Origin: a virus
Direction: 5' to 3' (one strand)
Virus record (IMG/VR): IMGVR_UViG_3300037321_000085
Span: 1 to 38,820 of that record
DNA: 38,820 nucleotides
This document shows, one piece after another, positions 1 to 38,820 of the stretch. The notes under the pieces are model-generated. The model was not told the DNA's origin and searched no databases. It was given only the letters and a program-made list of their open reading frames with translations. The first letter of the stretch is position 1, and every line of letters begins with the position of its first letter. A program made the position numbers and the translations under genes.

Positions 1-420
1 TAGTGCGGTGATGCTGGAAGCATTTGCACTATCGCCAGACGCACGCACGCTCTGCTCGGTAACAATGCTGGCAGCGTTGGTTGTAACTTGCCCCTGAATT
101 GTCGAATCTGCCGCTTCATAAGCTGCCGTCAGTGTGGTGGATAGCGTAGCCCGTGCGCCGGATGCATCCGCAGCAACGACTGCATCCGCTGCAATATAGG
201 CACTCGATACCGCGCCATCCGCTGCCGTGTATTCGGTCTCTAGCAGGACAATATTCTGCCGGTTCCGGTTCACGCCTGAAAGGATTTCCCCCGTCAGGCG
301 ATCCTTGCCCTGGAAATAGTTGATCCAGCCGCGCGCTAACCCGCCAAGGCGATCTGTCAGGCTATCGCGTGGCAAAGGCTCCGGCGTACCGGTTATGTCG
401 TCTCCGGGTGCAATAGCCAT
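1..420 (-). CDS. Tail fibre/tail tip protein, N-terminal part (continues across contig ends)
   Basis: The ATG at 420 overlaps the stop of the upstream stabilisation gene (TAATG). The frame runs off base 1 and continues in the same frame at 38775, because bases 1-45 equal 38776-38820. Joined, the protein is 749 residues. This part holds a unique head of about 85 residues, then Ala-rich sequence (YIAADAVVAADASGARA) leading into the first of three 43-residue tandem repeats. Such repeats are typical of the elongated trimeric stalk of receptor-binding fibres. Its position after the head-completion genes fits a tail appendage. Function is inferred from composition and synteny; no specific fibre family is recognised in the head domain. 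Confidence 0.75.
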   Translation of the reverse strand, partial: MAIAPGDDITGTPEPLPRDSLTDRLGGLARGWINYFQGKDRLTGEILSGVNRNRQNIVLLETEYTAADGAVSSAYIAADAVVAADASGARATLSTTLTAAYEAADSTIQGQVTTNAASIVTEQSVRASGDSANASSITAL

Positions 421-1838
421 TAGCTCGCATCACCCCATGACACGCCCGTCACCGTGAATGCGACCGGCTCAGCTATTTTGAAATGCAGGATTGTCTGGGG
501 CCTGCGTCCTCGCCCGTTCTGGTTCCATTTGGATCGCTCGTCATAAGCGCCTTGTGCGCCAAGTTTGCGTGACCGGAAGCTCGACCATGTGTTTCCATTA
601 TCCGTCGATATGCGCATCTGAATAACTGGCGCAGAGCCATCGCCAGCAGCCAACCCGCCGCCTTTCGATCCATCCACCATGATCGGGCCAAGCGCAGGGC
701 GACCCGCGTCATGCGGGATATGTGCGGTAAACTCGCGTGTAATATCCGTTCCCAGCGTCTCAGCATCTGCCTGCTCATCGGTTGCGTAATCCCGGCTCAG
801 GTGCATGAATGCCGTTCCCGTGCGTTTGGTAGCGTATTGCGCGCCCCCGGCTGTAAGGATGCGCGAGAAGGCCCATGTGTCGCTGCTATCGGTCTTGCGA
901 AGGTGCCAGTCCTGTGTCCCGCCCTTCAGCACAGCGCAGAAGTTTAGCCCGTTCAGGACGTAGAACTCATCGCCTTCTGCCTTGTATGTGCTCGCAATCA
1001 GGTTTGTTGCCGTCTCAGCCGCGATCAGCCGTGACAACCAGGGAGGGCTGATGGTTTGGGCGTTGGCGCCGGACAGCACGACCACGTTATTCGTCGGATC
1101 GACCCAGACCGGGCCATATGACGTGATCGCAATCGTATCGCGTGCCTTGCAACCGGTTGGCACCACACTGGACGCGCGGCTAAACGGATCAGAGGCATTC
1201 GATGGCTCAGAATACCACATCTCCAGCGTCTCCGTGCCGAACATCAGGGCCATCTCTGCCCACCGTCGCACCGCAACCAGATTATCCGGCGAACCTTCAG
1301 CCGTGTAGAAGTTCAGGCCCGTGATATCGTCAAAGTCCAGAACAGACGAGTAGAAGAACCGCCCCGCTGTCGTCGTCATCAAAAGCCGTTGGCTCATCAC
1401 AGTAACCGACGTAATCCCTGACGGGAAATCCACATCCGTCGCTGCGGCGATTGTCGTGCCCGCTGAGACGTAAACCGTACCACCCGACAGGATGGCAAGC
1501 TCAGTCTGCGATATGGCCACGTCTGCCCTGTCTGTGCCGCTCACAGTGCCGGTGATCGTGCCAAACGTGCCGGTGGCCGGAACCCATGTTCTCAGTGTCG
1601 TGCCGTCGAGGATCAGCACCTTGCCAGAGGCGAACGCATCCTCCTGCGCCATCGCCCGGATATTGCCCTGAATGACGTTGCCAGCGTCCTTGTCCATCGT
1701 GCCAGGCGTCGTCATCAGCTTGATCGGACGGGCCGGGTCAGACTCGTTTGGCTCGGCATACATATTGACCAGCACCTTCTCTGAATCACCAGCGAAGGCA
1801 CGGGCCGAATGTCCTGTGGCGAAGACTGCGCGTGGCAT
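420..1838 (-). CDS. P22 gp10-like packaged DNA stabilisation / tail hub protein
   Basis: The product is 472 residues. The N terminus (residues 24-45, VNMYAEPNESDP followed by PIKLMTTPG) matches the start of the phage stabilisation family typified by P22 gp10, which plugs the portal after packaging and forms part of the tail needle hub. The rest is beta-rich and propeller-like. It is the last gene of the connector block (portal, scaffold, capsid, adaptor, this gene), the same order as in P22-like podoviruses. It overlaps the upstream gene by one base and the fibre gene by one base. The assignment rests on N-terminal similarity and synteny. Confidence 0.7.
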   Translation of the reverse strand: MPRAVFATGHSARAFAGDSEKVLVNMYAEPNESDPARPIKLMTTPGTMDKDAGNVIQGNIRAMAQEDAFASGKVLILDGTTLRTWVPATGTFGTITGTVSGTDRADVAISQTELAILSGGTVYVSAGTTIAAATDVDFPSGITSVTVMSQRLLMTTTAGRFFYSSVLDFDDITGLNFYTAEGSPDNLVAVRRWAEMALMFGTETLEMWYSEPSNASDPFSRASSVVPTGCKARDTIAITSYGPVWVDPTNNVVVLSGANAQTISPPWLSRLIAAETATNLIASTYKAEGDEFYVLNGLNFCAVLKGGTQDWHLRKTDSSDTWAFSRILTAGGAQYATKRTGTAFMHLSRDYATDEQADAETLGTDITREFTAHIPHDAGRPALGPIMVDGSKGGGLAAGDGSAPVIQMRISTDNGNTWSSFRSRKLGAQGAYDERSKWNQNGRGRRPQTILHFKIAEPVAFTVTGVSWGDAS

Positions 1839-2233
1839 TATTCAGGCGTCATTTCACCACGGATCACCTCATCCGCATCCGCTGCCGTGGTGATGACCTC
1901 CGCAAGGTCGGGCCGCATTTCCTTGGCCATGCGAATGCGTGTCGAGTGGTGCAGAGTCTCCCAATCTTCCGGGATCGTACCTGCACCGACGCGCGGGATT
2001 TTCAACTCCTCGAATACCTCTTCCGGTGTCTGCTCCTCGTCTGCCGGGTAATCATTCGGATCGGGGTCAAGCAATGGCTCGGCTTCGACCGCATCAACAC
2101 GGACAAAGCCCTCAAGCGCAGACAGCTTGGCGATCAGCTTCTCATCGTCAATCTCATGCGTCTGACCCAACTGGAATGATACGCCCCAGATATCCCGCGC
2201 ATCCCAAGGCCCTTCGTAGCGAAATACTGCCAT
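1838..2233 (-). CDS. Hypothetical virion-region protein
   Basis: This is 131 residues from the ATG at 2233, which has AGGAGAC eight bases upstream; the longer open frame to 2272 has no such site. The N terminus (MAVFRYEGPWDARDIWG) and the following HEIDDEKLIAKLSALEGFV segment resemble small head-tail joining proteins with a compact alpha/beta start. The C-terminal half is strongly acidic (PDPNDYPADEEQTPEE). It lies between a putative adaptor and the gp10-like protein, so a connector or head-completion role is plausible. I do not recognise the family. Confidence 0.65.
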   Translation of the reverse strand: MAVFRYEGPWDARDIWGVSFQLGQTHEIDDEKLIAKLSALEGFVRVDAVEAEPLLDPDPNDYPADEEQTPEEVFEELKIPRVGAGTIPEDWETLHHSTRIRMAKEMRPDLAEVITTAADADEVIRGEMTPE

Positions 2234-2243
2234 CGGTCGTCTC

Positions 2244-2591
2244 CTAGAAGTAAATGTGTGGTGTGGTCTCATGGTCAGATCCCTGCGCGATGATTTCGCG
2301 TATCAGGGCTTCGCCAGAGCGTTTGGCAGCAATGTATTGGGCGGACTCGCCAAGGGACATAAACGAGGTGGCGCAGTTAGCCCCCACCATGATGGTCATG
2401 CCCCGCGCTACGCTCTCAGGGATGGCAGAGACGGCCCAATAGGCCAGCTTCTTCTCTTCCAGCTCTGCCATGATTTCAGCAATCGCCAGATCGACTGTGG
2501 CGTCATCCTCGGTCGAGGGCGTTTCGCCGCCGATAGTGACGTTCAGGTAAAGCAGGACGCGGGCCACAAGCCCGGCTTGGTTAACAGCCAT
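2244..2591 (-). CDS. Putative head-tail adaptor (connector) protein
   Basis: The product is 115 residues and mostly helical, with an acidic N-terminal helix (ATVDLAIAEIMAELEEKK), a mid-section PESVARGMTIMVGANCATSF and a C-terminal tail TTPHIYF. The size, helical character and location between capsid and gp10-like genes match the gp4/gp6-type adaptors that dock under the portal in podo- and siphoviruses. The start at 2591 overlaps the small upstream frame by 11 bases. Adaptor is inferred from position and predicted helices, not from a specific motif. Confidence 0.6.
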   Translation of the reverse strand: MAVNQAGLVARVLLYLNVTIGGETPSTEDDATVDLAIAEIMAELEEKKLAYWAVSAIPESVARGMTIMVGANCATSFMSLGESAQYIAAKRSGEALIREIIAQGSDHETTPHIYF

Positions 2592-2724
2592 CTGCGGTCT
2601 CCAGTGCGTTCACGCCGCGCCGGATGCACTCAACCCGGAGGTCGCCCATGCTCTCAGCATGTTCAAGATGCACCTGGCCGGTAAGGCTAGGCGTCAGGAC
2701 TGCCAGTCGCATGGGCGTTTCCAT
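2581..2724 (-). CDS. Small 47-residue protein, possible remnant of a glycosyltransferase-like gene
   Basis: The frame opens at an ATG overlapping the upstream stop (TAATG at 2726-2722) and closes inside the next gene's start, so it fits the operon exactly. The segment MRLAVLTPSLTGQVHLEHAE resembles the first strand and loop of phage glycosyltransferase-like Rossmann proteins (hydrophobic strand, then TPS-x-TG), but the remaining fold is absent. There is no strong Shine-Dalgarno, so expression would depend on coupling. It may be a truncated relic or a genuine small protein. Confidence 0.4.
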   Translation of the reverse strand: METPMRLAVLTPSLTGQVHLEHAESMGDLRVECIRRGVNALETADGC

Positions 2725-3089
2725 TATGGGATGTAGCTGATAATAACGCGGGCCGAACCAGCGGAAGCCGCTGTGCCGGTCTGCGCATACGTCGCAGTGA
2801 ACGTGGTGTCCGCTGCGAGCACCTGCGTCACGGCCGTATCGAGCGGAACGAATGCAATCGTGCCACCCGCAAGGTCTGTGGCATACAGGTCATCGTCTGC
2901 TGTGGTGCCGATATCGATCAGGTTGGTCGAACCCGCATTGAAAGCCACGTTCACATTCGCGCCGGAAATCGGCTTGAGAATGACCGAGCCAGACGGGACC
3001 GTGCCAATCGTGACGACACCGCTGTCAAAGTTCAGCGTGGCGTCGATATAGTGCACCTGCTGTGTGTGGTATTTGCGTGCTTGAGACAT
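2724..3089 (-). CDS. Probable head decoration or capsid-associated protein
   Basis: The product is 121 residues, almost entirely beta and rich in Thr, Ala and Val, with no charged helices (VVTIGTVPSGSVILKPISGA). A strong ribosome-binding site (AGGGAGGG) precedes ATG 3089, only 15 bases after the capsid gene, consistent with very high expression. Small beta-rich proteins directly downstream of the major capsid gene are often capsid decoration or stabilising proteins. This is inference from position and composition. Confidence 0.55.
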   Translation of the reverse strand: MSQARKYHTQQVHYIDATLNFDSGVVTIGTVPSGSVILKPISGANVNVAFNAGSTNLIDIGTTADDDLYATDLAGGTIAFVPLDTAVTQVLAADTTFTATYAQTGTAASAGSARVIISYIP

Positions 3090-3103
3090 TTTCTATCCCT
3101 CCC

Positions 3104-4219
3104 TTACGATGCAGCGAACAGGCCGGTGATCATCCCGTGATCAAGGCCGTTGTAACGAAGTTTCTCGACTGACCAGAGCGACTCGACGCCAACGCCTTTG
3201 ATGAAGCCATAATCGTCCTCATTGCGTTTCGTTGACTTCGTGGTCTGGCCCCATGCACAGCCAAGCGCCTGAGCGCCCATGAAGTACACCGGGTAGACCG
3301 CTGCGCTGGAATTACCGATATTGCCGTAACCGCTAATCTCAGGGATTTCGCGGTGCACAACACCGTCAATGACCAGATCCCCATCCTGGAAGATCGGGTT
3401 CGATTCCACATCACGCGGACGGCCATCAAGGTTGATCGTGTCCATCGCCGTCTTCAGGTTGGCGAACGTCTCGACACCGTGGAAGGCGACGAAATACTCA
3501 CGGCCCTGCGTACCCGTGCGTAGCGGGCGGATCGATGGCAGGTCAATGCTGTCACCCTTGTCGATACGGAACCGGCGACGGGCCATGCGCTTCAGGAGAC
3601 GGGAACTTTCGACGGTGAACTTGTCGTTCGTGCCGTCAACGGTTGCCGAGCCTGTTGCAAACGTGGCGTTGTAGTTGGCTTCCGCGTTACCAAACAGAAT
3701 CCGGTACTGGTTAGCAGCCGCCCATGTGTTCTTCTGGGCCGCTGTGGCGTCAGAAAAGAACACTTCCTTGGCATGGCCCGGATCGTCTGTATAAGAGCCG
3801 GATGCCTCGACCACAGAGCCAAGCGCATTGATGACGGAATCGCGCATGTCGTCCATGTCGCGAACCTTCAGCATGTCCTTGGATGCGTTCAGGAGGTCGA
3901 TGACAGAGTTCTGCTCGTCGGACTTCTTGATCGCGACGGCATATCGATGCCAGTAGGGCTTCAGGTCATACCCGGAATTGCCAAGCTGCATCTCGTTTGC
4001 AACCAGCGTACCCGTGCCGGTATTGGTGCCTGAAAGGGCTGTAACCAGCGGGATGGTGATAACCTGCCCGCCTTTGATGAGGTCGCGCTTAACCACAATC
4101 GGGTTGTTCGGACCGGCGCCCATGTAGGGCATGAATCCGCTCTCACGAACGAACTCTTTGAAGTAGTTTGTTTCCCACTTCTTGAGGACCAGCTCGGTGG
4201 CTGGGGTCGTATAGGCCAT
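3104..4219 (-). CDS. Major capsid protein
   Basis: The product is 371 residues. The N terminus (KKWETNYFKEFVRESGFMPY) and the later segment YDLKPYWHRYAVAIKKSDEQ fit the N4 gp56/DUF4043-type HK97-fold coat proteins: an N-arm helix, an early beta E-loop region (GGQVITIPLVTALSG), then the spine helix region rich in Asp and Met. It has a strong ribosome-binding site (AGGAAATAGGAA) before ATG 4219 and sits right after the scaffold gene. Length, order and high-expression signals all support the major coat. Confidence 0.87.
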   Translation of the reverse strand: MAYTTPATELVLKKWETNYFKEFVRESGFMPYMGAGPNNPIVVKRDLIKGGQVITIPLVTALSGTNTGTGTLVANEMQLGNSGYDLKPYWHRYAVAIKKSDEQNSVIDLLNASKDMLKVRDMDDMRDSVINALGSVVEASGSYTDDPGHAKEVFFSDATAAQKNTWAAANQYRILFGNAEANYNATFATGSATVDGTNDKFTVESSRLLKRMARRRFRIDKGDSIDLPSIRPLRTGTQGREYFVAFHGVETFANLKTAMDTINLDGRPRDVESNPIFQDGDLVIDGVVHREIPEISGYGNIGNSSAAVYPVYFMGAQALGCAWGQTTKSTKRNEDDYGFIKGVGVESLWSVEKLRYNGLDHGMITGLFAAS

Positions 4220-4232
4220 TTCCTATTTCCTG

Positions 4233-5021
4233 TTATTTGAACAGGGCGTCGAAAGCATCTCCATCCGCAGGTGTGTCTGAAGACGTCGCACCAGCCCCGC
4301 CACGAGCCAACGAAGGCGGCGTGTTGGGTTTGGCATTTCCGTTTGACTGCACGGCAGGCTGACCTGTTGCCTCTGCCAGCCACTGCGCTTTAAGGGCTTC
4401 GAGACCCCCTGCGGACTGGATGGCTTTGACTTCGGCTTGCTGCTTGTGCCACTTCACAATCTCGCCCATCGGATGAGGATGGTTGACCAGTGAATAGCTG
4501 TACGCACTGACTTGGGGATCGTTTGCGCAAGCCTGATCGAAATCAGCCCATGCCTGCTGGACTTCTGCCTCAGATGTTGATTGAGACGCCATGAATGCGC
4601 TCATCTGCATCTTCATCTGGGACAGACTGCCCTGTGTGTAGCCTTGCGGATCGTCTTCAAATTCAAACTGCGGACCAGCGAACTCCGGGCCCTTGGTTTG
4701 GGGGGATTGGCCCGTGCCTTGCCTGGACTTCAGCTCCTGAAGCTCTTTGCGCAAGGCCTGGACCACTGACAGCGGTACTTGGGTTCCGTGTTCATCCGAT
4801 GGCGGCTCGGATGAATAACCGTCTGCTTCGACGGCTGTTTTAGCGCCCTGCTCGACCTGGCTTGCTTGCGCCTCAGCTTCGGCCTTTACGAACTTGCCAT
4901 CTGGTCCACGGGTAGGCCCTTTCGAGGCGTCCTCCACTGGCTCAGGGGCCTGCTCGATAGCTTCTGCCGGGGCTTCGTCAGCCATGAAGTCTTCGTCTAG
5001 GAAATCCTTTGTCTCACTCAT
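4233..5021 (-). CDS. Scaffolding protein
   Basis: This is 262 residues from ATG 5021, chosen over the GTG at 5036 because GGAGCGA lies just upstream. It is highly acidic at the N terminus (DFLDEDFMADEAPAEAIEQA), carries a disordered PTRGPDGKFVKAE linker, a central coiled coil (LSVVQALRKELQELKSRQ) and a C-terminal region ending in DAFDALFK. Acidic, coiled-coil, low-complexity proteins between portal and coat genes are the hallmark of internal scaffolds. Scaffolds guide procapsid assembly and leave before DNA packaging. No protease domain is visible in it. Confidence 0.8.
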   Translation of the reverse strand: MSETKDFLDEDFMADEAPAEAIEQAPEPVEDASKGPTRGPDGKFVKAEAEAQASQVEQGAKTAVEADGYSSEPPSDEHGTQVPLSVVQALRKELQELKSRQGTGQSPQTKGPEFAGPQFEFEDDPQGYTQGSLSQMKMQMSAFMASQSTSEAEVQQAWADFDQACANDPQVSAYSYSLVNHPHPMGEIVKWHKQQAEVKAIQSAGGLEALKAQWLAEATGQPAVQSNGNAKPNTPPSLARGGAGATSSDTPADGDAFDALFK

Positions 5022-5105
5022 AATTCGTCGCTCCACGCCCGAACAGCGGCGGCCTGATACGCCCGAAAATCACCCGGCGGCGGTGTTTGACCCTTGCGGG
5101 AAAAC

Positions 5106-7085
5106 TTATCTGCGAGGCGGAGCAGGCGCTGGGTCCGGCTTCGTCGCATTGATCATTGTGGCCGTTGCCTGCGCACGGTCCCTGGCCATCTGTGGCCCGG
5201 CTTTCGCCTCTTCCAGTGCCAGCTTGCGTTCCTCGCGCATCGCCTTGGCTACCATGTCCTGTATGCGGGCCTGATCCAGCGCACTCGTTGGCTCTGGCGG
5301 CTTTTGCTGCATCTGCTGTTGCATCTGCTGCATGGCCTTTTGCATCTCTTCGATCTGCTGGCCCGCCTGTTGCAGTTTGGCCTGTGCGCCCATCTCTTCC
5401 TGCAGGCGCTTAATCAACTTGCGCTTGTCCTTGATCTGGCTGGCTTCCAGAAGCACGTCAGGCGGGATAGGAACGCCATTGCCTGCCATCTGCGCTAACT
5501 GCTGGAACTCCTCATGCTGGAGCGTGATCATATCCGGCGCGGCTTCCAGAACGATGTCTGCGTCAATCTCAGCCAGTGAGTTCTTCATCTGCATCTGAGG
5601 CTGGCCCGTCATCGGGTCCACCTGCGGCTGCATCTGTGGTTGGCCGTCTGGTCCCTGCATTGGCTGGCCATCAGGTCCGGCAACAGGAGCCATCACAGGC
5701 TGCATCGAGTTGATCGGTGTGAACCGTGCACCACCCGGAGAATCCTCATCCGTCACTCTAAGGTAATCTTCCTCGGTCCAGAACTGCTTCGCCCTTGCCC
5801 ACATCGCGCGGTAAACCCGCAGCTTCCAGTCATTGTGCGTATCGAACAGCGTGTTCTCTTCGGCCATGCCTGCGTTCTGCTGCAAGGCAATCGCCCGGCC
5901 TGACTGGTCTTCTGTGCCACGTCCCTGCAAGCCTGCGTTCGGCCCGTGCACGTCAATCTCGCTCTTGGCTTCCTGCAACAGCTCGAAATTGTTCGATATC
6001 TCGGACTGGCTCTCAATGAACCCCCACTCAGACCCAATCGCGCCATTCACAATCAGCAGTCCATCAGCGCGGGCAACCTCTTCCTTCGGGTTCTGGTCAG
6101 GCGCGAACACACCCTGCACTCCCCACATTCGGCGATTCTTCATCAGGTTTAGCGCCATCGACCGGCGATAGTTCATCTCCGATTGCGGGCTGATCAGGTC
6201 ACGTACCGTGCCGTAACGCTCATTCTCCCGTGTGACGTAGCAGCTTGCCGCAATTAACGCACAAGCCGGTTCGCCATCCTCATCGAGGTATTTCGAGACG
6301 CCTTCCTCAAGCACGCCTGCCCCGGTGAAATACGTGTAGTTCCAGACCTTGCCCTGTTTCCAGTAGACGCAGCAAACGCGTACCCGCTGGCGTGTAGCAT
6401 CACCCCAGTGATGGCCAGGCTTGTCTTCGTGGCCCTCGTCCATATTGCCAACCTGAGTGAGCGAGCCGTCAAGGAATGCCTGCGCTTCCTCGCTGGGGAA
6501 CATCTCCTTGGCATCTTCAAGGTCGAACCAGTCGCCATAGCCTTGGTATCTGGCGTCAGAGAAGTCCGCATCTTTGGACCGCGGATCATAGAAGTACTGG
6601 TCATAATCGACCATGCGGCATTCAATGTCGTCATCAAACATGACTTCAACGATCTGGATGCCCTCAACGCACAGGTTGCGGAAGGCATTCGTGGCAACCT
6701 TATCGAACCGCGTCTCTGTCTCGATGTAGTCCAGCACGTCAGTGACAACCGCTGCCTGCTCCTCGTTCTCAGGCTGGCGCGGGAACGCACGGGGATCTGA
6801 TCGCTGCTTCTGCTCAATACCGCACAGGAAGTTGACCTTGCGCTTGATCCGGTTGGACGTGACGATGGGCTGGCCACGCTTGCGCAGGATTGCCTTCTCA
6901 GTCTCGTCCCACTGGTCGTCATCAAAGTTGTCGTACCAGTCACGGTCACGGTGCGCCAGCTTGCGGGCAGGCGCGTGCGCTTCCTCCGAGTTGCGGAACC
7001 AGCGCTTGTAGGTTTCGATACCACGGCCCTTGAACTCAGGCTCGTCCTGGCCTTCATCGGGCTTCGGTTCGGTCATACTCGCCAT
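5106..7085 (-). CDS. Portal protein (P22 gp1-like)
   Basis: The product is 659 residues. The N-terminal core (YKRWFRNSEEAHAPARKLAH, WYDNFDDDQWDETEKAILRK, IKRKVNFLCGIEQKQRSDP) matches the P22-type podovirus portal family, which forms the dodecameric DNA channel. The C-terminal part has a Gln/Met/Pro-rich stretch (QPMQGPDGQPQMQPQVDP) and a long Gln-rich coiled coil of about residues 560-620, in line with the barrel of P22 portals. Two starts are possible: ATG 7085, or ATG 7076 that overlaps the terminase stop as ATGA. Confidence 0.9.
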   Translation of the reverse strand: MASMTEPKPDEGQDEPEFKGRGIETYKRWFRNSEEAHAPARKLAHRDRDWYDNFDDDQWDETEKAILRKRGQPIVTSNRIKRKVNFLCGIEQKQRSDPRAFPRQPENEEQAAVVTDVLDYIETETRFDKVATNAFRNLCVEGIQIVEVMFDDDIECRMVDYDQYFYDPRSKDADFSDARYQGYGDWFDLEDAKEMFPSEEAQAFLDGSLTQVGNMDEGHEDKPGHHWGDATRQRVRVCCVYWKQGKVWNYTYFTGAGVLEEGVSKYLDEDGEPACALIAASCYVTRENERYGTVRDLISPQSEMNYRRSMALNLMKNRRMWGVQGVFAPDQNPKEEVARADGLLIVNGAIGSEWGFIESQSEISNNFELLQEAKSEIDVHGPNAGLQGRGTEDQSGRAIALQQNAGMAEENTLFDTHNDWKLRVYRAMWARAKQFWTEEDYLRVTDEDSPGGARFTPINSMQPVMAPVAGPDGQPMQGPDGQPQMQPQVDPMTGQPQMQMKNSLAEIDADIVLEAAPDMITLQHEEFQQLAQMAGNGVPIPPDVLLEASQIKDKRKLIKRLQEEMGAQAKLQQAGQQIEEMQKAMQQMQQQMQQKPPEPTSALDQARIQDMVAKAMREERKLALEEAKAGPQMARDRAQATATMINATKPDPAPAPPRR

Positions 7086-8482
7086 GAATCGCCACTTCCG
7101 TTACTCGTGGATTTGTAGTCACTGAAGCCCGGCTTCCGGTCGGCAGGCCGCTTGCCTGCTATCCAGGGACGAGACATGCAGGCGTATCGCCATTCGTCCG
7201 CTGCGTGGTCTTCAGAGTTTGAGTCCAGGTCTTCCGGCCTCTTCTGGTCATGCGGCAAGGTCGGGATCGTGCGGATCGAGTCCTTGCAAAGCGTGGTGCA
7301 GTAGAGCATTGGCCGGTCATTGCCGATCATCCGCTGGCGCATCTCATCCCAGCCGCCCATTGCACCATTGCGGGCAACCCGCTTGTTGTCTGCCGGCTTG
7401 AAGATGACGCCCGCTCTGCGGAATATCTCGGCGCGGCTTGGGCCACCGTCTTCAGCAAAGATAGCCGGGTCAGCCACGCAGCCTGTGTATGTATGGTCTT
7501 CCGACATCTGCTTGATGCCTGACGCCACTTCCTCGATCGTCAGTTTCAAGCCCTTGTTGGGCGCGCTAGAGCCGTACCATTCCTTGAACCGGATCAGCGC
7601 GCCCCTCGGGATAACGCCCTCTGGTCTTTGCAGGTCATCACCAGCGACCGCCCAGAATCCACACGAGAAGGGCGCAGCAGATCCCCAATCGAAAGACCTG
7701 AACTTGTGCCAGTCCTTGGGTATCTCGAACGGGCTGATGACCAGCTTGGGCGACCAGCAATCGAAAAATGCGCCGTCAATGGCGTTCCAGTCGCCTTCAA
7801 GCCAAGCCCTGACCAATTCCTTTGAGCCGACGAGATAGAGGCGGTTTACATAGTCAGGGTCGTTCGCCAGCAGCGCCTTGTTGTCCGTCACCTTGGACGG
7901 GATGAAACAGCGCGTGTGAATCGCACCGTTCGGCAGGCTGTGGTTCAGTATCTTCATCCCACGTGGATTGGTGTCGATCTCGAACCGCTCCTTGATCCAC
8001 GTTGCCCCAGGACCGCCGGGGTTGGCGAGCAGCGTCATCTTGACGTTCGCACCACGCAGAGCACCCCACATCTTGTCGATGGCATCGGGCATGTGATAGT
8101 TGCCAGCCTCGTCAATATCCACGTCAGTCAGGTTCTGGCCCTGATACTTCTGCGCGTCCCTGGCGCTCTCAAGTGGTCTGAAACGCAATCGACCGCCAGC
8201 GGGAAACGTGAACTGAGACTGGACCTTGTTGAAGCTCGCACCAATCGGACAAAGTATGTCCTGCGCCCGCTCGATCATGTCGTCCGCTTGCGGCATCTCC
8301 TGACGGAAAATTACCTTGTTGAAAATCGACCCGAGCATCTTCTGCCGTATCGCTGCCTTGCCAATGCTTCCGTCTGTCTTGCCTCCGCCTCTCGCTCCGC
8401 CGAACAGGACTTCGCGGGCGGGGCACTTAATTAAGGCTGCCTGCGGGCCGCGCTGGGGTCTCCACAGAGTCCTTTTCTCCAT
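7073..8482 (-). CDS. terL: Terminase large subunit
   Basis: The product is 469 residues. The ATPase domain has Walker A GGARGGGKT at 28-36 and Walker B LTDVDIDEA at 118-126, with a coupling motif around LLANPGGPG. The C-terminal RNase H-like nuclease starts at SFDWGSAAPF, whose Asp at about 265 is the expected first metal ligand. It powers DNA packaging through the portal and cuts the concatemer. It overlaps the small-subunit gene by 56 bases and the portal start by four. Confidence 0.95.
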   Translation of the reverse strand: MEKRTLWRPQRGPQAALIKCPAREVLFGGARGGGKTDGSIGKAAIRQKMLGSIFNKVIFRQEMPQADDMIERAQDILCPIGASFNKVQSQFTFPAGGRLRFRPLESARDAQKYQGQNLTDVDIDEAGNYHMPDAIDKMWGALRGANVKMTLLANPGGPGATWIKERFEIDTNPRGMKILNHSLPNGAIHTRCFIPSKVTDNKALLANDPDYVNRLYLVGSKELVRAWLEGDWNAIDGAFFDCWSPKLVISPFEIPKDWHKFRSFDWGSAAPFSCGFWAVAGDDLQRPEGVIPRGALIRFKEWYGSSAPNKGLKLTIEEVASGIKQMSEDHTYTGCVADPAIFAEDGGPSRAEIFRRAGVIFKPADNKRVARNGAMGGWDEMRQRMIGNDRPMLYCTTLCKDSIRTIPTLPHDQKRPEDLDSNSEDHAADEWRYACMSRPWIAGKRPADRKPGFSDYKSTSNGSGDSWRV

Positions 8483-8882
8483 ACTCTGCTTCCCATTCTT
8501 CGTCGGTCATCGGCTCGTCGGATATCGTGAAGTGCACGTTCTCTGTCTGCGCCTTGGACAGATCGACAATCCTGCCGTTGAGTTTTGCGAGGTCCATCAC
8601 GGCTTGCCTGGCGTTCGTCAGGTCGCTCGCTTCCTTCGCGGCGTCGAATACCCACCAGAGTTCGTTCGTAAGCCTCTCCACGGTCACGCCTGTCTTTTCT
8701 GAGGCATTCTGGCGTAATTCGTTGATCCGAGCGGCGACCTTATCAATTGCTATCAGCCGTGACGCATTGGCATGTGCGCTGCTTGTGTCGGCATACCCTG
8801 CTGATGTGTAAGCTTCTGTCTGGTTCATGCCTTCGACGACATTGCGGCAGAACGCTTCCTGCTGTGCAGATAGTTTGGTCAC
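8427..8882 (-). CDS. terS: Terminase small subunit
   Basis: The product is 151 residues and starts at GTG 8882, preceded by AGGTGA. The N terminus is the Terminase_2 helix-turn-helix (LSAQQEAFCRNVVEGMNQTE, then AYTSAGYADTSSAHANASRL) that binds the packaging site. A central oligomerisation helix and an acidic tail follow (ISDEPMTDEEWEAEYGEKD) that contacts the large subunit. It lies immediately upstream of terL, as is usual. The stop is 56 bases inside terL, so translation of the two is likely coupled. Confidence 0.92.
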   Translation of the reverse strand: MTKLSAQQEAFCRNVVEGMNQTEAYTSAGYADTSSAHANASRLIAIDKVAARINELRQNASEKTGVTVERLTNELWWVFDAAKEASDLTNARQAVMDLAKLNGRIVDLSKAQTENVHFTISDEPMTDEEWEAEYGEKDSVETPARPAGSLN

Positions 8883-8889
8883 TAAATAA

Positions 8890-9000
8890 TCACCTACAGT
8901 TGTATTTCATCAGGTCCGAAAGTGTCAGCCCCGTGATTTCCGAGACTTTTACAATCGCGAGTTGCGTATTACAGCACTCTCCAGCCAACACCATAGTCAT
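8890..9000 (-). CDS. Possible 36-residue small ORF upstream of terS
   Basis: The start ATG 9000 lies within the end of the upstream gene in another frame (an alternative ATG is at 8994). The frame closes at 8890, just before the terS ribosome-binding site. The C-terminal part (VKVSEITGLTLSDLMKYNCR) looks like an amphipathic HTH-type segment rather than random sequence. It fills a gap that otherwise holds no gene. It could be the remnant of a DNA-binding protein or a chance frame. Confidence 0.3.
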   Translation of the reverse strand: MTMVLAGECCNTQLAIVKVSEITGLTLSDLMKYNCR

Positions 9001-9334
9001 CACGAAGCGGGAAGCCGTTGACCTCTACGAGGATCAGCTTTTCCTTGATCAGTCCGGCTGCTGTGGTGATGCGATGCTCTACCCAGCCTGAATATGTGGA
9101 TGCGACTTTGAATGTTGCGCCAACGGTTGTGTTGGATGCGCCGGATACGGTGATGCCTGAAGCTGTATTGGATACGCTGGCGATGGTGTCAGTGCCGAGC
9201 CAGGGGGTCCAGTCCAGGGTGATGTCCAGCGTCTCGTCGTCGTCCAGTGACATGACGATATGCTTACCACGGGCTTTGAGACCACGCAGTACCATCTTGT
9301 CCTGTTCGAGTATCTTGGCGGTTCGGTCAGTCAT
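8969..9334 (-). CDS. Beta-sandwich virion protein, fibre-tail adaptor-like
   Basis: This is 121 residues from ATG 9334, which overlaps the upstream stop as ATGA; the longer frame to 9457 reads an Arg/His-rich shadow. After a short basic head it runs DDDETLDITLDWTPWLGTDT, SNTASGITVSGASNTTVGAT and EHRITTAAGLIKEKLILVEV. This is the pattern of small one-domain tail proteins described as fibre-tail adaptors: an acidic DW-x-WL strand, alternating Thr/Ser strands and a final ITTAxG hairpin. Binding partners are unknown. Confidence 0.6.
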   Translation of the reverse strand: MTDRTAKILEQDKMVLRGLKARGKHIVMSLDDDETLDITLDWTPWLGTDTIASVSNTASGITVSGASNTTVGATFKVASTYSGWVEHRITTAAGLIKEKLILVEVNGFPLRDDYGVGWRVL

Positions 9335-9603
9335 TGTGTGCCGATGAAGCAGACAGCCGAGCCTCCAGACGTGCCGGAAGCAATCAGCTGGTATGTGCCT
9401 GCGCCCACGATGTCCTTGGTTGTGCTGGCTGTGTAGCCGTCTTCTACAGCGACCCAATTTGCGCCGTCGATCTTGCGCTGAAGGGTGACAGTGATTGTGC
9501 TGCTTATGACAACGCTGAAGAAGCCAATCTTTCCAGTTACGATGATAACCGGGCCGCAGACTTCATCATTCGCGTCTAGCGTCTGCTTGTCAGTGGTCGC
9601 CAT
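9331..9603 (-). CDS. Small beta-rich virion protein
   Basis: This is 90 residues from ATG 9603, overlapping the upstream stop (TGATG). It is composed of short beta strands (VIIVTGKIGFFSVVISSTIT, VTLQRKIDGANWVAVEDGYT) ending in GTYQLIASGTSGGSAVCFIG. It resembles single-domain Ig-like or decoration proteins found beside tail-adaptor genes. It is four-base overlapped with the next gene, so the two are probably made together. No enzymatic motif is present. Confidence 0.55.
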   Translation of the reverse strand: MATTDKQTLDANDEVCGPVIIVTGKIGFFSVVISSTITVTLQRKIDGANWVAVEDGYTASTTKDIVGAGTYQLIASGTSGGSAVCFIGTQ

Positions 9604-9962
9604 CACTTAAATCCTTTGTGGTTCATGTCCTCGCCCCGATTTCCTTGGGCGACGTGGTAAAGCTCGTGACGCAGGACAGGGCCAGCGTCGTCTATCGAGA
9701 TAATCATGGTTGGCAGCGTGTCACCTGCTCTACGGTAAGTGCAGGCATGTCCGAGTTTGCCGATTTCTTTCAGGCACTTGGCCATGACGGTTGGCCTGTC
9801 GAATGCCTGTGTCATGTATAGCTGGCCAGATTGCAGCGGCTCAGCGGGCTTGCCTGCAATGTAGGCATCGAAATTAGCAACCGACTGGCAGGCAGACAGG
9901 ACCAGCGCCAGCACGATGGCGATCAGGGCTATCCAGATTGCGTGGCCGGTGCGGTCGGTCAT
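9603..9962 (-). CDS. Predicted lipoprotein with an HExxH metallopeptidase-like motif
   Basis: The product is 119 residues. Residues 9-25 form a lipoprotein signal peptide ending in the lipobox LSAC, with the modified Cys at 25. Near the C terminus is HELYH at 99-103 followed by VAQGNRGEDMNHKGF, with a later His that could complete a zinc site. An HExxH in an exported lipoprotein suggests a cell-envelope metallopeptidase. The body is small, so catalytic activity is uncertain. The start ATG overlaps the upstream stop (ATGA). Confidence 0.6.
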   Translation of the reverse strand: MTDRTGHAIWIALIAIVLALVLSACQSVANFDAYIAGKPAEPLQSGQLYMTQAFDRPTVMAKCLKEIGKLGHACTYRRAGDTLPTMIISIDDAGPVLRHELYHVAQGNRGEDMNHKGFK

Positions 9963-10846
9963 GCGTAGTATGCCGATAGCTTAGTCTGATCCGAAGCGCT
10001 GATAGGACCGTCAACAATGATCAGGCCGCGCATATCTACCGCTGGCAGGGCATATGCTCCGCTGATGGATTGGTTCGCCGCGTACACGGCAGTTCCGTCT
10101 TGCTTCATGTACCAGACAGAGGCTGTCGATCCGAGGTCTGGCAGGGTGGCGTTGAGGACATCATCCACGCCGTCATAATCGACGTAGTGATGTGTTCCAT
10201 CTGTCTTGTAGAGAGGACGGGCTGCATCGCTTGGGGCAAGGGCGGCCCTCGATAATGGAACAGCCTTAATCAATACTTTTGCACTATGTGCGGGTGAGGC
10301 GGCAGCAACGCGCCAATGCCCTGTAAAGCTGTAAATGAATGTATAAACGCCCGGCCCATACGTACCGGAAACGGGATTGTTGCCATCACGAATTTGCACC
10401 AGATTGCCCGCCTCGGTGGCGTCAGTTACAACAGTCAGAGTTATGTGGAAAAGGCCACCAGAGAGCGTTACCGGATCAACATATGAGCTTTGAGTAGTGT
10501 CAGCATTTCGGCTAATAATGATATAGCCATCCTCATCGAACGTCTCTAGTGTGCCAATGTAGACGCCTGCAACCATAGGACCAGGCACGGCCGCCGCAAT
10601 AAACGCCGCCGCCGTCTTGGAACCCATCTGGCTCTTGTCCAGCATGATGCCGACAGTCTGACCGTCTGCGCTGACGATGCTGCCACCCGTGCGAGACTGG
10701 TAGAGGCTGCTCAGGTCTGACGGGTCGTAGAATGCCTGTGTACTGCTCACCTGATTAGGGGAGAAGGCCAGGCCAGACACTCCGCCCAGCACTGAACGCA
10801 CAGGCAAGCGGACTGGAAACCGGACAGAGGAAGGGACAACGCTCAA
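9959..10846 (-). CDS. Putative tail fibre/structural protein
   Basis: The product is 295 residues. The start appears to be TTG 10846 (TTGA overlap with the preceding stop) with GAGGT upstream; the first in-frame ATG lies much further in. The segment FYDPSDLSSLYQSRTGG followed by TVGIMLDKSQMGSK is a recurrent motif of phage tail and receptor-binding proteins. The remainder is a beta-jelly-roll-like sequence (YGPGVYTFIYSFTGHWRVAA) that could bind carbohydrate. It ends overlapping the lipoprotein gene. Its place before terS is unusual for a main fibre, so it may be an accessory fibre. Confidence 0.55.
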   Translation of the reverse strand: MSVVPSSVRFPVRLPVRSVLGGVSGLAFSPNQVSSTQAFYDPSDLSSLYQSRTGGSIVSADGQTVGIMLDKSQMGSKTAAAFIAAAVPGPMVAGVYIGTLETFDEDGYIIISRNADTTQSSYVDPVTLSGGLFHITLTVVTDATEAGNLVQIRDGNNPVSGTYGPGVYTFIYSFTGHWRVAAASPAHSAKVLIKAVPLSRAALAPSDAARPLYKTDGTHHYVDYDGVDDVLNATLPDLGSTASVWYMKQDGTAVYAANQSISGAYALPAVDMRGLIIVDGPISASDQTKLSAYYA

Positions 10847-11007
10847 CGCTTGGACCTCGTGGTGTTCTGCTCAGCTTCGCCTACCTTGTGAGTGAGCAGG
10901 AGGGGCTGTTCAGACTTGTCTTTACGGGAGAACATGCCAGCCAGCTTTGCCAGTAGGCCGCGCTTGATGAAGCGTCCAGATGTTGGAGAACGGTCAGGCT
11001 TACCCAT
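10843..11007 (-). CDS. Small basic hypothetical protein
   Basis: This is 54 residues from ATG 11007, which lies inside the end of the preceding 31-residue gene. The longer frame to 11049 would begin in the overlapping membrane-peptide gene. It is rich in Lys/Arg (RFIKRGLLAKLAGMFSRKDK) with one short amphipathic helix. Its stop overlaps the TTG start of the next gene. It could be membrane-surface associated, but no function is recognised. Confidence 0.5.
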   Translation of the reverse strand: MGKPDRSPTSGRFIKRGLLAKLAGMFSRKDKSEQPLLLTHKVGEAEQNTTRSKR

Positions 11008-11095
11008 AGGTGCCCCAATACCAAAGCCCAAACAGGGCCACGCCGACAAGCAGCGCCAGGATGCGGACTATGGTCTTCTGGCGCTCGGGCGTCAT
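11000..11095 (-). CDS. 31-residue single-pass membrane peptide
   Basis: The ATG at 11095 overlaps the stop of the upstream gene (TGATG) and the frame ends at TAA 11000, overlapping the next start by eight bases. The sequence is a charged N terminus (MTPERQK) followed by one transmembrane helix (ILALLVGVALFGLWYWG). The tight fit on both sides supports a real gene. Position at the head of the late operon beside another membrane protein suggests a lysis or membrane role. Confidence 0.55.
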   Translation of the reverse strand: MTPERQKTIVRILALLVGVALFGLWYWGTYG

Positions 11096-11301
11096 CAGTT
11101 CAGCTTCTTGGCCTGCTTGTACACGTAGACCGCAACGCCCGCAAAGATCAGAAGGCCAACAAAGCCGACGATTGAGGCAGGAAGCATCTGCGTGACGGCG
11201 CCATCAAGGGCAATATTGTCAACCAGAAATGCGCCAGCGAGGCCAGCGAGGACGTTGCCCGTGCCCTTGAGGGAAATGTCAGGTGTCTTGATCTCAGCCA
11301 T
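11095..11301 (-). CDS. Small membrane protein, possible holin
   Basis: The product is 68 residues with a near-perfect ribosome-binding site (AGGAGG) before ATG 11301. It has a moderately hydrophobic first segment (NVLAGLAGAFLVDNIAL), a clear transmembrane helix (IVGFVGLLIFAGVAVYVY) and a basic tail KQAKKLN. One or two membrane passes with a Lys-rich C terminus fits small holins. It is the first gene of the late operon, where lambda-like phages keep lysis genes. A minor membrane-active virion protein is the alternative. Confidence 0.55.
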   Translation of the reverse strand: MAEIKTPDISLKGTGNVLAGLAGAFLVDNIALDGAVTQMLPASIVGFVGLLIFAGVAVYVYKQAKKLN

Positions 11302-11580
11302 GATCGGCCTCCTATGTGTGGAAGTTCATGCTCACGGCATGAGAAAGACGGGCGCAGCTCTCGCCACTTGCGCTCTAGGGAAGCCGATGATGTGTGTTGG
11401 CAGGCAGGCCCGTCTTACCGATGACGTGTAGGCAATAGATTTCAACTTGAGGAGCAGTCACCCGCGTTTGCGGTAGTGCTGCCCCCTTGATAGCACCCCG
11501 CTGCTCGGCCCATATTGTGGGTTGCCTGCGGATCGGGTGCTAGCCGTTGTTATATGAGGCTAATTCGCAGCCCGCGTCAA
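11302..11580 (-). promoter_or_regulatory. Late-operon leader with candidate promoter
   Basis: This 279-bp stretch has no supported gene. Immediately after the NusG-like gene's stop is TTGACG (11580-11575), and TATAAC follows at 11554-11549. The 20-base spacing is longer than ideal for sigma-70, so the promoter call is tentative. Downstream on the same strand are several short hairpins (for example CCGC-AAAC-GCGG, and GTGCT paired with AGCAC) ahead of the AGGAGG site of the first late gene. A structured leader directly behind an antiterminator gene is where a Q- or put-like loading site would be expected. Confidence 0.35.
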
Positions 11581-12054
11581 CTATGCCGCCAGCCAAACCT
11601 TGCTTGCACCCAATATCCCCATGTCCAACAGAATCCGCTCGCCTTCAATAGCCCGAACCTTCGCTTTTTTATCCAGCATCATAACCTCATCACCAAGGCT
11701 CAGTTTTCGGGATACCTTGGCCGCAATGCGCTCTGCTGTTTCAGTGTCCGGGAACAGGTCACGCGGCAGGTCTGTGGTTAGCCATCGTGCGGCTGAGCGG
11801 GGAAACGGGGCAAACTGAAATGGACGGCCAACCAGGCGGATCCGGCTGATGGCGAAAAAGTCCACGTCTCCGCGCACAAAAACATAGCCGTTAATTGCAA
11901 CAATGGCCTCCTGCGTGCTCGCTGTCTCCTTGCGGACGTGGCGAGACTGTTTGCGCCGGTCCAGTTGCATTACGGAAAATGCGTCGAATTTCTTGTCTCG
12001 TAAGGCTCGTGCGGCAAGATCCGGGCGGGGCGCATAAAATGCATAAATGCTCAT
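11581..12054 (-). CDS. NusG/RfaH-like transcription antitermination protein
   Basis: This is 157 residues from ATG 12054 (GAGGAG upstream; the frame to 12159 is an Arg-rich shadow). The N-terminal domain has the NusG-type order: first strand YAFYAPRPDLAARALRD, a basic helix, then AINGYVFVRGD and a further strand before RLVGRPFQF. The C terminus is KOW-like (LGDEVMMLD, VRAIEGERILLDMG, KVWLAA). NusG paralogues bind RNA polymerase and suppress pausing or termination. It is the last gene before the late leader and lies just after a strong terminator, which suits a phage operon-specific antiterminator. The family call is from pattern and is moderately sure. Confidence 0.65.
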   Translation of the reverse strand: MSIYAFYAPRPDLAARALRDKKFDAFSVMQLDRRKQSRHVRKETASTQEAIVAINGYVFVRGDVDFFAISRIRLVGRPFQFAPFPRSAARWLTTDLPRDLFPDTETAERIAAKVSRKLSLGDEVMMLDKKAKVRAIEGERILLDMGILGASKVWLAA

Positions 12055-12227
12055 GCTTTCTCTCCTCGTGTACGTGGCCGCGCCAGTTCGCGACCGTATG
12101 TGTCGGGGTTTGGGATTGGCTTCCAGTTGATCCGCTTCTCGCGACCGCAGCGGGTGCATACGTCAACGCGGCCATCCCTGTAGGCGGGCTGGTAGTGGTG
12201 GAATCCAAGTCGGCAGATCAGGTTCAT
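12051..12227 (-). CDS. Small zinc-ribbon-like protein
   Basis: This is 58 residues from ATG 12227, with GGAGAGA just upstream. It contains LICRLGFHHY then VDVCTRCGREKRIN, a Cys/His pattern suited to one structural zinc. It overlaps the NusG-like gene by four bases (ATGA), so the two are translationally coupled and may act together. The ribosome-binding site lies directly against the U-tract of the upstream terminator, so the gene is made only on read-through or from an unseen promoter. Confidence 0.6.
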   Translation of the reverse strand: MNLICRLGFHHYQPAYRDGRVDVCTRCGREKRINWKPIPNPDTYGRELARPRTRGEKA

Positions 12228-12237
12228 GGGTCTCTCC

Positions 12238-12281
12238 AAAAAAGCCCCAGCCGGTCGAGGGATTTGGGCACCGGCTGGGGG
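12238..12281 (-). terminator. Intrinsic terminator (minus strand)
   Basis: A perfect 11-bp stem, CCCCAGCCGGT (12245-12255) with ACCGGCTGGGG (12270-12280), encloses a 14-base loop. On the minus strand it is followed by CTTTTTT (to 12238). It ends the early leftward operon after the 12332-12874 gene and lies immediately before the ribosome-binding site of the zinc-ribbon gene. Confidence 0.85.
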
Positions 12282-12331
12282 AGGAACTGCGACTGAAGGA
12301 CGTGGGCCGCAGCGTTCAGTGGGACGCGGCT

Positions 12332-12874
12332 CTACTCAGCCGCTCCGTTTCGGTGGATGTGATCGGGTTCAGTGTCGGGCTGCTCGTCCGGTTCAGGTTT
12401 GACCGCCCAGTTTTCGCCCGATGCCCATGTATCTCCTGGGTGGGTTTGGGTGATGGTGGTTGAGTGTGTCGCAAACCGCATTGGATCTGGGTAAGGCACA
12501 TCATCGCCAGCGGTTTCTTGTCCGTCCTCAACACAGTCGTCTTCAGGTACAGGCCAGCTTGTGTCGCGCGGTTCTGGCGTCCATGCGTCTGGGGCTGCCG
12601 TATGATAAAACGCGGTATTGAATACCCCTCCTGCGCTCTCAGGAGCCGCCACAGGCGCGCTTTGCTCTGGCCGGGCCTCCGGTGACATAAATGCCAACAG
12701 CGCGTCTCTGGCTACCTGCAAACGATATTCACGGGCATTTATCCGCTCGATCAAATCCTCCCGGTCAGATTCCAGTTCTCTCAGGCGCTGGAGGTCGTCG
12801 GCATGGTTGCCCAGATTCAGGTCGTCGTTTGCGGCAGTAACCTCTGCTGCGAGCTGTTCGAGTGTGTCTTTCAT
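12332..12874 (-). CDS. Coiled-coil hypothetical protein
   Basis: This is 180 residues with AAGGAAC before ATG 12874. Residues 1-60 form a charged coiled coil (DDLQRLRELESDREDLIERI). The rest is a disordered, acidic Pro/Thr/Glu-rich tail (EPDEQPDTEPDHIHRNGAAE). It is the last gene before the strong terminator. I recognise no family. An accessory in replication or transcription is possible from its neighbours, but nothing in the sequence shows it. Confidence 0.6.
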   Translation of the reverse strand: MKDTLEQLAAEVTAANDDLNLGNHADDLQRLRELESDREDLIERINAREYRLQVARDALLAFMSPEARPEQSAPVAAPESAGGVFNTAFYHTAAPDAWTPEPRDTSWPVPEDDCVEDGQETAGDDVPYPDPMRFATHSTTITQTHPGDTWASGENWAVKPEPDEQPDTEPDHIHRNGAAE

Positions 12875-12888
12875 GGTGGTTCCTTTCG

Positions 12889-13281
12889 TTAGGCTGCTTG
12901 GTTGGATCGGTGTTCAGATTCGATTTCGTTGATCATGTCCTGAAGTTCGCACTGTCGCTTGCGGAGCCAGAACAATAGCCCAGGTGGCGACAGGCCGAGT
13001 TCGCGAGCGGCTGACGACCGGGACCGGCCCGCAATGTCCGACAGCGCGACCGTGCGCAGGCGATAGTCTGCCTCGTCTCCCGATAGTTCGCTTTGATTGC
13101 GACCGTCGAGGAGGGCGCGGTAAAGTTCCGGCCACATCTGAAGCCATTTCCACACTGCAGCAGTCGAGACGCCCTCAGCGCGCGCGAAGTCGCTGATGTT
13201 GCCGCCTGCCTCAGCGATGGCCCAGCCGCGAACACGGCGGTCGCGGTGGCCTGCGTGTCCAAGTGCGGGGTAATGGGTCAT
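12889..13281 (-). CDS. Double helix-turn-helix DNA-binding protein
   Basis: This is 130 residues from ATG 13281, overlapping the upstream stop (ATGA). It has a first HTH (ISDFARAEGVSTAAVWKWLQ) and a second (SRSSAARELGLSPPGLLFWL), followed by a C-terminal helix (RKRQCELQDMINEIESEH) that could dimerise. The fold resembles homeodomain-like or terminase-small-type DNA binders, but it lies far from terL. A transcriptional regulator of the early-to-late switch is a reasonable guess. Confidence 0.6.
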   Translation of the reverse strand: MTHYPALGHAGHRDRRVRGWAIAEAGGNISDFARAEGVSTAAVWKWLQMWPELYRALLDGRNQSELSGDEADYRLRTVALSDIAGRSRSSAARELGLSPPGLLFWLRKRQCELQDMINEIESEHRSNQAA

Positions 13282-13637
13282 GCGACGCTGCTCCACTTGC
13301 CAGACAGCGGACGGGTCGCCTCGTAGTGGGCCTTGCATTTGCCCATCGTGTAGCCGTCGATCTGGTGCTTCTTCGCGCCGCAGGGTTTGAGTCCCTTCGG
13401 GGTCTGGACCCAGTGAGTGCAGGTTTTCGATGGTGGGGGCTGGTTGCCTTTCCAGTGCGAAATCATCGGAGCCGAGGCGTGATAGTCCGGCATCGCCATG
13501 CGTTCACGCTTCTGGCGGATCGCGCTGGAAACACGCCGCCCGGAGTCGAGACCTAGCGCCTCTGCAATGTCGCGGGGCCTCATGCCCTGCTCGTGGAGGA
13601 CCATGATTTTTGCGAGTTGTCCGGTGTGACGGGTCAT
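13278..13637 (-). CDS. HTH protein with Cys-rich C terminus
   Basis: The product is 119 residues. The N terminus is a helix-turn-helix (LHEQGMRPRDIAEALGLDSG followed by RRVSSAIRQKRERM), similar to GcrA/sigma-region-4-like HTHs. The C-terminal half contains CTHWVQTPKGLKPCG and later MGKCKAHYEAT, a Cys/Cys/Cys/His set that may bind zinc. It overlaps the primase gene and the next HTH gene by four bases each. Likely a DNA-binding regulator; the target is unknown. Confidence 0.55.
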   Translation of the reverse strand: MTRHTGQLAKIMVLHEQGMRPRDIAEALGLDSGRRVSSAIRQKRERMAMPDYHASAPMISHWKGNQPPPSKTCTHWVQTPKGLKPCGAKKHQIDGYTMGKCKAHYEATRPLSGKWSSVA

Positions 13638-14593
13638 GACGCGCTCCCATTCACTGGACGGGCCAAAAGCAGCGCATCATTCCAATCGGTTCCAATGCGG
13701 TCAGGGATCAGGACAGCGGTATTCATGCCCTTGATCGCCAGCTTGTTTGCCAGCCGATAGGCCGCAGCCTGACCAGTGAAGTTGGCGTCATTGTCAGCAA
13801 AAACTGTGACCTCATCGCACCCCTCTGGAGGCGTCCACTTCTCCAGCATGGTCGCATTGATCGCCGCCCATACCGGCAGGTCATACAGCCGTGACGCGCT
13901 CATAGCGGTCTCAATGCCCTCCGCAATCCCAAGCGCACCACCATTCCAGTCACTCAGGCGAACCGCAGAGCCATCAGGGATGCACCCCGGCATAAGTTTG
14001 CGAGGCGCAGCCATGCGGGCTTTGGCGCTTCCGTCTGGCATCAAAAACGTACGATGAAGCGTGACGTTTTTGCCCTCTGCATCCTGGATCGTTGCCACGA
14101 TCGCGGGCCGGACACCGCCCTCACCATCACGCAGGCTGGCTGCAAACCGTAGCGAGCGGTGGTAAACACGCTCTGACAAGCCTCGGGTGGCGAAATACAC
14201 ATCCCCAATTGAACCCGGTTCCAGTTTTGTGGTCAGGGCTGCAACACCCCGCAGCGCGCTCAATCGCTCGGCATCCGTCATCGCAGGTTTCACCTCGTCC
14301 TGATCAAATTTCTTGTTGCCCAACAGCGAATCAATCTCAGACGCCACCTCAACAAATGGCCTGCCAGTGAACCGCATCGCCAGATCCATGCCCCGGCCTG
14401 CACCGCATTGATTGCAGATATAGCTGCCTGAGCCTTCCTGATTATCAAATCGGAATCGGTCCTGGCCCTCGCACATAGGGCAAGGCCCGTGGCGGTTTGC
14501 GAGTGATTTTCCGGGAACCCCCAAACTCATCAGGATGCCGCGCCATTGACCTTTGGCCGCGTCAGTCGTTCGTTCGTGATGTTGTGTGTTCAT
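13634..14593 (-). CDS. DNA primase, P4-type zinc finger plus TOPRIM
   Basis: The product is 319 residues. A zinc-binding primase domain has Cys 38, 41, 60 and 63 (CPMCEGQDRFRF and YICNQCG). The TOPRIM domain shows GIAEGIETAMSA (about 222-233) and VTVFADND (about 263-270), the acidic metal-binding residues expected of Toprim_3. It makes RNA primers for lagging-strand synthesis. It lies directly after the SF2 helicase, and no fused helicase domain is present, so the two separate genes probably act together. Confidence 0.88.
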   Translation of the reverse strand: MNTQHHERTTDAAKGQWRGILMSLGVPGKSLANRHGPCPMCEGQDRFRFDNQEGSGSYICNQCGAGRGMDLAMRFTGRPFVEVASEIDSLLGNKKFDQDEVKPAMTDAERLSALRGVAALTTKLEPGSIGDVYFATRGLSERVYHRSLRFAASLRDGEGGVRPAIVATIQDAEGKNVTLHRTFLMPDGSAKARMAAPRKLMPGCIPDGSAVRLSDWNGGALGIAEGIETAMSASRLYDLPVWAAINATMLEKWTPPEGCDEVTVFADNDANFTGQAAAYRLANKLAIKGMNTAVLIPDRIGTDWNDALLLARPVNGSAS

Positions 14594-14616
14594 TTTGTGC
14601 TGCCCTTAGTTTGATA

Positions 14617-16128
14617 CTACTGCATTTTCTGTTGTTTTGCCATACGTTTTGCGTACCGGATGCGTGATGATTTTTCGTAATTCCAGAACGCCGCATCGGG
14701 ATATTTCCGGAAGTGGGTGAGGCCCTGCGGCCAGACGCCAAACTTGCCTTTGTAAAGCCCCTTCGCCAGCTTCCCGCCCTTGGCCCGGTCGTCATCCAGC
14801 CAAAGCGCCATTGACCAGAACTCCTGCTTCTCAGCCATCGTGTGGGTGCGCTTCTTACCAATCTCCACCAGTTCGCCGTCCACGTTTTCAATGCCGGGTA
14901 TCGGTTTACGCTCATGCCCACATGCCGGGCAGATCAGGCCGAGGAACAGCACTTCGCAGACGGAGCAAGGCTTTGGCAGTTTCTCGGTCGCCTTAGCTGG
15001 CTGCTTCTCATTTGCTGGTGTTTCGTCCAGCTCTGCATGGTGGATGTCAGTGACCAGGCCAAGGCGAAGCGAGTTGCCTGCATGATCCAGAATAACGCAA
15101 TCTTCGGTTCCAGGATTAACCCGCAATCCCCTCCCGATTTTCTGGCAGTGCAACATCTCAGATCGAGTAGGAGCGGCATCGATGATACAGCTAACAGGCC
15201 AGTCTATGCCGGTTGTCATGGTCCTGACTGAGCAAACAATCTTCACCGAACCAGACCTAAACCGGCGCTCGATCAGCCTGCGCTCAACACTGTCAACCTG
15301 GTGGTCAACGTGCTCAGCCGAGATGCCAGCGCGCTCGAACTGCTCTCGCAACACCTGCGAATGAGCGATGTTGACCGCAAAGCACAGCGTCGGGCGGTTC
15401 TCGCCGCGCTCCAGCCATGTGCCAACAACAGAACCTACAATCGCGGGTTTGCTCATTTCGCGCTCTAGATCGCCTTCAGCATAATCACCCCGCACAGTTT
15501 TGACGGTGCTCAGATCCGGATTCGATGGCGCGTAAGCGACGAACTTCGACAGGGTGCCAGCGTCAATCAGTTCAGTTAACGTGGATCCGATTTGCAGGTC
15601 ATCCCACAGCAGCCCCATGCCTTTCGCCCAAGGCGTTGCAGACAGGCCGATGAACCTAGCCTCAGGCCAAAGCTCCATCATTTTCGGGATAACCTTGGAG
15701 TTGATGTGGCATTCGTCGATTATCACGAGAGCCGGTGGCGTTTGGCGAAGCAGTCGCTTGTCCAAGGATTGAACGGATGCGATTTGCACGGGCGCTGTCC
15801 AATCGGTGCGCGGGTGCGTGGCCTGAATGACGCCGATGTGCTTGATTTCCTCACGCTCAAACTGCTCAATCGTTTGATCGATCAAGGCGATGCGTGGGAC
15901 CGTGAACATCACAGACGAACCCCTGGCCAAGGCCGCTTCAATGATTTTCGCCGCAATGAAGCTCTTGCCTGCGCCAGTTGGCAGCATCAACACAACGCGA
16001 CGCTTGCCCGCAAGGAACGCTTGCCTGACTGACTGGATCGCCTTCGCCTGATAATCTCTTGCTACGCGCTTCTCCGAAGAAAGAGCCTGACCAGGGAAAA
16101 GGTTATGGATTGTTGCAGTGTTAGACAT
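14617..16128 (-). CDS. SF2 DEAD/DEAH-family helicase
   Basis: The product is 503 residues. Motifs: Walker A LPTGAGKS (49-56), DECH (138-141), SATPW (163-167) and motif VI QKIGRGLRVNPG (329-340). An added zinc ribbon follows at Cys 388, 391, 400 and 403 (CSVCEVLFLGLICPAC). The overall plan is UvrB/RecQ-like SSL2-type, common in phage replication modules. It overlaps the upstream initiator-like gene by eight bases and precedes the primase, so it is the likely replicative or branch-processing helicase. Confidence 0.9.
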   Translation of the reverse strand: MSNTATIHNLFPGQALSSEKRVARDYQAKAIQSVRQAFLAGKRRVVLMLPTGAGKSFIAAKIIEAALARGSSVMFTVPRIALIDQTIEQFEREEIKHIGVIQATHPRTDWTAPVQIASVQSLDKRLLRQTPPALVIIDECHINSKVIPKMMELWPEARFIGLSATPWAKGMGLLWDDLQIGSTLTELIDAGTLSKFVAYAPSNPDLSTVKTVRGDYAEGDLEREMSKPAIVGSVVGTWLERGENRPTLCFAVNIAHSQVLREQFERAGISAEHVDHQVDSVERRLIERRFRSGSVKIVCSVRTMTTGIDWPVSCIIDAAPTRSEMLHCQKIGRGLRVNPGTEDCVILDHAGNSLRLGLVTDIHHAELDETPANEKQPAKATEKLPKPCSVCEVLFLGLICPACGHERKPIPGIENVDGELVEIGKKRTHTMAEKQEFWSMALWLDDDRAKGGKLAKGLYKGKFGVWPQGLTHFRKYPDAAFWNYEKSSRIRYAKRMAKQQKMQ

Positions 16129-16753
16129 TGCCAGCCCCCCGAACAGGGAACGGCAGTATCACAATTTCTTTCTGGAAAGGTCTTTGGGCCTCTCCACCCT
16201 CACGGGTTTCAGGCTCTTGTGACGATACGTTCAAACGGGTTTTCTTAAGAAGTCTCTCACGTTGAAGCATACATATAGACCGTGGATCATTTTGATCCGG
16301 TTTAGGAATTTTGCGAACCGGATCATTTTTCGCTGAAATCCTATTCATATCAATAGCTTGCAGCGAAAACTCTATTTCGCCTTTTATCAGGCGTGGATTG
16401 CCACCCGATAGCGACAAAAGGAAGCCGTCGAGGGTCATCAGGATCGTGCTTATATCGACCGTCCAGCGCGTCGCATTCCGCCCGCCCTTGGCGTATTTCA
16501 CAGCCTCGATGAATTGCATTTCAGTGAACTTTGACAGCGCGCGTGTGACGGTTGGAATGCTGCACTGGCACTTCTTGGCAATCGCCTTGCGACCGGGCCT
16601 GATGACGCCTGAATTGTTCCTGTGGTGATACCAGAGCGCAGTTAGGTGTGTGAGAATATCGCGCTCAGTGCGGGTCAGGCCCGCGCCCTTGCGGATGCAA
16701 TTGCGTGTTGCTCGCCGTATTGCGTACTCGTTCGATTGTTTGAAATCGTTCAT
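16121..16753 (-). CDS. Winged-helix replication-initiator-like protein
   Basis: This is 210 residues from ATG 16753; the GTG at 16768 is disfavoured because ATG 16753 is coupled to a leader peptide. A winged helix-turn-helix occupies about residues 25-95 (LTRTERDILTHLTALWYHHR, GRKAIAKKCQCSIPTVTRAL). The C-terminal half is basic and disordered. Size, architecture and position right before helicase and primase match origin-binding O-type proteins. No iterons are obvious inside the gene by eye, so the role is inferred. Confidence 0.65.
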   Translation of the reverse strand: MNDFKQSNEYAIRRATRNCIRKGAGLTRTERDILTHLTALWYHHRNNSGVIRPGRKAIAKKCQCSIPTVTRALSKFTEMQFIEAVKYAKGGRNATRWTVDISTILMTLDGFLLSLSGGNPRLIKGEIEFSLQAIDMNRISAKNDPVRKIPKPDQNDPRSICMLQRERLLKKTRLNVSSQEPETREGGEAQRPFQKEIVILPFPVRGAGNV

Positions 16754-16812
16754 GACGCCACACCACACTTAGTGTTGCAGTGTCCAGTAAAACTGGTGTA
16801 TGGTTTAATCAT
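16750..16812 (-). CDS. 20-residue leader peptide
   Basis: ATG 16812 has a strong ribosome-binding site (AGGAG, eight bases upstream) and the frame ends in TGA overlapping the next ATG (TCATGAAC). The encoded peptide contains CNTKC and has no known domain. The downstream initiator-like gene has no clear Shine-Dalgarno of its own, so the peptide probably loads ribosomes for it by coupling. Attenuation by stalling is conceivable but not shown. Confidence 0.55.
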   Translation of the reverse strand: MIKPYTSFTGHCNTKCGVAS

Positions 16813-16844
16813 GTAGCTTGCTCCTCCAGAGAGCGGTTGCATAA

Positions 16845-16877
16845 GGGCGGCTTGAGGTCTGAAACACCTCGCCGCCC
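16845..16877. other. Stable hairpin between DpdA-like and replication genes
   Basis: GGGCGGC (16845-16851) and GAGGT (16854-16858) pair with ACCTC (16866-16870) and GCCGCCC (16871-16877), with a two-base bulge and a seven-base loop. On the plus strand it is followed by GCCTTTTCTT, so it could terminate antisense transcripts. On the minus strand, where the genes lie, it has no U-tract, and may instead limit read-through or protect the 3' end. Confidence 0.45.
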
Positions 16878-16903
16878 GCCTTTTCTTGCACGTATCAGGG
16901 GAA

Positions 16904-17659
16904 CTAGCAAGCCTTCAGCCCTACCATCTGGTGATGGATTTCCGCCAGTGTCCGCCCGTATTCGCCCCCATACATGTCCAGTTGCTCGACTTCGACAATC
17001 CAACGCGGTGGAGGCTGTATAGCGTCCCAGCGATCCGCCATTTTGCGAGGGGTGTTCTGCGCACGGTTATGGTTCTGCGCGATGTCGGTGCTGTCCACGC
17101 TGGCGAATGGGTAAGGCCCGGAACTGAGCTGCATTCCTCGGAGCATGTGAACCCAAGGCGTTTTCTGATGGCGCGCTGATATGGCGTCCCATGTGGCGTC
17201 CATTTGGCGCGACCATGCAGGCGACTTTATCCGCCAATATTCCTCGGTTGATCCGATGCAGACGCGCGGCCATTCATCCAGCAGGCGCAGCATCCGGTCG
17301 ATTGGTTCGTCCATATGCCAGACGGGTGCGCCGCGATGACCATGCGGCCATTCTCGAATTAGCGCGTCCTGCTCTTGTGAACCCGCCTTGATCACATCTG
17401 GAATGACTGCCCACGTGGTCGGATAATCCAGCCATGTGTCACACCATGCGTAATAGTCCGACCATTCAAACTTAGGCTGGTCCTTGCGGAAGTGACTGAA
17501 CGCTCCGTTATCCAGCATCACTGACTGCGCCTGCTCATGGACGCGCGCGACCTGATCGGGCCGGTAATGGCTGACGCAAAAATGTCGGCCAGCCAGTTCA
17601 TAAAGCGCGCCCATAGGGGTAATTGGAGTGCCGTGGTAATGTATCACGCGCGCCTCCAT
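16904..17659 (-). CDS. dpdA: DpdA/TGT-like transglycosylase (7-deazaguanine DNA modification)
   Basis: The product is 251 residues. The sequence has the phage queuine-tRNA-ribosyltransferase-like (DpdA) pattern: HYHGTPITP and FCVSHYRPD at the start, then VMLDNGAFSHF with Asp 50 in the catalytic-type position, and WAVIPDVI with Asp 88. The segment APVWHMDEPIDRMLRLLDEW fits a TIM-barrel strand and helix, with a later WVHMLRGMQL strand. DpdA enzymes exchange guanine in DNA for a 7-deazaguanine, protecting phage DNA from restriction. Overlap of 16 bases with the QueD-like gene supports a shared pathway. The substrate base cannot be read from sequence. Confidence 0.68.
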   Translation of the reverse strand: MEARVIHYHGTPITPMGALYELAGRHFCVSHYRPDQVARVHEQAQSVMLDNGAFSHFRKDQPKFEWSDYYAWCDTWLDYPTTWAVIPDVIKAGSQEQDALIREWPHGHRGAPVWHMDEPIDRMLRLLDEWPRVCIGSTEEYWRIKSPAWSRQMDATWDAISARHQKTPWVHMLRGMQLSSGPYPFASVDSTDIAQNHNRAQNTPRKMADRWDAIQPPPRWIVEVEQLDMYGGEYGRTLAEIHHQMVGLKAC

Positions 17660-17934
17660 GTTGCGCCCATGCCCTCGGCCTCACGCCAGACATCCACGCG
17701 AATTGCGTTGGTAGCGGTGGCTATAGACTCTGCTAGGCCCTCCGCACTTGCCGTTTTGCCATCCAGTACGCGGTGGCAATAATCGTCGCACACCTCGACC
17801 AGAAACGCCTTGCGGTCCTCGACATTGATAATCTCAGACCACGTAGCGCGCACAGTCCACGTGTGTCCGTGCATTACGCCAAGCGGGGAACGGTGAGCTG
17901 CGCAAATAAAGTGCTGCGCCCATTGCGTAATCAT
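17644..17934 (-). CDS. queD: QueD/6-pyruvoyl-tetrahydropterin synthase-like protein
   Basis: This is 96 residues from ATG 17934 (ATGA overlap, GGGGG upstream). FICAAHR and VMHGHTW supply the three zinc-binding His (14, 22, 24) of the family. DYCHRVLD, SAEGLAESI and IRVDVWRE match the later strands and helix. QueD converts dihydroneopterin triphosphate to carboxytetrahydropterin in preQ0 synthesis. It is shorter than usual (about 120), and the loop that in E. coli QueD carries the catalytic Cys before the HGH is deleted here, so its activity may be altered or lost. Confidence 0.65.
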   Translation of the reverse strand: MITQWAQHFICAAHRSPLGVMHGHTWTVRATWSEIINVEDRKAFLVEVCDDYCHRVLDGKTASAEGLAESIATATNAIRVDVWREAEGMGATWRRA

Positions 17935-18233
17935 ACCAGCCCCCGATTCACCAGATATTTGCGGCTCAGCCTGAACCACTGGATCGGGCGACGGTGACAA
18001 GTGTCGCGGCTGGACAGCAGGAACTGGCCTGTCGCCTCAAACTGCCACCCTTTCAGCACAGCGCCCATGACGCGGCCATCGATGTGGGCAGGCGGCGGGC
18101 AGACTTCGCGGACGTGGTTGATGTGGATCTGGTCGCGGGTTTCCAGCAGCTTCAGGGCTGCTTCGCGGGCGCGGTCCAGGTAAGGTGCGCGGTGCTCTTC
18201 GAGAAGGTCCAGCCAGTCTAATTGTGCGGTCAT
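17931..18233 (-). CDS. Hypothetical protein, probable winged-helix fold
   Basis: This is 100 residues from ATG 18233, which overlaps the stop of the 33-residue membrane peptide. The order is an acidic helix (LDWLDLLEEHRAPYLDRARE), a helix with RDQIHINHVREV, the PPPAHIDGRVMGAVLKG segment and a beta wing (FEATGQFLLSSRDTCHRRPI). This looks like a winged-helix DNA-binding protein. It is four-base overlapped with the QueD-like gene. It may recognise the DNA to be modified or serve replication. I do not know the family name. Confidence 0.55.
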   Translation of the reverse strand: MTAQLDWLDLLEEHRAPYLDRAREAALKLLETRDQIHINHVREVCPPPAHIDGRVMGAVLKGWQFEATGQFLLSSRDTCHRRPIQWFRLSRKYLVNRGLV

Positions 18234-18331
18234 GCCACCCACCACGCCAGCGCATACATCGCGCAGATGCCCGCTAGCCATGCGATGCCCTTGAGGCAGT
18301 CTTGCTTTCGTGATGTGCCCAGCCCGTGCAT
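18230..18331 (-). CDS. 33-residue membrane peptide
   Basis: ATG 18331 lies one base after the HNH gene's TAA, and the frame ends in TGA overlapping the next ATG. After a short basic head (MHGLGTSRKQDCLK) comes one hydrophobic helix (IAWLAGICAMYALAWWVA) that reaches the C terminus. The precise fit between two genes supports it being real. It is one of four sub-40-residue membrane or leader genes in this genome. Function unknown. Confidence 0.5.
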   Translation of the reverse strand: MHGLGTSRKQDCLKGIAWLAGICAMYALAWWVA

Positions 18332-18332
18332 G

Positions 18333-18698
18333 TTAGCCCAGCGCCTCCGCAATCCAGTCCACCAGATCGATCTGAGGCGACTTGTCCCGGCGCGTCTTCG
18401 CTGCGTTTTTCTGCCGCTGCGGCGCGTCCCACTTGTTGTGGCAACGCTGGCAAAGGGCCTTCAGGTTGTCGTGATCGTTATTGGTTTCGTCCCAATCCAT
18501 ATGTGCTATGGTTAGGATGACCTTGGAGCCGGTTTCAGGATGCGGTTCGTAGTTCACGGCATCACAGTCAGGGTGCTGAGGCGTTCCCTCGCAAGCGTGG
18601 TCGGCGCGTTCGAGAATTGTCACCCTGATAGCCTTCCACTCTTTTGAGTGAATTGAGCCGCCGGGGTAAAGCTTCATGCGGTCCGGATTGATCGGCAT
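18333..18698 (-). CDS. HNH endonuclease
   Basis: This is 121 residues from ATG 18698 with GGAGGTTC upstream. It has the classic HNH order: CEGTPQHPDCDAVN, the metal-binding TIAHMDWDETNNDHDNLKAL (His and Asn), then CQRCHNKWDAPQRQKN. It is a free-standing small nuclease of the early operon. Possible roles are host DNA degradation, packaging support or homing. No intron surrounds it. The start overlaps the stop of the upstream 38-residue peptide (TGATG). Confidence 0.85.
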   Translation of the reverse strand: MPINPDRMKLYPGGSIHSKEWKAIRVTILERADHACEGTPQHPDCDAVNYEPHPETGSKVILTIAHMDWDETNNDHDNLKALCQRCHNKWDAPQRQKNAAKTRRDKSPQIDLVDWIAEALG

Positions 18699-18814
18699 CA
18701 CAGGAACCTCCCCAGCAGCGCTGAAATAGCAACCAGAGCGAAGAGCAGCGAGATGCCCATGCCGCCGATAATGGCGAGCGCTGGAGCGATGCCTGGTTCG
18801 CGGTGATCAGACAT
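18698..18814 (-). CDS. 38-residue membrane peptide
   Basis: ATG 18814 overlaps the end of the HTH gene and the frame ends in TGA coupled to the HNH start. A polar head (MSDHREPGIAPA) leads into one long hydrophobic helix (GGMGISLLFALVAISALLG). It is a bitopic membrane peptide in the early operon, where superinfection-exclusion or host-takeover peptides are common. The assignment to membrane is from sequence; any role is unproven. Confidence 0.5.
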   Translation of the reverse strand: MSDHREPGIAPALAIIGGMGISLLFALVAISALLGRFL

Positions 18815-19010
18815 GCGCTGCCCCTTTCCTTGCAGGCTTCATGAACCCATTTACCTTATCCACGGTGTCGAGTGACACGCTCCGACCCTTTATGATTTGG
18901 TAGACAAAGTTTGGGTCTCCCATCGCAGCCATTCCGAAATCGCGTTTACTCATACCCTTCGACTGGCAATAGTCGAGGATGCTCTTGGTAAAGATTTGCT
19001 TTGCGTTCAT
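18807..19010 (-). CDS. HTH repressor-like regulator
   Basis: This is 67 residues if it starts at ATG 19010, or 70 from ATG 19019. It carries a Cro/CI-type HTH: FTKSILDYCQSKGMSKRDFG, then AAMGDPNFVYQIIKGRSVSL as turn and recognition helix. No Shine-Dalgarno precedes either ATG. The promoter's predicted transcription start falls at about 19011, so the message may be leaderless, as for lambda cI from PRM. It is the first leftward gene from a divergent control region, so it probably controls both operons. Confidence 0.7.
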   Translation of the reverse strand: MNAKQIFTKSILDYCQSKGMSKRDFGMAAMGDPNFVYQIIKGRSVSLDTVDKVNGFMKPARKGAAHV

Positions 19011-19017
19011 GTTGCCC

Positions 19018-19045
19018 ATAATGGCAGAAAATATTTGTAGGTCAA
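19018..19045 (-). promoter_or_regulatory. Leftward early promoter
   Basis: TTGACC (19045-19040) and CATTAT (19023-19018) with a 16-bp spacer, reading leftward. Predicted initiation is within a base or two of ATG 19010, suggesting leaderless translation. The spacer and -35 contain CCTACAAA, also present in the rightward promoter. Confidence 0.6.
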
Positions 19046-19088
19046 CACATACTTTTCGCTTGACGGCCCGTAGGCGTTCCCCTACAAA
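19034..19088. promoter_or_regulatory. Candidate operator pair in divergent control region
   Basis: TTTGTAGG (19034-19041) and its exact complement CCTACAAA (19081-19088) face each other, one inside each promoter. Between them, GTAGG and CCTAC form a further short inverted repeat around the rightward spacer. This placement is what a small HTH repressor encoded alongside would need to switch both promoters. The repressor link is inference. Confidence 0.5.
19060..19088 (+). promoter_or_regulatory. Rightward early promoter
   Basis: TTGACG (19060-19065), a 17-bp spacer and TACAAA (19083-19088) give a good sigma-70 promoter. Initiation would be near 19095, giving a short leader with GAGGG before ATG 19113. 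It is the only promoter seen for the whole rightward operon. Confidence 0.7.
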
Positions 19089-19112
19089 GGGTCATCAACA
19101 GAGGGCAGCACA

Positions 19113-19358
19113 ATGGCCGACAACATCAACATAGACTACGCCTACCAGCTCGCAGACGAACACGAGCAGCACCTGCGCGAAATGGCAGAGGCTGGCATCG
19201 AAGACTGCGAGATCGAGACCGCTGACGATATCCTGCGGGCTGGCCTGCTTGACGGCTCCATCTCAGACGCTGGCATCAATGCTTACAATGAAACACGGAC
19301 GGACTGGACGGAGATTTTAAGTGCCGTTGCTCTGCGGACACAGGAGCCAACCCAATGA
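19113..19358 (+). CDS. Acidic hypothetical protein, first rightward gene
   Basis: The product is 81 residues and strongly acidic (LADEHEQHLREMAEAGIEDC, EIETADDILRAGLL), probably helical. AGAGGG precedes ATG 19113. It occupies the cro position but has no HTH motif. Such acidic small early proteins sometimes act as inhibitors of host factors by mimicking DNA charge, but that is only a suggestion here. The end overlaps the next gene by four bases. Confidence 0.6.
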   Translation: MADNINIDYAYQLADEHEQHLREMAEAGIEDCEIETADDILRAGLLDGSISDAGINAYNETRTDWTEILSAVALRTQEPTQ

Positions 19359-19651
19359 CCAACCAAGAAATCATCAACAGGCTGGAGCAAATCAAGCCGG
19401 GCCTCGAAAACAGCAGCTCAGCGGCAGAAGTCGCGATGGTCGAACTACTCCCGGCTGTGATTGCCGCGCTGAAGGGAAACACAAAGACCTGGCCATCAGA
19501 AGACATCATCCTACAATATGCGGGAGACCACCCTTTCGCGCGCTGGATTGCCACCTACGAAAGCTATGACGACCCGGAGTCGCCCATCGGGGCAGGCAAA
19601 ACGCCAACAGAAGCAGTCGATGACCTGCTTGAAATGGAGGTGGAACAATGA
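19355..19651 (+). CDS. Hypothetical protein
   Basis: This is 98 residues, coupled to its neighbours by ATGA overlaps on both sides. Two helices (QEIINRLEQIKPGLENSSSA, EVAMVELLPAVIAALKG) are followed by a short domain with ILQYAGDHPFARWIATYESY and an acidic C terminus. Its codon use and the tight operon fit indicate a real gene. I recognise no family or catalytic motif. Confidence 0.65.
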   Translation: MTNQEIINRLEQIKPGLENSSSAAEVAMVELLPAVIAALKGNTKTWPSEDIILQYAGDHPFARWIATYESYDDPESPIGAGKTPTEAVDDLLEMEVEQ

Positions 19652-19830
19652 CCCACCCCCTGCACTGCCCCGTCTGCCAACGCGGATTCAACACAGTTGG
19701 CGGTCGTCAGATCCACGCTTACGACGCGCACGGGTTCACCCTGATCGCATCAGAAGCTGACTGGAAGCGGGTCGATGAAGCTGGCCGCAAGGTCGCAATG
19801 CAAATGTTTAAGGAGCAACCACAATGCTGA
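19648..19830 (+). CDS. Small C2H2 zinc-finger protein
   Basis: The product is 60 residues. CPVCQRGFNTVGGRQIHAYD followed by AHG gives Cys-x2-Cys-x12-His-x4-His, a genuine C2H2 finger arrangement, then a helical tail (WKRVDEAGRKVAMQMF). It probably binds nucleic acid or a protein partner. It is overlapped four bases by the upstream gene and runs seven bases into the next gene. Confidence 0.7.
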   Translation: MTHPLHCPVCQRGFNTVGGRQIHAYDAHGFTLIASEADWKRVDEAGRKVAMQMFKEQPQC

Positions 19831-20093
19831 TGGCACACCTAATCCACCGCGAGCGGGTTAAATGCCCAACGCTGGCCAAGGCCCAACTCGCTAACGAGGC
19901 GTCAGACGCGATCTGGTCCGCACGTCGCAAGATGGAGTCCGACCGCCACGTCCTGGAGCAAATCTGGACGCTGGCACAGGAGGCAGAGCAACAGTTCAAC
20001 GCGGCTCTGGCGAATTACGAGCGGGTCAAAGGCGCTGAACTTGTCCGGCATGATCTGGCCTGTTCCGACGCAGCACAGATGGGAGAAGGGTGA
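19824..20093 (+). CDS. Helical hypothetical protein
   Basis: The product is 89 residues and almost wholly helical, with a likely coiled coil (DRHVLEQIWTLAQEAEQQFN, AALANYERVKGAELVRHDLA). The start may be ATG 19824 or the ATG at 19830 that overlaps the upstream stop (TGATG). There are no recognised motifs. The coupled position within the recombination operon suggests a DNA-metabolism accessory, without direct evidence. Confidence 0.6.
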   Translation: MLMAHLIHRERVKCPTLAKAQLANEASDAIWSARRKMESDRHVLEQIWTLAQEAEQQFNAALANYERVKGAELVRHDLACSDAAQMGEG

Positions 20094-20278
20094 TGACTGA
20101 AGACGAAGCCGTAAATAAAACATGTCATCGGTCAATGGGTTCAGATCGACTGGAGAGGTGTGAAGCATCTGAATGCATGGCTTGGCGCTGGGTCATTGAG
20201 CCTTCCATCAAGGACATGCGGGAGCCGACTGGCTACTGCGGACTAGCTGGACCAATCAAACAGACAGGAGAGAAATGA
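20093..20278 (+). CDS. Small Cys-rich (zinc-binding) phage protein
   Basis: This is 61 residues from ATG 20093 (TGATG overlap). The Cys pattern KTCHRSM, LERCEASECMAWRWV and GYCGLAG belongs to a widespread small phage protein type with the core C-x-WRW and GYCGLAG. These are presumed to bind zinc; no biochemical role is established that I know of. It is directly before the Rad52-like gene and four-base coupled to it. Confidence 0.65.
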   Translation: MTEDEAVNKTCHRSMGSDRLERCEASECMAWRWVIEPSIKDMREPTGYCGLAGPIKQTGEK

Positions 20279-21039
20279 TGGCCGATGTCACATCTGTAAT
20301 CGAACGCACAGAAATGAAGGCCGCTGTCAGTGGGATTGCCCTGCTGCGCGAACCCTTCCCCCCTAACCAGATTTCCAAGCTACCGAAGCCTACAACGGCT
20401 CAGACAAACGAGGTTAAGGCTGACTTCAAGAAGGGCATCCGGTGCGACATCTGCGGTGGCTGGCATCACCCTAAAGTCGTGCATCTGGATTATGTCGGCC
20501 ACGCGGCCCTAACAGATCGCCTCCTTGACGCCGACCCAAACTGGAATTGGGAGCCTGTCGCTATGGACGGTCTGCCAAATCCCGGAAACGGCATGTGGAT
20601 CAAGCTGACTGTATGCGGTGTGTCGCGCCTTGGTTATGGCTCAGCCGACGGAAAGTCTGGCGGGGATGCGGTCAAGGAAATCATCGGTGACGCCTTGCGC
20701 AACGCCGCTATGCGGTTCGGTGCTGCTCTGGACCTTTGGCATAAGGGCGACCTCCACGCAGAACCAGATGCGGCTGACGAAGCGCCAGCGGAGACCAAGC
20801 CAACTGAGCAGAAGTCCAGCAAGGCAGCAAGCCGTGGTCTCTACACCGCCCTGATGAACGGGCTGAGCAACCAACAATCCGCAGACGCCCTGCGCAATTG
20901 GGGCAAATCGAACGCGATCGAGATCAAGAGCCTGCCCAAAGATTGGGCCGATGAAATCCGCGCCGAATACGCAAAGGAACTCGAAGCCTTTGTTGCCCTT
21001 GAATCCAGCGAAAAGGAACAAAATTATGCTGAGCAATAA
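20275..21039 (+). CDS. Rad52/Sak-like single-strand annealing protein
   Basis: The product is 254 residues, starting at ATG 20275 or 20278 with AGGAGAG upstream. The Rad52-type core runs YVGHAALTDRLLDADPNWNW, WIKLTVCGVSRLGYGSADGK and AVKEIIGDALRNAAMRFGAA, the conserved annealing-ring fold of Sak/Erf-like recombinases. The N-terminal CDICGGWHHPKVVH segment adds a possible zinc site. The C-terminal third is a linker and a small helical domain. It would anneal single strands in phage recombination and repair. Confidence 0.85.
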   Translation: MMADVTSVIERTEMKAAVSGIALLREPFPPNQISKLPKPTTAQTNEVKADFKKGIRCDICGGWHHPKVVHLDYVGHAALTDRLLDADPNWNWEPVAMDGLPNPGNGMWIKLTVCGVSRLGYGSADGKSGGDAVKEIIGDALRNAAMRFGAALDLWHKGDLHAEPDAADEAPAETKPTEQKSSKAASRGLYTALMNGLSNQQSADALRNWGKSNAIEIKSLPKDWADEIRAEYAKELEAFVALESSEKEQNYAEQ

Positions 21040-21709
21040 CCCACCCCCAGCCGCAGAACTGTTCGCGGAGGAAATCTACAGCCTCAACGAACGCGCCGAG
21101 AACTTTGGCCCGGTGTCAGACGACAACGCTGGCGAAGCCCGCGACCTGATCGGACTGGCAAAGAAGCTGGCCAAGGACATTGACGCCAAGCGCGACGAGG
21201 AGAAACGCCCCCACCTGGATGCCGGTCGCGAGATCGACGGCACATACAAACCACTGGTGGAAAGCGCCAAGTATGCCTGCTCCACTCTGGAAAAGTCACT
21301 GACAGAGTTCATCGTTGAGCAGAAGCGCAAGGCCGAGGAAATCCGCCGCGCTGCTGAAGCCAAAGCCGCCGAGGAAGCCGCCAAGGCGAAGGCGCTGGCA
21401 GATGACGCCCTGCTTGGTGAAAGCACGGCTGAGGCTGCTCAGGAGGCTGCGAACGCTGCGGAGATTGCGACAGCCAAGGAGAAGATGGCGGGCAACGTCA
21501 AAGGCTCCGAGGGCTTCCGCGCTGCTGGCCTGCGCACGATCCGCAGGGCTACAGTCACCGATCAGGCCAAGCTGATATTCCACTATCACTCGCACCCTGA
21601 CGTGATGGAGGTTTGCCTACGTCTGGCCAATGCGGACATCCGTGCAGCCAAGGGTGCGCCTATCAGCATTCCCGGTATCGAGGTTGTCGAGACGGAAGTG
21701 CTTGTCTGA
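21026..21709 (+). CDS. Coiled-coil recombination-associated protein
   Basis: This is 227 residues from ATG 21026, which has AAGGAAC upstream and overlaps the annealing-protein stop by 14 bases. The central half (about residues 60-150) is a long Ala/Lys/Glu coiled coil (FIVEQKRKAEEIRRAAEAKA). A C-terminal globular part includes TVTDQAKLIFHYHSHPDVME. Coiled-coil partners next to annealing proteins are common and may act as nuclease inhibitors or loaders. The exact family is not recognised. Confidence 0.6.
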   Translation: MLSNNPPPAAELFAEEIYSLNERAENFGPVSDDNAGEARDLIGLAKKLAKDIDAKRDEEKRPHLDAGREIDGTYKPLVESAKYACSTLEKSLTEFIVEQKRKAEEIRRAAEAKAAEEAAKAKALADDALLGESTAEAAQEAANAAEIATAKEKMAGNVKGSEGFRAAGLRTIRRATVTDQAKLIFHYHSHPDVMEVCLRLANADIRAAKGAPISIPGIEVVETEVLV

Positions 21710-22119
21710 TGGCTAAACACCTGTCCCGCCTGATCACATCCCGCGCCATGCTGGAGACAGCCTTCCGTGAGATTGCAGTCATGCCCTACGGCTACATGCT
21801 GGAGGTGCGGGACGAGACACGCACGGATTCCCAAAACCGATTGATGTGGCCTCTGCTTGCCTGCTTCGAGAAGCAGCGCGCCACGGTGCTGGGTCGGGAG
21901 TTCAAGGACCATCAGTGGAAGACGATGTTTCTTGAAGACCTTGGCCACGAGCAGGAAATCCTGCCCAGCCTCGACGGCTCCAGGTGGTTCGCCGCTGGCC
22001 TTCGATCAAGCACACTAGGCGTCCGTGAGTTCAGCGACCTGATTGAGCGGATCAACGCAGACGCTGCGGAACGCGGCGTGGATCTACACGAACACATGGA
22101 GAATGAGAATGGTTTATGA
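21709..22119 (+). CDS. ninB: NinB-family recombination protein
   Basis: This is 136 residues from ATG 21709 (TGATG overlap), close to the 146 of lambda NinB. It shows the family pattern: MPYGYMLEVRDETRTDSQNR, LMWPLLACFEKQ, VLGREFKDHQWKTMFLEDLG and the C-terminal LRSSTLGVREFSDLIERINA. NinB (Orf) helps load recombination proteins on single-strand-binding-protein-coated DNA. The location next to the Rad52-like gene fits. Confidence 0.88.
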   Translation: MAKHLSRLITSRAMLETAFREIAVMPYGYMLEVRDETRTDSQNRLMWPLLACFEKQRATVLGREFKDHQWKTMFLEDLGHEQEILPSLDGSRWFAAGLRSSTLGVREFSDLIERINADAAERGVDLHEHMENENGL

Positions 22120-22459
22120 GAGAGAGATTGAGACGATCAGGGAACGGCATAAGGCTTGCCAACAAATCGGGTATGTCGAAACAGCAGAGCGCCTGCGTCA
22201 ATCGCTTCAATATGCCGACTGGTCTGAGGGCGCATCAGCAATGGCAGCCGTAAGAGATCGTGCCACCCTCCTATCCGCCCTTCTCACAGAGAGAGAGCGT
22301 GTTGCTGCGCTGGAAGCGGCGCTCGCGCCGTTTGCTAACTTTCTGGACGAGTACGAGGCCGACCGAGAGCCGCTGCTTGATAGCGAAACTTTAACAATTT
22401 CTACGGCGGTCCACGTATTCCGCACAGCCCGCTCTGTACTGGAGTCCGGTCATGAGTGA
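22109..22459 (+). CDS. Coiled-coil hypothetical protein
   Basis: This is 116 residues from ATG 22109, with GGAG-AATGAGA upstream; the earlier frame start reads inside ninB. It is mostly helical with a central coiled coil (RATLLSALLTERERVAALEA) and an acidic segment (LDEYEADREPLLDSE). It overlaps both ninB and the HNH gene. There are no functional motifs. A structural accessory of the recombination complex is possible. Confidence 0.55.
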   Translation: MVYEREIETIRERHKACQQIGYVETAERLRQSLQYADWSEGASAMAAVRDRATLLSALLTERERVAALEAALAPFANFLDEYEADREPLLDSETLTISTAVHVFRTARSVLESGHE

Positions 22460-22826
22460 GAGAAGGCCGCTAACCAAGCTGCAATTCGCCCGCATCGCGC
22501 TGGACCAGAACGGTCGCTGCGGATGCGGATGCGGCAAGCGGCTGGACTTCCAGAAGCCTCGCCAGATCACAGACGAGCACCTCAACCCGCTATTTTCAGG
22601 AGGGGCCAATGACCTTGAAAACCGAGCGCTTTGGGACTCGGACTGTTCCAAAGAGAAGACCCGCAAGGAAGCCCCTGACCGCGCCAAGGTTCGCCGGATT
22701 GAGCAGGGCAAGACGCAGGCGGACAAACGGTCAAGGCGTGGCGGCTCGTCCATTCAGGGCCGTGGATTTCAACCAAAACCAGAGGGTTATGTCAGCCCAC
22801 TATCGAAGGAAGGAAGAAGACGATGA
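22452..22826 (+). CDS. HNH-type nuclease
   Basis: The product is 124 residues. CGCGCGKRLDF supplies the zinc-knuckle Cys, followed by ITDEHLNPLFSGGANDLENR with the catalytic His and Asn, and LWDSDCSKEKTRKEAPDRAK ending the motif. The C terminus is basic and disordered. This is the second HNH gene of the genome, and unlike 18333-18698 it is on the rightward recombination operon. A role in recombination or host DNA degradation is likely; the substrate is unknown. Confidence 0.8.
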   Translation: MSERRPLTKLQFARIALDQNGRCGCGCGKRLDFQKPRQITDEHLNPLFSGGANDLENRALWDSDCSKEKTRKEAPDRAKVRRIEQGKTQADKRSRRGGSSIQGRGFQPKPEGYVSPLSKEGRRR

Positions 22827-23077
22827 GTTACGAAAAGATTTTTTACCACATCGCGGCCAGCACAGTCCTTATAGTGCTGGTGCCCATAATGAGTGTGCTC
22901 TATATTGGGGAGGGGGTGCTGTCAGGGCTTATCTTCGGTGCAGTTCTCGGTGACACATGGGCTGCGCTAATGACAGGAACCGGCTGGCCTCTTGAGGCTT
23001 GGCAAACGGGCGGATTGGCTGCGTTTGTGGGTTCATTCTTCAGGCCCAGCGTAAACCTTCAGAGGGCTTCAGAATGA
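22823..23077 (+). CDS. Small integral membrane protein
   Basis: The product is 84 residues with two to three hydrophobic segments (IAASTVLIVLVPIMSVLYIG, GLIFGAVLGDTWAALM, GGLAAFVGSFF), coupled to its neighbours by ATGA overlaps. It sits in the early rightward operon, not the lysis cassette. Membrane proteins at such positions often block superinfection or alter the host membrane. No family is recognised. Confidence 0.6.
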   Translation: MSYEKIFYHIAASTVLIVLVPIMSVLYIGEGVLSGLIFGAVLGDTWAALMTGTGWPLEAWQTGGLAAFVGSFFRPSVNLQRASE

Positions 23078-23316
23078 GCGCGCTTCGGGAGAAACTGGCG
23101 CAGCAATGGCTGGAGCGTAGATATAACGATCCTGCTGCGTGGCATAGCAGCACTGTGTCCAACCGAAATCGCGCAATGATAGAGGCCACTTTTATCATCG
23201 CAGTATTTGAAGCAGAAGCCCGCCAAGGCAACCTTCCCAGCGAACTGCTGGCCGCTGTCGATGAGGGGCGCGAGGTAGCTGCTGCTCGTCGGCTGGCGAA
23301 GGGGGATGCCAAGTGA
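23074..23316 (+). CDS. Hypothetical protein
   Basis: This is 80 residues from ATG 23074 (ATGA overlap). It is helical, with EKLAQQWLERRYNDPAAWHS, AMIEATFIIAVFEAEARQGN and a C-terminal RRLAKGDAK. The sequence looks like a compact three-helix soluble protein. The family is not recognised. The stop overlaps a GTG that could start the next gene earlier. Confidence 0.55.
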   Translation: MSALREKLAQQWLERRYNDPAAWHSSTVSNRNRAMIEATFIIAVFEAEARQGNLPSELLAAVDEGREVAAARRLAKGDAK

Positions 23317-23366
23317 ACCGTTTAATCAGGTGCACCACTGCACCTAGTAAGGAGAGAGGAAGAGTG

Positions 23367-23795
23367 ATGTCTGTCACGGACCCATTTGAGTTTTACGCGA
23401 ACTATGACGCATCGGAACTGGTGCGCCTGAAAAGGGCATCATGGAATTACGACCGACACGAAGAGAAGATGGAGAAAGAATGCAGGCCGTATCTGGCCAA
23501 GTTGAAGCGCCGCGCAACTGCTGCCGTAAAGCCGCACAGGGTGGAGTTTTCATCAGGAGGTGCTTTGCCACGCTGGAAACCGCGCATCGTTTTGAGCGGT
23601 CACTTCATGCCCAACAGATACGCTGACGTGATAGGTAATCAACCTACGATAACGTTCACCCTCTTCCCGCGTGACATGGATCATTTTGACAGTTTCTTTC
23701 GGTCGATGAAGGCGGCACTGGATGCGCTCTCAGAGACAGAGATATATTTTACTCAAGAGGAATATGACCGCATACGAAAAGCCGCCGACCAATGA
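23367..23795 (+). CDS. Hypothetical protein
   Basis: This is 142 residues from ATG 23367, preceded by an AGGAGAGAGGAAG site. A GTG at 23313 overlapping the upstream stop is a weaker alternative. It is charged and alpha/beta: KRASWNYDRHEEKMEKECRP, then LPRWKPRIVLSGHFMPNRYA and ITFTLFPRDMDHFDSFFRSM, ending in TQEEYDRIRKAADQ. The folded beta section with conserved-looking aromatic residues suggests a ligand- or protein-binding domain. No catalytic motif is seen. Confidence 0.6.
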   Translation: MSVTDPFEFYANYDASELVRLKRASWNYDRHEEKMEKECRPYLAKLKRRATAAVKPHRVEFSSGGALPRWKPRIVLSGHFMPNRYADVIGNQPTITFTLFPRDMDHFDSFFRSMKAALDALSETEIYFTQEEYDRIRKAADQ

Positions 23796-23872
23796 GAAAA
23801 GCCCGCCAGTTCGTCACCAAAGGCGACATACTGACGGGCCATGCTAGGCGTCTTGGGCTGGGCAGCTGGTGA
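23792..23872 (+). CDS. 26-residue basic peptide ending the rightward operon
   Basis: ATG 23792 overlaps the preceding stop (ATGA). The peptide is basic (MRKARQFVTKGDILTGHARR, then LGLGSW). It also contains an imperfect inverted repeat (GCCCGCCAGT with ACTGACGGGC). The 45 bases after it, up to the convergent gene at 23918, hold no gene and no T-rich terminator that I can see. Confidence 0.4.
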   Translation: MRKARQFVTKGDILTGHARRLGLGSW

Positions 23873-23917
23873 CGCTTCGCAATCTCTATGTAGTGGGAAA
23901 TCGTGGCGAGATAAGGG

Positions 23918-24340
23918 CTAACTGCGCGGGGCTTCCGCAGGCACAGTGCAGTTATTGTCGTATATGTCCTGCAATCCGCGCGTATCGTAGATCAAGGATG
24001 CCTTGGCCTCTAGACAGTTCACGGAATTGCAGCGTCCCGTGAGTTCCAGGTGTGGCGGACCGGCAATGCAGAATGCCAATATATCGCCGCCCGTCCTGTA
24101 CTGCCCGACAGCCATATCCACCTCATAGACGGCGCGAATGGCGAGGATGGCTGAGAGACCAATGAACAGGGCGAGCACGAGGCAGGCGTAGTATTGCTGG
24201 GTAAACGTCTCACCCCGAATCAAGGCGATCCGAGCGAATGCCCGATCCCGGAATGGCCGGAACCCCTGCTTTCTGATTTTTGGCTGACGGGGCGGGGATG
24301 CCCGGCGCTTAGGGGCGGGTCTGGTTACCTGAACGGCCAT
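23918..24340 (-). CDS. Single-pass membrane protein of the lysis region
   Basis: The product is 140 residues with a very basic N terminus (RPAPKRRASPPRQPKIRKQG), one transmembrane helix at about 50-70 (YYACLVLALFIGLSAILAIR) and a periplasmic part with four Cys, probably disulphide bonded. ATG 24340 overlaps the o-spanin-like stop (TGATG). It is the last gene of the late transcript. It may assist lysis or export; no family is recognised. Confidence 0.6.
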   Translation of the reverse strand: MAVQVTRPAPKRRASPPRQPKIRKQGFRPFRDRAFARIALIRGETFTQQYYACLVLALFIGLSAILAIRAVYEVDMAVGQYRTGGDILAFCIAGPPHLELTGRCNSVNCLEAKASLIYDTRGLQDIYDNNCTVPAEAPRS

Positions 24341-24609
24341 CAGACACTACCAGCGCATTCAGCAGCCCACTTCTCAACATCCTTGACCATCTTCTGACGC
24401 GCCTCCAGAGGCGACGCATCGAATGCCCCCACGCTAAGCTCAGTCGGCTTTGTCACAAGGCACATGGTCTTGTGTTCGATCCGTACCGCGCTGGCTATAG
24501 CGTCCTTAGTCACCGAATAAGAGGCGTCTGGTGTCGTCGCGCAGGCTGTCAGAATACACGTCGTCATCAACAGCGTCAGCAATCTTGCGGGATTTCTCAA
24601 TACGTTCAT
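24340..24609 (-). CDS. Lipoprotein, probable o-spanin (Rz1-like)
   Basis: The product is 89 residues. The signal peptide LLTLLMTTCILTAC ends in a lipobox with Cys 23. The mature part is short and periplasmic. AGAGGAAAAGG precedes ATG 24609, which lies 104 bases inside the preceding membrane coiled-coil gene in another frame. The overlapping arrangement, lipobox and place behind the endolysin are those of Rz/Rz1 spanins, which fuse inner and outer membranes. It lacks the Pro-rich stretch of lambda Rz1, so the call is moderate. Confidence 0.6.
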   Translation of the reverse strand: MNVLRNPARLLTLLMTTCILTACATTPDASYSVTKDAIASAVRIEHKTMCLVTKPTELSVGAFDASPLEARQKMVKDVEKWAAECAGSV

Positions 24610-24814
24610 CTGCCTTTTCCTCTAGCTTCTGGAGTTCCTTGGTTGCGGTTTTCTGTGCTTTCTTCTCGGCCTTGGCGTTGGCCTCTTTTCGAACGCGCCT
24701 ATCGTGCAGGGCGAGCCACATGAAAAAGCCGACGATGGCCGCGCCGATCCCTAGCGCCCATTGGGCGGCTGGGTTGTTTTTCAGCCAGAGCCAAAGTGGA
24801 TAACCTATGGGCAT
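24506..24814 (-). CDS. Membrane coiled-coil protein, probable i-spanin (Rz-like)
   Basis: The product is 102 residues. One N-terminal transmembrane helix at about 17-37 (AAQWALGIGAAIVGFFMWLA) is followed by a long charged coiled coil (EKKAQKTATKELQKLEEKAD). ATG 24814 overlaps the endolysin stop (TGATG). This is the topology of inner-membrane spanins, and the next gene is an embedded lipoprotein. Function is inferred from topology and gene order. Confidence 0.6.
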   Translation of the reverse strand: MPIGYPLWLWLKNNPAAQWALGIGAAIVGFFMWLALHDRRVRKEANAKAEKKAQKTATKELQKLEEKADERIEKSRKIADAVDDDVYSDSLRDDTRRLLFGD

Positions 24815-25881
24815 CAGAGCTTAGGCCCTTCTGCCTTCTGGCGACCGTCTTCAGCAATCATCAGGCCAGCCCAGCGCCTCCACAGACCGTACCCGATGCC
24901 AAGAGCAGCGATAATCGCCAACACCTTGAAGATGGTCTCAGGCGGGTATTTGGACACGTAGGCCGTCATCTTGTCCGCGTATGGAATCGAGTACCCGACG
25001 CCAGCGAGAACGCCCGTGGATATGATGGCCGCTTCCTTGCCACTATCGGCCTTTGACAGCCCCTTGAACGTGGTGGATTGCTCCATCGCCTTGGCTGGCG
25101 CGTCTGCCTTCAGGTTGGGGGTCTCGATCACCTTCTTGGCCATGACGACCTTAGCGGGCGCTTTCGCAGCATCCGGCAGCGGAGCGGCCTTGATCGGCTC
25201 GCCTACAGTGCCACCCAGCGCGATAAACTCGCCAGTGTTCAGCCAGGCGGTCTGCTGGGCGGCTGTCATCGTGTCCCATTCATCTGGCAGGGTCAGGGTG
25301 CGGGCCATTGGTTTAGGCTCCGGTTTGGGGGTTGGGGCAACAGGCACGGCTTTGATAGGCGTGTAGGCAGGGACTCCCACCAGATCGCGCCAGGTTGTGC
25401 TTGTGGTCGCATTCCATGCCTTGTCCGTTGGCAGGCCGTTCCACATCAGCACTTCGGCCAAACGTCGCCTGTAGAGGCCAAGGAGAGGCTTTCCGCTGGC
25501 TACGCGATACTTCACCCACCAGTCACAGATTTCCGCTGTGGGGGCCTCCTCGTTAATCAGGCGGGTTAGCGTGTAATTTGCGGCTTTCGTCTCACCGAAA
25601 TTAAAAAGGAACGATCCGTACGCATCCCGCTGGCAGGGTTGGAGTGGCACCTTGATAAGCCGGCCCATCGCGGGTTCCACCTCATTGCGGACATGTGACC
25701 AGAGAAGCTGTTCAGCGCCTGCCTCGTCAATCTCGTCGCCAAGGTGGATAGGCTCGCCATCTTCCCAAGTAGTGTTGCCGTAACCGATTGTCACCAACCC
25801 AGCCGGGCAGATATAGGCAGACGGGCAGAACCCTTCGGCCTTGCGGATCAGCTCAATTCCTAGCGCCGACACTTGCATCAT
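24814..25881 (-). CDS. Endolysin, GH24 lysozyme with C-terminal membrane segments
   Basis: This is 355 residues from ATG 25881 (AAGGGG upstream); the frame to 25914 has no such site. The GH24 motif E-x8-C-x5-T is complete: Glu 16, Cys 25 and Thr 31, within AEGFCPSAYICPAGLVTIGY. The lysozyme domain ends near 165. A Pro/Ala linker follows, then a C-terminal region with a weak and a strong transmembrane helix (IFKVLAIIAALGIGYGLW) and a basic RRW. Membrane tethering at the C terminus is unlike soluble T4 lysozyme or N-terminal SAR endolysins. It overlaps the upstream gene by 29 bases. Confidence 0.85.
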   Translation of the reverse strand: MMQVSALGIELIRKAEGFCPSAYICPAGLVTIGYGNTTWEDGEPIHLGDEIDEAGAEQLLWSHVRNEVEPAMGRLIKVPLQPCQRDAYGSFLFNFGETKAANYTLTRLINEEAPTAEICDWWVKYRVASGKPLLGLYRRRLAEVLMWNGLPTDKAWNATTSTTWRDLVGVPAYTPIKAVPVAPTPKPEPKPMARTLTLPDEWDTMTAAQQTAWLNTGEFIALGGTVGEPIKAAPLPDAAKAPAKVVMAKKVIETPNLKADAPAKAMEQSTTFKGLSKADSGKEAAIISTGVLAGVGYSIPYADKMTAYVSKYPPETIFKVLAIIAALGIGYGLWRRWAGLMIAEDGRQKAEGPKL

Positions 25882-27211
25882 CGTCTTCAGCCCCTTCATC
25901 GCTTGGCTCGTCATGATCGAGGCCGTTGGCCATATTCTCTGGCTCGTCCTCGTCTACAGGTTCATCATCAAACGCCTCGTCGATCTCGCCTAGAAGCAAT
26001 TCACGCTCATCATCGGTCTCAATATATTTGGCGTAGGATGCGAGAAACTCGCCCGGCGTCAGGCCGCGCGTGTGGAGGATGTTGTCCATTGTCTCGCCAT
26101 TGCGCCGGCGCTTCAGGAATATCTCGACCACTTCACGGGAATATTCATCGCCTTGGCGAATCTTCTTGCCCCTGCGACGGGTGCGAGTGCGCTTCTGTAC
26201 GCCGGCCTTGATGTTATCGTGAACGCTCTTGGCTGCCTCGTATTCGGCCCATTCCTCCTCGGTCATGCGCAGGTCAACGTATCCATCAGGAATGTCTGCG
26301 GAATATTGCCGCTTAGGCCGGGCCAAAAGGGCCTCCTCACGCGCCACGAGGAGCATTGCAAATGCGACCGTAAACAGGGTCATCATCAGCATTTCACCGA
26401 AGCCAAAAAAGAGCGTGAAAAACAGTATACCACTCACAAACTGGTCAGTCAGAGGCGGCTCAATATCAGGGTTCCACGTCCATGCGCTAACCCTTGCCAT
26501 GAGGACGAACAACGGATTGAATGCATCGACCATTTTTGCATCGGTCGTGGCCGTCTCTTTCGTTACCAGCGAAGCAGCCTGCAACGCCTCAATCTTGGCA
26601 TCGGCTTCATCTATCTTAGCCGAGAGGCGAGACTGTGCGGCAGTATTGGCAGCGCGGAACGTGTCGGCCTGGTCATCATTGTTAATGCCATCGCTCGTGA
26701 TGTTCTGGATTGCCGCCTGATTTGACGCGACTACCAAAGCCGTGTCAGCGCGCCATTCAGCCTTTGCACCCTGGAGCGTGGCAATCTGCTCAGAGACGCC
26801 AATCGTGTTCACGTCCAGCACTTCGGTAATCACATCGGCCTTAGCGTATTGGCCCTTCATGATTTTAGCCGCCACGCCGTAAGCGTGAAGGAACAGTAGC
26901 ACTGCTGCGATGGCACCCAGAACGGCCAGCAGGTTGCGGAATTTGGGCATCTCGTGGCGATGGCACCAGATTATGGCCATGCCCACGATTATAGAGAACC
27001 CGCGCACAGCCCATGCCAGATGCTGCGTCACTTCAGGTGGGATAATATCGCCTGCAAGCGGCCTGCTAAACTGCGCATCGATCTGGAAAAATGACCAGAC
27101 CAGCCACAGGCCCAGCCCGTAAAGCGCCAAAATCATCCAGAACGTGGACAGGAATGCGCCTGCCTCATCGCGAACCCAACGTAACCCGTTGGCGATATCG
27201 TGCTTATCCAT
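25853..27211 (-). CDS. Large multi-pass membrane protein with coiled coil and acidic tail
   Basis: The product is 452 residues. Three N-terminal transmembrane helices (FWMILALYGLGLWLVWSF, FSIIVGMAIIW, LLAVLGAIAAVLLFLHAY) are followed by a soluble helical loop of about 110 residues. Two more helices follow (FVSGILFFTLFFGFGEMLMM and the next stretch), then a basic segment (KRTRTRRRGKKIRQ) and an acidic C terminus (DDEPVDEDEPE). Next to the endolysin, it could regulate lysis timing or exclude superinfecting phage. I recognise no family. Confidence 0.6.
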   Translation of the reverse strand: MDKHDIANGLRWVRDEAGAFLSTFWMILALYGLGLWLVWSFFQIDAQFSRPLAGDIIPPEVTQHLAWAVRGFSIIVGMAIIWCHRHEMPKFRNLLAVLGAIAAVLLFLHAYGVAAKIMKGQYAKADVITEVLDVNTIGVSEQIATLQGAKAEWRADTALVVASNQAAIQNITSDGINNDDQADTFRAANTAAQSRLSAKIDEADAKIEALQAASLVTKETATTDAKMVDAFNPLFVLMARVSAWTWNPDIEPPLTDQFVSGILFFTLFFGFGEMLMMTLFTVAFAMLLVAREEALLARPKRQYSADIPDGYVDLRMTEEEWAEYEAAKSVHDNIKAGVQKRTRTRRRGKKIRQGDEYSREVVEIFLKRRRNGETMDNILHTRGLTPGEFLASYAKYIETDDERELLLGEIDEAFDDEPVDEDEPENMANGLDHDEPSDEGAEDDDASVGARN

Positions 27212-27233
27212 GTGAATACCCAGCCTGTTTTTG

Positions 27234-27650
27234 CTACATCACCAGCCGCACGACAGCGGTGGCGAGATCGGGCCTCAGAACGACAACAAGGACGCCAACC
27301 CCGGCAACCCAGATCCAGTTTGCTGAAAGCCATACCCGCAAAGGTGATTGTGTTGGTATTGTATTTTTTGCGGCTTCTGCCGCTTCCCTGGCACGCTCCA
27401 CGTCCCGCTTCTCAAGGATTTCATCGCGCTCCATGTGGATTTTCGCAGACCATGTGCGAAGCTGTTCAGCCGTCTCGTGGCCGTACATCTTGAACTCATG
27501 GCGACGCTCTTCAGAAGCCTGTTGCCGGTCCCGCTTCAGCAGTTCCTCGAACCTTGAGAGAAGCTTCTCTTCACGGTCCACCAGCGCCTCGCGTGAAATC
27601 ATTGTGCGTTCAACCAGCGTAATGCGGGTCACCAGATCGTCTTCAGCCAT
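27234..27650 (-). CDS. Tail-anchored coiled-coil membrane protein
   Basis: The product is 138 residues. A long charged coiled coil covers residues 10-95 (LVDREEKLLSRFEELLKRDR), with a single C-terminal transmembrane helix (IWVAGVGVLVVVL). It could be an inner-membrane lysis regulator or an internal virion protein inserted into the membrane during DNA entry. It sits between a structural gene and the multi-pass membrane protein, 15-22 bases from each. The family is not recognised. Confidence 0.6.
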   Translation of the reverse strand: MAEDDLVTRITLVERTMISREALVDREEKLLSRFEELLKRDRQQASEERRHEFKMYGHETAEQLRTWSAKIHMERDEILEKRDVERAREAAEAAKNTIPTQSPLRVWLSANWIWVAGVGVLVVVLRPDLATAVVRLVM

Positions 27651-27665
27651 GCCCCGGCCCTCGCG

Positions 27666-28319
27666 TTATACAGTCTCGATCAACCGCCCGTGCATCCAGT
27701 GCATCGCCAGATCCAGCTTGCGTATTTTCAGCTCCCAGAACACGCGGGCCGTTTTGTCGGAGTTCTCAATCGCCATTTCTTTCATGTTCTGCGCTTCCTT
27801 GTAGATCGGCAGGAGGCGAGTGTTGGTCTGCTCGTAAGTCTCGCCAACGCGCAGATATTCTTTCAGCTCTGCTGGAATATCAACCTTCGCCTTGGCGTCT
27901 TCCAGCTTCGCCAGACCAGACATAAGCGCCGCCCGTGCGTGTTCCCTCTCGATGCCGCGCAACCGTTCCAGCTCTGCCAGCGTCTCAGGGCTGTCCTGGT
28001 GCACCACGCGGTCAACCGTCATGGGCTCCGGCGCGGGTTCGCGGATAATCTCCACGCTGCTTATTGGAACCGCTGTGTGCATGAACTGGTCAGTGGTCCC
28101 GTCTGGAAACTGCACAGTGACCTCATAGGACTCGCCTGCGTTCATGTAGAGGTTCACCCGGCCTACGCTATCGGTTGGCGCGGGGTTGCGGGCTGGGGTG
28201 CGTAGATCAGGGTCGTAATAGATCACAGCCGGTGCCCTGCCCTGCCTGAACGCGATAAGCGCGGAGACGGGCCCGGAGTGTCCGATGGCTTGGTAGCGGA
28301 ACAGCGAGGGGGTGTTCAT
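27666..28319 (-). CDS. Hypothetical structural protein
   Basis: The product is 217 residues, coupled to the ejection gene by ATGA. The N-terminal half is beta-rich (SALIAFRQGRAPAVIYYDPD, VNLYMNAGESYEVTVQFPDG), resembling small domains at the base of phage tail fibres. The C-terminal half is helical (LAELERLRGIEREHARAALM, and a final WELKIRKLDLAMHWMHGRLI). It is likely a minor virion component, but there is no decisive motif. Confidence 0.55.
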   Translation of the reverse strand: MNTPSLFRYQAIGHSGPVSALIAFRQGRAPAVIYYDPDLRTPARNPAPTDSVGRVNLYMNAGESYEVTVQFPDGTTDQFMHTAVPISSVEIIREPAPEPMTVDRVVHQDSPETLAELERLRGIEREHARAALMSGLAKLEDAKAKVDIPAELKEYLRVGETYEQTNTRLLPIYKEAQNMKEMAIENSDKTARVFWELKIRKLDLAMHWMHGRLIETV

Positions 28320-31300
28320 CGTGCAGCTTCCTGACGTTCCCGGTTCGTCATGGGCCGGACAAACTGGCCTTGGCTGTTACGCGTCATAGGCGGCGGGCCT
28401 GCCAGTGCATTGGGTACAGGCTTCAGGCTTGGCGGCCTTGCCATTGGCGGGGCCTCATCAAACGGCTCTGCATTTCCAAGTGAAACGTCGATAGCGTAGT
28501 CAAGTGCATCCACACGGTCGATTGCCGCCGTTAGCTCCGCACGGTCGCCCGCTGTTGCGAAAGCGTCTGACGCCTCACGCACGGCCTTTCTGCGGGCATT
28601 TAGCAGGCGCTTGTCCACGCCCTCAAGGTCTGTCTGGCGGGCAGTATCGGATTTCACGAACGCATCAAACTGACGCGCCCGGTTCTGCCACGTTGCGCTG
28701 TCTGGTGCCTTGGCTAGTTCGGACATGACCTTGGATCGGTTCTGCGCAAAGTTCGGCTCGACAGGTCTCGACCCGAGATAGGCAGACACACCACCCGCGC
28801 CGCCAAGTGCTGTCAAAAGCGAAGCGGTGACGACAAAGCCTGGAGGTGGCGGTTCCTTGCCCATCTTGCCGATAGGTCCGACAGCGCGCGCATGGTCCCG
28901 CTCAGGTGCGCTGAGCGAGTCGTAGAACGCCTTGTCGTCTTTGCTGGTGCGCTCACGGGATAGCGTTGGGTCGGGCCGTCCCTGTGCAGGCGGCTCTACT
29001 GTCCGGCGCGGTAGGTCGTCGGGGAGAGCGGGCTTGGCTGGGCCGGGTTCGTTAGTCAGGTCATCCAGTCCGCGTCCGAGGCGCTTGGCTCCGCGCTTGG
29101 GGGTGTTGCCGCTGAAGCCGGCACCGCGAACCGGGCCTTTAGGCGCAAGGGCGTTGGTCATAGCGCTTCCGCGACGCACGACTGCCCCGCCAGCGCGCTT
29201 TGCTGCAATGCCAGACACAAAACCCATCGCGGCATTGGCGTTCTTTTCTTCCGGCGTGTCGCCCTGTGTGTAGCCGTAAGAACTGCCTACAGCGCCTGAT
29301 GCTAGGTCGCTTTTAGCGCCTTCAAATCCAGCATGAGCCGGACCTGTCGTCTTGAGCCTATTCCGAATGACGCCGACGTGCGCAGAACTTTTGCCTGTAC
29401 GCTTAGCAATCTGAGCGTTGCTTAGGCCCTCATTTATCAGCTTTTCCATCTGGACGCGCTCGGGCGTGACGGGACGAATCGCCCTGCCTGCAGGAATGTC
29501 GATGCCCTTGCGACGCAGCTGGCTGATGCGAACCGCAACGGTCTGGGGAAGTTTGCCCATTTCTTCGCCAATTTCGGCGTTAGAATAGCCGTTTTTGGCC
29601 ATCTCAGCGATTTTGTTTTGATCGGCGTTTAGGCGAGGATCAGAGAAAGCATCAGTTCCGCGTTCCAGGTCGTCATTAAAACCTCGTGGTCGTGTGCCAG
29701 TCCAGCCTGCCCCGCGAATAGGACCGCGCAGATATTCTTGATAGGCGTTCCACTCCTCGGCTTCGCCAATGCGGTATGTCTTTTGACCGCCCTGCAGTTC
29801 ATCACCAAGCAGGCGAATAAACTCGTCATCATCCCGCACATCAAACCCAGCTTCCTGCGCATCTCTGCGCAGCATGTCGATTGTCTTGCCATTCTTGTTA
29901 TTAAGGAGTCCGGGCCGAGATCTTACATCGCCAAGCATTTGCGCGACAGTGCCGCGCATGTATCCCCTACCGTCCTGCCCAAACTCTTCACGAATGCCGC
30001 CCTGCTTGCGAATAAATCCAAGCAGCCCTTGCGGCTCTTTAGGAGCAGGACCGGACCATGATGCCTTTTCAGGAACAAACGGTCTGGACGGGGCTGAAGG
30101 CGGAATATCCGGCCCCACTGGCTCCCATCCGTGCAACGTATTACCAGCCGGAGGCGGAGGCGCAGATGTGCTAGGGGCGAGAGCATTCCTCGTGCCGGGA
30201 CCGCCCGGAAGCGGAGCCGCCCCGCCGCCAGAAGGTCCGGCAGGTTGTGGGGGCTGGGTTGCTAATGCGTTAGCTGCGGGGGCTGCTGGCGGAGGCGTAG
30301 GAATACCAGCTCCAGGCTTAACCGCCCCTTTTCCTCCCGACGGGCGGGACATCATGAATTTAGTCAGCGCCTCCAGATCTTTGGTTCCGGGCTTGAATAC
30401 TCCAGCTATCCCTTGGCGCGCAACATTCCCCGCCGTTATCCAACCAAATGGCTGGCCCGACACGGCAGACAGGGCCATATCAGCCATCATGGAACCGGGC
30501 AGTGATGACCCGTCCAGCTTGTTGGCAATCGCACCATTGTAGAGACCGGGAGCATTCGCGCTCGCATCAGCATTTGAGAATGTCGCAGATTGACGAGCAG
30601 GATTGCCGGAATCCACAGCGTTCAAATATGCGTTCTCGTCAGTAATTGCGCGAATATCATCCGCCACAGCCTTGCCCTTTGGGCCAAGCCTTTCAAGCGT
30701 GGCCAGCGTTCCGATATTGTCAATACTGGACGTTCTGGCAGGACTTCCCGGCCTACTACCCTGCATAGGTGAGCGCAGTGCATTCTTGATCGATATGAGC
30801 GCCTCGTCCTGCTCGGCAGGTGACAGCTTTTCAAATTCTTTTATGAACGTGTCCCGGTTTGCAGGATTGCGCGCCGTTGCAATGAACCGATCCCCAAATC
30901 CTGTCGCCGTCCTCAGCCCCTCATTAATCGCGTAATTCTGCCTGATCTGGCCATAGCCAGGAGTTGCCTTTTCGACAGCTCCCGCCAACTCACTGACAAT
31001 TCCCTCATAGTAATTAATAAGCCCCGCGCTTGGTGCTGCCTTCGCTTTCTCTTCCCGCGCCAGTTGCCCCGCTGCCGATTGCATCCAGTGTGCAGCCTGT
31101 CGCGGATCTTTCTGCATGTAATAGGGCAATGCATCTTCAAACGGAACGCCCGCATCCCGCGCAGCCCTGCGAGCAATCTTGGCGGCGTCGCCCATTATTT
31201 TTTTGTCATTACGCCAGAAGTTCATGGATGCCGCAAGATCGTCCAGTGATCCGGGGGGTGGGATACTTGCGCCAGGAGCAAAAATCGCTTTATATTCACC

Positions 31301-32578
31301 AGACAAAGCCTGTTCAGTGGCGTCCAAAACGTCATCAGTTGCCGAACGGCTTCCAGAACCAAGATTGGCGCTAAAGCTATCATCAAGAAAACCGACCTGA
31401 GACCCACGCAAATCCTTGACAGCCTCTCCGACAATAGACGGGCTGGAGTCCTTGGGTTTCGTCGTGTTAGCGCGCTCGCGCATCACCTTAAGAATGTTTG
31501 CACTCGCCTGTGGCTTTCCGATTTCATACAAGACGTCGGAATATACCTGGCCGAGCGTAAGGCGGCCCGCAGCGCCGTCAGGAGCAGCTTTAACGAACTC
31601 TCCAGCCTTTTTGTTGACGAGCACTATGTCTTCAGGGGTAAGACCGGAACTCTTGAGAATACGCTCGGTCAGCTTGAAGGCGGCAGGATCGATGCCACCG
31701 GCAATGTCCATATCAAGGACATCTCCGATACTACGCTCAATATTCCCAGACTTCGGGACGGGACCGCCACCCCTGAAGACTGACTCTTCTACATTCTTGA
31801 GCGTGGCCGTGCCAGTCGCTGCGCCTTTAAGAAGACGTGCGCCAGCAGAAAGACCCGGTCCAAGAAGGTAGTTAGTCGGATTAACCATTGCCTTTCCGAA
31901 CTCGCCAACGACCTCGCCAACAGTGACATCACGGCCCTCCATAAATGCTTGATTAGGCGCCTCAGAAAGTGCGTTAAAGGCGCCCACCTCTGCCGCGACA
32001 ACGGGAGACCCAATGGCTGATCTTGTCCCATAGCGTGTCATTCTGCTGCCCACGCCGGAGCCTTTTGTCATGGCAAGGCCTGCTTTAGTCGCAAGGCTTT
32101 CTGTAGCTTTTGTTACTGTTGCGCTTGGCCCGCCTGCCGGATATGCGAAGCCCATCCCGCGCCCGATCAGCGATGCGGTTGGGTACTGCTCATTACCGGT
32201 TCTTAGCGCATCGTCGCCGTAGTTCTCGTTAACCGTTCCGGCGTAAGCCTCATTGCCCGCTTTTCGCATCTGCCCAAAGGTGGCGATGTTTCCGACGTTG
32301 AAAAGAAGGGCGTCACCTGCGCTGCGAATACCCCCGTCAGGCCGTTTCTGGGCCGTTTCCGACAGGTAGTCATTCAATCCTGGCGACTGTTCGGAATTGA
32401 GACCAGCGCTCATAATATCAACCGGCGTCTTGGGGGCCATGTCTGCGAACGGGATATCGCGCTCATTGACTTGAGGCTTTGGATACCGCTTCGCCATAGC
32501 CTGCTTCATGACAGCAGGGTCTGTGCCGTCAGGGAACTGGTACTTCTGCCCGTCAGGGCCTTGAACGTCGATTGGCAT
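28316..32578 (-). CDS. Giant internal virion/DNA ejection protein with two HTH segments
   Basis: The product is 1420 residues. The N terminus (IDVQGPDGQKYQFPDGTDPA then VMKQAMAKRYPKP) is the short module common on podovirus ejection proteins. A large Ala/Gly helical body follows, then a Pro-rich disordered region (about 760-880). Two HTH repeats lie near residues 979-1010 and 1045-1078 (IAEMAKNGYSNAEIGEEMGK; LINEGLSNAQIAKRTGKSSA). The C terminus has a membrane-like segment (VVTASLLTALGGAGGVSAYL). Four N-A-L-A motifs occur. TAATG couples it to the preceding gene. Confidence 0.75.
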   Translation of the reverse strand: MPIDVQGPDGQKYQFPDGTDPAVMKQAMAKRYPKPQVNERDIPFADMAPKTPVDIMSAGLNSEQSPGLNDYLSETAQKRPDGGIRSAGDALLFNVGNIATFGQMRKAGNEAYAGTVNENYGDDALRTGNEQYPTASLIGRGMGFAYPAGGPSATVTKATESLATKAGLAMTKGSGVGSRMTRYGTRSAIGSPVVAAEVGAFNALSEAPNQAFMEGRDVTVGEVVGEFGKAMVNPTNYLLGPGLSAGARLLKGAATGTATLKNVEESVFRGGGPVPKSGNIERSIGDVLDMDIAGGIDPAAFKLTERILKSSGLTPEDIVLVNKKAGEFVKAAPDGAAGRLTLGQVYSDVLYEIGKPQASANILKVMRERANTTKPKDSSPSIVGEAVKDLRGSQVGFLDDSFSANLGSGSRSATDDVLDATEQALSGEYKAIFAPGASIPPPGSLDDLAASMNFWRNDKKIMGDAAKIARRAARDAGVPFEDALPYYMQKDPRQAAHWMQSAAGQLAREEKAKAAPSAGLINYYEGIVSELAGAVEKATPGYGQIRQNYAINEGLRTATGFGDRFIATARNPANRDTFIKEFEKLSPAEQDEALISIKNALRSPMQGSRPGSPARTSSIDNIGTLATLERLGPKGKAVADDIRAITDENAYLNAVDSGNPARQSATFSNADASANAPGLYNGAIANKLDGSSLPGSMMADMALSAVSGQPFGWITAGNVARQGIAGVFKPGTKDLEALTKFMMSRPSGGKGAVKPGAGIPTPPPAAPAANALATQPPQPAGPSGGGAAPLPGGPGTRNALAPSTSAPPPPAGNTLHGWEPVGPDIPPSAPSRPFVPEKASWSGPAPKEPQGLLGFIRKQGGIREEFGQDGRGYMRGTVAQMLGDVRSRPGLLNNKNGKTIDMLRRDAQEAGFDVRDDDEFIRLLGDELQGGQKTYRIGEAEEWNAYQEYLRGPIRGAGWTGTRPRGFNDDLERGTDAFSDPRLNADQNKIAEMAKNGYSNAEIGEEMGKLPQTVAVRISQLRRKGIDIPAGRAIRPVTPERVQMEKLINEGLSNAQIAKRTGKSSAHVGVIRNRLKTTGPAHAGFEGAKSDLASGAVGSSYGYTQGDTPEEKNANAAMGFVSGIAAKRAGGAVVRRGSAMTNALAPKGPVRGAGFSGNTPKRGAKRLGRGLDDLTNEPGPAKPALPDDLPRRTVEPPAQGRPDPTLSRERTSKDDKAFYDSLSAPERDHARAVGPIGKMGKEPPPPGFVVTASLLTALGGAGGVSAYLGSRPVEPNFAQNRSKVMSELAKAPDSATWQNRARQFDAFVKSDTARQTDLEGVDKRLLNARRKAVREASDAFATAGDRAELTAAIDRVDALDYAIDVSLGNAEPFDEAPPMARPPSLKPVPNALAGPPPMTRNSQGQFVRPMTNRERQEAAR

Positions 32579-33927
32579 TAGTCAAAGTCACCCGTGGCTG
32601 GATTGAATACGAGAGGCGGTGCGTCAGGGCCTTGTGTGCCATATGTTCCGGAGGCCTTCGCTATCGCCCTTGCCGAAGCAGCTCTTTTGATGACGATAAG
32701 GTCGTCAATTGCCTTCGCTGCGGTCTCGACCCTGATGCCCTGGGATGTCAGGATCGTCATGGCCTGCGTGGCTTTCTCGCCTTCGATCTGAGTAATTTGA
32801 CCTCCGCCCTTAAGGCTCTCAAAGGCGTCAAGGAATGCCTGACCCCCCATCTGGTTGATGAGCGCCTGCGTGTCCGCCATATCAGTGCCAGGAATAGCCG
32901 GAATAACCGACGCAATACCATAACGACTATCAAAGCCGGGGCTATCCCTAAGCGCCTCAAGTGTTGATATGCCTATGTTCCACTTGGACATGGCTTCCGG
33001 CAGTCCTTGCTCTGCCTCTACACGCGCAGCCTCGTTGGCCTTGCTAGTTTCGACAGTCGCTGCATTATAGCCGACTTCTTCTGGTGACATGAGAGGAGTG
33101 GCGGTGCCTGCGCGTGGATCAAATGCACCCCTGACGCCGCCGCCCATGTCGATGATGCCATAATTGTTGCGAACCTTGATGTCGGTTACGACCTTTTTTC
33201 CACCTCTGGTCAGATAGCCGAGGTATCCATCTTCAGTAACAAACTGCCCCTGAACATTTTCAGACTTCTCCTGACCTGCCCGGTCCGCAGCTAGATCGCG
33301 GCCCTGCTTGTATTCCTGCTCAGCATCGTAGCGCTGGCCTTCGATCCGCTGCGCGGGCGTCAGAAGCTGCTGCTGGAACTGCTTCAGCTCCGCATTCGTC
33401 AGCTTGCCGTCTGCAATTGCCGACTGCACAGCATTGACAACGTTCGTATCCTGGCCATACGGGCTGTCCATAATGATCCGCATGGCTTCATCTGCGCGCC
33501 TCGGATCATTTTCATCCATCATCATGAGCTGGTCGACATTCGACACAAGGTAATCAATGCCGGAGTTCTGGTCAGTGATTTCGTCCGCCTTCATCGCGCG
33601 GTTATGGCCGTAGAGCGCCATGCCGGTATCGATCTCACCTGCGCCGAATGCCTGAGCCGTTGCGCCCTTGAAGTCACCCGATGCAAGCGCGTTACCAATG
33701 CCCTGCTTCAGCGCCTTGGACTTCGCAGCTTCTGCCTGCGGCCTGACATAATCCATCATAGCCAGATCGCCGCGTGAGGCCGCATAGGCCATAGCGCTTT
33801 CATAATCGCCGCTCGCCACCATCGGGGCCAAAGCGTTAGCCGTCTGCTTGTTGCGGATAGCTCCGCCCATCTGTTCGCCGGAAGCGAAGGCGCTCATGGA
33901 TTGTCTTGGGTCGAAAAATGTTGGCAT
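32578..33927 (-). CDS. Internal virion/DNA ejection protein
   Basis: The product is 449 residues and mostly helical and acidic. The C-terminal third has YGIASVIPAIPGTDMADTQA, LINQMGGQAFLDAFESLKGG and GQITQIEGEKATQAMT, a conserved domain seen in many podovirus internal proteins. N-A-L-A motifs occur at 31 and 79. The GGAG ribosome-binding site lies within the 9-bp target duplication of the adjacent mobile element. It sits between two other ejection proteins, as in the gp7/gp20/gp16 cluster of P22. Confidence 0.7.
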   Translation of the reverse strand: MPTFFDPRQSMSAFASGEQMGGAIRNKQTANALAPMVASGDYESAMAYAASRGDLAMMDYVRPQAEAAKSKALKQGIGNALASGDFKGATAQAFGAGEIDTGMALYGHNRAMKADEITDQNSGIDYLVSNVDQLMMMDENDPRRADEAMRIIMDSPYGQDTNVVNAVQSAIADGKLTNAELKQFQQQLLTPAQRIEGQRYDAEQEYKQGRDLAADRAGQEKSENVQGQFVTEDGYLGYLTRGGKKVVTDIKVRNNYGIIDMGGGVRGAFDPRAGTATPLMSPEEVGYNAATVETSKANEAARVEAEQGLPEAMSKWNIGISTLEALRDSPGFDSRYGIASVIPAIPGTDMADTQALINQMGGQAFLDAFESLKGGGQITQIEGEKATQAMTILTSQGIRVETAAKAIDDLIVIKRAASARAIAKASGTYGTQGPDAPPLVFNPATGDFD

Positions 33928-33943
33928 AGTTCAGACTCCATAC

Positions 33944-34145
33944 GAGTTATTGTCAAATCTGGTGTTTGAGAGTTTTTGGTCATGCGGCAATCTGGCCAGT
34001 TTCGGTGGTTTCGATCCCGTCTTTGAATTTGACGCCGGTAATGACTTTGGCGAGGTAGTCAAAGCCGCGTAGTTTTCGCCAGTTTTGTTCAGCGCATTGG
34101 CCCAGCTTGAACATACCGCCCAAACACCAGATTCAGTCATAATCC
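33944..34145 (-). mobile_element. 202-bp deletion derivative (MITE-like) of an IS256-family element
   Basis: 25-base terminal inverted repeats lie at 33944-33968 and 34121-34145. The inner 13 bases (AATCTGGTGTTTG) are identical, and 17 of 25 match overall by my count. Identical 9-bp flanking direct repeats ACTCCATAC are at 33935-33943 and 34146-34154, within the usual 8-9 bp IS256 target duplication. Inside is the last 44 codons of an IS256 transposase. The 5' part of the transposase is deleted, so it could move only with a helper. Confidence 0.85.
33980..34114 (-). pseudogene. IS256-family transposase, C-terminal fragment
   Basis: Forty-four codons ending in TGA at 33980. CAEQNWRKLRGFDYLAKVI followed by TGVKFKDGIE is the C-terminal signature of Transposase_mut/IS256 proteins (W-R-x-L-x-G, then V-I-x-G-V-x-F-x-D-G). 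All catalytic DDE residues lie upstream and are missing. The ATG at 34114 is internal to the original gene. A different frame over the same DNA (34140-33931) is open for 69 codons but is a chance frame. Confidence 0.8.
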
Positions 34146-35317
34146 ACTCCATACATAGGATTAAAGGTTCCGCCACTTCCGCCACTTCCGCCACTTCCGC
34201 CACCCCAACCCTTATACCCGCCATACATGCCAACCCCGCCCATCAGTGCATTGCCGACGCCCTGAGCGCCCTGGTTCCACGCGTTCGCTTGGTTCATGTA
34301 GCCATTGGCCTGCGCGTTGCCTGCATTCATCAGGGCATTCGATGCGACGTTGGCGTAGTTCTGGCCTGCGCCCTGCATCTGGGCTGCTGCGCCCATGCCA
34401 AGATTTGCGAGGTTGAAGTTGTTGTTCACGCTCTGCTGATAGCCCTGGTCAGCAACGCCCATTGATCGGTCTTGCAGGGCTGTCATGGCTGAACCAGACA
34501 GCAGCTTGCCCCGGCTGGCGAAGCTGTTCTCGATCGCGCGCCTGCCCTCGTCCTGCATGAACTGGTAGCCCGGCGTTTGGCGCAGGCTTTGGGTCATTGG
34601 CCCTTCCGTTGGCCCGGTCTGCAACGCGGGTTCACCGGCAGGGGCTTGCGTCATTGGCCCTTCCGTTGGCCCGGTCTCAAGCGCTGGTGTTCCGCTCGGT
34701 CCCTGCTGCGATGCGCCATCCTGTCCGACCTGTACAGCCGGTCCAACCTGGCCTGTCGTTTGTGCGAGTGCGTTGGCTTGCGGCTGGTATTGCGGGAGCT
34801 GGCGGCCCTCCTTTTTGCCGTATGTGTTGTAATGGTATTCAGCCGCCTTGTTCATATCCCCGCCGAACTTGGACAGCGCCTTCCGATTTCTCTGAAAATA
34901 CGATTTCACATCAGGGTTTGCGTCAAGGTAGCCCTGCCAGTTGTTTCCGCTCTGAGGTGCCGCCTGCCCGATCGGTGCCTGCCCATAAGTACCGCTGGCA
35001 TAGTTTGGCTGGCCGCCTGTCTGCTGTTGTGGCGCTAGCGCGTTCGGCTGACCACCACCGCCGCCGCCCTTGCCGAGCAGGTCCATCACGCCGGACTCAC
35101 CGTAGAGGCCCTGTAGGCCCGCCTGGTAATAGGGCTGCTGCAGGCCGCGCTGGTCGTAGTAGATTTCCTTTTGGAGAGCGAGGGACTGGTCTGACGCCTG
35201 CCCCTGCGCCTCAGCAGCCTTCTTCGCGGCTTTGCTTTGCTTGCTGGCACCGGCAAGCGCCGCGCCACCGCCCAGAATAGCTGCCCCCAGAATTGCGGTT
35301 CCTGTTGCAATGGCCAT
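34133..35317 (-). CDS. Internal virion/DNA ejection protein (Gly/Gln/Ala-rich)
   Basis: The product is 394 residues. A hydrophobic N terminus (TAILGAAILGGGAALAGASK) could insert in membrane during ejection. A small domain (YLDANPDVKSYFQRNR, HYNTYGKKEGRQ) and long Gln/Gly/Asn-rich helices follow (MQGAGQNYANVASNALMNAG). N-A-L-A occurs at 92 and 182. The C terminus is a Gly-Gly-Ser repeat, and the last three residues (DYD) and the stop come from the inserted element. The ATG overlaps the GNAT stop (TAATG). Confidence 0.7.
   Translation of the reverse strand: MAIATGTAILGAAILGGGAALAGASKQSKAAKKAAEAQGQASDQSLALQKEIYYDQRGLQQPYYQAGLQGLYGESGVMDLLGKGGGGGGQPNALAPQQQTGGQPNYASGTYGQAPIGQAAPQSGNNWQGYLDANPDVKSYFQRNRKALSKFGGDMNKAAEYHYNTYGKKEGRQLPQYQPQANALAQTTGQVGPAVQVGQDGASQQGPSGTPALETGPTEGPMTQAPAGEPALQTGPTEGPMTQSLRQTPGYQFMQDEGRRAIENSFASRGKLLSGSAMTALQDRSMGVADQGYQQSVNNNFNLANLGMGAAAQMQGAGQNYANVASNALMNAGNAQANGYMNQANAWNQGAQGVGNALMGGVGMYGGYKGWGGGSGGSGGSGGTFNPMYGVDYD
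34170..34205. repeat. 9-bp tandem repeat (CCGCCACTT)
   Basis: Three exact copies and one diverged copy of CCGCCACTT. They encode Gly-Gly-Ser units near the C terminus of the 394-residue ejection protein, a likely flexible linker that could vary in length by slippage. Confidence 0.8.
34593..34677. repeat. 28-bp direct repeat, period 57 bp
   Basis: Bases 34593-34620 recur exactly at 34650-34677. They encode two copies of a 19-residue unit beginning A-L-(E/Q)-TGPTEGPMTQ in the 394-residue ejection protein, an in-frame internal duplication in a disordered region. Confidence 0.85.
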
Positions 35318-35739
35318 TAGGTAATTTCCTTCATCAGTGCAGTTTCTGTGGCATCGTATCCAACCGTGCGGAACAGGCGGCGGACAGCCTTTTCGCGGTC
35401 ATCAGCGATGCAGCTCATCTGGATCGCGCTGGCCCCGTGGTCTTTGGCCCAGCTTTCAAACGCTTCCCGCAAAGCGGTGCCGTCATGGTCGGCAAACCAG
35501 AAAAACTCCTGCGCAATGCGGAAGTCGTGGTTGAAGTACATCGGGAAGATCAGACCACCGCAGAATCCGCCGTCCGAGACAAACACTGCCGCTTCGTCAG
35601 ATTGCAGCAGGTTCGTCACCGTCGCGCGCCAGTCCGGCTCATTGATCGGCACCCGCTTGCACCACGGGCTGTAGGCATGGAACTTGCGGCCCCATTCCAG
35701 CACGTCTTCGATGTCGTCCATTGTGGCTTGGCGGATCAT
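35317..35739 (-). CDS. GNAT-family N-acetyltransferase
   Basis: This is 140 residues from ATG 35739, with AGGAGG upstream. It shows the GNAT order: MIRQATMDDIEDVLEWGRKF at the N terminus, AAVFVSDGGFCGGLIFPMYF as beta strands 2-4, then AIQMSCIADDREKAVRRLFR and TVGYDATETALMKEI at the end. Small GNAT proteins are frequent in podovirus late operons near ejection genes. Possible targets are a virion or host protein. It is coupled to the neighbours by ATGA and TAATG. Confidence 0.8.
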   Translation of the reverse strand: MIRQATMDDIEDVLEWGRKFHAYSPWCKRVPINEPDWRATVTNLLQSDEAAVFVSDGGFCGGLIFPMYFNHDFRIAQEFFWFADHDGTALREAFESWAKDHGASAIQMSCIADDREKAVRRLFRTVGYDATETALMKEIT

Positions 35740-36119
35740 TGACCCCTCCTGCAAAACTCGTTCTGGCGCTCAGTCACGACCTGTCGGCACATTTTCAGGA
35801 ACTGGGGGCCATGCGGCTTGATATTTTCGCCGTATTTCCTCCATGCGAGGATGTGCGCGACTTCATGCTCGGTCTGCGGTTTCAGGTCTGCGCCAACCGC
35901 ATCCTGGTTGATCAGTATCCATTCCCCGCCTTCAGGGTCTCGTGCTGCCAGTGCGTTGCGGGTCTGCCCGCCTTGGATCATGAACTTGTTCGTCTTCGGC
36001 ACATACTGGACGATGACGCCGTTTTCCTGCTCCATACGATTCATGGCGTTGTCCACAACTTCTTCCATCGTGATCTGCGGGACCGGCTGCTGCATCATGG
36101 CGAGGGCGTTGATCATCAC
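35736..36119 (-). CDS. SprT-like zinc metallopeptidase
   Basis: The product is 127 residues. The metallopeptidase motif HEVAHILAWRKYG has zinc ligands His 85 and 89 with Glu 86, and KPHGPQF supplies a third His at 103, the SprT/Spartan pattern HExxH then HGPxF. Two N-A-L-A motifs are present, one at residue 4 and one at 55, each followed by a flexible stretch. It lies just after the serine protease and an unknown gene and before the GNAT and ejection genes. It may cleave virion proteins, itself included. Confidence 0.75.
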   Translation of the reverse strand: MMINALAMMQQPVPQITMEEVVDNAMNRMEQENGVIVQYVPKTNKFMIQGGQTRNALAARDPEGGEWILINQDAVGADLKPQTEHEVAHILAWRKYGENIKPHGPQFLKMCRQVVTERQNEFCRRGQ

Positions 36120-36136
36120 TCAGGCAGTCTAACGCG

Positions 36137-36451
36137 TCATTCCGGAACCACTGGGTCCGCCGGATCTACGGGAATCAGTTCCGAGGCCCGAAGACCTATG
36201 AGCGTGGTCGCCTCACCTGCGAGGCCATGCCAGCCACCCGATGCAATCAGGTAGGCTGATCCAAGCAGTAGCGACAGCCCGGCCTGAGATAGCTCATCTA
36301 CCGAGCGCAGCGCTCTGAATGTATCGACGCAGGACACGACAATCGATGCCTGTTCCTGTGCGCCATAAATCGCCTCGGCCTGATCTGCGTCAGGCTCATA
36401 GGCCAGCAGCGCGTCTCGAAACGCGGGAATAGAATTTGGGTAGGTTATCAC
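36137..36451 (-). CDS. Hypothetical protein
   Basis: The product is 104 residues, coupled to the serine protease gene by ATGA. It is helical with an acidic N-terminal half (FRDALLAYEPDADQAEAIYG), a hydrophobic centre (GLSLLLGSAYLIASGGWHGL) and a Pro-rich end (PVDPADPVVPE). Its place between two proteases suggests a partner, inhibitor or substrate. No motif is recognised. Confidence 0.55.
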   Translation of the reverse strand: MITYPNSIPAFRDALLAYEPDADQAEAIYGAQEQASIVVSCVDTFRALRSVDELSQAGLSLLLGSAYLIASGGWHGLAGEATTLIGLRASELIPVDPADPVVPE

Positions 36452-36942
36452 TTTTCTTCCATCTGCTTTCTAATTGCCTCTGTCGGCTGAACGAAGACGG
36501 GCTTAAATCCGTCCGGTCGCTCAGGTCCGACGCTTAAAATTATCCCGACGACTTCTCCGTCATCAACGCTCATCGCTGGGCCTCCGCTGTATCCAGGGCC
36601 AACACCCCTTGCCATAATGACGAGAAGGCCATCGCTAGAACCCCCTCCGCGAGAGGGAATGCTCTGGCCCGTTAGGACGACAACGCCGCGCTGAGCTTCG
36701 CCCTCCTTGCCGTCTGGGTATCCCACAAGAAATACGTTATCACCTATACCGGCCTCCCTTGTTGGCGGTATAAATCCGCTAGAAATGACGACAATATCCA
36801 GCTTAGAAAAACCGTCGGCATCGCCGCACTCTCCGGCCAAGTGAGCGGCGGAAACCCACGCGCTACCAAGGCGCGTCTTGGCTCCTATTTTGTTTCCGCA
36901 TTCTATGCGCTCATAAATTGGGGGGATGTCGACCGCTGGCAT
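36448..36942 (-). CDS. Chymotrypsin-fold serine protease
   Basis: This is 164 residues from ATG 36942, preceded by AAAAGGTGA. The triad is visible: His 34 in WVSAAHLAG, Asp 49 in KLDIVVI and Ser 119 in GPGYSGGP. The Ser sits in the GxSGGP signature, but residue 118 is Tyr where most family members have Asp. No Asp lies six residues before the Ser, so trypsin specificity is unlikely and small or hydrophobic P1 residues are more plausible. The spacing His-Asp is short, giving a compact fold. It is three bases from the fibre gene stop. Confidence 0.8.
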   Translation of the reverse strand: MPAVDIPPIYERIECGNKIGAKTRLGSAWVSAAHLAGECGDADGFSKLDIVVISSGFIPPTREAGIGDNVFLVGYPDGKEGEAQRGVVVLTGQSIPSRGGGSSDGLLVIMARGVGPGYSGGPAMSVDDGEVVGIILSVGPERPDGFKPVFVQPTEAIRKQMEEK

Positions 36943-36945
36943 GTA

Positions 36946-38820
36946 TCACCTTTTTATGTGTGTGGTTTCGCAGTATTCATCTTCCGTCTTACCACTCTTC
37001 GTGGTCCCGTCGCCATAATCGTTCCAATAAACTTGATAAACATAAGTATGCGCCCCGGCGGCTGGGTTGTCGCTCGCAAACATAACGGGGCTTGCAAAGT
37101 ACACGGCGGGGCCGAGCGCCAGTGTGCGCGCAATCAACGGTGATTCGTCCTTCAGTATGCGGGAGGACATAACAGGCAGATTAACCGTCCCCCCTGAACT
37201 TGTCAGCGCGTTGACGTCAAGCTGCATAGTGAATTGCACAACGTCTCCCGCTGCGGCTGTCAGCGAGTGGGTCGCTATTGTTGTCCATGAATTTTCCGTT
37301 ACGGTCCGCACTGACGATCTAGTCGTCGTTTGAACTTCGGTTGCTGCACCAACTGATATTTGCGAGGTTCCAACAGCGTTGAGTGTCGCAAGCGCGCCCT
37401 GCCCGTCAATTCCGCCCGCCGTATTGTCGCCCGTGACATCGGCCCCGCCGTAAATATCCAGCGGAACGCCAGGCGAGTATTGAGGAACAACAGTCGTGCC
37501 GGGCGCGAGGAGCGCGAGCATGGGTTTGTGCAAAAACAGAAAGCTACTTGTGCCGGATAACGTCGCTTCCTTTCGGATCAGTATTTCAGCCCATGCGGCA
37601 CTAGCTGGCGCGGTTCCGACAACCGATAACAGTGGCCAAGCGTCAGGCTCTGTGGATGAGCTGGCAATCGCGTTATTCGTCGGTCCCGTCGTATAACTTA
37701 GAACACCCCCAGCGGCATCTCTCCACTCTATATATGAGCGTATCAAACAGCGATGTGCCGAGACGTTCGCGCGCATGCCGACCTTGTCGCCCGGCTGCAC
37801 TTTGAGCGGAAACCCCGTCACGCTGTTGCGCTGAGGTCTCCATCGAATATCTGTATATCCGGTTGCGCCCGCGTCGGGTTGGTAAACCATAAGCGTTCCG
37901 CGCCATTGTGTGGCCCAGCCAAGCCCAGCGGCGCGAAGCGATAGCGCGCCTGTGTTGCCTCCTGACGCCGCTTTATTCCACCCGTCAACGCCCGCGTAAA
38001 ATTCGCTATTGCCGATTGCGTTTGCGCCGATTGCAACCTGCGCGTTACTGGCCGCCGCCTCCGCCGCAGTCGCGCCCCAGCCAAAGGCCGCCGTGTTGTG
38101 GTAAATCGCACCGCTGGTCGTAATCGCCAGATAGCCATTCGTCGGGGTCTCGCTGCCTTGCGCAACCGCAACAGGCCCATCCCAGCGGATCAGGTTAGAC
38201 GATGCGCCGAACGCCGTGCCGTAGCGTGAGCGGATCGTTCCAACCTCAGTGATGAATGTCTCGCTGCCCGTGTCGAATGACGTCTGCGAGCCAAAATTAA
38301 TATCCTCCGCAAGCAGTGTGATCTGGTCCGCTGCGAGATTGATTGCTGACCCGTTCCATGTGCCATCAGCATAACCCTCCGCAGCCGTCTGCTCGATTGT
38401 CGCCGCGTTCGTAGTTGTGTTGACTGTCCAGACAAGGCGGGCCGTGGCAGAGGAGTCCGTGGCGTAGGCTTCCGCAATGGTGGCTACTTGAGCTTCTGTA
38501 TCTGTAACCTGCGCTGTAAGCGTCGTGATGCTGGAAGCATTTGCACTATCGCCAGACGCACGCGCGCTCTGCTCGGTAACAATGCTGGCAGCGTTGGTTG
38601 TAACTTGCCCCTGAATTGTCGAATCTGCCGCTTCATAAGCTGCCTCTAGTGCGGTGATGCTGGAAGCATTTGCACTATCGCCAGACGCACGCACGCTCTG
38701 CTCGGTAACAATGCTGGCAGCGTTGGTTGTAACTTGCCCCTGAATTGTCGAATCTGCCGCTTCATAAGCTGCCTCTAGTGCGGTGATGCTGGAAGCATTT
38801 GCACTATCGCCAGACGCACG
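36946..38820 (-). CDS. Tail fibre/tail tip protein, C-terminal part (continues across contig ends)
   Basis: This part continues the frame started at 420 and ends in TGA at 36946. After the repeats comes a central-fibre-like region (AEGYADGTWNGSAINLAADQ; ITLLAEDINFGSQTSFDTGS), similar to DUF1983-type tail-tip proteins. A carbohydrate-binding-like beta domain follows (GNSEFYAGVDGWNKAASGGN) and a terminal beta domain (AGDVVQFTMQLDVNALTSSG). The GTG at 38694 inside the repeat is not the start. Likely receptor-binding. Repeat copy number at the join is uncertain. Confidence 0.75.
   Translation of the reverse strand, partial: RASGDSANASSITALEAAYEAADSTIQGQVTTNAASIVTEQSVRASGDSANASSITALEAAYEAADSTIQGQVTTNAASIVTEQSARASGDSANASSITTLTAQVTDTEAQVATIAEAYATDSSATARLVWTVNTTTNAATIEQTAAEGYADGTWNGSAINLAADQITLLAEDINFGSQTSFDTGSETFITEVGTIRSRYGTAFGASSNLIRWDGPVAVAQGSETPTNGYLAITTSGAIYHNTAAFGWGATAAEAAASNAQVAIGANAIGNSEFYAGVDGWNKAASGGNTGALSLRAAGLGWATQWRGTLMVYQPDAGATGYTDIRWRPQRNSVTGFPLKVQPGDKVGMRANVSAHRCLIRSYIEWRDAAGGVLSYTTGPTNNAIASSSTEPDAWPLLSVVGTAPASAAWAEILIRKEATLSGTSSFLFLHKPMLALLAPGTTVVPQYSPGVPLDIYGGADVTGDNTAGGIDGQGALATLNAVGTSQISVGAATEVQTTTRSSVRTVTENSWTTIATHSLTAAAGDVVQFTMQLDVNALTSSGGTVNLPVMSSRILKDESPLIARTLALGPAVYFASPVMFASDNPAAGAHTYVYQVYWNDYGDGTTKSGKTEDEYCETTHIKR
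38518..38820. repeat. 129-bp tandem repeat array spanning the contig ends
   Basis: The 129-bp unit (43 codons) appears at 38518-38646 and 38647-38775, then partially at 38776-38820. Bases 1-127 are a further copy with a diverged outer edge. Copies are near identical; a difference near 38560 replaces Val with Ala. The first 45 bases of the window equal the last 45, so the contig was cut within this array. Confidence 0.9.

Follow-up and report, generated by a model that had tools for sequence, protein, structure and literature searches.

Ejection proteins of a P22-type phage locus share a short motif that varies in concert among relatives

The ejection locus and its gene families

The sequence analysed here (the window) is the whole 38,820-nt stretch of IMG/VR record IMGVR_UViG_3300037321_000085, positions 1 to 38,820. 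The genes of interest lie on its minus strand:

28316..32578, minus: E3, a 1420-aa large ejection/polyvalent-type protein in the gp16 position of P22 (ORF)
32578..33927, minus: E2, a 449-aa ejection protein, P22 gp20-like (phrog_2534, E 1.2e-14)
34133..35317, minus: E1, a 394-aa ejection protein, P22 gp7-like (phrog_598 'DNA ejection', E 2.7e-25)
35317..35754, minus: gene for a GNAT-type acetyltransferase, immediately upstream of E1 (phrog_1249)
35736..36119, minus: SprT-like zinc-metallopeptidase family protein with two NALA copies (PF10263 SprT-like, 6.5e-6)
36448..36942, minus: chymotrypsin-fold (Trypsin_2) protease (PF13365, E 2.1e-7)

E1 belongs to the gp7 family (phrog_598) and E2 to the gp20 family (phrog_2534), whose product name, 'released from the phage upon host infection', is also the annotation of P22 gene 20. 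Downstream of the head closure gene Hc3, the order E1-E2-E3 equals 7-20-16 in the window and its relatives, as in P22. E3 carries a tandem HTH (HTH_38/HTH_23, residues 985-1081) and is homologous to a 1212-aa protein of the related locus L009 across 704 + 489 aa. The SprT-like protein retains an HExxH-type zinc site, HEVAH, with a conserved HGP downstream, and has homologues at the same locus in L003, L009, L010, L012, L017 and L021; the acetyltransferase also sits upstream of E1 in L009 and L017. Judged by family and gene order, the four NALA-bearing proteins comprise a P22-type ejection set (E1, E2, E3) and the SprT-like protein. For all four, packaging in the head and ejection into the host are predicted.

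NALA recurs beyond chance in four proteins

A sequence-only reading of the window had counted ten copies of the tetrapeptide NALA in these four proteins. We located all ten in frame at the residues it gave, together with one degenerate copy (all on the minus strand):

28400..28411, minus: NALA at E3-1390 (PVPNALAGPPP), C-terminal region
29144..29155, minus: NALA at E3-1142 (MTNALAPKGPVRGAG)
30176..30187, minus: NALA at E3-798 (TRNALAPSTSAPP)
30260..30271, minus: NALA at E3-770 (PAANALATQPP)
33682..33693, minus: NALA at E2-79 (GNALASGDF), probably a helical repeat
33826..33837, minus: NALA at E2-31 (TANALAPMVASGDY)
33883..33894, minus: SAFA at E2-12, a degenerate copy by alignment, where relatives carry NAFA/NVFA
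34763..34774, minus: NALA at E1-182 (QPQANALAQTTGQ)
35033..35044, minus: NALA at E1-92 (GQPNALAPQQQ)
35946..35957, minus: NALA at SprT-55 (TRNALAARD), within the SprT region
36099..36110, minus: NALA at SprT-4 (MINALAMMQQ)

Every other predicted protein of the window (40 proteins, 11,104 aa) lacks NALA, the acetyltransferase and the chymotrypsin-fold protease included. The original estimate of roughly 0.1 copies by chance holds up: composition gives 0.134 in 2390 aa against the 10 observed, for a Poisson P of 5e-16, or 7e-11 once multiplied by 160,000 tetrapeptides. A first-order Markov model expects 0.56 copies, and in 300 shuffles no tetrapeptide with at least three different residues rose above five copies.

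The ten 12-nt DNA spellings are all distinct, as had been stated, which is not remarkable alone because ~192 spellings are possible. The DNA flanks of the copies share a mean identity of 29% and a maximum of 43%, which excludes a recent duplication or conversion. Taken together with the codon spellings, this flank identity rules out DNA duplication or gene conversion as the origin of NALA, in agreement with the earlier argument. Across four phages, the motif copies likewise mostly differ in codons and have unrelated flanks.

The first description of the motif's surroundings needed narrowing. Many copies were said to be followed by Pro; the count is 4 of 10. Placement in disordered segments is plausible for the E1 and E3 copies and for several copies at termini: a poor AlphaFold2 model of E1 puts residues 92 and 182 in its coil of lowest confidence, and all four copies of E3 lie, by inspection, in Pro/Gly-rich linkers. 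It does not suit E2-31 and E2-79, in predicted helices 7-38 and 55-83 (AlphaFold2, low confidence), or SprT-55, in the SprT region. Because the AlphaFold2 models of E1 and E2 are poor (mean pLDDT 40 and 45), the label 'linker' is based mainly on composition. The two E2 copies and SprT-55 may be structural and explicable by the fold.

Relatives carry the motif in lineage-matched dialects

Relatives at ~50% identity have no NALA; at the corresponding linker positions stand NVFA/NVFS (L009, L010, L017) or NAFA/NAFS (L003, L011, L022). NALA itself is thus not the conserved motif, with zero copies in L003 and L009-L012; what is conserved is N-[AV]-[LF]. Site-by-site alignment of E1 pairs QPQANALAQ with ETQ-NVFSQ and QPQNVFAQ, and that of E3 pairs TRNALAPSTSA with TENVFAPTSA. 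E1-182 aligns with QNVFS (L009), QNVFT (L010) and QNVFA (L017), and near E1-92 relatives carry QNVFASG, QNAFADYASG or QNAFSQYASG. In E3, position 798 aligns with TENVFAPTSAKP of L009; position 770 aligns near PANVFAGGQQ of L009, with PANVFA in L017 and PANAFN in L022; and at position 1142, NALAPKGP[VI]RGAG is kept in L002, whose E3 is divergent elsewhere. The E3-1390 copy compares with the E3 C-termini KPTQNVFAR* (L009), NVFARKQ* (L017), NAFQTQ* (L011) and NAFAVVDSR* (L022). E2-31 corresponds to TQNVFS in L003 and TQNAFS in L011; for E2-79, L004-L006 carry GNALAQGDYGA in the neighbouring protein. In the SprT-like protein, the SprT-55 site reads RANVFARA in L017, ARAL in L003 and NEYARA in L009, and L009/L010 have PQQNVFAKEA near the N-terminus.

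We scanned the ejection sets of nine related loci for tripeptides with no preset motif and with shuffles as control. The top tripeptide was NAL in the window, L002 and L018, NVF in L009, L010 and L017, and NAF in L003, L011 and L022. In 8 of 9 loci it stood higher than any shuffle in one run or more, the exception being L003, which alone is not significant. N[AVI][LF] occurs 97 times in the ejection sets against 17.3 expected (5.6-fold), and 30 times elsewhere in these sequences against 33.3 expected (0.90-fold). Different proteins of one phage share a dialect in 126 of 177 pairs against 57 permuted (p<=0.0002), in a permutation that ignores phylogeny; because the phages are related, one dialect represents a few lineage events. 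Within a phage, non-homologous proteins, SprT included, keep to a single dialect. The concerted variants have the form N-[AV]-[LF]-[AST] and occupy matching sites, and the proposal that selection acts on the peptide is supported.

Across 12 sequences, the P/Q-led form of the motif matches only E1, E2, E3 and a single further small protein, a 149-aa product on the L010 contig near a TerS-like gene, which contains NALAPPENVFA and ends in ...NALSGLSPFKK. Eight named P22-like phages, P22 included, show little or no motif enrichment, and 3 of 10 distant prophages show none; only part of the group therefore has the motif. No relative came from searching named phages with E1 and E3, from a first genome-collection scan, or from scanning viral contigs with single queries (E3, the chymotrypsin-like protease, SprT).

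A probable docking motif with one shared putative partner

The motif recurs beyond chance in several unrelated proteins, as a short linear motif does. We consider it probable, from the comparative pattern, that NALA serves for docking and has co-evolved with one shared putative partner, being used as a tag for virion cargo loading or ejectosome assembly. Its form would be roughly [PQ]-x-[QAE]-N-[AV]-[LF]-[AS], placed in flexible linkers and termini of E1, E2, E3 and the SprT-like protein. Every copy in one phage would dock to the same partner, which would be why copies in unrelated proteins co-vary: when the partner's binding site shifts in a lineage, they would shift together (NALA, NVFA, NAFA). 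The most likely job would be to load the proteins onto a common internal virion structure, or to hold them together in an ejectosome, with SprT as accessory cargo bearing the same tag.

Head proteins were considered as the partner and rejected, as the dialect does not follow coat-protein type. P22 is a precedent for scaffold, but the scaffolds of L009 and L010 (same dialect) have no detectable similarity, identity reaches 49% between those of L010 and L011, which differ in dialect, and no short segment common to the scaffolds of same-dialect phages was seen. The data favour a product of the tail/ejection module (E1, E2, Hc3 tail hub), or else a host factor, over the coat protein.

Alternative explanations

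The motif could instead bind a host factor after ejection, in the envelope or cytoplasm, with the dialect tracking the host rather than the virion. Relatives do occur in MAGs of different alphaproteobacteria, Pseudooceanicola (NVFA) and Henriciella (NAFA), the L009/L010 SprT has a hydrophobic, signal-like N-terminus with the motif, and the dialect is independent of head type. However, these host assignments number two, both MAG contigs, and up to ten copies per genome suit multivalent assembly more than host targeting; we regard this explanation as unlikely.

A by-product of fold, with NAL/NAF recurring in Ala-rich helical repeats, would suit the E2 copies, which lie in predicted helices adjoining GDYxxA-type turns, the similar GDxNAL and NALAxGD elements of distant loci, and the E1 C-terminal NALM/NAF sites, which are conserved helix positions. 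Yet in E1, in E3 and at the SprT N-terminus the copies sit mostly in Pro/Gln/Gly-rich linkers, other proteins of the same genomes are not enriched (0.90), and the joint AL to VF switch of linker copies in unrelated proteins goes unexplained. As an account of the motif as a whole, this is improbable.

Improbable, too, is a processing site cut by a phage or host protease during maturation or ejection. The sequence-only reading had offered cleavage or docking; the docking half fits the concerted variants, but the role it gave the two neighbouring proteases is not supported. It had called for a check of co-occurrence between the motif and both proteases, which came out negative. L002, whose E1 is 91% identical, has five NALA copies and neither window protease was found on its 18.7-kb contig; L011 and L022 have NAFA-type motifs and, on the fragmentary contigs examined, neither protease was found. 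On the contigs of these relatives, the link to the two proteases is rejected. At E<=0.01, tblastn with the chymotrypsin-like protease gave no match in 15 other sequences, and we judge it window-specific and apart from the motif system. In favour of processing, SprT belongs to a protease family and shares the operon at seven of the loci, but it bears the motif itself, even inside its own domain. Concerted change at the P sites could also come from the pocket of a protease, and P22 gp7 offers a precedent for maturation by a host enzyme (below); a different protease, from the host, may conceivably cut here. Some copies, though, lie 1-6 residues from the C-terminus (NVFAR*, NVFARKQ*, NAFQTQ*) or N-terminus (MNMNVFS, MANALS, MINALA), and would be pointless as cleavage sites because cutting there would release almost nothing. 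A signal-peptidase AxA site was also rejected: most copies have no hydrophobic stretch upstream and Pro is often at +1.

Chance combined with linker duplication retains practically no probability, easily as Pro-rich linkers duplicate, since the corrected Poisson P, the ten codon spellings with 29% flank identity and recurrence in independent lineages all oppose it, and the comparative data refute it.

What a shared docking tag would mean

If the docking reading is true, packaged and injected accessory proteins would be predictable directly from sequence, and the motif could be used for loading chosen cargo. It would also offer a route toward finding the receptor of ejection proteins. That peptides in non-homologous proteins change in concert makes a clear case, and a signature for finding docking motifs in other phages. 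Going further, the dialect might be a general loading code in alphaproteobacterial P22-like phages, by which proteins that acquire it are packaged and ejected and the cargo of other phages is kept out; we hold this tentatively, as a possibility rather than an expectation. SprT and the 149-aa protein would be examples of cargo admitted by such a code.

Comparison with known systems

In the literature searched, no paper combined 'ejection proteins' with 'short linear motif'. Large multidomain injected polyvalent proteins (Iyer et al. 2017, PMC5512222) resemble the present set in their metallopeptidase, ART or DNA-binding domains, and the E3 of L017 has an ART-PolyVal domain. They differ in that the window's tag is also on stand-alone small proteins; that paper contains no mention of SprT, a short motif or a linear motif.

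The T4 capsid targeting sequence (CTS) is, like NALA, a short peptide common to otherwise different internal, ejected proteins. As cited in PMC8402733, the N-terminal ten residues of T4 IPIII suffice to direct fusion proteins into the head, and the title of Mullaney and Black 1996 listed there describes the signal as N-terminal and processed during head maturation. The window motif, in contrast, occurs in a P22-type phage in up to ten copies that are mostly internal or also C-terminal, with no sign of cleavage, and is not an N-terminal peptide removed in head maturation.

P22 gp7, gp20 and gp16 match in gene order and, for E1 and E2, in family, with E3 in the gp16 position; E3 differs from gp16 in its larger size and HTH domains. 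P22 has no motif enrichment, with 3 N[AVI][LF] against 2.3 expected. Its host OpdA removes 20 N-terminal residues of gp7 (PMC8402733), which in a cleavage reading would parallel the proteolytic maturation of an ejection protein, but at a single N-terminal site, whereas the window has many, and several copies lie at extreme termini. According to the same source, the three P22 ejection proteins enter the procapsid independently, need scaffold and have no known common signal, each unrelated protein having its own binding site. The shared, lineage-matched motif described here is a concrete candidate, in a related group, for a signal that brings ejection proteins into the procapsid.

A recurrent tetrapeptide in the ejection operon

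The window (38,820 bases, a single IMG/VR virus record) is a podophage-like genome whose portal, coat and Hc3 proteins are of P22 type, and the locus is a P22-type ejection operon. The product names of the families matched by E1 and E2 are those carried by P22 gp7 and gp20. Together with E3, E1 and E2 form the P22-type ejection set; a SprT-like protein is encoded alongside.

E1: 394 aa, phrog_598 match ('DNA ejection')
E2: 449 aa, phrog_2534 match ('released from the phage upon host infection')
E3: 28316-32578, 1420 aa, in the position of P22 gp16, with a tandem helix-turn-helix (HTH) region
SprT-like protein: PF10263, just upstream of E1
GNAT-type acetyltransferase: phrog_1249, just upstream of E1

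The sequence-only reading had reported ten NALA tetrapeptides in four virion-region proteins, each spelled differently, and all ten were found exactly as described, in frame on the minus strand with ten distinct codon spellings. It had estimated about 0.1 copies by chance; the amino-acid frequencies of these four proteins give 0.134, and a first-order Markov model gives 0.56. Across 300 shuffles, no tetrapeptide with at least three different residues exceeded five copies, and the Poisson probability of ten NALA is 5e-16, or 7e-11 corrected for all tetrapeptides. NALA is absent from all other predicted proteins of the window. The recurrence is confirmed as real, not chance.

The earlier reading placed many of the copies in disordered linkers. 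Seven copies make up the strong motif set (two in E1, four in E3 and one at the SprT N-terminus), whereas E2-31 and E2-79 fall within predicted helices and resemble units of a helical repeat (NALASGDFKGA; cf. NALAQGDYGA in relatives L004-L006). SprT-55 lies inside the SprT region, where L017 has NVFA. E1-92 and E1-182 sit on either side of the only confidently modelled E1 domain (residues about 125-175), at pLDDT <30 in a model that is poor overall. This central domain (window 34790-34945) reads YLxANPDV...HY..G..EGR and recurs in L010, L011, L017 and L022; in several relatives it contains an EF-hand-like DxDGDGxI loop, which suggests that E1 may bind calcium.

Relatives keep the motif in other forms

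Among related phages, mostly contig fragments from few lineages with mechanical gene calls, L002 (E1 91% identical) retains the two NALA of E1, the two of E2 and, although most of its E3 differs, one there as well; NALA is absent from five others, whose E1 is 47-54% identical. In alignment, the E1 site QPQANALAQTTG of the window corresponds to ETQ-NVFSQSTG in L009 and QPQNVFTQPQT in L010, the E3 linker site TRNALAPSTSAPP to TENVFAPTSAKP, the E3 C-terminus KPVPNALA to KPTQNVFAR, and the E2 site TANALAPM to TQNVFSGM in L003 and TQNAFSQM in L011. L009 carries five NVFA, its SprT included, against 0.015 expected. SprT homologues likewise match the form, or dialect, of their phage: PQQNVFA in L009 and L010, RANVFA and TNVFS in L017, two NALA in the window. 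In the five relatives that lack NALA, the alignments indicate that the motif itself is kept as another tetrapeptide. Deeper alignments added further loci, including Pseudooceanicola and Henriciella MAG contigs.

Every tripeptide of each ejection set was scored against composition and shuffles, with no motif preset. The top tripeptide was a dialect in 9/9 loci: NAL (window, L002, L018), NVF (L009, L010, L017) or NAF (L003, L011, L022). In eight loci it scored above every shuffle in one or both of two runs (L018 in the first only), and in L003 in neither. The nine ejection sets hold 97 N[AVI][LF] where 17.3 are expected; the remainder of the same sequences holds 30 where 33.3 are expected. Copies in different proteins of one phage share a dialect in 126 of 177 pairs, against 57 when permuted (p<=0.0002, with a permutation that ignores the tree). 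Four phages were examined for codon use: in each, most copies are spelled differently and sit in unrelated flanks. Ten alphaproteobacterial operons found by an E1 profile hold 69 copies against 18.5; NAL is top in four, three more are about three- to sixfold enriched, and three show little or none. Enrichment is lacking in P22 and in most of the other named phages of P22-like type, so the motif is confined to part of the phage group.

Form and position of the motif

In 28 hand-picked linker copies, Pro occupies position -2 in 15 and Gln, Ala or Glu position -1 in 21, ahead of a core of Asn, Ala/Val and Phe/Leu followed by Ala or Ser in 24. In all sequences scanned, a P/Q-led pattern matches only E1, E2, E3 and a 149-aa ORF upstream of a TerS-like gene on the L010 contig (L032 15499-15948). 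That ORF carries NALAPPENVFARKD shortly after its start and finishes with ...LNALSGLSPFKK. NALAP and NVFA both lie at its N-terminus and NALS at its C-terminus, and it is a candidate additional packaged protein. Copies also open proteins (MNMNVFSP and MANALS in E2-type proteins, MINALA in the window SprT) and close E3 (NVFAR, NVFARKQ and NAFQTQ up to the stop).

A variable E3

In L017 E3 (9712-13086, residues 832-948), an ART-PolyVal ADP-ribosyltransferase domain lies between motif copies, in the place taken by tandem HTH domains in the window and L009; the central part of E3 is thus a slot for variable effectors. E3 of the window and of L002 (10366-14334) are largely unrelated amid genes about 86-96% identical, and share NALAPKGP[VI]RGAG, which suggests recent replacement around a kept short segment.

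Window E3 residues about 1160-1180 (KRLGRGLDDLTNE) and two copies in L009 E3 (13510-17148, residues about 988-1040; RRLGRGLDDLMRD and SRLGRGLDDLMQD) closely resemble the ParB N-terminus NRGLGRGLSALMADVG from the Pseudooceanicola MAG in which L021, nearly identical to L009, is located. The N-terminal ParB box activates ParA; if the likeness is genuine, the segment would mimic a chromosome-partition signal and be injected with the phage DNA.

Docking more probable than cleavage

A cleavage-or-docking motif had been proposed, and its docking half fits the concerted change. Every copy in a phage would bind one partner, and alteration of the pocket in a lineage would shift all copies together; one shared partner is argued for because unrelated proteins change in concert and their copies are spelled with independent codons. 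Since the proteins that carry the motif are exactly those expected to lie inside the virion and to be ejected, together with small accessory ones, the motif is best read as a putative loading or assembly tag. We found no earlier report of it in the openly accessible literature searched.

Cleavage of the motif by a host enzyme has a precedent in OpdA, which cuts P22 gp7 (PMC8402733), and is of low probability, as copies at protein termini would be useless cut sites. Cleavage by the two neighbouring proteases is unsupported, as relatives whose contigs show neither enzyme keep the motif and terminal copies would be pointless to cut. The expected co-occurrence with both genes failed: the chymotrypsin-like protease has zero matches at E<=0.01 among 15 other sequences, and SprT, found in seven loci, was not found in L002, L011, L018 or L022, of which L002, L011 and L022 have a clear motif. 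The chymotrypsin-fold protease (36448-36942, active-site motif GYSGGP) is, by this distribution, probably a recent acquisition. SprT homologues of L009 (9242-9640) and L003 (8467-8817) have hydrophobic signal-like N-termini (MRHWRLIPLLLVSIA; MMRALLAALLLCG), and the window SprT does not.

For the partner of the putative tag, the idea that dialect follows the head was rejected, as coat types and scaffold likeness cut across dialects: L009, whose coat protein is related to the window's, and L010 and L017, which share a different one, all use NVF, and L010 and L011 differ in dialect with scaffolds 49% identical. Hc3 and E1 track the dialect groups, so the favoured partner would belong to the tail/ejection module or to the host. 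The scaffold is a possible partner. In P22, each of the three ejection proteins gets into the procapsid on its own, and all require scaffold (PMC8402733); the scaffold column's inner end is their proposed docking site (PMC12005531).
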